A program made the position numbers and the translations under genes. A model generated the notes under the pieces. That model was given only the letters and a program-made list of their open reading frames with translations. It was not told where the DNA came from and made no database searches. This document shows, piece by piece, positions 1-64,000 of a DNA stretch of 64,000 nucleotides; the stretch's first letter is position 1, and every line of letters begins with the position of its first letter. The stretch is from Collimonas arenae (lineage in GTDB: Bacteria; Pseudomonadota; Gammaproteobacteria; Burkholderiales; Burkholderiaceae_D), in assembly GCF_001584165.1 (NCBI RefSeq), contig NZ_CP013233.1, positions 3,976,620 through 4,040,619 of the forward strand, read 5' to 3'.

Positions 1-665
1 TCATCCAGCGCGCCGAATACCGGCAGCATCCTTTCGATTTTCACGCCGGGCGTCGACATCGGCACGATCACCATCGAATGGCGCGCATGCTTGGGGCCGT
101 CGGGATAGGTCAGGCCCATGAAGATCACGAACTTGCAGTTCGGATGCCCGATACCGGTGCTCCACCATTTGCGGCCGTTGAGCAGCACTTCGTCGCCATC
201 GATCAGCGCGGTGGCGCGCATGTTGGTGGCGTCGCTGGATGCCACCTCCGGTTCGGTCATGCAAAATGCCGAACGGTATTCGCCAGCCAGCAACGGCTTC
301 AGCCATTGCGTCTGTTGCTCGGGCGAACCATACTTGGCCAGCACTTCCATGTTGCCGGTATCGGGAGCGTTGCAGTTGAAGACTTCCGGCGCGATGAACG
401 AGCGGCCCATGATTTCGGCCAGCGGTGCGTAATCGGTATTGCTGAGTCCAGCGCCGAACTCCTCATCCGGCAGGAACAGATTCCACAAGCCAGCCTCCTT
501 GGCTTTAGCCTTCAAGGCCAGCATCACCGGCGGCACATTCCATGGCAGCGGACCGCGTTTCAGCTGGCTGAAATAGTCGGCTTCGGCCGGCAAGACGTGC
601 TCGCGCATGAACGTATTGAGCCGCTCGATATAGTTGCGCGCCTTCGGCGAATAGGCAAAATCCAT
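1..665 (-). CDS. Acyl-CoA dehydrogenase, ACAD10/11-like (3' part beyond window)
   Basis: Flavin-dependent dehydrogenase predicted to oxidise an acyl-CoA to the enoyl-CoA in fatty acid or related acid breakdown. Reading the minus strand from the ATG at 665 gives an uninterrupted 221 residues starting MDFAYSPKARNYIERLNTFM and running off the left edge, so the stop is not seen. Visible hallmarks are the N-terminal helical domain, then FCMTEPEVASSDATN, the flavin/substrate-binding segment of the family, and the following NGRKWWSTG stretch. The spacing and the MDFxxSxKxxxYxxRL start resemble the ACAD10/11-type branch rather than short-chain FadE. It is divergent from the LysR gene at 757, which probably regulates it. 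The substrate is unknown. Confidence 0.88.
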   Translation of the reverse strand, partial: MDFAYSPKARNYIERLNTFMREHVLPAEADYFSQLKRGPLPWNVPPVMLALKAKAKEAGLWNLFLPDEEFGAGLSNTDYAPLAEIMGRSFIAPEVFNCNAPDTGNMEVLAKYGSPEQQTQWLKPLLAGEYRSAFCMTEPEVASSDATNMRATALIDGDEVLLNGRKWWSTGIGHPNCKFVIFMGLTYPDGPKHARHSMVIVPMSTPGVKIERMLPVFGALD

Positions 666-715
666 GGCGTCCTCGACTGTTGAATAGTTCTGCCAAGTGT
701 GCCGCAGTCGCTATA

Positions 716-730
716 ATTCATCAAATGAAT
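716..730. promoter_or_regulatory. Palindrome in the divergent promoter, candidate LysR operator
   Basis: The 91-bp gap between the acyl-CoA dehydrogenase and the LysR gene contains attcat-caa-atgaat, a perfect 6-bp inverted repeat around a 3-bp centre, which includes the T-N11-A pattern (717-729) typical of LysR-type binding sites. It lies 27 bp before the LysR start codon, where autoregulation is common. Binding is an inference. Confidence 0.5.
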
Positions 731-756
731 GATTTATATAGACAATAATTAATCTC

Positions 757-1701
757 ATGCATATCAGCCGCATCGATCTCAACCTGTTCGTGGTGCTCGA
801 CACCATCTACGCCGAGGGCAACATCACGCGCGCGGCGAAGGCCCTCAACCTGACCCAGCCGGCGGTCAGCCACGCGCTGGCGCGGCTGCGCGACTTGCTG
901 GGCGATCCGTTATTCATTCGACAAGGCAGCAACATGTTGCCGACACCGATGACGCGTTCGTTGATCGGTCCGGTGCGACAGGCGTTGCAAACCTTGGAAG
1001 TCAGCGTCAAGCACGGCAACCAGTTCGATCCCGCGACCACGCGCCGCAGTTTCAACCTGGGCCTGCCGGGCGTGCTGGAGGCGCGCTTGCTGCCGCCGCT
1101 GATGCAGCTGTTGCAGGCGAAGGCGCCGCTGATTGAAATCAATTCGGTGCGGGTGGAAAGACGGCAACTGGAATCGGAACTGGCCGCCGGTACGCTGGAC
1201 ATCGCTGTCGATGTGCTGCTGCAGCGCCCCGGTGAAATCCGCAGCACGCCACTATCGCGCGATGCGTTGGTGGTGGTGGCGCGCCAGGATCATCCTGCAT
1301 TGAAAAAAGGACTGGACCTGGAAACCTACCTGTCCCAAAACCACATCCTGGTCTCCTCGCGCCGCACCGGTCCCGGTGTCGAAGACGTAGAACTGGCCCG
1401 CATCGGCCGCCAACGCCACATCGGCTTGCGCTGCCAACACTATTTCGCAGCCTGCCAGGTAGTCAGCAATTCCGACCTGCTCACCACCATGCCCGAACAC
1501 TACGCCCAAATCGCCAACATCAACCTGCCGAACCGGATTTACCCGCTACCGCTGCCGACACCGCCATTGGATGTCTACCTGTACTGGCACGACAACGCCG
1601 AACTGGATCCGGCGAATCGGTGGTTGCGTGGGGTGTTGGGGGAGTTGTTTCCGGAGCAGGGACAACTGGGGAATAATGTGACGGGTTCTGCTGCGCAATA
1701 A
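757..1701 (+). CDS. LysR-family transcriptional regulator
   Basis: DNA-binding regulator of 314 residues. The N-terminal winged helix (about residues 5-64) is clear: DLNLFVVLDTIYAEGNITRA with the recognition segment LNLTQPAVSHALARLRDLLG, followed by a coiled linker and a LysR substrate-binding domain from about residue 90. Length is normal for the family. It is divergent from the acyl-CoA dehydrogenase gene with a palindrome between the two, so control of that gene is the simplest reading; the inducer cannot be told. The last 15 residues are Gly/Asn-rich and probably unstructured. Confidence 0.9.
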   Translation: MHISRIDLNLFVVLDTIYAEGNITRAAKALNLTQPAVSHALARLRDLLGDPLFIRQGSNMLPTPMTRSLIGPVRQALQTLEVSVKHGNQFDPATTRRSFNLGLPGVLEARLLPPLMQLLQAKAPLIEINSVRVERRQLESELAAGTLDIAVDVLLQRPGEIRSTPLSRDALVVVARQDHPALKKGLDLETYLSQNHILVSSRRTGPGVEDVELARIGRQRHIGLRCQHYFAACQVVSNSDLLTTMPEHYAQIANINLPNRIYPLPLPTPPLDVYLYWHDNAELDPANRWLRGVLGELFPEQGQLGNNVTGSAAQ

Positions 1702-1736
1702 CGGAAGATGCGCCGCTGTATTTACTCCGTGGTTCG

Positions 1737-1810
1737 TTAAATGGGGTCAGAGCTGCGCGGGAAGTGTAATTTTCGCAAGAAGCCGCGAAAAAAACTCTGA
1801 CCCCATTTAA
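1737..1810. repeat. Perfect long inverted repeat, MITE/REP-like
   Basis: Two perfect 16-bp arms, ttaaatggggtcagag (1737-1752) and its exact reverse complement (1795-1810), enclose 42 bp that contain a second inverted pair, ttttcgc (1770-1776) and gcgaaaa (1785-1791). The unit lies between the convergent ends of the LysR gene and trpS. From memory, similar tggggtcagag palindromes are dispersed in many proteobacteria and linked to IS200/605-like REP-associated transposases; that link is not shown here. It could also act as a terminator hairpin. Confidence 0.7.
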
Positions 1811-1890
1811 CTGCTTAGTCGTGGCACACACTTCGACTGCATGCTCGCTGCATGCAATAACCCGACCACAATTTATGCCGATACAAAGAT

Positions 1891-2925
1891 TTAGAAGTAG
1901 GTCAAACCCAAAGCCGCCTTGACCTCATCGGCGGTTTTTGCCGCTACTTCACGCGCCTTGGCGGTACCCTCTTTCAGTATCTGCAAGACATGCCCGCGAT
2001 CCTTCGCCAGCTCCTCGCGCCGCGCCCGAATCGGCGCCAGCAAGTCCTGCAAGCAAGCCTCCAAACGCGCTTTCACCAAACTGTCGCCCAAGCCGCCGCG
2101 CACATAGTGCGCCTTCATTTCCGCCAAACCCGCCTGATCCGGATCGAATGCATCCAGGTAAAGGAATGCCACGTTGCCTTCGATATGGCCAGGATCCTCC
2201 ACCCGCAGATGCAAGGGATCGGTATATACCTTTTTCACCGCCGCCCGAATCTCATCGGCCGTCGCCCCCAGATTGATCGTATTGCCAAGCGACTTGCTCA
2301 TCTTCGCCTTGCCGTCGATCCCCGGCAAACGCCCGATCTCCGGCACCAGCGCCTTCGCTTCGACCAGAATATCGCGACCAGCGATGCGGTTGAAACGCCG
2401 CACGATTTCATTGGTTTGTTCGATCATCGGAATCTGGTCTTCGCCGACCGGCACAATCGCAGCCTTGAACGCCGTGATATCGGCAGCCTGGCTGGCAGGA
2501 TAAGTCAGGAAGCCGGCCGGAATATCGCGCTCAAAACCGCGCAGGCGGATTTCTTCCTTGACCGTCGGATTGCGCTCCAGCCGCGCCACAGTCACCAGGT
2601 TCAGATAATAAAAAGTCAATTCCGCCAACTCAGGAATCTGCGACTGGATCAGGATCGTCGAACGGGTTGGATCGATGCCGACTGCCAGGTAATCCAGCGC
2701 CACCTCCACCACATTACGATGTACCTTGTTGGTGTCGTCCATGTTGTCGGTCAAGGCCTGGGCGTCGGCCAGCATGATGAACTGCTGGTAGTCGTTCTGG
2801 TAAGCCACGCGATTGCGCAAGCTGCCGACGAAATGGCCTAGATGCAAAGGGCCGGTCGGACGATCGCCGGTCAAAATCACGGCGGAACCCGGGGTCGTCG
2901 CTGACGAACTCGCTGGCAAACTCAT
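1891..2925 (-). CDS. trpS: Tryptophanyl-tRNA synthetase
   Basis: Charges tRNA-Trp with tryptophan in the cytoplasm. Class I synthetase signatures are present: PLHLGHFVG (HIGH box) near the N terminus and [10 protein letters not shown] (KMSKS loop) about two thirds in. I place the start at the internal ATG at 2925 (MSLPASSS, 344 residues) instead of the longer frame opening at 3015, because a GGAG ribosome site sits 8 bases upstream and the extra 30 residues have no family counterpart. They would also overlap the terminator hairpin of the upstream gene. Confidence 0.95.
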
Positions 2926-2974
2926 TGAAACTCCTTTAGCAGTATCCTGAAAACCCCATATTGTGCCACCAGAA

Positions 2975-3012
2975 AACGAAAAAGCCGCCGGCAATGTGTC
3001 GCCGGCGGCTTT
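2975..3012 (-). terminator. Rho-independent terminator of the Tim44-like gene
   Basis: A perfect 12-bp stem, aaagccgccggc (2981-2992) with gccggcggcttt (3001-3012) and an 8-base loop, is followed on the minus strand by a T-rich run (TTTTTCGTTTT). It lies 38 bases after the stop codon of the gene at 3050. Confidence 0.85.
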
Positions 3013-3049
3013 CAAACTGCAATTACCTGCTGCTTAATGTCAGCTGATG

Positions 3050-4005
3050 TCAGCTGATTTGCTCAACTTGCTCGATGCCAGCCAGAATCCAGCCGCCCTG
3101 GCCGGCACTTGGTTTGGACAGATTCCAGACCTCGGCGAACGGCGCTGCAACACTGGCGCCGTCTTCCTTGATCATGCCGCTGAAGCGGACACTCGCCAGA
3201 TATTCATTATCGAGAGTTTCGATGCCGAGCAGTTCAGCATCCAGCGTGACGACGTCGGTATGGTTTTCCGAAGCGCCGCGCTCTTGCAGTTGCATGCGCA
3301 GTTCGGCAAACATTTCCGGTGTCGTGAATTCACGGATATCGTTGCTGTCGGCCTTGTCCCAGGCTGCCTGCAAACGCAGGAAGTAGGTCTTGGCGTGACG
3401 CAGGAAACCGGCCGTATCGAAATCCGCAGGCACGCCCAGGCTGCCGCACCCATTGCACCGGCGCCGACAGCGGTCGCTGCAGGCGTTGCATCAAATGCGG
3501 TGCGTTGCATCGGTTGCTCGATGCGCGAAGCGATTTCCGGCGTGAAGCTGGATGGCGCCGGAGTTGAGAAGGCCGGCTGCATGCCGTTGTTGCCAGTGTT
3601 GCCGGCTGCACCATTACCCATTTTGCGACGTACCAGCTTGTAGATGAACATCGCGGCAAATGCGAACAGCGCAATCATCAATATGTTGCTGATCATGCTG
3701 GCCATCGCGCCGCCCAAGCCCAGGCTGGACAACAGCGCGCCCAGGCCCAAGCCCAGCAATGCACCGCCCAGCAAGCCTTTCCACATGCTTGGCTTGGCCG
3801 CTGCGGCTGCTGCCGGCGCCGCTGCTGCGGCAGCCGGTTTGGCGGCATTCGTTGCCTGGTTTTGCGCCGGCGCTGCCTGGCGGTTCATGCTTTGCGACTT
3901 CTTGCCGAACGAGCCGCCACCGCCCATGCGTTTGGCTTCTACGGTTGAGATTCCGGCTGACAGCGTCATGACGACGACGATCAGCGCGACAAATAATTTC
4001 TTCAT
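3050..4005 (-). CDS. Tim44-like domain membrane protein (apparent frameshift)
   Basis: Membrane-anchored protein of the bacterial Tim44-like/TIM44_C family; its role is unknown. The first part (from 4005) has a signal-type segment MKKLFVALIVVVMTLSAGIS, a Gly-rich patch, an Ala/Pro low-complexity linker and two hydrophobic segments (GLLGGALLGLGLGALLSS; ILMIALFAFAAMFIYKLV). The second part, in another frame (ADFDTAGFLRHAKTYFLRLQ to the stop at 3050), is the Tim44-like domain. The frames join if one G is restored in the GCGGC run at about 3444-3445, giving AGSLGVPADFD and a 318-residue protein. The join is one of eleven similar one-base losses here, so probably a sequencing error. A strong terminator follows. 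Confidence 0.8.
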
Positions 4006-4236
4006 ACTTTCTCCTGAGATTTGATGCCATGTCGGACATGGCTATACATGCGTACCGCTGATTTTTGAAACTGCACATGCAAGCCAAGGCGCTGACACGG
4101 CTCGGGAAAGACGCCGATCAGCGTACTGAATCAGCACGCCTGACAACGCAATGGATGCATGGATGTGCCGGTTGATTGCCGGCAGATGGGAACGCGCCGA
4201 CCGCCGGATATCAAATCCGGGCCGGTGAAACGGCGC

Positions 4237-4569
4237 TTATGCTCTGGGGGGAGGCCCTGCCGGTGGCAGGAACGGTGGTTGGCGCGCCTTGTCGTTGCTC
4301 AGCGCGGGCGCTGCAGCGATGGTTGCGGCGGCAAATACAAAGGGGAAAGCCGGTACGGTTTCGTCGCCAAGATCGACATGCATCTCGAGATCGTCGACAA
4401 GCGTATCCTGCGAACTGCAATCGTCGGCAATGCTGCACTGTGTTGCAGACTCATGCTGCTGAGCACTAAAAGCCAGCGTCGCCACCACATCCGCCTGAGA
4501 TGCGGCTGTGCCTGCAAAGACTTGCATTGGCAGCAAACAGATCAGCAGGAGTATCAGGAGTCGTTGCAT
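4237..4569 (-). CDS. Small secreted protein of unknown function
   Basis: A 110-residue protein with a clear cleavable signal peptide (MQRLLILLLICLLPMQVFAG). The mature part has two cysteines close together (TQCSIADDCSSQ), many acidic residues and a proline-rich tail (PPFLPPAGPPPRA). The layout of signal peptide, short mature domain and Pro/Arg tail recalls small periplasmic proteins next to metal-efflux genes such as CzcI, but no His cluster or efflux gene is present, so I do not assign a function. It stands alone between the Tim44-like gene and the two-component system. The signal peptide is the best evidence that it is real. Confidence 0.5.
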   Translation of the reverse strand: MQRLLILLLICLLPMQVFAGTAASQADVVATLAFSAQQHESATQCSIADDCSSQDTLVDDLEMHVDLGDETVPAFPFVFAAATIAAAPALSNDKARQPPFLPPAGPPPRA

Positions 4570-4737
4570 CGAAGCGGCAAACCGCGTCCGTAGAAATCAA
4601 AGGGCACCGATTATACCAAACGGGGAGGATTTCAGAGCGGCCTTGCTGCCAAGAATGAAACGCCATAGACTAGTGGATAGGAGTCAGCGGCAGCGCCGGC
4701 CCTGCCCACCTACCGTACACGGAAAATTACACACACC

Positions 4738-5477
4738 ATGCGTATTTTGCTTGCTGAAGACGACAGCGTCCTGGCCGACGGATTGACACGTTCGCTGCGT
4801 CAGTCCGGCTATGCCACCGATTGCGTCATGAACGGCATGGAGGCCGATTCCGCGCTGTCGACCCAAGATTTCGATTTGCTGATCCTCGACCTCGGCCTGC
4901 CGAAGATGAGCGGACTGGAAGTGCTGCGCCGTTTGCGCGCCAGGAATTCGCGCTTGCCGGTATTGATCCTGACCGCCGCCGATTCGCTGGAGCAACGCGT
5001 GAAAGGCCTCGATCTCGGCGCCGACGACTACATGGCCAAACCGTTTGAACTGTCCGAACTGGAAGCCCGCGTGCGGGCGCTGACCCGCCGCGGCGCCGGC
5101 GGCGGCCCGACCGTGATCAAGCACGGCCGCTGAGCTATGACCAGGTCGGACGGATCGCCTACATCAACGAGCAGATGCTCGACCTGTCGGCGCGCGAACT
5201 CGGCTTGCTGGAAGTGTTGCTGCAACGCACCGGTCGCCTGGTTTCGAAAGAGCAACTGGTCGACCATCTGTGCGAATGGGGCGAGGAAGTCAGCAACAAT
5301 GCGATTGAGGTGTATGTGCATCGCCTGCGCAAGAAAATCGAAGGCGGCGGCGTGCGCATCGCCACGGTGCGCGGCCTGGGCTACTGCCTGGAAAAAATCG
5401 TCGAACCGCAGGTGACCAATGCCCTCAGCGCTGGCACTGCTCCGCCGTTCTCGCCTGACACATCTGGCCGCCGCTGA
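4738..5477 (+). CDS. Response regulator, OmpR/TctD type (apparent frameshift)
   Basis: DNA-binding output half of a two-component system. Residues 1-120 form a receiver domain: the acidic pair in LAEDDS, the phosphoacceptor Asp in LLILDLGLPKMSG and the Lys in DDYMAKPFE. A winged-helix domain (LSARELGLLEVLLQ to LRKKIEGGG and RGLGYCLEKI) follows in another frame. One C is missing at about 5126-5128 (CACGGCCGC should read CACGGCCCGC), which restores HGPLSYDQVGRIAYIN and a 246-residue product. I treat it as one gene. The reading frame overlaps the kinase gene by about 59 bp, implying translational coupling, or a kinase start further in. Confidence 0.88.
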
Positions 5478-7014
5478 CTGCTGCATCATGCGCGACGCTC
5501 AATCCATGGCTGCGCAGCCGGCTCCGTCCAGCCATCCAGTCACGCAAACAGAGGAACGGGTGCAGCGCTCGTTGTTTGGCGAGATCCTGGACTGGATGCT
5601 GGTGCCGCTGTTGCTGCTGTGGCCGATCAGCATCGCGATTACCTACGTGGTTGCCAAATCGATTGCCAACCAGCCATTCGACCAGGCGCTGGACGATAGC
5701 GTCACGGTGTTGTCGCAACAAGTCGTCACCGTCAACGGCAGGATCACGACACGCCTGAACGGCACCTCGCGCGATTTCCTGCGCGCCGACGATGTCGATA
5801 ACGTGTATTACCTGATTACCGGCCCGCGCGGCGAATACATTGATGGCGACCGCGAAATGCACCTGCCTCCACTGGAGGAAGAAACCTCGCATCCTGGCGC
5901 AGTCAAATTTCTGGACAGCTCCATGCACGGCAGTGACGTACGGATCGCCTACACCTACGTCGACATGCGCAACGCCGCCAGCAGCGCGGACCAGCCGAAA
6001 TTGGTGCTGGTGCAGGTCGGCGAGACGCTGGAAAAGCGGGCACGCCTGGCGAATGAAATCATCAAAGGCGTGATCCTGCCGCAATTCCTGATCCTGCCCA
6101 TTGCGCTGGCGTTGATCTGGTTTGCTCTGTCGCGCGGTCTGTCGCCATTGTCCGAATTGCAGCAACGCATTCGCGCGCGTCGCCCCGACGATCTGAGCCC
6201 TATCGATTCAGGCCAGGTACCGGAAGAAATTTCGCCGCTAGTGCGCTCGCTTAACGATATGCTTTCGCGCCTGTCGCTGTCGATCCAAACCCAGAAGCGT
6301 TTCATTGCTGATGCCGCGCACCAGATGAAAACGCCGCTGGCAGGAATGCGCATGCAGTCCGAGCTGGCGCTGCGCCAGACCAGCGCGCACGACATCCATC
6401 GTTCACTGGAACAATTGGCGAAAAGCTCGGAATCGGCAACCCGGCTGGTCAATCAATTGCTATCGTTGGCGCGCGCCGAAAACCAATCGCAGGAGAGCGC
6501 ACCTTTCCTTCAGATCGACTTGTCCGAATTCGCCCGCGCCGTCGTGCAAGACTGGGTACAGGCCTCGTTCACGCAGCGTATCGACCTCGGCTTCGAACAG
6601 GCCGACGAGCCGTTGCCGGTGCTTGGCAATCCACTGATGCTGCGCGAGCTGCTCGGCAACCTGATCGACAATGCGCTGCATTACACGCCGGTTGAAGGCC
6701 GCGTCACCGTGCGCGTACGCGGTGAACCGGAAGCCGGACTGGCGATCCTCGAAATCGAGGATACCGGCCCTGGCATTCCACCTGCCGAGCGCGAACACGT
6801 CTTCCACCGTTTCTACCGTATCCTTGACAGCAGCCGCGGCGGCAGCGGCTTGGGACTGGCGATCGTGCGCGAGATCGCCCAGCAGCACAATGCCGACGTG
6901 ACGATTTCATACAATCCGCACAGCAACGATGCCGAACAGCCAGGCAGCCTGTTCCGCGTCAGCTTTCGCTTGCAGCAAAAATCGCCGTTAGACATCAATT
7001 CGGATTTCCATTAA
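5419..7014 (+). CDS. Sensor histidine kinase, TctE/2CSK_N type
   Basis: Inner-membrane sensor of 531 residues partnered with the regulator at 4738. A first membrane helix (MLVPLLLLWPISIAITYVVA) and an extracytoplasmic domain match the N-terminal domain of TctE-like kinases. A second helix (ILPQFLILPIALALIWFALS) and a HAMP-like linker follow. The H box is FIADAAHQMKTPLAG, the N box NLIDNALHYTP, and the G boxes DTGPGIPP and GSGLGLAI, so it should be catalytically intact. The start is uncertain: 5419, 5485 (MRDAQS) and 5506 (MAAQPA) are all in frame. The downstream symporter genes suggest it senses or controls uptake of an organic acid; the ligand is unknown. Confidence 0.9.
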   Translation: MPSALALLRRSRLTHLAAADCCIMRDAQSMAAQPAPSSHPVTQTEERVQRSLFGEILDWMLVPLLLLWPISIAITYVVAKSIANQPFDQALDDSVTVLSQQVVTVNGRITTRLNGTSRDFLRADDVDNVYYLITGPRGEYIDGDREMHLPPLEEETSHPGAVKFLDSSMHGSDVRIAYTYVDMRNAASSADQPKLVLVQVGETLEKRARLANEIIKGVILPQFLILPIALALIWFALSRGLSPLSELQQRIRARRPDDLSPIDSGQVPEEISPLVRSLNDMLSRLSLSIQTQKRFIADAAHQMKTPLAGMRMQSELALRQTSAHDIHRSLEQLAKSSESATRLVNQLLSLARAENQSQESAPFLQIDLSEFARAVVQDWVQASFTQRIDLGFEQADEPLPVLGNPLMLRELLGNLIDNALHYTPVEGRVTVRVRGEPEAGLAILEIEDTGPGIPPAEREHVFHRFYRILDSSRGGSGLGLAIVREIAQQHNADVTISYNPHSNDAEQPGSLFRVSFRLQQKSPLDINSDFH

Positions 7015-7046
7015 CAGCAATCGCCCCAACCGAACCCTGGACTCGC

Positions 7047-7319
7047 ATGCAACTATTCAAATCGCATCTACGGCAACCCGCAAGCCACTGGCAAAGCACC
7101 AGGCGATTGACGCTGACACTTATGCTGGTCTGGTTCACACTGACCTTCAGCGTCATCTACTTTGCGCGCGAGCTGTCGGGCATGAGCTTGTTCGGGTGGC
7201 CTTTGTCGTTTTATATGGTGGCACAGGGATTGGCGCTGGCCTATCTGCTGATCGTGGCGGTCTACACCTGGCAAATGCGAAAAATAGATAAACGTTATCC
7301 GGGCGCCGGACAGCAATGA
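7047..7319 (+). CDS. Sodium:solute symporter small subunit (DUF4212)
   Basis: A 90-residue protein with two hydrophobic helices (LTLTLMLVWFTLTFSVIYFA and FYMVAQGLALAYLLIVAVYTW) and a short basic C terminus. This is the layout of the small DUF4212 proteins that accompany VC_2705-type SSS transporters. It overlaps the next gene by 4 bases (ATGA), so the two are translationally coupled and probably assemble together in the inner membrane. It is 32 bp after the sensor kinase, so regulator, sensor and transporter look like one operon. Confidence 0.85.
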   Translation: MQLFKSHLRQPASHWQSTRRLTLTLMLVWFTLTFSVIYFARELSGMSLFGWPLSFYMVAQGLALAYLLIVAVYTWQMRKIDKRYPGAGQQ

Positions 7320-9351
7320 GCGACAGATCTTTTTTCTGGCGCCTGGTCCGCTACTACGGCTGGTACACCGGCGGCTTCATTGTGCTGCTGGTAGTGCTGG
7401 CGATCCTCGAGAAGGAAGGCCTGCCACGCACCTGGATCGGCTATCTGTTCATGTTTGCGACCATCGTCCTGTATGCCGGCATCGGCATCATGAGCCGTAC
7501 TTCGGATGTTTCAGAATACTATGTCGCCGGTCGCCGCGTGCCGGGCTGTTCAACGGCATGGCGACTGCCGCCGACTGGATTTCCGCCGCCACCTTCATCA
7601 GCCTGGCCGGCGGCCTCTATCTGCAAGGCTTCGACGGTCTGGCCTACATCGTCGGCTGGACCGGCGGTTACTGCCTGGTGGCGTTGCTGATCGCACCATA
7701 CCTGCGCAAGTTCGGCCAGTACACTATTCCGGATTTTCTGGCGGCGCGCTACCGCGGCCGCACCAACAGCAATCCGATACGGATACTCGGCGTGATCGCC
7801 ACGGTGGTGATTTCATTCATCTATGTAGTGGCGCAGATCTACGGCGTCGGCCTGATTACCTCGCGCTTTACCGGCGTCGACTTTTCGGTTGGTATCTTCC
7901 TCGGCCTGGCCAGCATCCTGGTCTGCTCTTTCCTCGGCGGCATGCGGGCGATTACCTGGACCCAGGTGGCGCAGTACATCATCATCCTGTTCGCCTACCT
8001 GATCCCGGTAGTCTGGCTGTCGGCCGAACATACGAACAATCCGGTGGCGCAGATTTCCTATGGTTCGGTGCTGTCGCAGATCACCGAGATCGAAAAAAAA
8101 CTCGATACCGATCCGAAAGAGCTGCAAGTGCGGGCGATCTTCAAGGCCAACGCCGACGACTATGACAATCGCGTGCGCAACCTGCCCAAATCCTGGGAAC
8201 TGGGCCGTATCGAAGCACAACAGCATCTCGAACTGTTGAAACGCAACAACAGCTCCCTGATCGAGATCCGCGCCGCCAACCGAGCGTTAAACAGTTATCC
8301 AAAAACACCGGAAGAAGCCGAACGCAAGTGGCTGGAAGAAAAAGCCAGCAACCTGGCGCGCGCCGAACCGCCGGTGCCGCAGGCAACGCCGTTCCCAGGC
8401 AGTACGCCGGAAGCGTCGGATATCAAACGCAACAATTTCCTGGCCCTGGTGTTTTGCCTGATGCTCGGCACCGCTTCCCTGCCGCACATCCTGATGCGCT
8501 ACTACACCACGTCATCGGTGCAGGAAACCCGCAAGTCGGTGTTCTGGACGCTGTTCTTCATCCTGCTGATCTACCTGACGGTGCCGGCGCTGGCAGTGCT
8601 GGTCAAATACTATATCTACACCTCGTTGGTGGGTTCACAGTACGCTCACCTGCCTGAATGGGTATCGTACTGGGCCAATATCGACAAGGCCAATCCGCTG
8701 GTCAGCATTACCGACTTCAACCACGACGGCATCGTACAACTGTCGGAGATTACGCTGGACGGCGACATGATCGTGCTGGCGACGCCAGAGATCGCTGGCC
8801 TGCCATATTACATTTCAGGACTGGTCGCGGCCGGCGGGCTGGCAGCGGCACTGTCTACTGCGGATGGCTTGCTACTGACGATTTCGAATGCCTTGTCGCA
8901 CGATGTGTATTACAAGATGATCGACCCGCACGCCTCCACTGCCAAGCGCGTGACGGTGTCCAAGCTGCTGTTGCTGGTGGTGGCGTTGCTGGCGGCATAT
9001 ACCGCCTCACTGAAACCGGGCGACATTCTGTCGATGGTGGGCGCGGCGTTTTCGCTGGCGGCTTCGACCTTATTCCCCGTACTGGCGCTAGGCGTGTTCT
9101 GGAAACGCGGCAACCAGCAAGGCGCAATCGCCGCCATGGCGGTCGGCTTCAGCACTTGCATCTATTACATGCTGCACACGTATCCAGCACTGGGCGGATC
9201 GATCGGCGGCCAATGGTTCCATATCGCGCCGATGGCGGCAGGCATTTTCGGTGTCCCGGCAGGCATGTTGGCGCTGGTCGTCGTCAGCCTGCTGACGCCA
9301 CCGCCCGACCCACGCGCGGTGACGCTGGTGCATCATGTGCGCGCGCCTTGA
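7316..9351 (+). CDS. Sodium:solute symporter, VC_2705-like (apparent frameshift)
   Basis: Large subunit of a Na+-coupled organic-solute (probably carboxylate) symporter of the SSS family, which includes ActP. The first frame gives two helices and SEYYVAGRRVP; the second resumes at FNGMATAADWISAATFISLAGG. Restoring one G in the GGG at 7543-7545 joins them into about 678 residues. Visible family features are the long hydrophilic insertion after the sixth helix (SQITEIEKKLDTD to PGSTPEASD), an EF-hand-like loop (8713-8748) and SGLVAAGGLAAALSTADGLL. The one-base loss is probably a sequencing error. The substrate is not known; acetate or another short-chain acid is possible. Confidence 0.88.
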
Positions 9352-9368
9352 GTTCCTGAAAAAAATAG

Positions 9369-10301
9369 TCAGACCGCAAAACCGAAACCTGGCGCTTCAT
9401 GCCCAGGCAACACGGTCACCGCCACATCCATGGTTTGCTGGCCGCCGCCGATCAGCACGCCGCGCAGCGGCGAGACGTCGAGGAAATCGCGGCCCCAGCC
9501 GAGCGTGATGTGACTGGTGTCTGGAAAAATCCCGTTGGTCGGGTCGGCGTCGATCCAGCTGTTGCCCTCGCCATTGCTGCCGGGACAATACACGGATACC
9601 CAGGCATGCGAGGCATCGGCGCCGATCAGGCGCGCTTGTCCGGGTGGCGGTTCTGTCAATAGATAGCCGCTGACATAGCGCGCCGCCAGTCCCAGCGAAC
9701 GCAGGCAGGACAGCATGAAATGTGCAAAGTCCTGGCACACGCCACGTTGCGTGGCGAAGACTTCGGTGACGGGTGTGGATACGGTGGTGGCCAGCGGATC
9801 GAAGGTGAATTCGCGGAAAATCCGTGTCATCAGGGCTTCAATGCCGGCCAGCAAAGGCAGGCCGGGCGTAAAGGATTCCGCGGCGTAAGCCAGGAACTCG
9901 CGCTTGATCCTGACGTGCGCCGATTCGAACAGATAACGGCTGGCCTCGAGATCGTCCGGCAGCAGGAAACGCCCCGCCTGATAGGACAGCGTCTCGCGCA
10001 CCTGCTCCCATGGCAGCGTGGTTTGTGGCAACTGGCGCGGTGTCAGCGTGACCCAGGATTCGGCCAGCGCGCGCAAATCGTTATGATCGCTTTCCAGCGA
10101 AAACGATTGCAGCGGATTGCCGAAACTGTCAAGGAACATCCGCAACTGCTGCGGTTCCGGCGTGATGGTGATGCCGTGCGACGTACAAGTCTGCCAAGGC
10201 AGCGAACGCGGCGTCAGGCGCAGCATCTGGTGCGACAGGCGCACCGGCAACGAGTACGCGTAATGCGTATCGTGGCGGATGTGATAAACGTGTTCACTCA
10301 T
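9369..10301 (-). CDS. Transglutaminase-like cysteine protein (locus 1)
   Basis: A 310-residue protein of the bacterial transglutaminase-like family: an N-terminal beta-rich domain (HIRHDTHYAYSLPVRLSHQ, matching the Bact_transglu_N type) and a papain-fold core. The catalytic triad is complete: Cys189 in RGVCQDFAH, His232 in DASHAWVSVY and Asp251 in WIDADPTNG. Such proteins can cleave or form isopeptide or amide bonds; the substrate is unknown. Its ATG overlaps the stop codon of the ATP-grasp/alpha-E gene (TGATG at 10299-10303), so the two are co-translated. Confidence 0.9.
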   Translation of the reverse strand: MSEHVYHIRHDTHYAYSLPVRLSHQMLRLTPRSLPWQTCTSHGITITPEPQQLRMFLDSFGNPLQSFSLESDHNDLRALAESWVTLTPRQLPQTTLPWEQVRETLSYQAGRFLLPDDLEASRYLFESAHVRIKREFLAYAAESFTPGLPLLAGIEALMTRIFREFTFDPLATTVSTPVTEVFATQRGVCQDFAHFMLSCLRSLGLAARYVSGYLLTEPPPGQARLIGADASHAWVSVYCPGSNGEGNSWIDADPTNGIFPDTSHITLGWGRDFLDVSPLRGVLIGGGQQTMDVAVTVLPGHEAPGFGFAV

Positions 10302-12844
10302 CAGGAAACTCCCTGGCTGACCGGCGCATTCAACGGCGTAAAGAAATGCCGCGCCAATTCATCTGACAACGCAAAAGCACCGGTGATGGCGTCACGCATC
10401 AGTTGCACCAGGCGCGCATTGGCGTCCGTCAGGAACAGCGAATCGTGGCTGAGATCCTGCAGCTCGAACTCGCGCAGCAAGGCCGACAAATGTGCGGGCG
10501 TGTCCATGCTGAGCGTTCCCAGCTGTTCCCCGATATCGCTCAGATAGCGCTCCAGCATCTGGAATTGAAACGCAATGCCATGCGGATTGCTGACATCGAA
10601 CACCAGCAGATGCAACACCGGCAACCACTCCGGCGCGCGCCGATAGCGCACGCGATACGTCACCACGCTGTTGGCAGATTCCAGCAGCCACGGCAGTGCG
10701 CGGTTCTGTCGCTCCTCAGGCATGCGCAGGAACAGGCCGAACAATGTCGCTAGATGCGTCATGCGTTCAATGTGCCGTCCCAGCATCAGGAAATGCCAGC
10801 CTTCGTCGCGCGTCATGTCATCCAGCGCGTGGCCGGCCAGGCCGACACAGGCCTGGATCACATTGTTCAGCATGTTCATGGCAGCGGCCGGCAGTGTGCC
10901 AGCACCGCTGGCCTCCGCAACCAGCCCTGGCATACGGTTGAGCGCCTGCCAGTTATCTAGCGAAAGATGTTCCCGCACCTGGTAACCGCAGTGATGCAAG
11001 TGGCGCAGGTTGCCGGCAATGCCGATGCCGGCGCCCGGATTGACGATGGCGGCAATCAGGCCCTGCTGCATCGCGCCGACCGTCGGCCGTCCCGCAGCGG
11101 TGGCTTCCGGCAGCGCAATGCCGAGACCACGGCATATCTCGCATAACTGATAGAACGTCTCACGCGCCTCGCCCTGCAGATCCAGGCTGCGTTGCAGGGT
11201 GGCTCGCAGCAAATGTGCGAGGTTGTCACACCGTTCAGCATAGCGCCCCATCCAGAACAGGTTTTCGCCGGCATGCGATGAAATATCGACGGTGCTGCGA
11301 ATCGCATCCAGCGTGCGATGCCGTTCATCGATATGCTCGACCGGCGTACCAATCCCGTCAGTTGCATCAGCCATTTCCGGACGTATCTGTCCAAGCACCC
11401 AGACATCCTTGCTGGCGCCCCCTTGCTGCATCGACACCACATCCTTGCGCTGACGGGGCGCAACCCGTGTCAGACCGCCTGGCATCACGTGGTAGCTGCC
11501 GTCGGCGGCAGCCACTACGAACACGCGCAAACTCACCGCACGGCTCATCAGGCGATATTCGCCGCTGCGCGACAGCACCGGCGCCTGCGACAGGCGCACC
11601 CATTCCTGCGCCACATAAGCGTGCGGCTGCGCATGCAAGCTTTCGATCAGGCGCTGACGCGATTGCGCATTCAGGCTGTGGCCATAGACCGGCTGCATCC
11701 GCATCGATGGAAACGCCGGCATGATGACCAGTTGTTCCAGATTGGCCAAGGTGTATTCAAGCGCCGGCTTCTCGCCGCACCACCAGGACGCCACCGCCGG
11801 CAGTGCCAGGGGCTGACCAAGCAAGCGTTCGCAGATAGCCGGCAGGAAGCCGTGCAAGGCGCCGGACTCCAGTACGCCGCTGCCGAGCGAATTGGCGATC
11901 AGCACATTACCGAGACGCGCCGCCTGTACCAGCCCGGGAATGCCGAGCGCCGAATCGGCGCGCAATTCCAGCGGATCACAATAATCGTCATCGAGCCGAC
12001 GCAGGATCGCATGCACGCGACGCAATCCGCTCAGCGTTTTCAGATACACCATGTCGCCGCGCACCATCAGGTCGGCGCCCTCGACCAACGGAAAACCGAG
12101 CGTGTGCGCCAGGAATGCGTGCTCGGAATAGGTTTCATTGTAAGGCCCCGGCGTCAGCAGCACCACCAGCGGCGCCTCGCCGCCCGCTGGCGCCAACGCG
12201 CTCAGGCTACTGTGCAGGGTATGAAAGAATTTCAGCAGCGATTGCACATGCATGTCGCGCACCATGTCCGGCATCGCGCGCGACATGATCTGCCGATTCT
12301 GCAACGCGTAGCCGGCGCCCGAAGGCCCTTGGGTGCGATCCGACATGACCCACCAATGGCCATCCGGCGAACGCGCCAAGTCAATCGCGTACAAATGCAG
12401 ATGAATGCCGCCGGGCGGTTCGATGCCGCGGCACGGCCACAGATAGCCATGCTGGCCGAACACCAGCGCCGGCGGCAGCAAGCCTTCTGAAAGCAATGTT
12501 TGCGGGCCGTACAGATCAGCCAGTACCGTATTGAGCAGGCGTGCGCGCTGCGTCACTGCAGCAGACAGTGTCTGCCATTCCTCGGCAGAAATGATCTGCG
12601 GCAACAGATCCAATTCCCAGGGCCGGTTGGCTCCCTGTGGATCGGCATAAACATTGTAAGTAACGCCGTCGGCGGCAATGGCTTCGCGCACTTCGCGCGC
12701 ACGTCGGCGCAGGATTTCCGGCGACAGGTCTTCCAACTGATCGATCAGGGTGCGCCAGTGCGGCCGCAGACGGCCGCCAGGCTCAAGCATCTCGTCGTAG
12801 CGATCTGCTTCTGCGGGATAACTCTCGAGTAAACGCCGGTACAT
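10301..12844 (-). CDS. Fused circularly permuted ATP-grasp / alpha-E protein (locus 1)
   Basis: An 847-residue fusion. Residues 1 to about 480 match the circularly permuted ATP-grasp (CP-ATP-grasp type 2) protein at 19209: VTYNVYADPQG, TPGPYNETYSEHAFLA, RRLDDDYCDPLELR, MPGGLTRVA. Residues from about 525 match the alpha-E protein at 20626 (HAGENLFWMGRYAERCDNLAHLLR, LGRHIERMTHLATL). The segment aligned with the glycine-rich loop VVKEVHGAGGYGM of the stand-alone enzyme reads VIMPAFPSMRMQPVYG, and LEDNLRVPSG becomes MSDRTQGPSG. ATP binding may therefore be lost or altered. It sits between the 1117-residue transglutaminase (129 bp upstream) and the small one. The function is unknown; peptide ligation or tagging has been proposed for the family. 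Confidence 0.88.
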   Translation of the reverse strand: MYRRLLESYPAEADRYDEMLEPGGRLRPHWRTLIDQLEDLSPEILRRRAREVREAIAADGVTYNVYADPQGANRPWELDLLPQIISAEEWQTLSAAVTQRARLLNTVLADLYGPQTLLSEGLLPPALVFGQHGYLWPCRGIEPPGGIHLHLYAIDLARSPDGHWWVMSDRTQGPSGAGYALQNRQIMSRAMPDMVRDMHVQSLLKFFHTLHSSLSALAPAGGEAPLVVLLTPGPYNETYSEHAFLAHTLGFPLVEGADLMVRGDMVYLKTLSGLRRVHAILRRLDDDYCDPLELRADSALGIPGLVQAARLGNVLIANSLGSGVLESGALHGFLPAICERLLGQPLALPAVASWWCGEKPALEYTLANLEQLVIMPAFPSMRMQPVYGHSLNAQSRQRLIESLHAQPHAYVAQEWVRLSQAPVLSRSGEYRLMSRAVSLRVFVVAAADGSYHVMPGGLTRVAPRQRKDVVSMQQGGASKDVWVLGQIRPEMADATDGIGTPVEHIDERHRTLDAIRSTVDISSHAGENLFWMGRYAERCDNLAHLLRATLQRSLDLQGEARETFYQLCEICRGLGIALPEATAAGRPTVGAMQQGLIAAIVNPGAGIGIAGNLRHLHHCGYQVREHLSLDNWQALNRMPGLVAEASGAGTLPAAAMNMLNNVIQACVGLAGHALDDMTRDEGWHFLMLGRHIERMTHLATLFGLFLRMPEERQNRALPWLLESANSVVTYRVRYRRAPEWLPVLHLLVFDVSNPHGIAFQFQMLERYLSDIGEQLGTLSMDTPAHLSALLREFELQDLSHDSLFLTDANARLVQLMRDAITGAFALSDELARHFFTPLNAPVSQGVS

Positions 12845-12912
12845 GGTTGATCGCTTGCGTCACTTGTATTGGTTAGGGACAACCTGGATCAAGGAGTCGA
12901 AAAACTCCGGCA

Positions 12913-12940
12913 CGCCATTCCCGCAAACGCGGGGATGACG
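12913..12940. repeat. REP-like palindrome, degenerate copy
   Basis: The 129-bp gap between the two large locus-1 genes carries ccattcccgcaaacgcgggg followed by atgacg, the same core (attcccgcNNNcgcgggGatgac) as the units at 23.66 and 31.13 kb. It forms a short hairpin through cccgc and gcggg. Confidence 0.6.
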
Positions 12941-12973
12941 TGCTCTTCGAAGATCCTTGACGACAGAGGTTAG

Positions 12974-15900
12974 TCAGAAGTGACGTAAGTCTAACGTAAA
13001 TGGGAACTCGATGGACGCTATCGGCGTGCTGACCTGCATCGGTCCCGGCGTGTGATTGAGACGGAAATAGCGTGCCAGGCGCCGGCTTTCCGCTTCGAAC
13101 GCATTGACCGGGAAGGTCTCGTAGCTGCGTCCGCCCGGATGCACCACGTGATACTGGCAACCGCCCAGGCTGCGGCCGTTCCAGGTATCGACCAGGTCGA
13201 AGGTCAGCGGCGAATCGATGCCAATGGTCGGATGCAGCGCCGACGGCGGCTGCCAGGCGCGGTAGCGCACGCCGCTGACGAATTCGCCGACCCTGCCGGT
13301 GGGCTGCAACGGCACCGGCACGCCGTTGCAGGTCAGCACGTAGCGATCCGGCGCCATGCCGCTCACCTTGACCTGCAAGCGCTCCAGCGACGAATCGACA
13401 TAGCGGGCGTTGCCGCCGGAACGGCTTTCCTCACCGAGCACATGCCACGGCTCCAGCGCGGTACGCAGTTCAAGCGCGATGCCATTCACTGCGAAATCGC
13501 CGATTTTTGGAAAACGGAATTCAAAGTGCGGCGCAAACCACTCCGGCTTGAGTGCATAACCGGCTTGCTGCATATCATCCATCACGTCGCAGAAGTCCTG
13601 CCAGATAAAGTGCGGCAACAAGAAGCGGTCATGCAGCTCGGTGCCCCAGCGCACCAGGCGCGGCGGCGTGTACGGCGTCTTCCAGAAACGCGCCACCAGT
13701 GCACGCAGCAGCAACTGCTGGGTCAGGCTCATGCGCGCATGCGGCGGCATTTCGAAAGCACGCAACTCCAGCAGGCCGAGGCGACCGGTGCTGCTGTCGG
13801 GCGAATACAGTTTGTCGATGCAGAACTCGGCGCGGTGCGTGTTGCCGGTAACGTCGATCAGCAAATTGCGCAGCAGACGATCGACCAGCCACGGCGCACA
13901 TTCGCCGACGGCAAGCTGTTTGTCCATTTCGGCAAACGCCAGCTCCAGCTCGACCACGGCATCGTTGCGCGCCTCGTCAACGCGCGGCGCTTGCGAAGTC
14001 GGCCCGATGAACATGCCGGAAAACAAATAAGACAACGCCGGATGGTTATGCCAGTAACTGATGAGGCTGCGCAACAGATCGGGCCGACGCAGAAACGGCG
14101 AATCGCCGGTAGTGGCGCCGCCCAGCACCAGATGGTTGCCGCCGCCGGTGCCGGAGTGGTGACCATCGAGCATGAATTTCTCGGTGGTCAAACGCGTCTC
14201 GCGAGCGACATCGTACAAATAGTTTGTATTGGCCACCAGCTCGGTCCAGCTATGCATCGGCTGGATATTCACCTCGATCACGCCTGGATCGGGAGTAACG
14301 CTGAATTTCGCCAGGCGCGGATCGGAAGGTGGCTCGTAGCCTTCCAGCAACATCGGTTGCTGCAACGCCTGGGCGGTAGCTTCGATGGCTGCCACCAGTT
14401 CCAGATAATCTTCCAGGCGCGCCAGCGGCGGCATGAACAAATACAAGGTGCCTTGCCGCACTTCCGCACACAATGCGGTTCGTGCGATTTGATCGGCGGA
14501 TTCGAACGGCCCCGGCACGGCGTGCGTCTCGCCATTGAACGCCGAACTGTATTTTGGTGCGTCACCGGCACCATTGCTTACCGTAGCTTTTGCGGCGGCG
14601 AAAGCCGGTGTCGCCAATTGATGGCGAATCTGCTGGGCGATCGGCAGCGGCTGGAACGCCTGGGTCGGATCGGCTTGGTGCACATAGGGAAAGTCGCCTT
14701 CCTTGACCCAAGGCTGCGAATCCAGCGGCAAGCGATAGCCCAACGGAGAATCCCCCGGCAGCAGGTAACAATACTCGCTGCGCAAGTACCAGCTGCCACT
14801 TTTCCAGCCGCTGTCGTCCGGCGTGCGTGCCAGCGGCAAGACAAACCCGGCGACCTTGCGCAATCCTTGCGAAAACACCCGCGCCAGCCTGGCGCGTTCC
14901 TGTTTGTCGTCGAGGCGGGCATCGGATGGATCGACGTTGATCGCCAGGCGGCGCTCGCGCCACAGATAGTAGTAGATGTCTTCGTAAGCTGCGAATACGT
15001 ACTGGCGATCCAGCACCAGGCGCGCTGCGACGCCTTGCAGAAAACGTTCGGCGACGCCGTCGTCGGGCGCCTGCTGCAATGTTTCATCGGCGATCAGTTC
15101 CGGCGTATTCCAGATCGGCTCGCCATCGCGGCGCCAGTAGCAATTGAGCGCCCAGCGCGGCAGCTGTTCGCCCGGATACCATTTCCCTTGGCCGAAATGC
15201 GGTAAGCCTTGCGCCGCGTACTGTTGACGCAGGCGGTGATATAGCTGGGCCGCTAAAGGCTTCTTGGTAGGGCCCATCGCGGCAGTGTTCCATTCATCGC
15301 CATCGGGATAGTCGAGCGCCACGAAAGTCGGTTCGCCACCCATCGTCAGGCGCACGTCAAGGTCATCGAGATCGTCGTCGATGGCGTGTCCCAGCTCTTC
15401 GATCTCCGCCCATTGCTGTTCGCTGTAAGGCTTGGTGACGCGCGGCGATTCCCAGATCCGGCTGACGCTCATCGCATGCTCGAACACCACTTCGCATGGT
15501 TCGACCATGCCGCTGACCGGCGCAGCCGACGATGGCTCGGGCGTGCATGACAGCGGGATGTGCCCTTCGCCGGCGAGCAGCCCGGAAGTAGGATCGAGTC
15601 CGATCCAGCCGGCGCCGGGCAAATACACTTCGCACCAGGCGTGCAGATCGGTGAAATCGGCTTGCGGCCCGGACGGGCCATCGAGCGACTTCTGGTCCGC
15701 CGTCAGCTGGATCAGGTAACCCGACACGAAACGCGCTGCCAATCCCAGATAACGCAGTATCTGCACCAGCAGCCAGGACGAATCGCGGCAGGATCCGGAA
15801 CCCAGGCGCAAGGTTTGCTCCGGTGTTTGCACGCCGGGCTCCATGCGGATCGTGTAGCTGATCATCTGCGCCAGCTTCTGGTTCAGGTTGACCAGGAAAT

Positions 15901-16327
15901 CCTCGCTGCGCACGCGCTCGCGCGGCACCTGGTCGAGAAATTTCTGCAGCAACGGCGTCAGCGGCAATTTCTTGCGATACGGCTCCAGCTCGTTCTGCAG
16001 TTCCGGCGCATACGAGAACGGCACTTTCTCGGCGTAGGGTTCCAGAAAGAAATCGAAAGGATTAAGGACCGACATTTCGGCCACCAGGTCGACCTCAATG
16101 CGGAATTCAGTGGTCTTTTCCGGGAACACCAGCCGCGCCAGGTAGTTCGCCTGCGGATCCTGTTGCCAGTTGATGAAATGCGGCTCCGGCAAGATCCGCA
16201 GCGAATAGCTGAGGATGCGGGTGCGGCGATGCGGTGCCGGCCGCAGGCGAATGATTTGGGGCCCCAGGCTGATCGGGCGTTCGTAGCGATAGGTGGTGAG
16301 ATGATTGAGTGCTACGTGAATTGACAT
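12974..16327 (-). CDS. Large transglutaminase-like protein with DUF2126 (locus 1)
   Basis: An 1117-residue protein. Residues 1-90 form the Bact_transglu_N-type domain (HLTTYRYERPISLGPQIIRL). The transglutaminase core follows with Cys180 in GSGSCRDSS, His229 in DLHAWCEVY and Asp245 in GLDPTSG. From about residue 325 (DVRLTMGGEPTFVALD) to the end is the DUF2126 region found only behind such cores. I start at 16327 (MSIHVALNHL) instead of the frame opening at 16345, since AGAGGAT lies just upstream. It begins the minus-strand locus 12974 to 9369. Function is unknown. Confidence 0.92.
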   Translation of the reverse strand: MSIHVALNHLTTYRYERPISLGPQIIRLRPAPHRRTRILSYSLRILPEPHFINWQQDPQANYLARLVFPEKTTEFRIEVDLVAEMSVLNPFDFFLEPYAEKVPFSYAPELQNELEPYRKKLPLTPLLQKFLDQVPRERVRSEDFLVNLNQKLAQMISYTIRMEPGVQTPEQTLRLGSGSCRDSSWLLVQILRYLGLAARFVSGYLIQLTADQKSLDGPSGPQADFTDLHAWCEVYLPGAGWIGLDPTSGLLAGEGHIPLSCTPEPSSAAPVSGMVEPCEVVFEHAMSVSRIWESPRVTKPYSEQQWAEIEELGHAIDDDLDDLDVRLTMGGEPTFVALDYPDGDEWNTAAMGPTKKPLAAQLYHRLRQQYAAQGLPHFGQGKWYPGEQLPRWALNCYWRRDGEPIWNTPELIADETLQQAPDDGVAERFLQGVAARLVLDRQYVFAAYEDIYYYLWRERRLAINVDPSDARLDDKQERARLARVFSQGLRKVAGFVLPLARTPDDSGWKSGSWYLRSEYCYLLPGDSPLGYRLPLDSQPWVKEGDFPYVHQADPTQAFQPLPIAQQIRHQLATPAFAAAKATVSNGAGDAPKYSSAFNGETHAVPGPFESADQIARTALCAEVRQGTLYLFMPPLARLEDYLELVAAIEATAQALQQPMLLEGYEPPSDPRLAKFSVTPDPGVIEVNIQPMHSWTELVANTNYLYDVARETRLTTEKFMLDGHHSGTGGGNHLVLGGATTGDSPFLRRPDLLRSLISYWHNHPALSYLFSGMFIGPTSQAPRVDEARNDAVVELELAFAEMDKQLAVGECAPWLVDRLLRNLLIDVTGNTHRAEFCIDKLYSPDSSTGRLGLLELRAFEMPPHARMSLTQQLLLRALVARFWKTPYTPPRLVRWGTELHDRFLLPHFIWQDFCDVMDDMQQAGYALKPEWFAPHFEFRFPKIGDFAVNGIALELRTALEPWHVLGEESRSGGNARYVDSSLERLQVKVSGMAPDRYVLTCNGVPVPLQPTGRVGEFVSGVRYRAWQPPSALHPTIGIDSPLTFDLVDTWNGRSLGGCQYHVVHPGGRSYETFPVNAFEAESRRLARYFRLNHTPGPMQVSTPIASIEFPFTLDLRHF

Positions 16328-16443
16328 GGGTATCCTCTGCAACAATCTATGAACTCAGCTTGAAAACTTCTGCCGCAACGCTTCAGTTAGCCAACAAGGA
16401 AAGCGGAAAAAAAATCGCGGGAAATCGTAACCGCTGGCAAACC

Positions 16444-17666
16444 CTAATGATGACTGTGAATGAAATCCCGCAAGCGCGGATAAATTTCGTTATCCCAGCG
16501 CCGGCCATTGAAGACGCCATAGTGCCCGACACCTGTTTGCACGTGGTGCGATTTCATGTACGGACGAATGCCGCTGCACATGTCCTGCGCCGCCACGGTC
16601 TGGCCTACCGCACAAATATCATCCTTCTCACCCTCCACGGTGAACAAAGCCGTGCGGCGAATCGCCGCTGGTTCGACGGTGCGCCCCAGCGCCTGCAGCT
16701 CGCCCAGCGGCAGTGCGTGATCCTGAAACACGCTTTGCACCGTTTCCAGGTAAAACTCGGCGGCCAGATCCGACATCGCGAAATACTCGGCGTAAAAAGT
16801 CTTGATGGTGTTGGCTTTTTCCACCTCCCCTTCGACCAGATAGTTATACAGGTTTTGAAAGGCCTTCATGTGCCGCTCCAGGTTCATGTTCATGAACGCG
16901 GTCAGTTGCAGGAAACCGGGATAGACCTGGCGTTGGCTGCCAGCGTAACGACCGGGAACGGTGCTGACCAGATTTTTTCAAACCAGTCGATCGGCTTGCT
17001 TTTGGCCAAGTGGTTGACTGCGGTCGGATTGATGCGGGTATCGATCGGGCCGGCCATCAGGGTCATGCTGGCAGGTTGCGCCGAATGGCGTTCCGCCGCC
17101 ATCAGCGAGACCGCCACGAGCGCCGCCACGGTCGGCTGGCAGACCGCCACCAGATGTGTGCCGGGACCGATTGTCTCGATAAAGCGGATCAGGTGCGCGA
17201 CATACTCGTCGAAGCCAAAACGACCGTCGCTCAAAGCGACATCGCGGGCATTGTGCCAGTCGGTGATATAGACATCGTGATCGCGCAGCAGAGTTGCCAC
17301 AGTGCCGCGCAGCAAGGTCGCGAAATGGCCTGACATCGGCGCCACCAGCAGGACGCGAGGCTGCTCTATATTGCTGCTCTTGCTGAAGCGCAACAAAGTA
17401 CAAAAGGGCGTTTGTTCAATCACCTCTTCATGCACCGAAACCGTGCAACCGTTCTCTTCCACGCTGTCGATCCCGAATGCAGGGCGCTGATGCGTCAACT
17501 GGGTGCATGAAAACACTTCGCAGGCTGCCGCCATCTTACGCAGCGCCAGACTGTCCGGCCAACCCGGCCATTTGTTGCTGAACATGGGAGCCGCTGCACC
17601 TGCCAGTACGCGCATCGGATCGCTGAGATCCGCATAGCCCTGATATGCCTGGTAAATTTTCGTCAT
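16444..17666 (-). CDS. phaZ: Intracellular polyhydroxybutyrate depolymerase (apparent frameshift)
   Basis: Degrades stored poly-3-hydroxybutyrate granules; alpha/beta hydrolase fold of the PhaZ family. The N-terminal part (from 17666) has the family opening (KIYQAYQGYADLSDPMR), VLLVAPMSGHFATLLRGTV and DVYITDWHNARDV. The nucleophile region reads VCQPTVAALVAVSLMA, with the Cys nucleophile used by PhaZ in place of Ser. The C-terminal part in another frame starts at NMNLERHMKAFQ and ends SGIRPYMKSHHVQTGVGHYG with the catalytic His region. One A is missing from the A-run at 16973-16978 (T on the plus strand); restoring it gives EKNLVSTVPGRYAGSQRQVY and about 407 residues, the normal length. Confidence 0.9.
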
Positions 17667-17807
17667 GGGACTACCCTGTTATTGGACTACCCGCATTCGA
17701 CTCAACTGCAATAACTATGCCCAACTATCTGGCACGGCCTTTGCTCAGCATTATGAAACGGTTTGCCAATCAAAATCGCTTTCGACCCAATACGGAAGAA
17801 TATTGCC

Positions 17808-18464
17808 ATGCCTAAGACCACCTTGAGCATTACCAGCAAAAACTATTCGTCATGGTCGTTGCGCGGATGGTTGCTGACGAAGTTTTCGGGGCTGGAATTC
17901 CAGGAAAACATGATCTCGCCGGACGACCCGGACGCCCGCGCAGAAATCCTCCTGCTATCCTCGTCGATCCTGGTGCCCTGTCTGTATCACGGCAATATTG
18001 TGGTGTGGGACACCTTGGCCATCGGCGAATACCTCAATGAAATCCGGCCTAAAGCCGGACTGCTGCCAGCCGATCGTGCAGCGCGCGCCCACTGCCGCTC
18101 AATCTGCGGCGAGATGCATTCCGGCTTCAGCGCCCTGCGCTCAGCCCTGCCGATGAATATCAAGGCGCGTTTTCCCGACTTCAAGGTGTGGTCGCGCGCG
18201 GAAGCCGACATCAAGCGCATCACTACCATCTGGAAACAGTGCCTGGCGACCTATGGCGGACCTTTTCTGTTTGGCGAGGAACGCTCCATGGCGGACGCCA
18301 TGTACGCCCCGGTAGCTACCCGATTCCTGACCTACGATGTCAAACTGGATTCCATCTGCAGCGCATATTGCAAGCGCATCATCTCGATGTCGGAAATGCA
18401 GGAGTGGATCAAGGCCGCCAAGCTCGAACCGGAAGATATCAATGAACTGGATGTGGAGTTCTGA
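17808..18464 (+). CDS. Glutathione S-transferase-like protein
   Basis: A 218-residue protein with a thioredoxin-like N-terminal domain and an all-helical C-terminal domain. The start of the fold, LSITSKNYSSWSLRGWLLTK, carries the Ser that replaces Tyr as the glutathione-activating residue in many bacterial members, and SSSILVPCLYHG holds the cis-Pro. I start at the second Met (17808), which has GGAAGA upstream. The substrate is unknown. It is divergent from phaZ and 46 bp before the cupin gene. Confidence 0.85.
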   Translation: MPKTTLSITSKNYSSWSLRGWLLTKFSGLEFQENMISPDDPDARAEILLLSSSILVPCLYHGNIVVWDTLAIGEYLNEIRPKAGLLPADRAARAHCRSICGEMHSGFSALRSALPMNIKARFPDFKVWSRAEADIKRITTIWKQCLATYGGPFLFGEERSMADAMYAPVATRFLTYDVKLDSICSAYCKRIISMSEMQEWIKAAKLEPEDINELDVEF

Positions 18465-18510
18465 AACGCTGCAGAGCTTGTACGCTCACTAACCTGGAGG
18501 GATAGCCGCG

Positions 18511-18945
18511 ATGGATACAAATACGGAAACCAGCCCACATACCTTGTTTTCCCACGTCTGCGAAGGCGACACCGCATTCGAGTCAGGCGGCTTGCGCGAT
18601 TTTTTCCTGTATCGCGACCTTGGCATCGCGGCCGCTACCGGCGGCCAGGTTGTCGCCCATCTGGTCAAAGCCAACATGGCGCCGGAAGTCGGCACCGGCT
18701 GGCATCGGCATGAAGCGAATTTCCACATCGTGTACATGCTCAAAGGCTGGGCGCGCTTCATGTATGAAGACAAGGAAACCCTGGTCAAGGCTGGCGATTG
18801 CGTGCATCAGCGCCCCGGTATCGTGCATTTTTTATTCGACTACTCCAAAGACATGGAGTATCTTGAAATCGTCAGCCCGGCAGCGTTCACCTCAATCGAC
18901 ATGCCCGCACCGTGCGCCGTCCCGGCGCCGAAGCCTTGGGTTTGA
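18511..18945 (+). CDS. Cupin-domain protein
   Basis: A 144-residue single-cupin protein. The first motif reads GTGWHRHEANFHIVYMLKG, with two His and a Glu as metal ligands, and the second QRPGIVHFLFDY supplies another His. A strong GGAGGGA ribosome site precedes the ATG. It may be a small metal-dependent oxygenase, an isomerase or a ligand-binding protein; the sequence does not decide. Probably co-transcribed with the GST-like gene. Confidence 0.8.
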   Translation: MDTNTETSPHTLFSHVCEGDTAFESGGLRDFFLYRDLGIAAATGGQVVAHLVKANMAPEVGTGWHRHEANFHIVYMLKGWARFMYEDKETLVKAGDCVHQRPGIVHFLFDYSKDMEYLEIVSPAAFTSIDMPAPCAVPAPKPWV

Positions 18946-19208
18946 GCAGGATCGCCAGCATTTGACACTATTTTTTGCAATCAAATCAACACGGAGGTCA
19001 TCACCCAGATTACGCAAAATTTGCTAAGAGCGGACGTAGCTGCGCCGAAAACAAATCTATTCAGAACACATTACACCGTGTTAATCTTTGAATAAGATAA
19101 TGCTTATTAAGCAACCAACGGCAACAGCCGGCGACAAACCGCATGCTACGGGCACGCTTCTTGATAGCTACTTGATAGTTTCCGATCAAACCACAGCAAA
19201 GCAAGATC

Positions 19209-20624
19209 ATGGCAAATTTTTTCGATGAAATGTATTCCGATGGCAACTCGTCGGTGCGTCCGCACTATGACGAATTCTCCACTTGGCTGGCAGCGCAAAG
19301 CGCTGAAACGATCGCCCGAAAACGCGCCGAAGCAGACCTGATTTTCCGTCGGGTCGGCATCACCTTCGCCGTGTATGGCAACGACGCCGGCACCGAACGC
19401 CTGATCCCCTTCGACATCATTCCGCGCATCATCCATGCGCAGGAATGGGCAACTCTGGAAGCCGGCCTGGTACAGCGCGTCAAAGCGCTCAACATGTTCA
19501 TCCACGACATCTACCACGACCAGAACATCGTCAAGGCCGGCGTGATCCCCGCCGAACAGATTTTCCGCAACGCCCAGTATCGCCCCGAAATGCAAGGCAT
19601 CTCGGTCGCTTCCGATATCTACGCGCATATTGCCGGCGTCGATATCGTACGGGCCGGCCAGGGCGAGTTCTACGTGCTGGAAGATAACCTGCGGGTGCCG
19701 TCCGGCGTGTCCTACATGCTGGAAGACCGCAAGATGATGATGCGGCTTTTCCCGGAGCTGTTCCTGCGCCACAAGATCGCGCCGGTTGCGCATTACCCTG
19801 ACATGCTGCTCGACAATCTGCGTTCGGTCGCACCGATCGGCGTCACCGATCCTACCGTGGTGGTGATGACGCCGGGGATGTACAACTCGGCCTACTTCGA
19901 ACACGCGTTCCTGGCCCAGCAGATGGGCGTGGAACTGGTCGAAGGGCAGGATCTTTTCGTCAACGACAACGCCGTTTACATGCGCACCACGCGCGGCCCC
20001 AAGCGAGTCGACGTAATCTATCGCCGTATCGACGACGACTACCTCGATCCGCTGGCCTTCCGCCCCGATTCGTCGCTCGGCGTACCGGGCCTGCTGTCGG
20101 TGTACCGCGCCGGCAACGTGACCTTGGCAAATGCGATCGGCACCGGCGTCGCCGATGACAAATCGATCTATCCATTTGTACCGGACATGATCCAGTTCTA
20201 TTTGTCGGAAAAACCGATCCTCAATAACGTCCCCACTTTCCAGTGCAGGAAGAAGGAAGATCTGCAGTACACGCTCGATAATCTCAAGGATCTGGTGGTC
20301 AAGGAAGTGCACGGTGCCGGCGGCTACGGCATGCTGGTTGGACCGGCCTCGACCAAGCAGGAAATCGAGGATTTCCGCCAGCGCGTCATCGCCAAGCCGG
20401 ATGGCTACATCGCACAGCCGACGCTGGCGTTGTCCGCCTGCCCGACCTATGTCGAATCCGGCATTGCACCGCGCCACATCGACCTGCGGCCGTTCGTACT
20501 ATCCGGCAAGACCGTCTCAATGGTGCGCGGCGGGTTGACCCGCGTAGCGCTCAAGGAAGGCTCGCTGGTGGTCAACTCGTCCCAAGGCGGCGGCACCAAA
20601 GACACCTGGATTCTGGAGAAATAA
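19209..20624 (+). CDS. Circularly permuted ATP-grasp type 2 protein (Anbu locus)
   Basis: A 471-residue stand-alone CP-ATP-grasp protein, a possible ATP-dependent peptide (amide) ligase. Motifs: VYGNDAGTERLIPFDIIPRI near the N terminus, VLEDNLRVPSGVSYMLEDR, TPGMYNSAYFEHAFLAQ, RRIDDDYLDPLAFR, the glycine-rich KEVHGAGGYGMLVGP loop, and MVRGGLTRVAL near the C terminus. All look intact, unlike the fused paralogue at 10301. The alpha-E gene follows one base after the stop codon. This pair, a transglutaminase and Anbu recur together in proteobacteria. The reaction catalysed is not established. Confidence 0.9.
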   Translation: MANFFDEMYSDGNSSVRPHYDEFSTWLAAQSAETIARKRAEADLIFRRVGITFAVYGNDAGTERLIPFDIIPRIIHAQEWATLEAGLVQRVKALNMFIHDIYHDQNIVKAGVIPAEQIFRNAQYRPEMQGISVASDIYAHIAGVDIVRAGQGEFYVLEDNLRVPSGVSYMLEDRKMMMRLFPELFLRHKIAPVAHYPDMLLDNLRSVAPIGVTDPTVVVMTPGMYNSAYFEHAFLAQQMGVELVEGQDLFVNDNAVYMRTTRGPKRVDVIYRRIDDDYLDPLAFRPDSSLGVPGLLSVYRAGNVTLANAIGTGVADDKSIYPFVPDMIQFYLSEKPILNNVPTFQCRKKEDLQYTLDNLKDLVVKEVHGAGGYGMLVGPASTKQEIEDFRQRVIAKPDGYIAQPTLALSACPTYVESGIAPRHIDLRPFVLSGKTVSMVRGGLTRVALKEGSLVVNSSQGGGTKDTWILEK

Positions 20625-20625
20625 C

Positions 20626-21642
20626 ATGCTCAGTCGTACCGCCGATCATTTATTCTGGATGTCCCGCTACACCGAGCGGGCAGAAAACACAGCGCGCATG
20701 CTGGATGTACACGTGCAAACCGGCTTGCTGCCGCAATCGGTCGAAGATGCTGAAAAAGGCTGGCGCGCAATCCTCGGCATTTCCGAACTGCAGCAGGCAT
20801 TCGACAAGAAATACAGCGTCCTGACGCAAAAGGACGTGATCGATTTCATGGTGCGCGATCCCAGCAATCCGTCCTCGATCGCCTCCTGCCTGAAACAGGC
20901 GCGCGAGAATGCACGTGCCGTGCGCGGCGCGCTGACCACGGAGGCCTGGGAAATTCAGAATGCCACCTGGATCAAGATGCAGGGTTACCTGCAGACTGAT
21001 GCGCTGGAGCAGAATCCTAGCGAATTCTTCGAATGGGTCAAGCACCGTTCGCATCTATCGCGCGGCGTCACCATCGGCACCATGCTCAAGGACGAAGCGT
21101 TTCACTTCATCCGCCTCGGCACGTTCCTGGAGCGCGCCGACAATACCGCGCGCATCATCGACGTCAAGTTTCACGGCGCCAAGGAAGGTGCGGCCTACAA
21201 GAAAAACGGCCAGCAGCAAGTCCAGAGCAAGGAGCAGCAGCACGCCGAAGAGCGCAAGGACGCCATCGCCGAACCGCAGGTCGATTTCTACTACTGGGCG
21301 GCAATCCTGCGTTCAGTGTCCGGCTTTGAAATCTACCGCAAGGTGTACCGCGATGTGATCACACCGGCGCGCGTGGCCGATTTGCTTATCCTGCGGCCGG
21401 ACATGCCACGCTCATTGCTGGCTTGCATGGAACAGGTGGTTGGCAACCTGAAGCATGTGCGCAACGACATTTCGTCCGATACCGAACGCTTCGCCGGCAA
21501 GCTACACGCCGATCTGAAGTTCAGCAATCTCGACGAGATCCTCGATGCCGGCCTGCATGACTACCTGACACGTTTCTTCGAGCGGGTTTTCGAACTCGGC
21601 AACCGCATCAGCCGCGATTTCCTAGTGCCGTTGAATACATAG
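20626..21642 (+). CDS. Alpha-E domain protein (Anbu locus)
   Basis: A 338-residue, nearly all-helical protein of the alpha-E (DUF403) family. Two related motifs, RYTERAENTARML near the N terminus and FLERADNTARIID in the middle, are the conserved Glu/Arg/Asn helices that name the family. A charged Gln/Lys/Glu-rich linker (about residues 190-215) separates the two halves. It starts one base after the CP-ATP-grasp stop, so the two are translated as a pair; in locus 1 the same two domains are fused. Presumably a partner of the ATP-grasp enzyme; biochemical role unknown. Confidence 0.9.
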   Translation: MLSRTADHLFWMSRYTERAENTARMLDVHVQTGLLPQSVEDAEKGWRAILGISELQQAFDKKYSVLTQKDVIDFMVRDPSNPSSIASCLKQARENARAVRGALTTEAWEIQNATWIKMQGYLQTDALEQNPSEFFEWVKHRSHLSRGVTIGTMLKDEAFHFIRLGTFLERADNTARIIDVKFHGAKEGAAYKKNGQQQVQSKEQQHAEERKDAIAEPQVDFYYWAAILRSVSGFEIYRKVYRDVITPARVADLLILRPDMPRSLLACMEQVVGNLKHVRNDISSDTERFAGKLHADLKFSNLDEILDAGLHDYLTRFFERVFELGNRISRDFLVPLNT

Positions 21643-21769
21643 CTTTGCAACACCATGACCTGGAAGCGGCAGTTAACGCGGCTTACGCAGTATTTTCAAA
21701 CCCGTCAGCCAGAAAGCCGGACATGCACTTCACTACCTGCGTCACCGCTGCTTCCAGGACAGAGCCGCC

Positions 21770-22581
21770 ATGCTATTGACCATTCGGCATGAAACGGTCT
21801 ATCACTACACCGCTCCGCTGACTTACACCATCCAGCAGTTGCGCCTGTCGCCGCGTGCCGAGGTACAGCAGCGCACGCTGGCCTGGAATATCCGTAGCTC
21901 GGGCACCCGCCATCCGTTCACCGACGCCTTTGGCAATCTCAGTCATACGCTCACCATCACCCGGCCGCACCACGAGGTGCGCATCATCGCCGAAGGCACT
22001 GTGGCGGTTGCGCCTTTGCATTTGGGGCGCCTGCCGCAGCCGGGCGAATTTTCGCCGTTGGTATTTACGGTGCCAACGCAACTGACGCAGCCCACCGTTG
22101 CCGTGACGGACTTCGCCCATCGCCATCTTCAGGCGGGCGCCGGCAGCAGGCAATTGCTGGATCTGGCACAGGCCATCTGCGCCGCAGTTGCCTATCAAAG
22201 CGGCTCGACCGCCGTGACCACCAGCGCCGATGACGCGCTGGCGCAAGGCCAGGGGTATGCCAGGATCACGCCCACTTGTTCCTCGCTTGCTGCCACACTG
22301 TCGGCATCCCGGCGCGCTACGTATCGGGCTATATCGACCCCGGCAACACCAATCACGCGGAAAGTCACGCCTGGGTCGATGTCTGGGTGCAGGAACGCGA
22401 TTTTTCAGGCTGGATCAGCATCGATGTGACCCATGCCTGCTTTGCCAGCAGCAATTATTGTCGCCTAGCAATTGGACGCGACTACGATTCGGCGGCGCCG
22501 GTGCGCGGCGTTCGACGCGGCGGCGGCGAGGAAACGCTGACGGTACAGGTGAATGTTTCCACACTGCCATCAGATCAATGA
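21770..22581 (+). CDS. Transglutaminase-like protein (Anbu locus, apparent frameshift)
   Basis: Papain-fold transglutaminase-like protein, about 270 residues once the frame is repaired. The N-terminal domain (ETVYHYTAPLTYTIQQLRLSP) is followed by DALAQGQG. One G is missing from the GGGG at 22252-22255, just ahead of the catalytic Cys codon. Restoring it gives GVCQDHAHLFLACC, then AESHAWVDVW and WISIDVTH, so Cys, His and Asp are all present. Without repair, the enzyme would lose its whole active site. It ends with RRGGGEETLTVQVNVS, the tail shared with the 310-residue paralogue. Confidence 0.85.
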
Positions 22582-22697
22582 AATCAGCAGGAGAATGTGT
22601 AAAAACTTGTTGCATAACCAATAAAACCGTAGCAACCTGACCAGGAAACGATGTTGGGTTCCTGTAAAATCCTTACTTTGCATTTTTCTCTGACACC

Positions 22698-23570
22698 ATG
22701 ACTTACTGCGTCGCCCTGCGCCTCGATTCCGGCCTGGTTTTTCTTTCCGACTCACGCACCAACGCGGGTGTCGACCATGTAGCCACCGCGCGCAAGATGA
22801 GCGTGTTCGAGAATTCCGGTGATCGCCTGATGGTCCTCATGACCGCCGGCAACCTGTCGATCTCGCAATCGGTCAAGGAAGTCATCGGCGAGCGCATGAA
22901 TGCCGCCGGCAAAACCATCTGGACTGTCGATTCGATGTACGAAGCCGCGCAAATCGTCGGCGAGGCAATCCGCACCGTACACGACCGCGAAGCGCAGGCA
23001 CTGGAAAAATTCGGCATCGATTTCAACGTCAGCATCATCTTCGGCGGCCAGATCAAGGGCGAGCGTTGCCGCCTGTTCCAAATTTATTCAGCCGGCAATT
23101 TCATCGAATCGCACAACGAAAACACCTATTTTCAGATCGGCGAATCGAAGTACGGCAAGCCGATCCTGGATCGCGTCATCACGCCGGCTTCGTCGCTCGA
23201 CGAGGCGGCAAAATGCGCGCTGATTTCCATGGATTCAACGCTGCGCTCCAACGTCTCGGTTGGTTTGCCGCTGGATATGCTGTTGTACGAAAACGATACA
23301 CTGGCAGTGACCCGCTTCGTCACCATCGGTGAAAAGAACCAGTACTTCCAGATGATCCGCGAAAACTGGGGCAAGCAGCTCAAGACCGTATTCGACGGCC
23401 TCGCCGATCCGGTCTGGAATGCCGACCCGGAAACCACGGCTAATGTGCTCTCGGCGCAAGGCTCACGCAGCCAGCCGCTGGTGGTGCTGCCACCACAAGG
23501 ACTGGCCACCGAACATCCACCTGCGCCGCTACAGACGCTGGCACAAGGCAGCGACAGCAAACAACGCTGA
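22698..23570 (+). CDS. Anbu, proteasome-like (HslV-related) peptidase
   Basis: A 290-residue protein of the Anbu family (ancestral beta subunit, COG3484), related to HslV and proteasome beta subunits. It starts MTYCVALRLDSGLVFLSDSR; removing Met exposes Thr1, and Asp17 (SDSRTNAG) and the Lys of ATARKM follow with proteasome-like spacing. GNLSISQSV and FNVSIIFGGQIKG match the proteasome beta strands. The last 50 residues are a Gln/Pro-rich tail. Anbu forms ring-like or lock-washer assemblies in other bacteria. It lies 116 bp after the transglutaminase and is followed by a strong terminator, so it is probably the last gene of the CP-ATP-grasp/alpha-E/transglutaminase operon. Confidence 0.93.
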   Translation: MTYCVALRLDSGLVFLSDSRTNAGVDHVATARKMSVFENSGDRLMVLMTAGNLSISQSVKEVIGERMNAAGKTIWTVDSMYEAAQIVGEAIRTVHDREAQALEKFGIDFNVSIIFGGQIKGERCRLFQIYSAGNFIESHNENTYFQIGESKYGKPILDRVITPASSLDEAAKCALISMDSTLRSNVSVGLPLDMLLYENDTLAVTRFVTIGEKNQYFQMIRENWGKQLKTVFDGLADPVWNADPETTANVLSAQGSRSQPLVVLPPQGLATEHPPAPLQTLAQGSDSKQR

Positions 23571-23580
23571 AGACCTCATG

Positions 23581-23619
23581 AAATGAAAACGGCGCCCTGA
23601 TTCGGCGCCGTTTTCATTT
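23581..23619 (+). terminator. Terminator after anbu
   Basis: A perfect 16-bp stem, aaatgaaaacggcgcc (23581-23596) with its reverse complement at 23604-23619 and a 7-base loop, followed by T-rich sequence; the outer A/T pairs let it work in both directions. It starts 10 bases after the anbu stop codon. Confidence 0.88.
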
Positions 23620-23660
23620 CAAGTTCGCGTAGCAGCGCGGGCTGCCCTCGTAGCAACTGC

Positions 23661-23738
23661 GTCATCCCCGCGAACGCGGGGATCCAAATTGACTGAATAA
23701 GGTCATGAAAATGGGTTCCTGTATTCGCGGGAATGACG
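23661..23738. repeat. Pair of inverted REP-like units
   Basis: gtcatccccgcgaacgcggg (23661-23680) and, in opposite orientation, a second unit ending attcgcgggaatgac (23724-23738). The two outer ends are inverted repeats of each other, like a BIME. They sit between the convergent anbu and panB genes. Similar pairs occur at 31130-31193 and a single unit at 12913. Confidence 0.75.
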
Positions 23739-23767
23739 ACAAACACCGCCACTGCCGCCGGTTTGGT

Positions 23768-24625
23768 TCAGAAACAATGCTCAGGCGCCGGAAACGACTG
23801 ATCCTTGACCGCACGCACATACGCCAGCACGGCAGCATCGATGCTGGTCTGGCCTTGCATGAAGTCTTTCACGAAGCGCGCCTTGTGGCCGGGGAAAACC
23901 CCCATCAGGTCGTGCATCACCAGCACCTGGCCGGAACAATTCGGACCTGCGCCAATGCCGATGGTCGGGATCGACAGCAGCTCGCTGACTTCCTTGCCGA
24001 GCGCCGCAGGAATCGCTTCCAGCACCAGCAGACTGGCGCCCGCTTCCTGCAGCGCCAGCGCATCGGCCTTCAGCTGTTCGGCCGCCGCGTGCGACTTGCC
24101 CTGCACCTTGTAGCCGCCCATCTGATGCACCGATTGTGGCGTCAGGCCGAGATGGCCGCACACTGGAATTGCGCGTTCTGTCAGGAAGCGCACGGTCGGC
24201 GCCAACCAGGCGCCGCCCTCGATCTTGACCATTTGCGCGCCGGCCTGGATCACTGGCACTGCATTGACAAATGCGCTTTCCGGAGTCGCATAGGCGCCGA
24301 ACGGCAGGTCTGCCAGCACCAACGCCGTGCGGTTGCCGCGCGCCACGCTGGCGGTGTGATAAACGATATCCTGCACCGACACCGGCAAGGTCGAACTGTG
24401 CCCCTGGCATACCATGCCGAGCGAATCGCCGATCAGCAGCGTTTCGACGCCGCAACGATCCATCAACGACGCAAAACTGGCGTCATAGCAGGTCAGCATG
24501 GTGATTTTTTCACCTTTGTCGCGCAACGCCTGCAGTGCCGGGATGGTAATCGGTTTAGTGCGCGCAACCGGCGCCTTGCCGTCTGCCGCCGGCTCACCGC
24601 CTTGTAAATAGCCTGCCATTGTCAT
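23768..24625 (-). CDS. panB: 3-methyl-2-oxobutanoate hydroxymethyltransferase
   Basis: First committed step of pantothenate synthesis: transfers a hydroxymethyl group from methylene-tetrahydrofolate to 2-oxoisovalerate, giving ketopantoate. The 285-residue sequence has the family blocks [29 protein letters not shown] (metal-binding Asp), [13 protein letters not shown] and [13 protein letters not shown], and the C-terminal VKDFMQ. It starts about 18 residues earlier than the E. coli enzyme would. Its ATG overlaps the stop of the kinase gene upstream (ATGA at 24622-24625), so it closes the operon that starts near hda. Confidence 0.95.
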
Positions 24626-25269
24626 TCTCCACGATTGAAAAATTCACGCTTGCCACGCATGCCATCGATGCGCGCCAAGAGCAAGTTGAAATCGGCGTCG
24701 TTGCCGGCCAAATCCAGATGTTCGTTATTGACGATCAGCAAAGGTGCATCGTCGTAATGATAGAAAAAGCTGCTATAGCTCTCACACAGGCGCGCCAGGT
24801 ACTCGGGTGAAATACCCGCCTCCATCTCGATGCCGCGCTTCCTGATGCGTCCGACCAGGGTTTCCGGTTCGGCCTGCAGGTAGATCACCAGGTCCGGCGT
24901 CGCCACCTGCGGCCGCAGATGGTCGTACATTTGCTGGTACAGCTTGAGTTCTTCGTCAGCCAGCGTCAAGCGCGCGAAAATCGGATCCTTGGCCAGCAGG
25001 AAATCGGCGATCAGGTGACCGTTATTGTCGAACAGATCTTCCTGCGCAGCGTCACGCAACTGGTTGATGCGCTGGAACAGGAAGAACATTTGCGTCGACA
25101 GCGCATAGCGCGGGGCATCGCGATAAAATTTTTCAAGGAACGGGTTTGCCTGCGGCTGTTCCAGCAAAACCTTGCCACCCAGGTGCATGGCGATCTTGTT
25201 GACCAGCGTGGTCTTGCCGACCCCGATCGGGCCTTCGACAACGATGTATTTGTAGCTGGCTAGATTCAT
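24622..25269 (-). CDS. Deoxynucleoside kinase family protein
   Basis: P-loop kinase of 215 residues related to deoxyadenosine/deoxyguanosine kinases, often found beside folK and panB in betaproteobacteria. The Walker A loop is [10 protein letters not shown], the base-binding region is FLFQRINQL, and the DRS-type segment reads [12 protein letters not shown]. The lid is [15 protein letters not shown] start at 25269 ([10 protein letters not shown]), because the frame opening at 25338 adds 23 residues without family similarity. Probably salvages a deoxynucleoside; specificity unknown. It overlaps panB by 4 bases. Confidence 0.88.
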
Positions 25270-25354
25270 GTTCGAGAATGTGATCCGGATGCGGAAGGAA
25301 TGGACAGTGTGCCAGAAGCCGGCGCAGCCGGCAGGCATTCGTCATTAATCGGAT

Positions 25355-25858
25355 TTATGCTTTGCTGATGGACTGGTCCGCGACTAGTGGCGCGAACTGA
25401 TGCGCCGGACCATGATTCGGGATGACGATGAAGGGATCAATCTGCAACAGCGGAATCAGCACGAAAGCACGTTGCGTCATGCGCGGATGCGGTACGGTTA
25501 ACACGTCATCGGCGATGCGCGCTTGGCCGTACAGCAGCAAATCCAGGTCAAGGGTACGCGGTGCATTCGGATACGGCCGCTCGCGGCCGAAATCCTGTTC
25601 GATCCGCTGCAACCCCTTCAACAACGCATGCGCGCTCAGCCGCGTGCTGACGCAAGCTACGGCATTGATATAATCGTCGCCGCCGGCATCCAGCGGCGCC
25701 GTGCGGAACAGGCTCGATTGCGCCGTCAGGCTGGTATCAGGCAACTTGCCGAGCTGCAGGATAGCGCGCTGCACCTGCCCGCGTGCATCGCCGAGATTGG
25801 CGCCGAAGCCGATGTAAGCCGTCACCGGATCGGCAATCTTGCTGGAATCCGCCGTCAT
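25355..25858 (-). CDS. folK: 6-hydroxymethyl-7,8-dihydropterin pyrophosphokinase
   Basis: Transfers pyrophosphate from ATP to hydroxymethyldihydropterin in folate synthesis. The 167-residue sequence has the opening AYIGFGANLGD, the pterin and ATP region FGRERPYPNAPRTLDLDLLLYG and HPRMTQRAFVLIPL. All are diagnostic of HPPK. It overlaps pcnB by 4 bases (ATGA at 25855-25858), consistent with one co-translated operon. Confidence 0.94.
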   Translation of the reverse strand: MTADSSKIADPVTAYIGFGANLGDARGQVQRAILQLGKLPDTSLTAQSSLFRTAPLDAGGDDYINAVACVSTRLSAHALLKGLQRIEQDFGRERPYPNAPRTLDLDLLLYGQARIADDVLTVPHPRMTQRAFVLIPLLQIDPFIVIPNHGPAHQFAPLVADQSISKA

Positions 25859-27234
25859 TGACCACCTGACTCTTTGTTGCCTCCGCCCCCCGGATTGGCC
25901 GTCTTGGCGGCGCCACGCGGACCGCGCCGACGCGGCCGCTTCTTAGCCGGTGCAGCTTCCGCCGCCACCTTCGGCTTTTGCGCCAGCAGCTTTTCACGCT
26001 GGTCGCCATCACCGTCCATGAAGGCGGTCCACCATTCGCCGATTTCGCTATCGATCTCGCCTGAGGCGCAACGCAGCAGCAGGAAATCGTAGCCGGCGCG
26101 CAAACGCAGATGCTCCAGCAGCTTGTACGGCGCCTTGCCGACTCGGCGTTCAAAGCGCGGCTGCATGGCCCAGATATCGCGCATGTCGGACGCAATCTTG
26201 CGTTGCAAGGCCAGCTTGTCAGTTTGCGCTTCCAAGACGTCGTCGGCGGCCAGATGCAAGGCTGGGATCGGCAGTTCGCCGGCGGCCTTGTAGGCGCTCC
26301 ATTTTTCCAGCACCTGATGCCACAGCAGCGATGCAAACAGGAAGCCCGGCGACACCGGCTTGCCCTGCTGTACGCGGACATCGGTATTGGCCAGCGCCAG
26401 CGTGACGAATTTTTCGCCCAGCGGCTGCTCCAGCACGACATCCAGCAACGGCAGCAAGCCGTGATGCAGGCCTTCCTTGCGCAGTTGCTGCAAACAAGCC
26501 AGCGCATGGCCGCTCATCAACAGCTTGAGCATCTCGTCGAATACCCGTGCCGCCGGCACATTGTCGATCAGCGCCGCCATCACCGGAATCGGTGCCCGAG
26601 TGGCCGGATCGATCGTGAATTTGAGCTTGGCGGCAAAACGCACAATGCGCAGCATGCGCACCGGATCTTCGCGATAACGGGCTTCCGGATCGCCGATGAT
26701 GCGCAAGGTCTTGGCACGAATATCGTCGATGCCGCCATGGTAGTCCAGCACGCTTTCGGTGGCCGGATCGTAGTACATCGCATTGATGGTGAAATCGCGT
26801 CGCACCGCATCTTCGTGCTGCTCGCCGAAGGTGTTGTCGCGCAACACGCGGCCATGTTCATCCTTGGGCGAACCGTCGGACGAAGCGCCACGGAAGGTGG
26901 TGACTTCGATCAGTTCCTGGCCGAACATCACGTGCACGATCTGGAAGCGCTTGCCGATGATGAAGGCGCGCCGGAACAGGCGTTTGACCTGCTCGGGCGT
27001 GGCATTGGTGGCGACGTCAAAATCCTTTGGCTTCACGCCCAACAGCAGGTCACGCACAGCGCCACCGACGATGAACGCCTTGTAGCCGTTATCCTGCAGC
27101 GTCTTGGTGACCCTGACGGCATTCGGCGACACCAGCTGCGGATTGATGCCGTGCTGCTTCGGGCCGAGTATCAACGGTTGGGTGGGATCTTTTTTCTTTT
27201 TCCCAAGGATGGAACGAATCAGCTTCTTGATCAT
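25855..27234 (-). CDS. pcnB: Poly(A) polymerase I
   Basis: Adds poly(A) tails to RNA 3' ends, which promotes decay. Class II nucleotidyltransferase head: FIVGGAVRDLLLGVKPKDFDVAT, with the GGAVRD and DFD motifs, then RRDFTINAMYYD and the RNA-binding and neck region RYREDPVRMLRIVRFAAKL. The C terminus is a basic tail (AKKRPRRRGPRG). I start at 27234 (MIKKLIRSILGKKKK, 459 residues), which overlaps the HAD gene stop by 4 bases; the track-length frame at 27264 adds 10 residues. Basic N and C termini are normal for PcnB. Confidence 0.93.
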   Translation of the reverse strand: MIKKLIRSILGKKKKDPTQPLILGPKQHGINPQLVSPNAVRVTKTLQDNGYKAFIVGGAVRDLLLGVKPKDFDVATNATPEQVKRLFRRAFIIGKRFQIVHVMFGQELIEVTTFRGASSDGSPKDEHGRVLRDNTFGEQHEDAVRRDFTINAMYYDPATESVLDYHGGIDDIRAKTLRIIGDPEARYREDPVRMLRIVRFAAKLKFTIDPATRAPIPVMAALIDNVPAARVFDEMLKLLMSGHALACLQQLRKEGLHHGLLPLLDVVLEQPLGEKFVTLALANTDVRVQQGKPVSPGFLFASLLWHQVLEKWSAYKAAGELPIPALHLAADDVLEAQTDKLALQRKIASDMRDIWAMQPRFERRVGKAPYKLLEHLRLRAGYDFLLLRCASGEIDSEIGEWWTAFMDGDGDQREKLLAQKPKVAAEAAPAKKRPRRRGPRGAAKTANPGGGGNKESGGQ

Positions 27235-27905
27235 TGCGCGTCGAATAAATTCAGGATGGGCCAACCGTGCGCGGTGGCATGCGCTTTCAACAGGGAGTTC
27301 GGATTGGTGGCAATCGGATCCGTGACCAGCAGCATCAGCGGCAGGTCGTTGTGCGAATCGCTATAGAAATAACTGCGCGGGAAGCTTTTCAGCGTCATGT
27401 CCATCGTGGCCAGCCACGCATGGGTATGGACGACCTTGCCGGGGCCGTAGGTCGGCGTGTCCAGCAGTTTGCCGGTAATCTCGCCATCGCCGGTAGTTTC
27501 CGGATCGGAGGCGATCAGGAAGTCGACGCCGAGCGCCTTGGCGATCGGTTCCGTCACAAAACTGTTAGTGGCGGTCACGATCGCTACCAGGTCGCCAGCG
27601 TCCTGGTGTTTTTGCAGCAACGCGCGCGCCGCAGGTGTGATCTGCGGCTGGATTACTTGCGCCATGAATTGCTCATGCCATGCATCGAGTTGCTTGCGCG
27701 GGAATTTGGCCAGCGTGCCGAATGCGAATTCCAGGTATTTGACCGGATCGAGCGTCCCGGCCTGGTATTGGGCAAACCATTCGGCATTGCTCTTTTCAAA
27801 GACATCAGGATCCACTGCGCCGATGCGCACCAGGAACTGTCCCCATTCATAGTCGGAGTCGACAGGCAACAGCGTATGGTCAAGGTCGAATAAGGCCAGG
27901 TTCAT
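27231..27905 (-). CDS. HAD-IB family hydrolase (SerB-like)
   Basis: A 224-residue phosphatase of the haloacid dehalogenase superfamily, subfamily IB. The nucleophile motif is FDLDHTLLPVDSD, motif II is IVTATNSFVTEPIA, and the metal-binding motif IV is YSDSHNDLPLM. Cap residues lie between motifs I and II. The substrate is unknown; relatives are often called phosphoserine or histidinol phosphatase without proof. Its ATG overlaps the hda stop (27902-27905) and its stop overlaps pcnB. Confidence 0.9.
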   Translation of the reverse strand: MNLALFDLDHTLLPVDSDYEWGQFLVRIGAVDPDVFEKSNAEWFAQYQAGTLDPVKYLEFAFGTLAKFPRKQLDAWHEQFMAQVIQPQITPAARALLQKHQDAGDLVAIVTATNSFVTEPIAKALGVDFLIASDPETTGDGEITGKLLDTPTYGPGKVVHTHAWLATMDMTLKSFPRSYFYSDSHNDLPLMLLVTDPIATNPNSLLKAHATAHGWPILNLFDAQ

Positions 27906-28603
27906 AGAGGTTTATTATCTTCGGATTCGAGTTGCAACAAGCTGCGCAGCAAAGGCAGCGTAATAGGACGCTGAGTCTCCAGCGAATAACGGTCCAATTC
28001 ATCCAGCATGGCTGTCAAAGACCGCATATCGCGCCGGAAATGCGTGATCAGGTAGGGTAACACGCCACTCGACAGATGCAGGCCGCGTACTTGCGCGGCA
28101 TGCGTCAGTGCGGCGATCTTTTCTTCATCGCTCAAACCATGCAATTGATAGATCAAGCCCCAGCCGAGACGGGTACGCAAATCTTCGCGCACGCTCAGTT
28201 CGGATGGCGGCAGTTCGCCGCTGGTGACCAGCCAGCCGCCATGCTCGCGGATCTGGTTGAACAGGGCGAACGCTTCAATCTGGTCGGTGGCCGACAGCTT
28301 GTCGCAATCGTCGATCAGATAGCCGGATACCTCCGGCGAAAAATTGAACACGTCGCCGTTATATTGATTGCCGCGGATCAGGCGGGCCCCGGTGCTGCTG
28401 GCCAGGGCATGCAGCACGTGGCTTTTGCCGGCGCCGGCATCGCCCCACAGATAGACGAAGCGGTCGCCTGGTGCGGTGATGGATGTCGTCGACGGCGCGA
28501 CCAGACGCTGCAAGAACTGTAAAGCTTCTTGATTCTGCCCGACCACAAAAGTGTCGAGAGTCTGCGGTTCTTCCGCAGTAATGTCCAGCGTAAGCTGCCT
28601 CAT
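27902..28603 (-). CDS. hda: DnaA regulatory inactivator Hda
   Basis: Joins the DNA-loaded beta clamp and stimulates ATP hydrolysis on DnaA after initiation. The N terminus carries the clamp-binding motif QLTLDI. The AAA+ core has YLWGDAGAGKSHVLHAL (Walker A) and YLIDDCDKL (Walker B), an arginine-finger region (DLRTRLGWGLIYQL) and a sensor II segment (RRDMRSLTAMLDELDRYSL). It has no DNA-binding domain, which separates it from DnaA. In Burkholderiales it is often next to a PerM-like permease and purM, as here. Confidence 0.92.
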   Translation of the reverse strand: MRQLTLDITAEEPQTLDTFVVGQNQEALQFLQRLVAPSTTSITAPGDRFVYLWGDAGAGKSHVLHALASSTGARLIRGNQYNGDVFNFSPEVSGYLIDDCDKLSATDQIEAFALFNQIREHGGWLVTSGELPPSELSVREDLRTRLGWGLIYQLHGLSDEEKIAALTHAAQVRGLHLSSGVLPYLITHFRRDMRSLTAMLDELDRYSLETQRPITLPLLRSLLQLESEDNKPL

Positions 28604-28736
28604 ACTTCTTTACCCAAGAGGAGGCTCGACGAACCGGCTGCGCGACACAATATGAGAGCTGCGATGCTCCCCCCTAATTCTGCGTTGCTCGCGACGATTT
28701 TTCGAACCCCTTTTTAATTTGTTTAATTAATAATAA

Positions 28737-29819
28737 TTAATGTTTATAAAAACTGCTGTCCAGGTAGTGCGCGCGCACGTGCTTGACCACTACCGACATG
28801 ATTGCAGAACATGGCAACGCCAGCAGTATGCCGACAAAGCCAAACAGTTGGCCAAAGGCCATCAATGCAAAAATCACCACCAGCGGATGCAGGCCGATGC
28901 GTTCACCCACCAGGCGCGGCGTCAGGATAAAACTCTCCAGTACCTGGCCAATGCCATAAATAATGGCAACCGCGATCAGCCCATGCCAGCCCTGGAACTG
29001 CAGCATGGCGGCGATCAGCGCCAACACCAGGCCGAGGCCAAAGCCGACATATGGAATAAATACCAGCAAACCGGTAATAATGCCAACAGGCAACGCCACA
29101 TCAAAGCCCGCAATCGCCAGCCCGGTCGAATAATAAATCGCCAGAACCAACATTACCAGCAATTGCCCCCGCAAATACTGCGCCAGCAGGCTATCGACCT
29201 CTTGCGTCATGTTGCCGGTCTTGCCCTGCCAGCGGCGCGGCACCAGCATGCCGACGCGTGCAACGATCTGATGCCAGTCCTGCAACAGGTAAAACAGCAC
29301 CACCGGCACCAGCAGGATCGTCGCCAGCCACCCCAACACCGCCGTGCCGCCCACCTTGACCGAAGCCAGCACCGAGGTCCAGATTTCATCGCTGCTGGTC
29401 GACAGCTGCTTGGTCAGCATTTCCTTGATGCCAGTGCCATCGAGCCGCATGTTGATGCCGAAATCCTGGAGATGCGGACCGATGAAGCCATCCAGCTTGC
29501 TGAGGAAATTCGGAATCTGGTCTTGCAACAAAGGAAATTCTTTGCGCAATACCGGGATTACGATCAGGATCACCGCCAGGATCGCAAACACCAGCAGCAT
29601 GATCACGATCAGCACCGCCAGCGCCCGCGGAAATGGGAACTTGCCGATGCGCCTGCGCGACAGCCAGTCGACGCCCGGATTGAGCGCGTAGGCGAGGATT
29701 GCAGAGGCGATGAAAGGGGTCAGGATCGGCCCTAACGCGACCATCAGGGCTATCAGCAACAGGCCAAGTCCAAGCCATAAAGCTGTTTGTTTTTGTTCGT
29801 CGGTAAAAGAAAATGGCAT
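28737..29819 (-). CDS. AI-2E/PerM family membrane protein
   Basis: A 360-residue inner-membrane protein of the AI-2E transporter family (PerM/YdgG-like). Hydrophobic helices occupy about residues 10-55 and 65-90, a soluble stretch follows, and the C-terminal half has five or more helices (LGWLATILLVPVVLFYLL, VGIITGLLVFIPYVGFGLGLVLAL, AIIYGIGQVLESFILTPRLVGE). The block VLESFILTPRLVGERIGLHPLVV is characteristic of the family. The transported solute is not known here. It lies 133 bp upstream of hda and is divergent from purM. Confidence 0.9.
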   Translation of the reverse strand: MPFSFTDEQKQTALWLGLGLLLIALMVALGPILTPFIASAILAYALNPGVDWLSRRRIGKFPFPRALAVLIVIMLLVFAILAVILIVIPVLRKEFPLLQDQIPNFLSKLDGFIGPHLQDFGINMRLDGTGIKEMLTKQLSTSSDEIWTSVLASVKVGGTAVLGWLATILLVPVVLFYLLQDWHQIVARVGMLVPRRWQGKTGNMTQEVDSLLAQYLRGQLLVMLVLAIYYSTGLAIAGFDVALPVGIITGLLVFIPYVGFGLGLVLALIAAMLQFQGWHGLIAVAIIYGIGQVLESFILTPRLVGERIGLHPLVVIFALMAFGQLFGFVGILLALPCSAIMSVVVKHVRAHYLDSSFYKH

Positions 29820-30059
29820 GGAATCGAGAGTTTGATGGATCGGTTTGATAAAATACCGCTTTTACCGCGCAATAATCCAGCCGACGCCAGGCGAATGACA
29901 AGCTGAGGACAGGCAAAACCTCGTGGAAAAGCAGCATTTTCCGCTTGTTTTGCCCTCGCAAGCCTGTCGCTGGCCGATTATTTCACCCCAAATACAGCAA
30001 TGTATAGGGAATGCGTGGCCGAATTCCTCTATTTTACCGCCTCTGCCGCCAATCACATC

Positions 30060-31112
30060 ATGACTTCCACTTCAAACGTTTCCAACGTGCCCCTCTCTTA
30101 TCGCGATGCCGGTGTTGATATCGACGCTGGCGACGCCCTGGTCGAGGCAATCAAGCCCTTTGCTAAGCGCACCATGCGTGAAGGCGTCATGGGCGGCATC
30201 GGCGGCTTCGGCGCCTTATTCGAAATCAGCAAGAAATTCAAGGAACCGGTACTGGTCTCCGGCACCGACGGTGTCGGCACCAAGCTCAAGCTGGCCTTCC
30301 ACCTGAAGCGCCACGACACGGTCGGCATCGACCTGGTCGCCATGAGCGTCAACGACATCCTGGTGCAAGGCGCCGAGCCGCTGTTCTTCCTCGATTATTT
30401 CGCCTGCGGCAAACTCGATGTGCCAAGCGCCACCGATGTCATCAAGGGCATCGCCAAGGGTTGCGAACTGGCCGGCTGCGCACTGATCGGCGGCGAAACC
30501 GCTGAAATGCCAAGCATGTATCCGGATGGCGAATACGACCTGGCCGGCTTCGCGGTCGGCGCGGTTGAAAAATCCAAACTGATCGACGGCACCAAGATCG
30601 TACCGGGCGACGTTGTCCTGGGCCTGGCATCGTCGGGGGCGCACTCCAACGGCTACTCGCTGGTGCGCAAGATCATCGATGTCGCCCAACCGGATCTCGA
30701 CGCCGACTTCCACGGCCGCAAACTGGCCGACGTCCTGATGGAACCCACCCGCATCTACGTCAAGCCGTTGCTGGCGCTGATGGAGTCGATGGAAGTCAAG
30801 GGCATGGTGCACATCACCGGCGGTGGCCTGGTGGAAAACATCCCGCGCGTGCTGCAGGACAATCTGACTGCGGTATTGCATGCCGACAGCTGGACCATGC
30901 CACCGCTGTTCAAATGGTTGCAACAACATGGCCAAGTCGCCGATGCGGAAATGCATCGGGTCTTCAACTGCGGTATCGGCATGACTGTGATCGTTGCCAA
31001 GGAAAACGCCGACGCCGCCATCGCCCAATTGCAGGCAGCCGGTGAAACCGTCAGCCGGATCGGCGAAATCCGCGCCCGCGCCGAAGGTGAAGCGCAAACC
31101 ATCGTCATCTGA
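30060..31112 (+). CDS. purM: Phosphoribosylformylglycinamidine cyclo-ligase
   Basis: AIR synthetase: closes the imidazole ring in purine synthesis, using ATP. The 350-residue sequence shows the family blocks [62 protein letters not shown] and [27 protein letters not shown] and FNCGIGM follow near the end. I start at 30060 ([10 protein letters not shown]), since the longer frame from 30000 adds 20 residues unlike PurM. Two REP-like units and a terminator follow. Confidence 0.96.
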
Positions 31113-31129
31113 TCTAATCAATCAACTGC

Positions 31130-31193
31130 GTCGTCCTCGCGAACGCGGGGACCCATTTAAGTCGACATGGATTCCCGCCTTCGCGGGAATGAC
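31130..31193. repeat. Pair of inverted REP-like units after purM
   Basis: gtcgtcctcgcgaacgcggg (31130-31149) and the opposite unit ending cccgccttcgcgggaatgac (31174-31193). It has the same layout and core as the pair at 23661-23738, including the catttaagtcgacatgga-type spacer. It lies between the purM stop and the terminator. Confidence 0.75.
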
Positions 31194-31240
31194 GGTTATT
31201 TTTGCGACGCCAAGATAAGCAACGCAAATGCCAGGTACAT

Positions 31241-31273
31241 AAAAAAACGACCAGATTACTGGTCGTTTTTTTT
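31241..31273. terminator. Bidirectional terminator between purM and can
   Basis: An 8-bp stem acgaccag (31247-31254) and ctggtcgt (31259-31266) with a 4-base loop, flanked by seven A on the left and eight T on the right. It can end purM (plus) and the convergent carbonic anhydrase gene (minus). Confidence 0.85.
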
Positions 31274-31309
31274 ATTTCGTGGTCGCTGCAATCACTGCAT
31301 CAATCAATT

Positions 31310-31977
31310 TCAATCTTCATAACGCTTTAAGCTCGCCGCCATGCCCTTGTCCAGATCGGACATGCAACTTACCGTCACGCCCAGATCGCGCAACAGTCCG
31401 TCGCGCAGCCATAGACCCAGCTATGAATGGTCAGTGGCTGGCCGCGCTCCCAGGCGTCCTGGACGATCGTAGTACGGCAGATATTGGCAACCTGCTCCAT
31501 GGAGTTGAGTTCACACAGGCGATCGTGGCGCAAACTCTCAGGTAACGCTTCGCCCAAATACCGTTCGTGTTTCTGGTGCACATCTTCGACATGGCGCAAC
31601 CAGTTGTCCGCCAGGCCGACGCGGCGCTTGGTAAGGGCGGCGTGAACGCCGGAGCAGCCATAATGGCCGACCACGAAAACGTGCTTGACCTTGAGTACGT
31701 CGACGGCAAACTGCAGCACCGACAGGCAGTTCAGGTCGCTGTGTGCAACCACGTTGGCGACGTTGCGGTGAACGAACAACTCACCCGGCAGCAAGCCCAG
31801 CAATTCATTTGCCGGCACCCTGCTGTCGGAACACCCAATCCAGAAATACTCTGGCGTCTGTTGCGCTGCCAGGGTTTTGAAAAAGGCCGGATCGCGGGCG
31901 GTAATTGCCGCCGCCCACTCACGGTTTCTCTGGAAAAGATCTTCTCTGGTCAGGGATTGCTTGTTTTTTGCTGTCAT
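31310..31977 (-). CDS. can: Beta-class carbonic anhydrase (apparent frameshift)
   Basis: Hydrates CO2 to bicarbonate. Zinc ligands are visible: Cys and Asp/Arg in WIGCSDSRVPANEL, and His/Cys in VVGHYGCSGV. The open frame ends early with WVYGCATDCC. If one C is restored at about 31408 (GGCTGC to GGCCTGC), it continues as YGLRDGLLRDLGVTVSC to a stop at 31310, giving about 222 residues, the normal length and the usual C-terminal block. The main frame alone already covers the whole active site. I annotate the repaired gene. Confidence 0.87.
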
Positions 31978-32124
31978 TGTTTTCTATTCAATAAAGTTCC
32001 ATCCGCATACCATTTTGATAACGATATGCAAGACATCCTGGGCCTTATTTTATAGAAAACTGGCAAATCCCATCGGCTTTTATCGGTTTTTGCTTCCTAT
32101 AGCCGATATTCGCTTTGGGCTTAC

Positions 32125-32724
32125 CTATCCGGCCTGACCCAGCAACGCCTGCTTCAGCTTGCCGTCCGCCGGTTTCTCACCGAGCCAGATTTTCAGCAAG
32201 GCATTATAGAAAACCTGATCAGGCAAGGTCTCCGACACTGGCTTGCCGTTAAAGTGGATCTGCGTACCGACGTTGGGAATCCAGTCGGTGGTCAGCACAT
32301 CGCCTTTTTTCAATTCCGGGATCGAGGCAAACAGCTCGCCGAACTTCAGCAACTGGTTGATGATCTTCGATTTTTCCGTCCTGTCCACGTTGTTCTGGAT
32401 ACCTGCCATGAAAGCACGGCTGAAATCCTCGCTGCTGACGTCACGCAGCATCACCAGCTCGATCCGCCGTGCGCCCGGCGCCGCCAATACATCCGGCACA
32501 GTGGTTTTCTTGTCGGCCAGATAGAGCGCCGCCGTATACACCTTGAAAATCACCTTGTAGCGAATACCGGCGCCGTTCAGCTTCAGATCCTGATTACCGA
32601 CTTTTGCCGTTTCGTCGATCTTGACGCCTGCGACATCCAGCGCGGACGCATTCTGCGCCACGATCAGCGCCGACAATATGCAGGCGCAAGCCCCCGCACG
32701 CTTCAAACGAGCAACTATCTTCAT
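32125..32724 (-). CDS. Chalcone isomerase-like secreted protein
   Basis: A 199-residue protein with a signal peptide (MKIVARLKRAGACACILSALIVAQNASA). The mature part, VAGVKIDETAKVGNQDLKLN to FKVYTAALYLADKK and RRIELVMLRDVSSEDFSRAF, matches the chalcone_isomerase-like fold (Chalcone_3 type). In bacteria this fold binds fatty acids or similar ligands and is usually not an isomerase. It is probably periplasmic. The gene stands alone, with 237 bp to dnaJ. Confidence 0.85.
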   Translation of the reverse strand: MKIVARLKRAGACACILSALIVAQNASALDVAGVKIDETAKVGNQDLKLNGAGIRYKVIFKVYTAALYLADKKTTVPDVLAAPGARRIELVMLRDVSSEDFSRAFMAGIQNNVDRTEKSKIINQLLKFGELFASIPELKKGDVLTTDWIPNVGTQIHFNGKPVSETLPDQVFYNALLKIWLGEKPADGKLKQALLGQAG

Positions 32725-32901
32725 GTCTCCTCCTATGGTTTGTATATGGAGTTTGTTTTGTGTTGATCGCTGATATAAAAGAACGATCGTTTTATTATTA
32801 CCACCTACAGAATAGAGAGGCGCGCAAAATTATGCAATAGAGAAATTGTTAATGGCACCGGCCATATGGAACAACATTTTCCACAAGGAAATTTTTGGCA
32901 T

Positions 32902-32933
32902 AAAAAAACGCCAGCCCTCGATGGCTGGCGTTT
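32902..32933 (-). terminator. Terminator after dnaJ
   Basis: An 11-bp perfect stem, aaacgccagcc (32906-32916) and ggctggcgttt (32923-32933), loop ctcgat, with seven T following on the minus strand. It lies 29 bases after the dnaJ stop codon. Confidence 0.88.
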
Positions 32934-32961
32934 CCAGAAGGTAAAGCGTCCGTGATCGAAA

Positions 32962-34086
32962 TTATTCGAAGAACTCTTTTACCTTGTCCTTCCAGGACTT
33001 GGTTTGCGGGCTGTGCTTGGCGCCGCCTTCACTGGTCAGTTGCTCGAACTCCTGCAGCAATTCCTTCTGGCGCTCACTCAGCTTGACCGGGGTTTCCACC
33101 ACGACGTGGCAGAACAGATCGCCGGCGTAGCCTGAGCGTACACCCTTGATACCCTTGCTGCGCAGGCGGAAGGTCTTGCCGGACTGGGTGCCGTCGGGGA
33201 TCGTGAACGAAGCCTTGCCGTTCAATGTCGGCACTTCGATTTCACCGCCCAAAGCCGCTTTGGCAAACGAGATCGGCATTTCGCAATGCAGATCGTCGCC
33301 TTCACGCTGGAACACCGCGTGCGGTTTGATGTGAATTTCCACATACAAGTCGCCAGTCGGCCGCCATTCATGCCTGGCTCGCCATTGCCGGAAGAACGAA
33401 TCCGCATGCCATCGTCAATACCAGCAGGAATCTTCACTTCCAGTGTTTTGTTGCGCTTGATGCGGCCAGCACCGGCGCAAGACGGACACGGCTCGGGAAT
33501 GATCTTGCCGCTTCCATGACATTTCGGACAGGTCTGCTGAATGCTGAAGAAACCTTGCTGCATGCGCACCTGGCCGTGACCACCGCAGGTCGGGCAAGTG
33601 ACCGGCTCAGTGCCGGCTTGGCGCCGCTGCCGTGACATGGTTCGCATTCATCCCAGGACGGTACCCGGATGGTAGTGTCGAAACCGTGTGCCGCCTGCTC
33701 CAGCGTGATTTCCAGGTTGTAGCGCAGATCGGCGCCGCGATACACCTGTGGTCCGCCACCACGGCCGCCGCGACCACCGCCGCCACCGAAAATGTCGCCG
33801 AAGATATCGCCAAAGGCATCGGCGAATCCGCCCGCGCCACCACCGCCGCCACCCATATTGGGATCGACACCGGCATGGCCATAGCGGTCATAAGCATCCC
33901 GCTTTTGCGGGTCTGACAGCATTTCGTAGCTTCTTTCGCCTCTTTGAACTTCTCTTCCGCACCCTTGCTATCCGGATTGCGGTCCGGATGATGCTTCATT
34001 GCGAGCTTGCGGTACGCCTTCTTGATTTCTTCATCAGAAGCGTTTTTCGCAACACCCAGTATTTCGTAAAAATCACGCTTCGCCAT
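32962..34086 (-). CDS. dnaJ: Chaperone DnaJ (three apparent frameshifts)
   Basis: Hsp40 co-chaperone that delivers clients to DnaK and stimulates its ATPase. The J domain ([20 protein letters not shown]) contains HPD in [12 protein letters not shown] Gly-rich stretch follows, and then the zinc-finger region with [31 protein letters not shown] and [10 protein letters not shown]. The C-terminal substrate-binding part ends [12 protein letters not shown]. Frames break at about 33926-33930 (GCTACG, one base lost), 33613-33614 (GG for GGG) and 33359-33360 (CC for CCC). Restoring one base each gives about 375 residues, the standard DnaJ length. Confidence 0.92.
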
Positions 34087-34220
34087 CTTTTTACACCCTC
34101 TTGTTTAAGCGAAAACGCCGAACAGGGCATCGCAAGCGATGGCATCTGTCCGGCGCGTCTTCGCGATGCTTGCCGCTCCGATCTACACATCGGATCGGCA
34201 GGCCATCGCTGACGAAGAGA

Positions 34221-36161
34221 TTACTTGTCCTTCACTTCCTTGAAGTCAGCATCAACCACGTCGTCTTCCTTCGGCTTGGCTTCTGCACCGGCACCTGCGG
34301 CACCAGCTTCGGCACCGCCGGCAGCGGCTTGCTGCGCCTGCATGTCGGCATACATTTTTTCGCCGAGCTTCTGCGCTGCGGTAGTCAAGGCGGCTGTCTT
34401 GTTATCGATAGCGGCCTTGTCGCTGCCCTTCAATGCTTCTTCCAGTTCCTTGATTGCCGCTTCGATGCTGGCCTTCTCGCCTGCTTCCAGCTTGTCGCCG
34501 TATTCCGCCAGGGATTTCTTGGTCGAATGGACCAATGCATCGCCTTGGTTGTGGGCTTCGGCAACTTCCTTCAGGCGCTTGTCTTCCTCGGCATTCGCCT
34601 CAGCGTCGCGCACCATCTTCTGGATCTCTTCTTCGGTCAAGCCGGAGTTGGCCTTGATCGTGATCTTGTTTTCCTTGCCGGTTGCCTTGTCCTTGGCGCC
34701 GACGTGCAAGATGCCGTTGGCATCAATGTCGAAGGTCACTTCGATCTGCGGTGTGCCGCGTGCTGCTGGCGGAATACCTTCCAGATTGAATTCGCCCAGG
34801 CCCTTGTTGCCTGCTGCCATTTCGCGCTCGCCTTGGAAAACCTTGATGGTCACGGCCGGCTGGTTGTCGTCGGCAGTCGAGAACACCTGGCTGAACTTGG
34901 TCGGGATCGTGGTGTTCTTCTGGATCATCTTGGTCATCACGCCGCCCATGGTTTCGATACCCAGCGACAGCGGCGTCACGTCCAGCAACAGCAAGTCCTT
35001 ACGGTCGCCCGACAAGACCGAACCCTGGATCGCTGCGCCAACGGCAACAGCTTCATCCGGATTCACGTCCTTGCGTGGTTCCTTGCCGAAGAACTCTTTG
35101 ACCTTCTCTTGCACCTTAGGCATACGGGTCATGCCGCCGACCAGGATGATGTCGTCGATATCGGAAACCTTGACGCCGGCGTCCTTGATTGCGATGCGGC
35201 AAGGCTCGATGGTCTTGGCGATCAGTTCTTCAACTAGCGATTCCAGCTTGGCGCGGGTGATCTTCAGGTTCAAGTGGACCGGTGCGCCGTTCGCCATCGC
35301 GATGTACGGCTCGTTGATTTCAGTCTGTTGCGACGACGACAGTTCGATCTTGGCGCGCTCGGCCGATGCCTTGATGCGTTGCAAAGCAATCGCGTCCTTG
35401 CCGAGGTCGATGCCATTGATCTTCTTGAACTCATCCAGGATGTAGTCGATGATGCGCTGGTCGAAGTCTTCGCCGCCAAGGAATGTATCGCCATTGGTCG
35501 ACAACACTTCAAATTGCTTTTCGCCATCGACATCGGCGATTTCAATGATCGAGACGTCGAAAGTACCGCCGCCCAAGTCGTACACGGCAATCTTGCGGTC
35601 GCCCTTCTCAGCCTTGTCCAGGCCGAATGCCAGCGCTGCTGCAGTCGGTTCGTTGATGATGCGCTTGACGTCCAGACCAGCAATACGGCCAGCATCCTTG
35701 GTTGCTTGGCGCTGTGCATCGTTGAAGTAAGCCGGTACCGTGATCACAGCTTCGGTGACTTCTTCGCCGAGGTAGTCTTCGGCAGTCTTCTTCATCTTGC
35801 GCAGCACTTCTGCGGAGATTTGTGGCGGCGCCAGTTTTTGATCGCGCACGCCGACCCATGCATCGCCGTTGTCGGCTTTGAGGATCTGGTAAGGCATCAG
35901 GGCGATGTCCTTCTGCACTTCTTTTTCGTCGAACTTGCGGCCGATCAGACGCTTGGTTGCGTACAGCGTGTTCTTCGGATTGGTGACTGCCTGGCGCTTG
36001 GCCGGCGCGCCGACCAGGATTTCGCCGTCTTCTTGATAAGCGATGACGGACGGCGTAGTACGTGCGCCTTCCGAGTTTTCGATCACTTTAGGTTGACCGC
36101 CTTCGATAACTGAAACGCAAGAGTTGGTGGTCCCCAAGTCAATGCCGATAATTTTACCCAT
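34221..36161 (-). CDS. dnaK: Chaperone DnaK (Hsp70)
   Basis: ATP-driven Hsp70 chaperone, 646 residues and complete. Nucleotide-binding signatures are [29 protein letters not shown] and [13 protein letters not shown]. The substrate domain ([33 protein letters not shown]) follows, then a helical lid and a Gly/Ala-rich tail ending in the charged [12 protein letters not shown] motif. It is 95 bp downstream of grpE, and a sigma-32-like promoter is visible in that gap. dnaJ follows after 134 bp. Confidence 0.97.
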
Positions 36162-36208
36162 GGTGTATGTCCTTTACTGAAATCTGATTAATGTTTTGAT
36201 GTTCTGAA

Positions 36209-36236
36209 TATAAGGAGAAAAACAGCGCTTTCAAGC
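36209..36236 (-). promoter_or_regulatory. Candidate sigma-32 promoter of dnaK
   Basis: On the minus strand, GCTTGAAA (36230-36237) and CCTTATAT (36209-36216) are separated by 13 bp and lie about 48 bp before the dnaK start. The first box is a good match to the heat-shock -35 consensus; the -10 is weaker than that before grpE. It would let dnaK be heat-induced apart from grpE. Confidence 0.5.
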
Positions 36237-36256
36237 GCTCGCCAAGCGATTTTTTG

Positions 36257-36796
36257 TTATTTTCCTTGCGCAACGACGACCAGTGCCGGACGCAGCAGCC
36301 GATCGGCAATGGTGTAACCCTTCTGCAGCACTGTCACTACGGTATTGGCTTCTTGCTCAGCAGGAACCGTCGAGATTGCCTGATGTTTCATCGGGTCGAG
36401 TTTCTCACCGACCTCCGGTGAAATCTCCAGCAAACGGTTTCTTTCGAAAGCCGAAGAAAGCTGCTTGAGCGTCATTTCGACGCCTTCCTTCAGCGACTCA
36501 ATCGATGGCGTTTCGATTTTCAACGCCATCTCAAGGTTGTCCTTCACAGGTACCAAGGCTTCGGCAAAGCCCTCAATCGCAAATTTGTGCGCACGGGCAA
36601 TATCTTCCTGGGCCCGGCGACGAATGTTTTCCGCTTCGGCCTTGGCGCGCAGGAAAGCGTCCTGCATTTCCGCGATCTTGGCTTGCGCCTCGGACAACTG
36701 GACTTCCAGCGCCGACTCGGCGACTACTGTTGCATCTTCAGCAACAGCATTCTTTTCGGGTTGCGCTTGTCCGCTCTGATTTTCCATGTTTTCCAT
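36257..36796 (-). CDS. grpE: Nucleotide exchange factor GrpE
   Basis: Releases ADP from DnaK. A 179-residue protein: an acidic, flexible N terminus, then a long coiled coil ([38 protein letters not shown]), then the beta-rich head ([20 protein letters not shown] and [22 protein letters not shown]), which ends in the conserved GY-RLLRPA-V. It is the first gene of the grpE-dnaK-dnaJ order and has a clear heat-shock promoter upstream. Confidence 0.95.
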
Positions 36797-36841
36797 TCAA
36801 AAACCTCCAACAATCAATAACTTAGTGGTGTATGCAAAGCC

Positions 36842-36872
36842 AAATGAGGCTATGTCCCTACTTTTTCAAGGG
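36842..36872 (-). promoter_or_regulatory. Sigma-32 heat-shock promoter of grpE
   Basis: On the minus strand, CCCTTGAAA (36864-36872) and CCTCATTT (36842-36849) are separated by 14 bp. This is close to the sigma-32 consensus of CTTGAAA, 11-16 bp, CCCCATnT. The -10 box is about 45 bases before the grpE ATG. Confidence 0.75.
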
Positions 36873-37065
36873 TTAAAAACATCAGCCATCCAGATTCTGG
36901 CAAAAGCAGCGCCAAAGCCACTATCTGCGCCATTTTCCAGCAACAAATTGAAACAAAATTTACCACCTGCAGGTTTGCTGCAACGCGCCATGGGGACTAT
37001 GCTGAAGACATGGATTCATACACGCAAAAGCGCTCAACAAATCAAGCCGATGAAAGGGGAAAATC

Positions 37066-37158
37066 GTGAAACTGCCGTTGATTTCCGCATTTCTGGTTGT
37101 CTATATCGTGCTGGCAGCCAGCTGGATCAGTTATTCGCAACTGGTCGCGCTGTATTAA
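37066..37158 (+). CDS. Tiny single-span membrane protein (30 residues)
   Basis: A GTG-initiated ORF with a strong ribosome site (AAGGGGAAAATC directly ahead). It encodes MKLPLISAFLVVYIVLAASW followed by ISYSQLVALY and a TAA stop. The middle is a textbook transmembrane helix. It lies in the 530-bp gap between grpE and hemH, on the strand opposite both, divergent from the grpE heat-shock promoter. No family is recognised. The ribosome site plus helix are the only support; the ORF could be chance. Confidence 0.45.
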   Translation: MKLPLISAFLVVYIVLAASWISYSQLVALY

Positions 37159-37327
37159 TTTTTATGTTGATGTCTTGCCAGACTTCCCATCCATTGCCAA
37201 ACCGATAATATCCTGATCTGAACGCCCAACTGCAAGCTGGGCGCTCATTATAGTTGCGCCCCGCCAGTGTGGCGCACTCCATCTCAAAATTTCTGCCGCC
37301 AACCCGCCACAACTCGCGTTGCCCCCT

Positions 37328-38434
37328 TCATTGGGCAGCGCCCAGGCGCTCGGCGCGCTGCTTCGATGCGTCGGCCTGCAGTTTCATGCCGGTGCGCTCG
37401 CTGTCGGTCAGATGCGTCGGCCAACCGATCATGTGCTCCTCGACCAGGCTGGCCATGGCCGAAATCCAGGGCTGGGACTGATTCAGGCAGGCGATGAAAT
37501 GAAATTCCTTGCCGCCGGCGCCGAGGAAGTCCTGCTTGGCCTCTATGGCGATCTCCTCCAGGGTTTCCAGGCAATCGCTGGTGAATCCAGGGCACATCAC
37601 ATCGACCCGCTTGACGCCCTGCTTTGCCATTTTTTGCAAGGTCGGTGCGGTATAGGGTTGCAGCCATTCGGCTTTACCAAAGCGCGACTGGAAGGTCACC
37701 TGATACTGCTCCGGCCCCAACCCCAGTTGCTGCGCCAGCAATCTTGCCGTCTTATGACATTCGCAATGATATGGATCACCGAGCGTCAAGGTGCGCTTCG
37801 GCACACCGTGGAAGCTCATGACCAGCTGGTCCGGCATGCCATGCATCGCCCAATGCGCCTGCACCGACTCTTTCAGAGCCTGGATGTACTCCTCGTGATC
37901 GTGGTAATGCTTGATCAGGCGCAGTTCCGGCACGTTGCGCACCTGCGCGTAATGGGCAAATACAGCATCGTAAATCGAGGCCGTGGTAGTCGCGGAATAC
38001 TGCGGATAGGCCGGCAGGACAAGAATCCGCTCACAGCCATCGACCTTCAATTGGTCCAGGACCTCAGTAATCGACGGGCTGCCGTAGCGCATCGCATACG
38101 CCACCTTGACCTGATGGCCGCGCTGTCCCAGGTAGCCGCGCAGCAAGGTGGCCTGCTTCTCAGTATGGACCTTGAGCGGCGAACCTTCGTTGGTCCAGAT
38201 CGACGCATATTTGTGCGCCGACTTGCTGGAGCGGAACGGCAGGATCACACCATGCAGGATCGCCCACCAGATCGCCCGCGGGATTTCCACCACACGCGGA
38301 TCGGACAGGAACTGCTTCAGATAACGGCGTACCGCTTTGGTGGTCGGCGCATCGGGTGTGCCGAGGTTGACCAGCACTATTGCGGTCTTGGCAACCGTGC
38401 CGTGTGTGAATTGCGGTTCTTTGCGAAATGCCAT
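37328..38434 (-). CDS. hemH: Ferrochelatase
   Basis: Inserts Fe2+ into protoporphyrin IX, the last step of haem synthesis. The 368-residue sequence shows AIVLVNLGTPDAP, VLPAYPQYSATTTAS, LVMSFHGVPKRTL with the catalytic His, and VMCPGFTSDCLETLEEI with the conserved His-region Glu residues. I start at 38434 (MAFRKEPQFTHG), with GGAAA upstream, because the frame from 38494 adds 20 unrelated residues. hemJ, hemP and bfd in the same window show a haem theme, though not an operon. Confidence 0.94.
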   Translation of the reverse strand: MAFRKEPQFTHGTVAKTAIVLVNLGTPDAPTTKAVRRYLKQFLSDPRVVEIPRAIWWAILHGVILPFRSSKSAHKYASIWTNEGSPLKVHTEKQATLLRGYLGQRGHQVKVAYAMRYGSPSITEVLDQLKVDGCERILVLPAYPQYSATTTASIYDAVFAHYAQVRNVPELRLIKHYHDHEEYIQALKESVQAHWAMHGMPDQLVMSFHGVPKRTLTLGDPYHCECHKTARLLAQQLGLGPEQYQVTFQSRFGKAEWLQPYTAPTLQKMAKQGVKRVDVMCPGFTSDCLETLEEIAIEAKQDFLGAGGKEFHFIACLNQSQPWISAMASLVEEHMIGWPTHLTDSERTGMKLQADASKQRAERLGAAQ

Positions 38435-38492
38435 GTGGGATTTCCGGGAAGTTGGACGCGATGGATATCGCGATAATATTAAATGCCGGCGC

Positions 38493-38600
38493 AAGGTGGG
38501 CGCCTGTGCCCACGCGTCACGTTAGGAATCTCTGGTTGCTCTCTGGTTGCACCACGCCACTTATCGTTGCAACGCGTGGGCAAAAAACTTGCCCACCCTT
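38493..38600. repeat. Dispersed palindromic element, copy 1
   Basis: A unit opening aaggtgggcgcctgtgccca and closing with cgcgtgggcaaaaaacttgc and ccaccctt. Inner arms gcccacgcgt (38508-38517) and acgcgtgggc (38572-38581) are exact inverted repeats, and the outer ends also pair with a one-base slip. It lies between hemH and recN, ending 5 bp from the recN stop. Copy 2 is at 63613-63702. Confidence 0.8.
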
Positions 38601-38604
38601 CGGC

Positions 38605-40275
38605 TTACAGTGCAAGCAGCTCGCGCGCATGCTTGCGCGTCGTCGCAGTAATTTCAAGGCCGCCAAGCATGCGGGCGATTTCTTCGATCCGGTTCTTGGC
38701 ATCGAGGCCATCGATTGCCGACACCGTTTTGTTGCCCTGACTTTGCTTGCTGACCTGGAAATGCTGGTTGGCCTGGCTGGCTACCTGCGGCAAGTGCGTC
38801 ACGCACAACACCTGGCGATCCTGCCCAAGCCGCTTCAGCAGCCGCCCGACCACCTCGGCAACGCCGCCGCCGATGCCGCTATCGACCTCATCAAAAATCA
38901 GGGTCGGCGTTGCGGTAGAACTGGATGTGATCACCGAAATTGCCAGGGCAATCCGCGCCAACTCGCCGCCGGATGCTACTTTCGCCAGCGCCCGCGGGGC
39001 CACGCCGGCATGGCCGGCGACCAGGAATTCGACTTGCTCGACGCCATAACTAGCCGGCTCGCACGGATTCAGGGCAACCGCAAAACGGCCGCCGCTCATG
39101 CTCAAGTCCTGCATCGCCGCGGTCACCGCCGTACCCAGCGCGTTGGCCGCCTTGGCGCGCGCCTTCGACAACTTTTGCGCCAGCGCCAGATAGGCCGATT
39201 TCAATTTTTCTTCCTGCGCCCGCATGGCGTCGAGATCGCTGGCGTCGGCCAGTTGCCGCAATTGCACCGACAGCGTCTCCAGTTCCTGCGGCAATTCGTC
39301 CGGCGCCAGACGGAATTTTCGACCGGCTGAATGAATCACCTCCATCCGGTCTTCCACCTGATGCAGGCGCGCCGGATCGAGTTCGACTCGGCTCAGGTAA
39401 TCGTTTAACGCGTAGACCGCTTCCTGCAACTGGATGCGCGCCGGCTCCAGCGCTTCCAGCACCGGCTTGAGAGTGCTGTCGACATCGACCAGCTTGCTGA
39501 TTTTCTGATTCAGCGCCGACAGCTGCGACAGCATCGGCGGCGTGTCGTCTGCGTCATTTTCGGAAATCACGTTGAGCGCTTCCTGCGCGCCTTCGATCAG
39601 GCTGGCGGCATGCGACAGGCGGCTGTGCTCGTTGGTGATCTCGTCCCATTCGCCGGGCTTGACCGCCAGTTTTTCCAGTTCACCGACCTGCCATTCGAGC
39701 CGTTCGCGCTCCAGCAATACATTCTTGGCGTTGGTTTCGAATTCTTCGCGCTGGCGCGCCAGCGAACGCCAGCTCTTGAAGGCAGCGGCCACCGCCAGCA
39801 GGTCATCCTGCAAGCCAGCCTGGCCATCCAGCAGCAGCCGTTGTGCGTCGCTCTTCAGCAACGATTGGTGCGCATGCTGGCCGTGGATATCGACCAGCAT
39901 TTCACCCAGTTCGCGCAACTGCCCGGCAGTCGCCGCCACGCCGTTGATGAACGCCTTGGAACGGCCGGCATTGTCAATCACGCGACGCATCAGGATCACG
40001 CCTTCATCGCTGCTGAATTCATTGTGCTGCAACCAGACGTCGACTTCATCGGCAGCGCCGTTACCGAGCACGAACTCGGCAATCACATCCGCCTTGGCCG
40101 CGCCTTCACGCACCACACTGGCGTCGCCGCGGCCGCCCAGCGCCAGTGCCAGCGCATCGATCAGGATCGATTTGCCGGCGCCGGTTTCGCCGGTGAAAAC
40201 GGTAAAGCCGGCGGCGAACTCAAGCTCGATGGCATCGACAATGACAAAATCGCGGATGGAAAGTGTACGCAGCAT
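38605..40275 (-). CDS. recN: DNA repair protein RecN
   Basis: SMC-like ATPase of recombinational repair, 556 residues from 40275 (MLRTLSIRDFVIVD); the frame from 40356 adds 27 residues that are not RecN-like. Walker A is GETGAGKSILIDALALALGG. Long coiled coils flank the middle. The ABC signature region SGGELARIALAISVI precedes Walker B LIFDEVDSGIGG and the LCVTHLPQVASQANQHF switch. Next to nadK as in many betaproteobacteria. The repeat at 38493-38600 ends just after the stop codon. Confidence 0.94.
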   Translation of the reverse strand: MLRTLSIRDFVIVDAIELEFAAGFTVFTGETGAGKSILIDALALALGGRGDASVVREGAAKADVIAEFVLGNGAADEVDVWLQHNEFSSDEGVILMRRVIDNAGRSKAFINGVAATAGQLRELGEMLVDIHGQHAHQSLLKSDAQRLLLDGQAGLQDDLLAVAAAFKSWRSLARQREEFETNAKNVLLERERLEWQVGELEKLAVKPGEWDEITNEHSRLSHAASLIEGAQEALNVISENDADDTPPMLSQLSALNQKISKLVDVDSTLKPVLEALEPARIQLQEAVYALNDYLSRVELDPARLHQVEDRMEVIHSAGRKFRLAPDELPQELETLSVQLRQLADASDLDAMRAQEEKLKSAYLALAQKLSKARAKAANALGTAVTAAMQDLSMSGGRFAVALNPCEPASYGVEQVEFLVAGHAGVAPRALAKVASGGELARIALAISVITSSSTATPTLIFDEVDSGIGGGVAEVVGRLLKRLGQDRQVLCVTHLPQVASQANQHFQVSKQSQGNKTVSAIDGLDAKNRIEEIARMLGGLEITATTRKHARELLAL

Positions 40276-40318
40276 GGGAGTCTGGAAATGGCTTAAAAAT
40301 AGGTACGGGGATTCAGAA

Positions 40319-40350
40319 TAAAACACGACGCCGACCTGAGGCGACGTCGT
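40319..40350 (-). terminator. Terminator after nadK
   Basis: acgacgccg (40325-40333) pairs with cgacgtcgt (40342-40350) with one mismatch; on the minus strand the hairpin is followed by TGTTTTATTC. It sits in the 136-bp gap between nadK and recN, 62 bases after the nadK stop. Confidence 0.6.
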
Positions 40351-40411
40351 TATCAAAATGCATCAATGGCTTAACAATGGCGTATTTGCCATTGTCTCGC
40401 TCATCAATAGT

Positions 40412-41341
40412 TTACTTCAGCTTGCCTTCTGCCGACGGATACTCGTTCCAGTGCAGCTTTTGCCGCAAGGTGTCGTAATAGCTCCAGCCGGCGGGATGCA
40501 GAAAGGTGATCGTGTGCTCTGAGCGTCGCACAAGTATGCGGTCGCCGTGTTGCAGGCTGGCCAGCGATTGCATATCAAAATTGACACTGATATCGCGGCC
40601 GTTGACGATTTCAATCACGATCTCACTACTGTCGGGAATCACGATCGGGCGGTTCGACAACGCATGTGGCGCAATCGGCACCAACACCATGCCGCCCAGC
40701 GATGGATGCAGCAACGGACCGCCAGCCGACAGCGCGTACGCAGTGGAGCCGGTCGGGGTTGCCACGATCAGGCCGTCGGAGCGCTGGTTGTACATGAAGC
40801 GGCCATCCACCTCGACCATCAACTCCACCATGCCGGAAGCGGCGCCGCGCGACACCACCACATCGTTGAACGCCAGCGCGCTGAAAATCTGCTGGTCCTC
40901 GCGCATCACCACACCCTGCAGCAGGCTGCGCCGTTCCGATTCGACCATGCCGTCAAGCATGTCGGCCAGCACCGGCAGCATCCGCTCCAGCGAGATATCG
41001 GTGATGAATCCGAGCCGGCCCTGGTTGATGCCGATCAACGGCACATCGTAGGGCGCCAACTGGCGGGCGATACCGAGCATGGTGCCGTCGCCGCCGACGA
41101 TAATCGCGGCATCGGCCTGCTCGCCGATCTGCGCCGGTGTCATCGCAGCAATGCCAGCCATGGAAACATTCTGTGCAGTCTCGGCTTCGAGCACGACATG
41201 ATGGCCGCGGCTCTGCAAAAACCCGATGATTTCGGTCAGCGATTCGGAAATGCCGACGGCAAAATACTTGCCGACGATCGCAATGGTTTTTGGCGAAGGA
41301 TCGGACAAATCCGGCTGAGAAGGTAATTTTATAGGCCACAT
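40412..41341 (-). CDS. nadK: NAD kinase
   Basis: Phosphorylates NAD to NADP with ATP or polyphosphate. The motif [18 protein letters not shown] is the GGDG family signature, and the second block is [24 protein letters not shown] choose 41341 ([11 protein letters not shown], 309 residues), since the frame beginning at 41548 includes 69 unrelated residues. Another possible start at 41374 ([12 protein letters not shown]) overlaps the HAD start codon on the other strand. Neither start has a strong ribosome site. Confidence 0.92.
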
Positions 41342-41372
41342 GCTGGCGATTAGACCATAATTTAGGCTTGCC

Positions 41373-42119
41373 ATGAAGGATACGCACATGCACCGCACGA
41401 ATAATTCGCCGACTCTGTTCGGCAAGCCGCCTGCCATCAAGGCGGTCCTGTTCGACCTCGACGATACGCTCTGGCCGATCGGCCCGGTGATCGCGCGCGC
41501 CGAACAATTATTGTTTGAATGGCTAGTCGACAATGCTCCCGCCGTCACCCGTCAATCCAGTATCGACAGCTTGCGCCAACGCCGTATGGAGCTGGCCGCG
41601 ACCGACCCGGCGTTGCGGATCGACCTGTGGAAATTGCGCCATGCCGTCCTCACTGAAGCGTTTGCTGGCGTCGGCGAAGATGTCCGTAAGGTAGATGCCG
41701 CGATGGACGTGTTTTCCGAAGCACGCCATGCGGTAACGCCATTCGCCGATGTGCAGCCGGCACTGGCCCGGCTGCAGCGTCGCGTGCTGCTGGGTACGGT
41801 GTCGAACGGCTTCGCCGATCTCGGCAAGATCGGCTTGGCGCAACATTTCCAGACCTCGATCGCAGCCCACCGCTTCGGCCGCGCCAAGCCCGATCCGGCG
41901 ATTTTCCACGCTGCCTGTGCCGCGCTGCAAGTTGCCCCCGAAGAAACCGTGTATGCCGGCGACGATCCGCTACTGGACGTGGCAGGCGCCCAGCAAGCCG
42001 GGTTGCAGGCGGTCTGGATCAATCGCTTCGACCGGGTGCTGCCGGACGGCATCACGGCACAAGCGAGCTTTACCAGCCTGGAACAGCTGGAGGCGTGGCT
42101 AGAGCAAACTAGGGACTGA
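41373..42119 (+). CDS. HAD-IA family hydrolase
   Basis: A 248-residue phosphatase-like protein. Motif [14 protein letters not shown], motif [13 protein letters not shown], motif [14 protein letters not shown] and [17 protein letters not shown] all fit the haloacid dehalogenase fold with an alpha-helical cap between motifs I and II. Substrate unknown. It is divergent from nadK, with its start close to or overlapping that gene. A second Met (41388) could be the true start. Confidence 0.88.
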
Positions 42120-42227
42120 TAACAAAAACAGTGTATAAGTGCATCCATAAGCCGCTGGCAAGCTAACTCGTGGGGTTCTACCATTTTTGATACACCATAC
42201 TGCCGGTTGGTACACTAAAATACTGAT

Positions 42228-43250
42228 ATGCAACTAGATAACCGCGCCCAAACCCTGCTCAAAGCCCTGGTCGAACGATATATCGCCGACGGCCAACCGG
42301 TGGGCTCGCGCGCCTTGTCCAAAATTTCAGGCCTGGAGCTGTCGCCGGCGACCATCCGCAACATCATGGCCGACCTGGAAGAGATGGGCTTTGTCGCCAG
42401 TCCCCACACCTCGGCCGGACGAGTGCCCACGCCGCGCGGCTACCGCATGTTTGTCGACACCCTGCTGACGGTCGATCCGATCGACGAGACCGCGCTGGAA
42501 TCGAAAATGCAGGCGCGCCTGCAGCCGAATTCGCAGCAGAAAATCATTACCAACGCGGCGCAGGTGCTGTCCTCGCTGTCACACTTTGCGGGCGTGGTGC
42601 TGACGCCGCGGCGCGAATCGATTTTCCAGCAGATTGAATTCCTGCGGCTGTCGGAAAAACGTATCTTGCTGGTGATCGTCAGCCCCAACGGCGATGTCCA
42701 GAATCGCTTGCTACTGACCGATGTCGATTACAGTCCCGCGAAACTGGTGCAAGCAGCCAATTACATCAATCAGCATTACGGTGGCCTCAGCATCGATGAC
42801 GTCCGCCTGCGCCTGCAGAGCGAATTGCGCAAGCTGCGTGACGATATGACTTGGCTGATGCAGGCTGCGGTCGAAGCCGGTAGCGACGCCATGACCGACA
42901 ACAGCGACGAAGTAGTGATTTCGGGCGAGCGCAACCTGCTCAGTGTGACCGATCTGTCTTCCAACATGGATTCCCTGCGTAAGCTGTTCGACATGTTTGA
43001 ACAAAAGACCAGCCTGATGCAATTGCTCGACATCTCCGGCAAGGCGACCGGCGTGCAGATTTTCATCGGCGGCGAATCGCAGTTGGTGCCGATGGATGAA
43101 ATGAGCGTAGTCACGGCGCCGTATGAAGTCAACGGCAAGATCGTCGGCACGTTGGGCGTGATCGGACCTACCCGCATGGCTTACGAACGGGTGATCCCGA
43201 TCGTCAACATCACCGCGAAGCTATTGTCGAACGCACTGAGCCACAGCTAA
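42228..43250 (+). CDS. hrcA: Heat-inducible transcription repressor HrcA
   Basis: Represses heat-shock genes by binding CIRCE elements, with GroEL as its stability sensor. The 340-residue protein opens with a winged helix ([20 protein letters not shown], then [20 protein letters not shown] and [16 protein letters not shown]), then the GAF-like and dimerisation domains. I see no CIRCE sequence (TTAGCACTC-N9-GAGTGCTAA) upstream of grpE, dnaK or hrcA, so its target is presumably groESL elsewhere. Confidence 0.94.
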
Positions 43251-43272
43251 GCAGCGTCAACCGCACCGGCAC

Positions 43273-43635
43273 ATGTCCCGCAACGACGCGCTCATCGACT
43301 ACATCCATGAATTGTTGACGCCTCTGGGCGCGATCAGCGTCCGCAGGATGTTTGGCGGCTACGGCATCTACCATGACGGCGTGATGATTGGCATCGTGTT
43401 CGATGGCGATCTGTTTCTCAAGGTCGACGACGCAACCCGACCGCAATTTGCCGCCGCCGGCTGCAGGCCGTTCGTCTATGAAAGCAGGGGGAAGCAGATC
43501 GAGACGAGCTACTGGTCAGCGCCTGAAGAGGCGCTGGATTCACCCCCGGCGATGCTGCCGTGGGCGCGCTTGGCCTATGCTGCGGCGCTGCGCAAGGCAA
43601 ATGCCAAGCCAGCAGGCAAGCCGCGCAAACGCTGA
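43273..43635 (+). CDS. TfoX N-terminal domain protein
   Basis: A 120-residue protein comprising the TfoX/Sxy N-terminal domain only: LLTPLGAISVRRMFGGYGIY, MIGIVFDGDLFLKVD, and YWSAPEEALDSPPAMLPWARLAYAAA. The C-terminal TfoX domain is absent, so the competence-regulator role of full TfoX should not be assumed. The tail is basic (KPAGKPRKR). It lies 22 bp after hrcA and is convergent with fur. Confidence 0.88.
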   Translation: MSRNDALIDYIHELLTPLGAISVRRMFGGYGIYHDGVMIGIVFDGDLFLKVDDATRPQFAAAGCRPFVYESRGKQIETSYWSAPEEALDSPPAMLPWARLAYAAALRKANAKPAGKPRKR

Positions 43636-43669
43636 AAAACAATCAGATTAAGGACAATCGCCCCTTGAA

Positions 43670-44098
43670 CTATTGACCTTTTTTCTTGCGGCAATCACGG
43701 CAATGACCGTACAAGGCCAGCGCATGGTCGGCAATTTCGAAACCGTGGTCCTTGGCGACGATTTTCTGGCGCTTTTCAATTTCTTCGTCGTAAAACTCTT
43801 CGACCAGGCCGCAGTCCAGGCAAACCAGATGGTCGTGATGCGAGCCTTCGTTGAGCTCGAACACAGCCTTACCGGTTTCAAAGTGGTTGCGCTGCAACAG
43901 TCCAGCTTGTTCAAATTGGGTCAATACGCGATAGACAGTTGCCAAACCGACATCGAGATTATCGCTCAGCAAAATTTTATACACGTCTTCAGCGCTCAGG
44001 TGACGCACCTCGCTATTCTGGAAAATTTCCAGGATTTTAAGTCGTGGCAACGTGGCTTTGAGGCCGCTGGCTTTCAGTTCGGATGGATTGTTCGGCAT
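43670..44098 (-). CDS. fur: Ferric uptake regulator Fur
   Basis: Iron-responsive repressor, 142 residues. The winged helix includes [28 protein letters not shown]. Metal-binding residues lie in [14 protein letters not shown] (His cluster and first CxxC-type pair), and the second pair is in [10 protein letters not shown]. It is divergent from bamE as in most Burkholderiales. It probably controls the hemP-bfr iron locus at 56-60 kb, where a Fur-box-like palindrome is present. Confidence 0.96.
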
Positions 44099-44172
44099 GT
44101 TTTGGTCACAAATGGATGATCTGCTTTATCATATAGCGTTTTAGCACAGTTGCTCAATCAATTGAGATCCTT

Positions 44173-44763
44173 ATGCGAATGTTGCTCTCCCCTGTCCGTA
44201 CCTCCGCTTTGACCGCTGCAGTTGTCTTGATGGCCGCTTTGGCCGGCTGCGCCTCGAAAAATCCCTTGATCGACGGCTCTCCCGCCGCAGCGCCAGTCAA
44301 TACCGACGCTGCCTTGGCACCGGCACCTGTTGTCAGCACAGACGACGGCAGCGGTGTCCAGACCGTCAAGCATCGTCGCTTCCTTGGCATTTTTTCCCCA
44401 TATCGCATCGATATCCAGCAAGGAAACTTTGTCTCGAAAGAAATGCTGGCGCAAGTTAAAGAAGGCATGACCCGCGAACAGGTGCGCTTTGCGCTGGGCA
44501 CGCCGTTGCTGACGGATATTTTCCATGCTGATCGCTGGGATTACGTGTTCCGCCTGCAAAAAGGCAATGGTGAAGTCACTTCCAGCAAAGTGACCGCGTT
44601 CTTCAATGGCAATCTGCTGAGCCGGATCGAAGGCGGCAACCTGCCGACCGAAACCGACTACCTGGCGCGGATTTCCGGCGGCGCCGCAGAAGCCAAGAAG
44701 AGTGTGAAGAATGTCGAGATAGCGCCGTCGGTGCCGGCAGCTCCCGCTCCTTCGAAAAACTGA
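44173..44763 (+). CDS. bamE: Outer-membrane lipoprotein BamE/OmlA
   Basis: Lipoprotein of the BAM complex that inserts outer-membrane proteins. The signal peptide ends in a lipobox (ALAGC, Cys at residue 26). An Ala/Pro linker leads to the SmpA/OmlA domain: FSPYRIDIQQGNFVSKEMLAQVKEGMTREQVRFALGTPLLTDIFH, with the GMTxxQVRxxLGTP block, then WDYVFRL. The C-terminal tail is Ala/Pro/Lys-rich and extends beyond the core domain. Divergent from fur. Confidence 0.92.
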   Translation: MRMLLSPVRTSALTAAVVLMAALAGCASKNPLIDGSPAAAPVNTDAALAPAPVVSTDDGSGVQTVKHRRFLGIFSPYRIDIQQGNFVSKEMLAQVKEGMTREQVRFALGTPLLTDIFHADRWDYVFRLQKGNGEVTSSKVTAFFNGNLLSRIEGGNLPTETDYLARISGGAAEAKKSVKNVEIAPSVPAAPAPSKN

Positions 44764-44874
44764 TTATTTTTTGTTGCGGGACAGGATGCAGGCAACGCCG
44801 CAATGCGGCGGGCTTGGCTGTCTCCAATCAGACTGCAAGTTAACAGACCAACCGTACAGATCGTCGATTTAATA

Positions 44875-45681
44875 ATGACTCAGATGAAAATTGCCGTTGC
44901 AGGTGCTTCGGGGCGCATGGGGCGCATGCTGGTGGAAGCTATCCAGAACGCCGACGATGCAGTACTCGCCGGTGCGCTCGGCGTACCGGATGCGCCGGAA
45001 CTGGGCACCGATGCCGCTGCATTTCTCGGCCAGCCCGCCAACGTCCTGATCGAATCCGACCTGGCCAAAGGCCTGGCTGGGGCTGACTACCTGATCGACT
45101 TCACCCGTCCGGAAGGAACGCTGAAGCATCTCGAATACTGCGCCGCCCACGGCATCAAGATGGTCATCGGCACCACCGGTTTCGACGAAGCCGGCAAGGC
45201 AGCGATTGCCGCCGCCGGCAAGAAGACCGCAATTGTGTTTGCCCCAAACATGAGTGTCGGCGTCAACGTCACGATGAAGCTGCTGGAACTGGCCGCCAAG
45301 AGTTTTTCGCACGGTTACGATATCGAAATCATTGAAGCGCATCACCGCCACAAGGTCGACGCCCCATCCGGCACGGCATTGATGATGGGTGAAGTGATCG
45401 CTAACGCACAGGGCCGCAAGCTGGACGATGTCGCGGTCTACGCGCGCGAAGGCGTCACCGGTGAACGCGATCCGTCATCGATCGGCTTTGCTGCGATCCG
45501 CGGCGGCGATATCGTTGGCGATCACACCGTCCTGTTTGCAGGCATCGGCGAACGCATTGAAATCACGCACAAGTCTTCCAGCCGCGTCACTTACGCTCAC
45601 GGCAGCTTGCGCGCGGCACGTTTCCTGCGCGACAAGAGTAGCGGCTTGTTCGACATGCAGGATGTGCTGGGTCTGCGCTGA
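44875..45681 (+). CDS. dapB: 4-hydroxy-tetrahydrodipicolinate reductase
   Basis: Reduces HTPA to tetrahydrodipicolinate in lysine and meso-DAP synthesis. The 268-residue sequence starts at 44875 ([19 protein letters not shown]); the frame from 44803 adds 24 unrelated residues. The Rossmann loop [20 protein letters not shown] and the active-site block [18 protein letters not shown] are all present. It is followed by the exbB-like gene after 118 bp. Confidence 0.96.
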
Positions 45682-45799
45682 AATGCCGATGAACCTGAAT
45701 CGGCACAATTGACTCCAACTGCGTGTAGATAGGCGGCGACAAGTCGCCTGCCGCACGCTGATGCTGGTTTTGCAATAAATACTTTCTCGGATCGACGAC

Positions 45800-46492
45800 A
45801 TGGATCAATCTCTCGGACTGGCGCGATATTGGGCGCAAACTGACGCGGTTTCTCACTCGGTGGCTTATGTGCTGGTGCTGATGTCGGTGGTCAGCTGGTT
45901 TTATATCCTGTCGAAAACCTGGAGTTCCTGGCGCATCCGCCGCAGCGCAGCAGCACTGGACGATTTTTGGCAAGCCTCGACGCTGGAAGTCGCGATTGCC
46001 GGCATCAAGCCTTTCGATACCGAAAATGTCTATTCGCCGCTCGCCAGCCAAGCGGCCGATGCCGCCGCCATCAAACCGCCGGCGCCCGGCACGCCCGCAG
46101 CATCGCTGAACGCTGCATCCGATCCGGGTGAGCTGATCACGCGCACCCTGCGCCGCGAAATCAACCGCGTTTCCTCGCGCCTGGAAAGCGGCCTGACCTT
46201 GCTGGCATCGGTCGGTTCGACCGCGCCGTTCGTCGGCTTGTTCGGTACGGTCTGGGGCATTTATCATGCACTGGAGGCGGTTTCCAGCGCTGGCACCATC
46301 CAGATCGACAAAGTCGCCGGCCCGGTGGGCGAGGCGCTGATCATGACCGCGCTGGGCCTGGTGGTAGCGATACCTGCGGTGCTGGCCTATAACGCATTCA
46401 CCCGGGTCAATCGGATCACGCTGGCTGAGCTCGATGCTTTTGCGCACGACCTGCATGCTTTCCTGACAACCGGCAGCCGGGTCGGCAAGTAA
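45800..46492 (+). CDS. MotA/TolQ/ExbB-type proton channel protein (pair 1)
   Basis: A 230-residue inner-membrane protein with three helices (SVAYVLVLMSVVSWFYILS near the N terminus; SVGSTAPFVGLFGTVWGIYHAL; EALIMTALGLVVAIPAVLAYN). FVGLFGTVWGIYHAL is the ExbB/TolQ signature. It is followed by an ExbD-type gene, but no TonB or TolA is adjacent, so the pair may energise a different partner or share the TonB at 57108. Between dapB and leuS it matches the usual Burkholderiales layout. Confidence 0.9.
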   Translation: MDQSLGLARYWAQTDAVSHSVAYVLVLMSVVSWFYILSKTWSSWRIRRSAAALDDFWQASTLEVAIAGIKPFDTENVYSPLASQAADAAAIKPPAPGTPAASLNAASDPGELITRTLRREINRVSSRLESGLTLLASVGSTAPFVGLFGTVWGIYHALEAVSSAGTIQIDKVAGPVGEALIMTALGLVVAIPAVLAYNAFTRVNRITLAELDAFAHDLHAFLTTGSRVGK

Positions 46493-46533
46493 TCATTTGC
46501 CCATCTGCACGTAGCGACTAAGAGGAGCAAACC

Positions 46534-50032
<3,499 letters not shown>

Positions 50033-50091
50033 CTCGCGGTGCGGCCGGACTAGCCAGTCCGGCCTTCAATCTTGAAACAAGGAATGCCCGA

Positions 50092-50717
50092 ATGCTGAAT
50101 AGAATGTCTCTCGGAATGTCTGCAGCCTCCCGTTCTTGGTTGCGCTGGCCGTTGCTGCTGCTTACGGCGCGCTGCTGTCTGCCTGCGGCTTCCATCTGCG
50201 CACTTCGGCAAACCTGCCATTCAAATCGATCTACATGACCTTCGGCGCGACCTCGCCGCTCGGCGTGGAATTGAAGCGCAATATCCTGGCCAGCGGTAAT
50301 ACGGTCGTGCTGCCGACTGAGGAAGGCGCCGAGGCGACCTTGCAAGTGCTAGCTGAAACCCGTGAGAAAGTCGTTCTGATCCTTAACAGCCAAGGCCGGG
50401 CCAGCGAATATCTGCTGTATTACAAGCTGACCTTCCGTGTGCTCGATGCCAACAAGAAAGAATTGCTGCCACCGACACAGATCACGTTGAAGCGCGATAT
50501 CAGTTATAACTCGTCGCAGGAATTGTCGAAAGCTGCGGAAGAGGTGCTGCTGTACCGCGACATGCAGACCGACATGGTCCAGCAGATCCTGCGCCGTCTG
50601 GCCGCGATCAAGAGCGGCGTGCCGACCCAGGTCGAACCGTCGGAGCAACCGCCGGCCGGCAATCAAGCAGATCAGCAAGCAACACCGGCGCCTGCTGCTG
50701 CGCCGGCAGTTAAGTAA
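50092..50717 (+). CDS. lptE: LPS-assembly lipoprotein LptE (apparent frameshift)
   Basis: Outer-membrane lipoprotein that plugs LptD in lipopolysaccharide transport. Read in the second frame, LVALAVAAAYGALLSACGFHLR is the signal peptide with its lipobox Cys and the GFHLR start typical of LptE. No ATG precedes it in that frame. If one T is restored at 50136-50137 (TTCTTGG to TTCTTTGG), the ATG at 50092, with AAGGAA upstream, runs through to the signal peptide and gives 208 residues. The rest (SIYMTFGATSPLG, ITLKRDISYNSSQ, YRDMQTDMVQQILRRLAAI) is normal LptE. Confidence 0.85.
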
Positions 50718-50729
50718 CAGGATCCGGCA

Positions 50730-51749
50730 ATGCAACTGCGTTTTGACGCGCTCGACGGCCATCTGGCCAAAACTCTAGCGCCCTTGTATGTGATCACCAG
50801 CGACGAGCATCTGCTGGCGCTGGAGGCATCCGACAAGATTCGCAAGAGCGCACGCGCCAACGGCTGCAGCGAGCGCGATGTGCTGGTGGTCGACCGCAGC
50901 TTCAAATGGGGCGAATTGCTGGCGGCCAACCAGTCGCAATCGCTATTCGGCGACAAGAAACTGGTCGAACTACGGATTCCCGGCGGCAAACCCGGCAAAG
51001 ACGGCGGCCAGGCCCTGCAAAACTACGCAGCCACACTGAATCCAGACAACGTCACGATCATCAGCCTGCCCAAACTCGACTGGGCCACGCAAAAGGCGGC
51101 CTGGGTCGCCAGCCTGCAGCAGGCTGCAGTGTATATCGACATTCCGCTGGTGGAGCGCTCCCATCTGCCGAGCTGGATCGGCGTGCGGCTGGCGGCACAA
51201 CAGCAAAGCGCCGACCGCCAGTCGCTGGATTTCATCGCCGACCGGGTCGAGGGTAACCTGCTGGCAGCGCACCAGGAAATCCAGAAACTGGCTTTGCTGC
51301 ACCCACCCGGCAAGTTGAGCTTCGAACAGTGCCACGATGCAGTACTCAACGTCGCGCGCTATGATGTATTCAAGCTGAACGAAGCCATGCTGGTCGGCGA
51401 TGCGACGCGCCTGGTGCGCATGATGGACGGCCTGAAAGGCGAAGGCGAAGCGCTGCCGCTGGTGCTGTGGGCGGTCTCGGAAGAAATCCGCACCTTGCTG
51501 AAATTGAAATCGGCGGCTGCGCAAGGACGGCCGATTGCAGCGCTGCTCAAGGAATACCGGATCTGGGGGCCGCGCGAACGCCTGATGGAACCGGCGTTAC
51601 GGCGCCTGAGCGTGGCGACGCTGGAAGCCGCGTTGAAAGACGCGGCGCAGGTCGACAAGATGGTCAAGGGCTTGCGCGCCAAGGCGTTTTCCGGCGATGC
51701 ATGGGATGCCTTGCTGCAGCTCGGGCTGAAAGTTGCACGACCTCAGTGA
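50730..51749 (+). CDS. holA: DNA polymerase III delta subunit
   Basis: Clamp-loader subunit that opens the beta clamp. A 339-residue protein: YVITSDEHLLALEASDKIR at the N terminus, SLFGDKKLVELRIPGGKPGKDGG in the ATPase-like domain, FIADRVEGNLLAAHQEIQKLALL, and the C-terminal LPLVLWAVSEEIRTLLKL. These are the conserved HolA blocks. It follows lptE by 12 bp, which is the classic leuS-lptE-holA order. Confidence 0.94.
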   Translation: MQLRFDALDGHLAKTLAPLYVITSDEHLLALEASDKIRKSARANGCSERDVLVVDRSFKWGELLAANQSQSLFGDKKLVELRIPGGKPGKDGGQALQNYAATLNPDNVTIISLPKLDWATQKAAWVASLQQAAVYIDIPLVERSHLPSWIGVRLAAQQQSADRQSLDFIADRVEGNLLAAHQEIQKLALLHPPGKLSFEQCHDAVLNVARYDVFKLNEAMLVGDATRLVRMMDGLKGEGEALPLVLWAVSEEIRTLLKLKSAAAQGRPIAALLKEYRIWGPRERLMEPALRRLSVATLEAALKDAAQVDKMVKGLRAKAFSGDAWDALLQLGLKVARPQ

Positions 51750-51858
51750 TGCATTGCGCATGACGGCCGGATCCTGGCGGCCACAGAAGGCAGGAAAACC
51801 AGACGCTTAAAAACCGAGCTATATCAACAGAGATGTATAGACAGAGATACATAGACAG

Positions 51859-53124
51859 ATGACCATCCAGCAATACATGACCGAAGTCGGACAACGCGCC
51901 CGCGCCGCATCGCGCGCCATGGCACGCGCCGACACCGCCGCCAAGAACCGCGCGCTGGCGTTGATCGCCGCCGCCATCCGCCGCGATGCCGCGCTGTTAC
52001 GCAGCGCCAACCAGCTCGACCTCGACGCGGCGCGCGCCAACGGTCTGGCGCCGGCCATGCTTGATCGCCTGACGCTATCGGACAAGGCGATCGACACCAT
52101 GGTCGCCGGGCTGGAGCAAATCGTTGCCCTGCCCGATCCGATCGGTGAAATCTCGAACATGAAATACCGCCCCACCGGCATCCAGGTCGGCCAGATGCGA
52201 GTGCCGCTCGGCGTCATCGGCATCATCTACGAAGCCCGGCCGAACGTCACCGTGGATGCCGCCGGCCTGTGCATCAAGAGCGGCAATGCAACCATCCTGC
52301 GCGGCGGTTCGGAAGCCCACCATTGCAACCAGGCGCTGGCTAAATTGGTCAAGGAAGGTCTAACCGGCGCCGGCTTGCCGGAAGATGCGGTGCAGGTGGT
52401 CGACACCACCGACCGCGCTGCGGTAGGCGCCCTGATCACCATGCCGCAATATGTCGACGTGATCGTGCCGCGCGGCGGCAAGGGCCTGATCGAACGCCTG
52501 ATCAAGGAAGCCACCGTGCCAATGATCAAGCATCTGGACGGCATTTGCCACGTCTACATCGACGACCAGGCAGACCTCGACAAGGCGCTGCCGATCGCCT
52601 TCAACGCAAAATGCCACCGCTACGGCACCTGCAACACCATGGAGACCCTGCTGGTGGCGCGCGCCATCGCGCCCCGGGTTTTGCCGGCGCTGGCGCAGCT
52701 GTACCGCGCCAAGGAAGTAGAGCTGCGCGCCGACGACGAAGCGCGTGCCCTGCTGCAAGGCTATCCTCACCTGAGCGCGGCCACCGAAGAGGACTGGAGC
52801 ACCGAATACCTGGCCGCGATCCTGGCAGTCAAAATCGTCGCCGATGTTGATGAGGCGATTACGCACATCAACACCTATTCGTCGCAGCATACCGACAGCA
52901 TCGTTACCGAAAACTACTCGCGGGCAATGCGCTTCCTGCGCGAAGTGGATTCGGCTTCAGTCATGATCAATGCGTCAACGCGCTTTGCGGACGGCTTCGA
53001 ATTCGGCCTGGGCGCCGAGATCGGCATTTCCAACGACAAGCTGCATGCACGCGGACCAGTTGGCCTGGAAGGCCTGACCTCGCTGAAGTATGTGGTGTTT
53101 GGACAAGGACAGGTACGCGAATGA
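51859..53124 (+). CDS. proA: Glutamate-5-semialdehyde dehydrogenase (gamma-glutamyl phosphate reductase)
   Basis: Second step of proline synthesis: NADPH-dependent reduction of gamma-glutamyl phosphate. The 421-residue sequence contains [37 protein letters not shown] and the catalytic Cys in [47 protein letters not shown] lies near the C terminus. It is 109 bp after holA, whose promoter gap has a duplicated agagatNNatagacag motif. proB is not in the window. Confidence 0.95.
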
Positions 53125-53343
53125 TTCCGTCGCGGCATGCTTCCTTATTAAGTAGGCAGCATATGTCGGCGGCATTGAGAAACCATTAAACCGATATATT
53201 GAGTCGGGCTACAGCAGTTTCGCGCCATCGAAACCGACACTGCTGCCCCGTTCAAGCTATTGGTCCGGCGCACAAGGACCCGGACTGCCTGACGTCATCA
53301 GCAAACGCATCGCCCTTCCCGCAATAATCAAAAAGGAAACTTC

Positions 53344-53766
53344 ATGCTCTGGATCAAATCGCTACATATCGTCTTCATCGCCTCCTGGTTTGCCGGCTTG
53401 TTCTATCTGCCCCGCATCCTGGTCAACCTGGCGCAGGAAACTGAAACCGTGGCGACCCAGCGCCTGTTGCTGATGGCCCGCAAGCTGTATCGCTTCATGT
53501 CGCTACTATCGATTCCGGCCATACTGTTCGGCGCCTGGCTATGGCTTGGTTACGGCATCGGCAAGGGGCCGGGCAACGGCTGGATGCACGTCAAGCTGTT
53601 GCTGGTGATTTTTGTCATTGGCTACCACCATGCCTGCGGCAGCTTGCTGAAGAAATTTGAAAACGGCGTTAACACACGCAGCCACACCTGGTTCCGCTGG
53701 TTCAACGAAGTACCGGTGATCCTGTTGCTGGCAATCGTGATCCTGGTTGTGGTCAAACCGTTCTAA
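53344..53766 (+). CDS. hemJ: HemJ-like protoporphyrinogen oxidase (UPF0093)
   Basis: A 140-residue membrane protein. MLWIKSLHIVFIASWFAGLFYLPRI holds the conserved His near the N terminus, GWMHVKLLLVIFVIGYHHACG the conserved Lys, and FRWFNEVPVILLLAIVILVVVKPF is the C-terminal signature of HemJ. It has four predicted helices. HemJ oxidises protoporphyrinogen IX in bacteria without HemG or HemY, supplying the ferrochelatase at 37.3 kb. I did not see hemG or hemY here, so use of HemJ is likely but not proven. It is sometimes annotated as CopD-like. Confidence 0.82.
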   Translation: MLWIKSLHIVFIASWFAGLFYLPRILVNLAQETETVATQRLLLMARKLYRFMSLLSIPAILFGAWLWLGYGIGKGPGNGWMHVKLLLVIFVIGYHHACGSLLKKFENGVNTRSHTWFRWFNEVPVILLLAIVILVVVKPF

Positions 53767-53785
53767 CCCTGTCCAAGGACTCGCC

Positions 53786-54388
53786 ATGAGCAAGCTTTGT
53801 GAATATTATTTTGCGCCGCATTCGCCGTTCGCCTACCTGGGCCATGCACGCTTGCTGGAGCTGGCCAAGCAACATAACGTCAAGATCGCGCTGAAGCCGT
53901 GCGACCTGTCGAAAGTTTTCAGCATCTCCGGCGGTCTGCCGCTGGCCAAGCGCTCACCGCAGCGCCAGGCCTATCGACTGGCGGAACTACGACGCTGGAG
54001 CGAATACCTGCAAGTGCCACTGAACCTGCAACCGACTTTCTTCCCGGTGCAAAGCGACGATGCCGCAAAGCTGATCATTGCGACGCAACTGGCGCACGGT
54101 ACCGAAGCCGCGCTAGCGCTAACCAGCGCTATAATGCGCGCAGTCTGGGCCGAACAACGCAATATCGCCGACGGCGCTACCCTGATCGCGATTGCCACCG
54201 ACCTCGGCCATGACGGCAAGACCCTGCTGAAATCGGCCGAAACCGCCAGCATCCAGAATGAATTCGACCGGTTTACCGAAGAGGCGATTTCCGCCAATGT
54301 ATTTGGCGCCCCCTGGTATGTGGTCGACGGCGAAGGATTCTGGGGCCAGGACCGGCTGGATTTTGTGGAGCGCGCCTTCGCCAGATAA
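53786..54388 (+). CDS. DsbA-family isomerase (2-hydroxychromene-2-carboxylate isomerase-like)
   Basis: A 200-residue thioredoxin-fold protein. The start YYFAPHSPFAYLGHARLLELAKQ is typical of HCCA isomerases and kappa-class GSTs (Ser near the N terminus as the active residue). EAISANVFGAPWYVVDGEGFWGQDRLDFVE is the C-terminal block with the cis-Pro. The first Met that fits is 53786; the frame from 53747 overlaps hemJ. No aromatic-degradation genes are adjacent, so the true substrate is unknown. Confidence 0.85.
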   Translation: MSKLCEYYFAPHSPFAYLGHARLLELAKQHNVKIALKPCDLSKVFSISGGLPLAKRSPQRQAYRLAELRRWSEYLQVPLNLQPTFFPVQSDDAAKLIIATQLAHGTEAALALTSAIMRAVWAEQRNIADGATLIAIATDLGHDGKTLLKSAETASIQNEFDRFTEEAISANVFGAPWYVVDGEGFWGQDRLDFVERAFAR

Positions 54389-54410
54389 ATTGTTTTTTAT
54401 TAGTAATAAA

Positions 54411-54540
54411 GGGCCTCGAAAAACCGTAGCCTCAGCTACGCTGACATGGTCCAAGATCGGCAGGAGAAGCGCAGCCGTACGAAAGTACGGTGAGCATCGC
54501 AGTGCCGAGATTGAACCGCGCAGTAGGTTTATCGAGGTCC
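54411..54540. repeat. Structured inverted-repeat element, possible MITE or RNA
   Basis: A 130-bp unit in the 180-bp gap between the DsbA-family isomerase and rlmL. The outer ends gggcctcgaaaaacc (54411-54425) and ggtttatcgaggtcc (54526-54540) pair with 13 of 15 matches. Inside, gtagcctcagctac (54426-54439) is a hairpin, and ccgtac-gaaa-gtacgg (54475-54490) is a perfect 6-bp stem with a GAAA (GNRA) tetraloop. It is flanked by aagatcggca and tgccgagatt, which pair at 8 of 10. No ORF. No second copy is in the window. The multi-branch fold suggests a mobile repeat or a structured RNA. Confidence 0.65.
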
Positions 54541-54568
54541 GATCGTCAACGGATAAAGGGTATCCCTC

Positions 54569-55804
54569 ATGTCACACCAAGCTACAGATAAACACTCCTA
54601 TTTTTGCCCCTGCCCACGCGGCCTGGAGGGCGCTCTGGCAGAAGAGCTGAATGAAATTGCGCAGTTCAGCGCCCCTGCCGTGACGCTCAAGGTCCATACC
54701 CAGGTTCCAGGCGGCGTCCATTGTTCCGGCTTGCTGAGCGATGCCTGGCGCATCAACCTGCATTCGCGCATCGCCAGCCGGGTGCTGCTGCGCCTGACGC
54801 ATGGCGCATACAAGACCGAAAACGATATCTACGACATGACGCTCGAACAGGAATGGGAAAGCTGGTTTCCGGTCAGCCACACCATTCGCGTCGACGTCAC
54901 TGCAGTGAAATCGCCGTTGCGCAGCCTGCAATTCACCACCTTGAAGATCAAGGACGGCATCTGCGACCGTTTCCGCGACTTGTACAACGAACGTCCTTCG
55001 GTCGATACCGGCACGCCGGACATGCGCATCGTCGGCTTTCTCGATGCCCATAATTTCACGCTCTATCTGGACACTTCGGGTGAAGCGCTGTTCAAGCGCG
55101 GCTGGCGCGCGGAAACCGGCGATGCGCCGTTGCGCGAGAACCTGGCTGCCGGCCTGTTGCGCACCACCGGCTGGAAACCAGGCACGGTACTGTTTGATCC
55201 GATGTGCGGGTCCGGCACGATCCTGGTCGAAGCGGCACAGATCCTGGCCGGTATCCCGGCCGGTGCCCGGCGTCACTTCGCCTTTGAAAAATTCAACGAT
55301 TTCGAAAGCGACAAATGGCTAGCGATCAAAGGTAGCTTCAAGCCTAATCCGTTGCCGACCACACCAACCATTTTCGGCAGCGACATCTCAGGCGACATGG
55401 TGCAAATTGCCATCAACAACCTGCGCAATGCCGGCATCTTGTTTGAAGTACCGATCAAACAGATCGAAGCGCAGGAAGTCAAACCGCCGAGCGATGCCGA
55501 AGGCGGCATCATGCTGACCAACCCGCCCTATGGCGAACGGATTGGCGTGCGCGGCGACAGCACCTTGAGCAGCGACGATTTGCTGACCGCGTTCTTTACT
55601 GCCTTTAGCACCACCCTGAAGCAGCGCTTTGCCGGCTGGAGCATCTTCCTGTTCTCGGCCGACCTCGGCTTGCCGAAGCTGCTGCGCCTGAAAGAAGCGC
55701 GCAAGACGCCTTTCTTCAACGGCGCACTGGAATGCCGCCTGTTCCGCTTCGACATGGTGGCCGGCTTCAACCGGCGCGAAGCGGCCAAACCAAAAACCGA
55801 ATAA
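54569..55804 (+). CDS. rlmL: 23S rRNA m2G2445 methyltransferase RlmL (no RlmK part)
   Basis: Methylates guanine 2445 of 23S rRNA. The 411-residue protein has a THUMP RNA-binding domain in its N-terminal half, then SAM-binding motif I DPMCGSGTILVEAAQ and motif IV TNPPYGERIGVRGD. The C-terminal RlmK domain of the enteric RlmKL fusion is absent, as is usual in betaproteobacteria. It begins 28 bp after the structured repeat element and is followed by a strong terminator. Confidence 0.92.
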   Translation: MSHQATDKHSYFCPCPRGLEGALAEELNEIAQFSAPAVTLKVHTQVPGGVHCSGLLSDAWRINLHSRIASRVLLRLTHGAYKTENDIYDMTLEQEWESWFPVSHTIRVDVTAVKSPLRSLQFTTLKIKDGICDRFRDLYNERPSVDTGTPDMRIVGFLDAHNFTLYLDTSGEALFKRGWRAETGDAPLRENLAAGLLRTTGWKPGTVLFDPMCGSGTILVEAAQILAGIPAGARRHFAFEKFNDFESDKWLAIKGSFKPNPLPTTPTIFGSDISGDMVQIAINNLRNAGILFEVPIKQIEAQEVKPPSDAEGGIMLTNPPYGERIGVRGDSTLSSDDLLTAFFTAFSTTLKQRFAGWSIFLFSADLGLPKLLRLKEARKTPFFNGALECRLFRFDMVAGFNRREAAKPKTE

Positions 55805-55835
55805 GCACGCCAACCGCTTTATAGCCTCTCCTAAT

Positions 55836-55868
55836 AAACAGGCGCAATCCAGTCGATTGCGCCTGTTT
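55836..55868 (+). terminator. Terminator after rlmL
   Basis: aaacaggcgcaatc (55836-55849) pairs perfectly with gattgcgcctgttt (55855-55868) around a 5-base loop; the hairpin starts 32 bases after the rlmL stop. The rest of the 338-bp gap to hemP holds only the promoter and the Fur-like box. Confidence 0.85.
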
Positions 55869-56106
55869 CATTTCTGCCAGCCGAATGCCGCAACACGGCC
55901 GCTACACCTTCCCTCCCATTGCTCGTTAGACACAACCAGCTTGAATATAGCCGTCGTATCTTGCGCATGCTGATTGTGCTTACAGAATTTACTGTCAAAT
56001 AAATAATAAAACAGATGAATATTATCTCTGGGGAAACCGCCTGCGGGCGGCACGCACCCCGAGCGTCAAAAGCGCTTGCATTCCCCGTTCAAGTGGAGAA
56101 TAATAC

Positions 56107-56127
56107 AAATACGAATTGTTCGCATTT
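56107..56127. promoter_or_regulatory. Fur-box-like palindrome upstream of hemP
   Basis: aaatacgaa-ttg-ttcgcattt is a 9-3-9 imperfect palindrome (8 of 9 pairs), 15 bp before the hemP ATG. It resembles the aaatgNgaatnattcNcattt boxes that Fur binds upstream of betaproteobacterial iron genes. Binding is an inference. Confidence 0.6.
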
Positions 56128-56142
56128 ACAGAAAGGACTATA

Positions 56143-56340
56143 ATGAGCCACTCGATACGACGCGAAACTCCAGTTGATAAAGACTCGGTGTCCAGCATCA
56201 CAAAGTCAGTTGCGTCAGCAGTCACGCGAATCAAGAGCCAGGATCTGTTCAAGCAAATGCGCGAACTGGAAATCGATCATGGCGGCAGAATTTACAAGCT
56301 CCGGTTGACCCAGTTGAACAAGCTGATCCTGACTGCCTGA
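56143..56340 (+). CDS. hemP: Hemin uptake protein HemP
   Basis: A 65-residue protein of the HemP/HmuP family. SQDLFKQMRELEIDHGGRIYKLRLTQLNKLILTA is the characteristic C-terminal block (LF, H-G, YkLRlTxxxKLILT). HmuP acts as an activator of haem uptake in Bradyrhizobium; the role in betaproteobacteria is less certain. I start at 56143, since AGAAAGGA lies just upstream; the open frame from 56116 would overlap the Fur-like box. Confidence 0.85.
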   Translation: MSHSIRRETPVDKDSVSSITKSVASAVTRIKSQDLFKQMRELEIDHGGRIYKLRLTQLNKLILTA

Positions 56341-56441
56341 GCGCATTGCAATAACAGGAAAAGCCGTTTTTAAAAGCCATTACTTGTGAAGCCCGCCTGT
56401 CGCAACTGCCAGCCAGCGAGATACTGATAGAGGAGTACTGA

Positions 56442-56762
56442 ATGGTCTCTGAGAAAATCAATCCGGCTTTCGTGGAGCCAAACGGCGCACCAGCACAGCC
56501 GGAGTTGCTGGTTTCAGCGGTGCTGCACCTGATGTCGCATTACACCGCACACAGCCAGGAAAGCAGCGGCTGCGTCAAGCTGGCATCTGTAATCGAGCGG
56601 CATTTGAAAGCATTGGCCGACTTGCCGAATCTGGCGCCTGTGCTGCGCGCAACCTGCCAGCAATTGTCGGAGCAATGGGGCAGCGTCGTCGAAAACACGA
56701 TGCCGCGCCCCCAGAAATACACGTTGCTAGGCAGATTCAGCGCCGGCAACAGAGTTTGCTAA
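56442..56762 (+). CDS. Conserved-looking protein of unknown function between hemP and bfd
   Basis: A 106-residue protein with a good ribosome site (GAGGAG). It appears soluble and helical (QPELLVSAVLHLMSHYTAHS; GCVKLASVIERHLKALADLPN; LRATCQQLSEQW). Three Cys (residues about 46, 73 and the terminal residue) and an His-rich first helix are visible, but no metal motif is clear. It is flanked by iron genes, so a role in iron or haem handling is possible. I recognise no family. Confidence 0.75.
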   Translation: MVSEKINPAFVEPNGAPAQPELLVSAVLHLMSHYTAHSQESSGCVKLASVIERHLKALADLPNLAPVLRATCQQLSEQWGSVVENTMPRPQKYTLLGRFSAGNRVC

Positions 56763-56855
56763 AGCCATATCGATAAACCAACCGGCCGCAATCGCATTTT
56801 TTTCGGCCTGCTTTTATTTTTAATCTGCCTTCCAACTATGGCAGTAGGATACAAA

Positions 56856-57086
56856 ATGATTGTTTGTGTTTGCAATAACGTCTCTGATCGAAAAATCCGG
56901 CAGGCCGTCGATTCGGGCATGACTTCGATGTCTGAACTGCGTGAGAACCTGGGTATCGCAACCTGCTGCGGGAAATGCCATACCTGTGCAAAAAGCCTCT
57001 TGCGTGAATGCCTGGATAACCGCGCCCCGGCAGCCCTTCGACATGTTCAGGCACTGGTGTTCCAGCCAAACGTACAAGCCGCGTAA
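56856..57086 (+). CDS. bfd: Bacterioferritin-associated ferredoxin Bfd
   Basis: A 76-residue [2Fe-2S] protein. MIVCVCNNVSDRKIRQAVDSG gives the CxC pair and GIATCCGKCHTCAKSLL the second CxxC pair of the BFD-like domain. Bfd reduces bacterioferritin to release iron; bfr lies in the same locus. I start at the second Met (56856), since the first part of the open frame is not Bfd-like. tonB follows after 21 bp. Confidence 0.9.
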   Translation: MIVCVCNNVSDRKIRQAVDSGMTSMSELRENLGIATCCGKCHTCAKSLLRECLDNRAPAALRHVQALVFQPNVQAA

Positions 57087-57107
57087 CCGGGCGAAGTCCG
57101 CATAATC

Positions 57108-57805
57108 ATGTCGTCAGCAACAATCCGTCCACCCGCGCGTCCGCCTACGCTTACGTGGAAAAAAGTCAAACGTATCGGCCCGCTGGGCACGATCCTGCTG
57201 TTGCATGTTGCCTTTTTCTGGGCGCTGGAAAACGGTTTGATTCATCAAGCTGCCCAAGCACTGCCGAAAGAAATCATCGCCAGTTTCATCACGCCTGAGA
57301 AAGCGCCCGAACCGACACCGCCGAAGCCACAACCGGCACCACCCAAAACTGTCGCAGTGGTGAAGAAAAGCATTACACCGCCGCGCCCTACCCCGGTCGT
57401 CAACAATACCCCGTCAGAAACTGCCATTTCGGTGCCGACGCCGCCACCGCAACCTCCGCAACGCGAAGAGCCGGTCGCTGTCGCAGCGCCGCCCCGGCAC
57501 CGGTTGCCGCTCCGGCGCAGCCGCGCACCATCACCTCCGGCGTCGAGTACATCCAGCCGCCTGATGTGAAATATCCAGCGGTCTCCAAACGCATGGGTGA
57601 GGAAGGCAAATCGGTGATCCGCGTCTTGATCAATGATAAAGGCCGCGCCGAACGTGTCGAAATACAGAAGTCATCCGGCTCCAGCCGTCTCGACGAGGCG
57701 GCGAAGCAGGCAGTGATGCGCGCTTTGTTCAAGCCATATACGGAAGACGGCAAGGCAATGCCGGTATTTGCCATCGTGCCGATCAATTTCCAGTTGTCCA
57801 GTTAA
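57108..57805 (+). CDS. tonB: Energy transducer TonB (apparent frameshift)
   Basis: Couples the inner-membrane proton gradient to outer-membrane siderophore and haem receptors. One N-terminal helix (LGTILLLHVAFFWALENGL), then a Pro-rich region (PEPTPPKPQPAPPKTVAVVKK) that spans the periplasm. The TonB C-terminal domain, KYPAVSKRMGEEGKSVIRVLINDKGR, is in another frame. Restoring one C in the CCCC at 57492-57495 gives about 232 residues. The gene is next to its own exbB and exbD, and near fur-controlled hemP. Confidence 0.9.
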
Positions 57806-57885
57806 TTACAGTCCAGTCATGGCGTTTTTTGGCGCATCGCGCCAATTCAGGCGCAATCAATTCAAAGATACAAGGGGAGTTCATC

Positions 57886-58626
57886 ATGGAAGCAAGTCCA
57901 TACGGGTTAGAAGCGCTCTGGGGTCAGGGCGACTTTGTCATCAAGAGCGTCGCCGTCCTGCTGGTCGCGATGTCGATTGCATCTTGGTACGTCATCCTGA
58001 CTAAGGCGTTACAGATTCTGCGTTTCCAGCGTGCCGCGCATGCCGCCGGTCATCAGTTCTGGGATACCACCAGCCTCCCTGAGGGAATCGCCACACTTGG
58101 CACCGAGAATCCGTTCGCCGAGGTAGCGCAAGCCGGCGTGTCCTCAATGCGCCACCACGCTGCCCATAAAGGCCACCTGCACGACCAGTTGTCGGTCAGC
58201 GACTGGGTCACGCTGTCGCTGCGCCAGGCTATCGATGAGGTTTCCGGCAAATTGCAGGCCGGCATGGCGGTACTGGCTTCGGTTGGCTCTACAGCGCCGT
58301 TTGTCGGCTTGTTTGGCACTGTCTGGGGCATTTACCATGCGCTGGTGTCGATCGGCACCTCCGGCCAGGCCAGCATCGACAAGGTCGCCGGCCCGGTAGG
58401 CGAAGCGCTGATCATGACTGCGCTGGGCCTGGCAGTCGCGATTCCGGCCACCTTCGGTTACAACGCGCTGGTGCGCGGCAACAAGACCATCATCGCCAAA
58501 CTGAACAAGTTTGGCTTCGACCTGCACGCCCTGTTCGTCACGGGATCCCGTTCGAGCAATAACGAACCCGACCAAGCGAACGGTTCGGGCAATGGCGCCA
58601 AACTGGTCGCCGTGAAAGGTGCATGA
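57886..58626 (+). CDS. exbB: Biopolymer transport protein ExbB (pair 2)
   Basis: Proton-channel partner of TonB, 246 residues. Three helices (SVAVLLVAMSIASWYVILT; SVGSTAPFVGLFGTVWGIYHAL; EALIMTALGLAVAIPATFGYN) and the ExbB/TolQ signature in the second. GGGGAG ribosome site at the 57886 ATG; the open frame from 57829 begins in the leader. The tail is Gly/Ser/Asn-rich. exbD overlaps its stop by 4 bases. Confidence 0.93.
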   Translation: MEASPYGLEALWGQGDFVIKSVAVLLVAMSIASWYVILTKALQILRFQRAAHAAGHQFWDTTSLPEGIATLGTENPFAEVAQAGVSSMRHHAAHKGHLHDQLSVSDWVTLSLRQAIDEVSGKLQAGMAVLASVGSTAPFVGLFGTVWGIYHALVSIGTSGQASIDKVAGPVGEALIMTALGLAVAIPATFGYNALVRGNKTIIAKLNKFGFDLHALFVTGSRSSNNEPDQANGSGNGAKLVAVKGA

Positions 58627-59042
58627 TGGGAATGGGCTCACTGTCCGATTCGGACGACGATTTCAATCCAGAAATCAACACCACGCCGCTGGTCGATGTG
58701 ATGCTGGTACTGCTGATCATCTTCATCATGACCATTCCGGTCATGAACCACGCGGTCAAGATAGATCTGCCGCGCGCCAGTAATCAGCCAGACCAGACCA
58801 AGCCGGAAAACATCAACCTGGCGATCGATGCCGACGGCAAAGTATTCTGGAACGAAGAGCCGGTTGACCATAATGAACTGGCCTTACGCATCGCGACAGC
58901 GGCGCAAAAACAGCCGCAACCAGAGTTGCATCTGCGCGCCGCCCGCACCGTGCAGTATGAAAAAGTGGCGCAGGTGATGGCCGCTGCGCAATCCGGCGGT
59001 CTCGGCAAGATCGGTTTCGTGACGGAGCCGGATACAAAATAG
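58623..59042 (+). CDS. exbD: Biopolymer transport protein ExbD (pair 2)
   Basis: A 139-residue ExbD: one helix (INTTPLVDVMLVLLIIFIMTIPV) with the catalytic Asp in PLVDVMLVLL, then a periplasmic domain (PENINLAIDADGKVFWNEEPVD) that ends GKIGFVTEPDTK. It overlaps exbB by 4 bases (ATGA at 58623-58626) and completes the tonB-exbB-exbD unit. A weak hairpin (agagccc 59140-59146 with gggctct 59165-59171) follows and may end the transcript. Confidence 0.92.
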   Translation: MMGMGSLSDSDDDFNPEINTTPLVDVMLVLLIIFIMTIPVMNHAVKIDLPRASNQPDQTKPENINLAIDADGKVFWNEEPVDHNELALRIATAAQKQPQPELHLRAARTVQYEKVAQVMAAAQSGGLGKIGFVTEPDTK

Positions 59043-59225
59043 GGCCTAGTTCAAATCGATATGGCGCCAAATATTTATCGATCACTTGTAAATTTCTATA
59101 GCTGACCACTATCGGCAATTTGCAACGGCTACAACACAAAGAGCCCACCCATCCGACGATGCGCGGGCTCTGTTTGCATGTGGGCATGACTACTCGCCCC
59201 CTCAGCGGACTGGTGCACAAATCAC

Positions 59226-59244
59226 AATGAAAATGATTCGCGCT
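59226..59244. promoter_or_regulatory. Possible Fur-box-like site upstream of bfr
   Basis: aatgaaaatgattcgcgct matches one half and the centre of the betaproteobacterial Fur consensus aatgagaatgattctcatt, but the right arm is diverged. It lies about 150 bp before bfr in a 354-bp gap that holds no convincing gene. Low confidence. Confidence 0.35.
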
Positions 59245-59396
59245 ATCTGAAGATGAAAAAGCACGGGGCATGCGCTATCATGGCTGCGATTTCGGTTGCA
59301 GCACACCGATCGCGCGAGGATACGGCATGAAAACCGCCAGTAGCACCCGGCGTACAGCCCTCCTCGTCCCGCTCCCCCTATCATCAAGAGGTTCCC

Positions 59397-59867
59397 ATGC
59401 AAGGCGAAAAACAAATCATCACGCTGCTCAATGCACAACTGACCAACGAACTGACTGCCATCAATCAGTATTTCCTGCATGCGCGCATGTATAAGCATTG
59501 GGGCCTGGAAAAGCTCGGCAAGAAAGAGTACGAAGAGTCGATCGGCGAGATGAAGCATGCCGACAAGCTGATCGATCGTATCCTGATGCTGAACGGTTTG
59601 CCGAACCTGCAGGCATTGCACAAGCTGATGATCGGCGAATCGACGCCGGAAATGCTGGAATGCGATTTGAAACTGGAGCAAGGCGCGCAAAAAACCGTCA
59701 AGGAAGGCATTGCGGCTTGCGAGAAGGCTGGCGATTACGTCTCGCGTGAACTGTTCCGCGAAATCCTGGAAGATACCGAAGAGCATATCGACTGGCTGGA
59801 AACCCAGATCGACCTGATCGACAAGGTCGGCCTGCAGAACTATCTGCAAAGCCAGATGGACGCCTGA
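59397..59867 (+). CDS. bfr: Bacterioferritin
   Basis: Haem-containing iron-storage protein forming a 24-mer shell. A 156-residue four-helix ferritin. Ferroxidase ligands Glu18 (TNELTAINQ), Glu51 and His54 (GEMKHADK) are present, and Met52 between them is the haem ligand that separates Bfr from plain ferritins. [14 protein letters not shown] holds the remaining metal ligands. Bfd, encoded upstream, is its electron donor. A strong terminator follows. Confidence 0.95.
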
Positions 59868-59932
59868 GCCGGCGTCTTTCAGCGCACCCAACCTCTAGGC
59901 GCCCGGCGCCACAGCAGGAAAGCCTGGCCAAG

Positions 59933-59965
59933 CGACTTCCGATATCTTTATCGGAAGTCGTTTTT
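59933..59965 (+). terminator. Terminator after bfr
   Basis: cgacttccgata (59933-59944) and tatcggaagtcg (59949-59960) form a perfect 12-bp stem with a 4-base loop, followed by five T (59961-59965). It lies between the convergent bfr and DUF167 genes. Confidence 0.9.
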
Positions 59966-59978
59966 ACTTTAAGCGAAG

Positions 59979-60314
59979 CTATTGCGCATCTACCAGTAAC
60001 GCACGCATGACGCTCTCGACTGTCAATCCGGCACCGAGCACTTCCACCATTTTCCGTTTGCTGGTGAGGCCGTGGCTGATGTTGATCCTGCTACGCGGCA
60101 CATCGAGCAACTCCGCCAGGAAACGCACCAGCGCCTCGTTCGCCTTGCCTTCAATAGGCTGCGCCTGCAAGCGCAGTTTAAGTACGTCTTCCAGCGGACC
60201 GATTACCTGGCTCTTCTTGGCATTGGGCGTCACCTGCAACACCAGCCGGACGCCACCGGCAATCTCACTGCACCAGGAACCGCCAGACGCGGCAGCGGGT
60301 GCATTGCGGCTCAT
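59979..60314 (-). CDS. DUF167 (YggU-like) protein
   Basis: A 111-residue protein. The core reads LVLQVTPNAKKSQVIG, LKLRLQAQPIEGKANEALVRFLAELL and INISHGLTSKRKMVEV, which is the DUF167 fold. Start at 60314 (MSRNAPAAASGG) overlaps the YggT stop by 4 bases, so both are one operon; the longer frame (60542) reads back into yggT. YggT and YggU are adjacent in many bacteria. Function unknown. Confidence 0.9.
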   Translation of the reverse strand: MSRNAPAAASGGSWCSEIAGGVRLVLQVTPNAKKSQVIGPLEDVLKLRLQAQPIEGKANEALVRFLAELLDVPRSRINISHGLTSKRKMVEVLGAGLTVESVMRALLVDAQ

Positions 60315-60853
60315 GCCAGCGACATGATCAGATAAATCACCAGTTGATGCACTACCCGCAGCAGTATCAAGGCCGCCAGAGGCGACAGGTCGACATTGCC
60401 GATCAACGGAATGATCCGGCGCAAAGGACGCAGCAGCGGCTCGTTCAACGCTCGTACGAAGGGCGCCAAAGGTGCATGCGGATTCACCCAGCTGAAGATC
60501 GCCTCGATAATCAGCAATGCGATCAAGCCATAGAACACCCATTGAAAAAACAGCAGCGCCGACAAGCTGAAAATCAATGACGCATTCAGCGCGGACCTGA
60601 CGCCCAGTTCAAGCAGGATACAGATCACCGCGACCAAGATTGCGCCAATCAGACTAGCCCAATCGTAGCCGCCGAGCCCCGGCAGCAGCTTGCGCATTGG
60701 GCGCACCGCCCAGTCGGACAGGGTAAAGATGAATTGCGCCAGTTGTTGCGGCGGACGTACCCGAACCGCCTGTATCCAGAACCGAAGCAGCAATACACCG
60801 CCCAGGACGCTAGCAATCGTTTCGATAATCAAGGTAAAAATATTCTGCAACAC
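60311..60853 (-). CDS. YggT family membrane protein
   Basis: A 180-residue membrane protein with two YggT repeats. Each has a helix, a conserved RP-P region and a further helix: TLSDWAVRPMRKLLPGLGGYD in the first half and ALNEPLLRPLRRIIPLIGNVDLSPL in the second. I place the start at GTG 60853 (MLQNIFTLIIETIASVLGG), with AAGGAAA upstream, not at 60907. It is upstream of DUF167 in the same operon. Function unknown; possible role in osmotic or membrane shape control. Confidence 0.88.
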   Translation of the reverse strand: MLQNIFTLIIETIASVLGGVLLLRFWIQAVRVRPPQQLAQFIFTLSDWAVRPMRKLLPGLGGYDWASLIGAILVAVICILLELGVRSALNASLIFSLSALLFFQWVFYGLIALLIIEAIFSWVNPHAPLAPFVRALNEPLLRPLRRIIPLIGNVDLSPLAALILLRVVHQLVIYLIMSLA

Positions 60854-61125
60854 GAAGCGTTTCCTTTTCCAGATTGGACATGCAGGTTCCAAGCTACGAC
60901 ACGCCATAGCGTTTGTCGCCCGACATGCCGATAACTTACCCGAATTCAGTTGAAAAATGTGAGCCAGGCTGCAGCACCGTATCGAATGTCAGGGATCAGG
61001 CAAACAGCAGGAATCTCATCCTACCAGCTATTTCCGCTTTGCCCGGCCCAGTCGGCAGCGTTGGAGGAGCAGACCGTGCAACATGGTCGTGCCCGCCGCA
61101 TCAGCTTTTTTCAATAGTGGCTGTC

Positions 61126-61166
61126 AAAATAAAAACCCGCTGGATAGCGCTAGGCTATACAGCGGG
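61126..61166 (-). terminator. Terminator after the histone H1-like gene
   Basis: cccgctggatagc (61136-61148) pairs with gctatacagcggg (61154-61166), one mismatch, and on the minus strand is followed by TTTTTATTTT. It lies 42 bases after the histone-like stop codon, in a 354-bp gap with no gene. Confidence 0.88.
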
Positions 61167-61207
61167 CGATACGCCTGAAGCTGCTCAGGCGCACTGACAA
61201 ACACTAA

Positions 61208-61948
61208 TTACGGACGTGTGCCAGTCGGGAACGGCCAAGCTGCTGCCGGGTTGAGCACTGTCTTTACTGCTGGCTCAGCTGCCGGTTTAGCTACCGGCTT
61301 TTTTGCTGCAGGCTTAGCTGCGGCTTTCTTAACAGCCGGCTTAGCAGCTGCAGGCTTGGCGGCAGGTTTAGCTGCTGCCTTAGCTACTGGCTTTTTTGCT
61401 GCTGGCTTAGCCGCGACTTTCTTCACTGCCGGCTTTTTGGCCGCTGGTTTCGCTGCTGCCTTAGCTACTGGCTTCTTGGCTGCTACTGCTTTCTTAGCTA
61501 CTGGCTTTTTAGCCGCAACAGCTTTCTTAGCAACTGGCTTCTTAGCTGCTGGTTTTGCTGCTGCTTTCTTAGCTACTGGCTTTTTAGCCGCAACAGCTTT
61601 CTTAGCAACTGGCTTCTTCGCCGCTGCTGGTTTAGCTGCTACTTTCTTGGCTACTGGCTTTTTGGCCGCGACAGCTTTCTTAGCAACTGGCTTCTTAGCT
61701 GCTGCTGGTTTAGCTGCTACTTTCTTAGCTACTGGCTTTTTGGCCGCGACGGCTTTCTTAGCAACTGGCTTCTTAGCTGCTGGTTTTGCTGCTGCTTTAG
61801 CTACCGGCTTTTTCGCTGCTACAGCTTTCTTAGCAACTGGTTTCTTAGCTGCTGGTTTTGCTGCTGCTTTAGCTACTGGCTTCTTGGCCGGCGCTGCCTT
61901 CTTCGCAGCGGGTTTCTTCGCTGCGGGTTTCTTTGCTGCTGTTGCCAT
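61208..61948 (-). CDS. Histone H1-like Lys/Ala/Pro-rich DNA-binding protein
   Basis: A 246-residue, very basic, low-complexity protein built from imperfect repeats of [11 protein letters not shown] and [12 protein letters not shown]. It resembles the C-terminal tail of eukaryotic H1, and bacterial HctB or AlgP-like proteins, common in Burkholderiales. The DNA is a matching tandem repeat (unit about 36 bp), prone to length change. The end departs from the repeat ([15 protein letters not shown]). Probably binds and compacts DNA; no defined domain or partner. Confidence 0.88.
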
Positions 61949-62167
61949 TTTGTTTCTCCTTCACGTGATGGAAAAAATCAAGCTCCAAGTTGGAAACCCG
62001 ACGAACCCATCGCGATGGGTACGGCGGATTATTCATCGGCACAATCAATTCTGCTTGTGCTAATGAATTCGGCACCAGCTGAACTGCTCCATCCCCTCAT
62101 TGATGCAGCACTTCAGCCATCATTGGCCGGAGTCTGTCGCAGCACCTATCTGCCGCGCTCCTGGGCC

Positions 62168-62194
62168 AAAAAACGCCGGCGGTTACGCCAGCGT
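62168..62194 (-). terminator. Second hairpin terminator downstream of nrdB
   Basis: acgccggcg (62173-62181) and cgccagcgt (62186-62194), 8 of 9 pairs with a 4-base loop, followed on the minus strand by six T. It lies in the 472-bp gap between nrdB and the histone-like gene and probably backs up the nearer terminator at 62229-62271. Otherwise the gap shows no gene; promoter of the histone-like gene is expected near 61960-62060. Confidence 0.75.
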
Positions 62195-62228
62195 CGGAAT
62201 TCTATTGCAGAGACACTTTGCTTTTCCC

Positions 62229-62271
62229 AAAGAAAACGCCGCCAAACCCGATTGAATCGGGGTAAGCGGCG
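62229..62271 (-). terminator. Likely nrdB terminator
   Basis: cgccgcc at 62237 and ggcg-type arms at 62265-62271 enclose the perfect palindrome cccgattgaatcggg (62247-62261). On the minus strand the hairpin is followed by TTTTCTTT. It lies about 150 bases after the nrdB stop. Confidence 0.65.
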
Positions 62272-62420
62272 ACAACAGATAAGAACGAAGCTGTCTTTGA
62301 CTGTTCATTAAATTTGGAAATCACCTTTCAGTTGCGCACTCTTTTTTATGTACTAAGCGCTGCAGGTCTCCGTCTACCTCGTCCAACCACCTCGTTATTC
62401 TTGTCCGAGATCTGAAGCCT

Positions 62421-63593
62421 TTATTCCCAGTTCAGTGCACCGCCGGTTTGATATTCGATTACACGAGTCTCAAAAAAGTTGCGTTCTTTTTTCAGATCGA
62501 TCATCTCACTCATCCAGGGGAAGGGATTTTCTTCCTGAGGGAACATTGGGTCCAGTCCGATCTGTTGCGCGCGGCGATTTGCGATGAACCGCAAATACCC
62601 TTTGAACATTGGCGCATTCAAACCGAGCACTCCACGCGGCATTGTATCCTCTGCGTAGCGATATTCCAACTCTACTGCGCTTAAAAACAACGCTTTAATC
62701 TCATCACGGAATTCCGGTGTCCACAAATGTGGGTTTTCCATCTTGATCGTGTTGATCAAATCGATCCCGAAATTGCAGTGCATCGACTCGTCGCGCAAGA
62801 TGTATTGATACTGTTCGGCAGCGCCCATCATCTTGTTCTGACGGCCCAGCGCAAGGATCTGCGTGAAGCCGACGTAGAAGAAAAGCCCTTCCATGATGCA
62901 CGCGAAGACGATCAGCGAGCGCAGCAGTTTCTGATCGTTTTCAGTCGTGCCGGTCTTAAACTCTGGATCGGTCAGCGTATTGATGAAAGGGATCAGGAAC
63001 TCGTCCTTGTCGCGGATCGATTTGACTTCGTGATAGGCGTTGAATATCTCTGCCTCGTCCAGACCGAGCGATTCCACGATGTACTGGTAGGCGTGAGTGT
63101 GAATCGCTTCTTCAAACGCCTGGCGCAGCAGATATTGGCGGCATTCCGGCGCCGTGATGTGGCGATAGGTGCCGAGCACGATGTTGTTGGCTGCCAGCGA
63201 GTCGGCGGTGACGAAGAAACCCAGGTTGCGCTTGACCAGACGGCGTTCGTCTTCGGTCAGGCCGTTCGGGTTCTTCCACAGCTCGATGTCGCGCTGCATG
63301 TTGATTTCCTGCGGCATCCAGTGGTTAGCGCAGCCGGCCAGGTACTTGTCCCAAGCCCATTTGTACTTGAACGGCACCAGCTGGTTGACGTCAGTATGGC
63401 CGTTGATGATGCGCTTGTCGGCCGCATTGACGCGATGCGTGGTGTCGACCGCAGGCGCTGCTGCTTGTCCCATCACTGCCGGATTGAAAGCGGTATCGGA
63501 CATTTGCGGGCGGCCCGAAGGGATAAACCCTGGCTGCGCCGGCGGGGTACGAGGAGCAGGCGCCGAACTTTTTTCTTCATCCCAGGAGAGCAT
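62421..63593 (-). CDS. nrdB: Ribonucleoside-diphosphate reductase beta subunit, class Ia
   Basis: Holds the diiron-tyrosyl radical that starts ribonucleotide reduction. The 390-residue protein has an extra 50-residue N-terminal stretch rich in Ala and Pro. Diiron ligands: Asp131 (TADSLAAN), Glu162 and His165 in [12 protein letters not shown], and later Glu in [10 protein letters not shown] and DESMHCNF. Tyr169, in the EAIHTHAY block, aligns with the radical Tyr122 of E. coli NrdB. The C terminus ([11 protein letters not shown]) binds NrdA. It is downstream of nrdA. Confidence 0.95.
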
Positions 63594-63612
63594 TCTTTAT
63601 TCCTTTATCTTT

Positions 63613-63702
63613 GTAGGGTGGGCAGCCGTGCCCACGCGTGACGTCAAATCCGCCACCAGGTTTATTTCGGTAACGCGTGGGCAAAAAACTTGCCCACCCT
63701 AC
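63613..63702. repeat. Dispersed palindromic element, copy 2
   Basis: A 90-bp unit with perfect 12-bp inverted ends, gtagggtgggca (63613-63624) and tgcccaccctac (63691-63702), and exact inner arms gcccacgcgt (63630-63639) and acgcgtgggc (63673-63682). It sits in the nrdA-nrdB gap, 19 bp upstream of the nrdB start codon on the opposite side. Its right half is nearly identical to the copy at 38493-38600. Confidence 0.85.
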
Positions 63703-63734
63703 TTTTCATTATTTCGTTTTATATCTGAACAGTA

Positions 63735-64000
63735 TTACTGGCAAGCTTCGCATTCTTCAAAACCAGGATCACCAGGGCGCATGGTGCACGCCGGGCCGTC
63801 CAGTTCCTGTGGCGCCGCTTCCGCTGGCGCGGTACCGTAACTCGCTGCAGCACCACCGCTCATGCCGCCATCGACTGCCACCGCATTCAATGCGCCGGTT
63901 TTCGAAGTCGACTTCTCGGTATGCGTTGCGCCGATGGTACGCAGGTAGTAGGTGGTCTTGAGACCACGCAACCATGCCAACTTGTAGGTTTCATCCAGCT
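63735..64000 (-). CDS. nrdA: Ribonucleoside-diphosphate reductase alpha subunit, C-terminal end
   Basis: Only the last 87 residues lie in the window; the frame is open to the right edge. The tail reads LDETYKLAWLRGLKTTYYLRTIGATHTEK, a linker, and then a C-terminal GDPGFEECEACQ. The CEAC pair is the redox-active Cys pair at the NrdA C terminus that reduces the active site by swinging in. DGPACTMRPGDPGFEECE is also the beta-subunit-binding region. nrdB follows after 141 bp, with the repeat at 63613-63702 between. Confidence 0.93.
   Translation of the reverse strand, partial: LDETYKLAWLRGLKTTYYLRTIGATHTEKSTSKTGALNAVAVDGGMSGGAAASYGTAPAEAAPQELDGPACTMRPGDPGFEECEACQ

Follow-up and report, generated by a model that had tools for sequence, protein, structure and literature searches.

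The 64,000-nucleotide stretch of the Collimonas arenae genome analyzed here (the window) carries the published Anbu operon, a known locus here found in a Collimonas genome. The first-pass annotation had placed at 19208-23570 four collinear genes for a circularly permuted (CP) ATP-grasp protein, an alpha-E protein, a transglutaminase (TGase)-like protein and Anbu, and profile searches matched all four families in this order on the + strand. The end at 23570 stands, but the CP-ATP-grasp gene starts at 19209; the alpha-E gene indeed begins one base past its stop (20624 to 20626), and the 116-bp gap ahead of anbu is correct (22582-22697). The unit is larger than first described, as glutathione S-transferase (GST), cupin and PHB depolymerase genes and a divergent CP-ATP-grasp/alpha-E/TGase/DUF2126 operon adjoin it. 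The features are as follows.

9369-10301, - strand: second TGase-like protein, 310 aa, in a single frame (PF08379, PF01841)
10301-12844, - strand: fused CP-ATP-grasp and alpha-E protein, 847 aa (PF14403, PF04168; model pTM 0.81)
12974-16345, - strand: TGase/DUF2126 putative amidoligase, 1123 aa (PF09899, 1342 bits; PF08379, PF01841)
16444-17666, - strand: phaZ, intracellular PHB depolymerase (PF06850, TIGR01849), in two frames in this sequence
17707-17722, - strand: sigma54-like site, divergent from the next one and facing phaZ and the DUF2126 operon
17730-17745, + strand: sigma54 consensus TGGCACG-N4-TTGCT, reading towards the GST, cupin and Anbu operon genes
17763-18464, + strand: GST-like protein (PF13409), at the same place in congeners; the true start may be further in
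18511-18945, + strand: cupin protein (PF07883), at the same place in congeners
19139-19208, + strand: 70 bp ahead of CP-ATP-grasp, 61/70 positions invariant in 12 Collimonas genomes
19150-19165, + strand: sigma54-like site GGGCACG-N4-TTGAT before CP-ATP-grasp, with a weak -12 half
19209-20624, + strand: CP-ATP-grasp amide ligase, 471 aa (PF14403, PF04174)
20626-21642, + strand: alpha-E protein, 338 aa (PF04168, 332.2 bits)
21770-22255, + strand: TGase-like gene, N-terminal part in one frame (PF08379), collinear with intact congener genes
22234-22581, + strand: remainder of the TGase-like gene in a different frame, carrying Transglut_core (PF01841) and the catalytic-Cys motif GVCQDHAH
22698-23570, + strand: Anbu, 290 aa (PF00227, 25.3 bits; cut-off 22.4)
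23529-23546, + strand: Anbu residues 278-283, LQTLAQ, a conserved tail peptide
23579-23621, + strand: strong hairpin after anbu, a probable terminator that could serve both strands

The transporter nearest to the block is a sodium/solute symporter at 7558-9351. Ahead of anbu a block of sequence is conserved in Collimonas, and promoter calling on the + strand called no sigma70-type promoter there. The strong terminator claimed after anbu is present as a strong hairpin (-30.4 kcal/mol at ~23579-23621, against -12.2 +/- 2.6 for shuffled sequences, z -7.0); because its T run sits inside the stem and a pattern scan for terminators did not have it among its calls, its role as a terminator is only likely.

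The TGase gene had been taken as intact. Its family pieces are present in order, but not in a single open frame: the ORF from 21770 continues to a stop at 22429 with only the N-terminal domain (PF08379) in that frame, and the break falls immediately ahead of the catalytic Cys. The gene is intact in 13/13 congeners compared and the assembly holds many split genes, so the break is likely a sequence error. At high identity, 6/27 genes of G002, 3/26 of G007, 7/62 of G003 and 3/17 of G005 were split in the C. arenae assembly, while in G003 the same test gave 0/30 for genes of G002, 0/26 for G007 and 0/21 for G005, and the reverse test gave 2/87. Single-base losses exceed gains in the C. arenae sequence (70 to 31 against G003, 12 to 8 against G007 and 19 to 11 against G002), and a 400-aa gene near 33-34 kb is broken by three frame changes into pieces that are 86-98% identical. 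These observations disfavor a genuine loss of the TGase step in this strain, in which the operon would be decaying or functional without TGase. Such a loss is unlikely, at perhaps one chance in four, even though the break lies just before the catalytic Cys, the alpha-E/TGase gap is 127 bp here compared with at most about 25 bp from alpha-E stop to TGase start in five congeners, and two Herbaspirillum operons (L072, L075) lack the operon TGase entirely.

The ligase matches both of its profiles over their full length (PF14403, 1-374 of 374, 561.8 bits; PF04174, 1-332 of 332, 528.6 bits). Its nearest solved structure is 3n6x (3n6x_A, E 1.4e-234), and its fold is that of glutathione and glutathionylspermidine synthetases, i.e. 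of small-peptide ligases. The alpha-E protein, which also matches its family over the full length (PF04168, 1-294 of 294; structure model pLDDT 87.9), is an internal duplication of two homologous helical halves (HHalign of half against half, Prob 98.65, E 4.9e-16). Each half has an ER motif (E17-R18 and E169-R170) that is invariant across 25 rows of the alignment.

Anbu aligned with the solved Anbu chains 5loy_A (5.2e-89), 5nyw_A (6.9e-76) and 5nyj_A (8.3e-70). Its putative catalytic residues Thr2, Asp18 and Lys33 are invariant in 13 aligned sequences, so that it has the Thr after Met and the Asp17 and Lys32(33) of the literature numbering that mark the family. The HslV-like rings ascribed to Anbu in the first-pass annotation do not agree with the available text of the Anbu papers, where Anbu assembles into an open ring, described as split or as a lock-washer; the same text reports that Anbu showed no peptidase activity against three peptide substrates of the proteasome and formed no stable complex with operon partners. 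The C. arenae protein ends in a tail of ~50 residues with a conserved peptide near its end. Burkholderiales Anbu proteins often have a variable tail of ~25-75 residues that retains a Q-T-L-A-like peptide, Q-[TSVIL]-[LVF]-[AST], and 57/64 matches end 8-10 residues short of the C-terminus. The peptide occurs in 61/72 tails of Anbu linked to CP-ATP-grasp/alpha-E genes vs 3/16 unlinked ones, and of the other 13 unlinked tails, 11 have an alternative ending like PLKKI-TP-EKLI (counted by eye). We consider it rather improbable that this peptide couples Anbu physically or chemically to the ligase. It might dock CP-ATP-grasp/alpha-E, or it might offer a glutamine-bearing or terminal acceptor to the ligase and TGase; as an acceptor, it would make Anbu itself the carrier of a conjugate formed under nitrogen starvation.

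The recurrence of the gene set in proteobacteria, and the co-occurrence check that had been proposed for it, were addressed by searching 200 Pseudomonadota genomes, 68 of which have Anbu. Alpha-E is present in 67/68 of these (Fisher 1.9e-21; the exception is G133), bearing out the recurrence, and the two genes lie within 12 kb in at least 59/68; in 8/68, alpha-E is present with none within 12 kb among the matches listed. Conversely, alpha-E occurs without Anbu in 45/112 genomes. Among the named loci, which are the best-scoring 80 of 595, 14 have no partner on their stretch of DNA, and of the 12 genomes behind 12 of these, 11 carry alpha-E elsewhere, so that the exceptions are 1/68 and 1/12 genomes; short stretches (L145, 5.2 kb; L148, 4.5 kb) may conceal partners. 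The operon TGase is missing from 13/66 partner-linked named loci. The grouping of Anbu and alpha-E is not due to chance.

Back-to-back sigma54-type sites separate the two halves of the block in 12/12 Collimonas genomes. Using a sigma54 matrix entered by hand from a consensus, the + strand site at 17730-17745 scored best in the window; the - strand site at 17707-17722 reached 12.4 bits, a strength that random 64-kb sequences yield about 9 times. The site at 19150-19165 has GA for GC at -12 in 12/12 Collimonas genomes, and with this poor -12 half, the Anbu operon may need the GST promoter, or some other factor, for its expression. The matching spot in Janthinobacterium loci L086, L087, L089 and L090 reads TGGCACG-N4-CTGCT. 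Sigma54-type sites precede CP-ATP-grasp in 44/70 loci vs 1.4% of random stretches, these loci being interrelated (many Paraburkholderia, Duganella and Janthinobacterium; Collimonas silvisoli as L069; G000 and G003 included). Sites scored under 13 bits in 26/70 loci and in 26/40 operons; these 40 regions were hand-picked, not drawn at random, from those of the 68 Anbu genomes for which a linked alpha-E was listed. A GCAC-N7-GTGC palindrome, an NtrC-like candidate, lies inside the phaZ coding sequence in 12/12 genomes, where coding constraint may explain it.

Nitrogen control of the Anbu operon is already in print. According to the portions of Fuchs 2017 (PMC5666114) available, expression of the operon was unchanged across various conditions except nitrogen limitation. 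The available part of PMC5491218 gives the Burkholderia cenocepacia operon genes as RpoN-dependent. For Pseudomonas putida, the part of PMC7801951 available reports that nitrogen limitation raised PP_2686-2688 11-15-fold and the proteasome-like PP_2685 1.12-fold in RNA-seq, and cites two other studies that saw PP_2685 induced. In the rpoN mutant PP_2686-2688 were still induced 14-20 fold (PP_2685, 1.45; urtABCD likewise persisted), and sigma54 dependence therefore failed that P. putida test. On co-transcription of anbu with the other three genes, which the first-pass annotation had named as a check, the published P. putida data disagree.

We propose, with a probability of somewhat under one half (about 45%), that the Anbu operon genes are half of a nitrogen-starvation block of ten genes, probably driven by sigma54, whose products form amide conjugates and cleave them again. 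The sequence itself shows the fold and co-occurrence, the gene content and its synteny, and the sites of sigma54 type; we infer the remainder. Nitrogen shortage would act through NtrC, with sigma54, to switch on both halves. CP-ATP-grasp would couple an amine (an amino acid or polyamine) to a carboxylate on a small peptide or metabolite, as enzymes of the same fold do (glutathione synthetase, glutathionylspermidine synthetase, YgiC/YjfC), and alpha-E, its regular partner and at times fused to it, may act in substrate presentation. Both the Ntn-hydrolase Anbu and the papain-like TGase protein would cleave the amides again, Anbu acting as an amidase on the conjugate and not as a bulk protease. 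Between them, ligase and amidase would hold, trim or recycle a nitrogen-rich conjugate during PHB mobilization. The TGase step of the C. arenae strain would be either masked by a sequence error or lost, and the two neighboring TGase genes, both intact, might substitute for it. In the literature we found no demonstration of a substrate, ligation or hydrolysis for the Anbu-operon enzymes.

The first-pass annotation had favored tagging for degradation by Anbu, a hypothesis that is itself reported in the available text of the Anbu papers: ATP-grasp and TGase would put a peptide or amine tag on proteins, which Anbu would degrade or de-tag. Two amide-forming or -exchanging families do adjoin a proteasome homologue and almost always share a genome with it, and RimK/RimB offers a precedent, as this pairing of an ATP-grasp protein with a protease adds glutamates to a ribosomal protein and takes them off again (PMC12239564, in the part available). 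However, we found no positive evidence for such a tag, and we regard the hypothesis as unlikely, at one chance in five or so: the published work, as far as available, contains neither an Anbu peptidase activity nor a partner complex, the TGase is missing from about a fifth of linked loci, the many genomes with alpha-E but no Anbu indicate that the ligase side is independent of Anbu, and the CP-ATP-grasp fold belongs to small-peptide ligases. Slightly less probable still is a biosynthetic role in which an oligopeptide for secretion or storage is assembled by the ligase with alpha-E and DUF2126, and Anbu and TGase merely mature it, since, although the related-fold Cp1B makes E-64-like pseudopeptides (in the available portion of the source) and the DUF2126 protein and fused ATP-grasp/alpha-E adjoin the operon, profile scans of the neighboring ORFs matched no tailoring-enzyme family, the nearest transporter is the sodium/solute symporter, and nitrogen control suits housekeeping better.

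The amide-conjugate block narrows the field to nitrogen starvation as the growth condition, in agreement with print; to a fuller partner set of two ligase operons, DUF2126 and a PHB depolymerase; and to an enzyme class for the ligase, given by its glutathione/Gsp-synthetase fold, an alpha-E of two parts and a defined peptide on Anbu. The function of the Anbu operon thus comes within reach of a few ordinary experiments in harmless soil bacteria.

The operon was described in 2008-2009 (Valas and Bourne 2008; Iyer 2009, both via citing papers), and in the literature since then, including the available parts of Fuchs 2017 and Piasecka 2018 (PMC6376114), we found no proven function. In a comparison that covered publications other than Iyer 2009, we found no description of the block layout, the Anbu tail peptide or the alpha-E duplication. 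Within the published text available, the C. arenae copy shares the families, their order (ATP-grasp, alpha-E, TGase, Anbu) and the conserved Anbu Thr/Asp/Lys, and differs in its broken TGase frame, its ~50-residue Anbu tail with the conserved end peptide, and its place within a divergent block that also includes phaZ, the GST and cupin genes and a second ligase operon. P. putida PP_2685-PP_2688 likewise combine a proteasome-like gene, a TGase and two further genes, and are induced by nitrogen limitation, for which NtrB/NtrC was proposed (PMC7801951, in part); there PP_2685 barely rose and induction occurred without rpoN, whereas our case for control in Collimonas comes from sequence. B. cenocepacia I35_5080-83 and I35_4672-73, NtrC/sigma54 genes under nitrogen-starvation control, share CP-ATP-grasp, alpha-E, TGase, a large TGase, PHB depolymerase and GST (PMC5491218, in part), but are numbered as two separate loci, whereas Collimonas has one continuous block that includes the Anbu gene. 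RimK/RimB and Rlo systems also pair an ATP-grasp protein genetically with a protease, but those proteases are aspartic, and the part of PMC12239564 available names neither alpha-E nor Anbu for them. The glutathionylspermidine synthetase/amidase GspSA and the peptidylpolyamine synthetases YgiC/YjfC share the CP-ATP-grasp fold and the pairing of ligase with amidase. The amidase of GspSA is of another type than the TGase-type amidase of the Anbu operon. Unlike these enzymes, Collimonas has separate genes, an alpha-E partner, a TGase-type amidase and the addition of Anbu.

The conserved unit to which Anbu belongs is larger than the four collinear genes of the first-pass annotation, as judged from gene order. 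Profile searches placed the following features in the window:

9369-10301, - strand: second transglutaminase (TGase)
10301-12844, - strand: fused CP-ATP-grasp/alpha-E protein
12974-16345, - strand: TGase/DUF2126 protein
19209-20624, + strand: CP-ATP-grasp
20626-21642, + strand: alpha-E
from 21770, + strand: transglutaminase-like gene (operon TGase), frame split
22698-23570, + strand: Anbu

The minus-strand half thus consists of the second TGase, the CP-ATP-grasp/alpha-E fusion and TGase/DUF2126, followed by phaZ (PHB depolymerase), and GST and cupin genes lie upstream of CP-ATP-grasp on the plus strand. Gene order from DUF2126 to Anbu is identical in the 11 Collimonas congeners whose fetched sequence covers it, which reached the fused gene in six and the second TGase in five; the sequences of G004 and G014 were too short to tell, and a search of G001 gave no Anbu match. 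Two named Herbaspirillum loci (L072, L075) have the block and lack the operon TGase. The two ligase systems are merged in G015 and G023 (DUF2126, fusion, TGase, CP-ATP-grasp, alpha-E, Anbu) and in G034 (DUF2126, fusion, TGase, Anbu). The genome of the window, G000, is a single contig of 4.72 Mb; the closest named alpha-E homologue (97%) and, among the matches listed, the closest named Anbu locus are from Collimonas.

All four families of the Anbu operon are present in order on the plus strand, and an intact TGase frame was not confirmed. The ORF from 21770 matches PF08379 alone, and the catalytic-Cys motif GVCQDHAH lies with PF01841 in a different frame (open 22234-22581); in all 13 congeners with this region read, a single frame of 272-301 aa contains the motif. 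Alpha-E and TGase are 127 bp apart in G000, and in five congeners compared the TGase starts at most about 25 bp from the alpha-E stop. This sequence of over 100 bp (21643-21769), missing from those five, is single copy in the genome and had no match when searched against plasmids. The neighbouring phaZ is also split. Counting clean splits only, at >= 80% identity, we found split in G000 6/27 genes of G002, 3/26 of G007, 7/62 of G003 and 3/17 of G005, versus 0/30, 0/26 and 0/21 genes of G002, G007 and G005 in the control genome G003; in the reverse test, 2/87 G000 ORFs were split in G003. A looser count gave higher figures and takes in ORFs that are probably not genes. Single-base losses outnumbered gains in G000 (70 vs 31 against G003, 12 vs 8 against G007, 19 vs 11 against G002). 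Given these losses and split-gene counts, the TGase break probably reflects an error in the sequence rather than decay. Further frames are broken relative to congeners at 4738-5474, 7316-9348, 16444-17666, 31313-31977, 32965-34101 and 57108-57802, suggesting an error-prone assembly; one of these genes shows three frame changes between highly identical pieces.

The strong terminator reported after Anbu is only partly borne out: a hairpin is present (-30.4 kcal/mol, z -7.0), but its T run lies inside the stem and a terminator pattern scan of the window did not include it among its matches. Beyond it, 23650-23760 holds GC-rich inverted short repeats (CCCCGCGAACGCGGGG and similar), REP-like by eye. 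Upstream of anbu (22640-22697), the block TTCCTGTARAATC is identical in 11 of the 12 Collimonas genomes and has one change in G010; it may give anbu a promoter of its own or serve as a regulatory site.

Two promoter-like sites sit within the 96-bp phaZ/GST gap and were detected in 12/12 Collimonas genomes (G000 counted):

17707-17722, - strand: divergent sigma54-like site, 12.4 bits in G000 and 14.2 in the other 11 genomes
17730-17745, + strand: sigma54-type site TGGCACG-N4-TTGCT, 19.5 bits, the window's best match (next 13.4)

The minus-strand site does not stand out by strength, since about 9 sites of >= 12.4 bits are expected in a random sequence of 64 kb; what speaks for it is its position and conservation. 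The gap is 376-377 bp in two congeners (G003, L031/L032 region; G009, L048) versus 96-144, the extra sequence falling between the plus-strand site and GST. Across 12 genomes, 61/70 positions directly before CP-ATP-grasp are invariant, compared with 171/471 of its third codon positions. This stretch contains GGGCACG-N4-TTGAT, weak at -12; the matching spot reads TGGCACG-N4-TTGAT in several Duganella and Rugamonas loci and TGGCACG-N4-CTGCT in four Janthinobacterium loci. Scores >= 13 occurred before CP-ATP-grasp in 44/70 loci (random 300-mers, 1.4%) and, in a second, selected set, in 14/40 (antisense 0/40; random 1.9%). About 190 bp before CP-ATP-grasp, the palindrome GCAAAATTTGC (19014-19029), found in six genomes aligned, is a possible regulator site.

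The expected co-occurrence of the families held in 200 Pseudomonadota genomes (cut-offs E <= 1e-20 for Anbu and DUF2126, 1e-10 for alpha-E). Alpha-E was found in 112, including 67 of the 68 with Anbu and all 63 with DUF2126; Anbu and DUF2126 coincided in 35 (Fisher 2.3e-5), and 45 alpha-E genomes had no Anbu, 17 of them neither. CP-ATP-grasp/alpha-E, counted across the phylum through alpha-E, looks like a hub with Anbu and DUF2126 as optional modules. Among the best 80 of 595 named loci, 66 carry CP-ATP-grasp or alpha-E on the stretch and 53 the operon TGase; 6 of the 13 linked loci lacking it carry the second TGase there. Twelve genomes, from 14 loci with Anbu and no partner on the stretch, had alpha-E elsewhere in 11 cases; none was found in Achromobacter pulmonis.

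Many Burkholderiales Anbu proteins have a tail past about residue 240, mostly variable, with a short peptide kept near the end (LQTLAQ in G000). The pattern [AILVMPFR]Q[TSVIL][LVF][AST], widened after the sequences had been seen, occurs in 61/72 linked versus 3/16 unlinked tails of >= 25 residues (shuffled, 2.3%), and a stricter pattern in 29/95. These 88 tails exclude seven shorter ones, and G037, one of 96 loci, yielded no Anbu ORF. Many of the unlinked loci bear the names of Comamonadaceae genera in their titles, so lineage and linkage are inseparable here. The Anbu products of L130, L133, L134, L137, L141, L142 and L144-L148, whose genes have no partner on the stretch, share another conserved ending, like PLKKI-TP-EKLI. 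A word search of the 2017 Anbu paper (PMC5666114) for "tail" and "disordered" gave no match.

Alongside the anatomy, synteny, promoter-like sites, fold and co-occurrence observed, we propose that nitrogen starvation would induce the block in Collimonas arenae, that the ligase would join small molecules by an amide bond, and that TGase and Anbu would hydrolyse amides. Tag-and-degrade by ligase/TGase and Anbu, as first suggested, is a possible but less likely alternative, given the published negative tests on Anbu and how often the ligase lies without Anbu or TGase next to it.

Among the literature matches listed, as far as their text was available, none described back-to-back promoters that phaZ and the two ligase operons have in common. 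Regulation itself has published precedents. B. cenocepacia I35_5080-83 and I35_4672-73 depend on NtrC/sigma54 (PMC5491218). P. putida PP_2685-2688, whose PP_2685 resembles a 20S proteasome beta subunit, is likely controlled by NtrB/NtrC, with earlier work cited for induction under nitrogen limitation (PMC7801951). In a table there, the wild type shows PP_2686-2688 at 11-15-fold and PP_2685 at 1.12-fold, and an rpoN mutant shows them at 14-20-fold and 1.45-fold, respectively; induction of urt genes is likewise kept without rpoN. COG3484 is named in a sigma54 survey, and nitrogen starvation of P. phymatum raises expression of PHA/PHB depolymerase genes and of a phasin. Nitrogen control of the Anbu operon is therefore already known from the literature.
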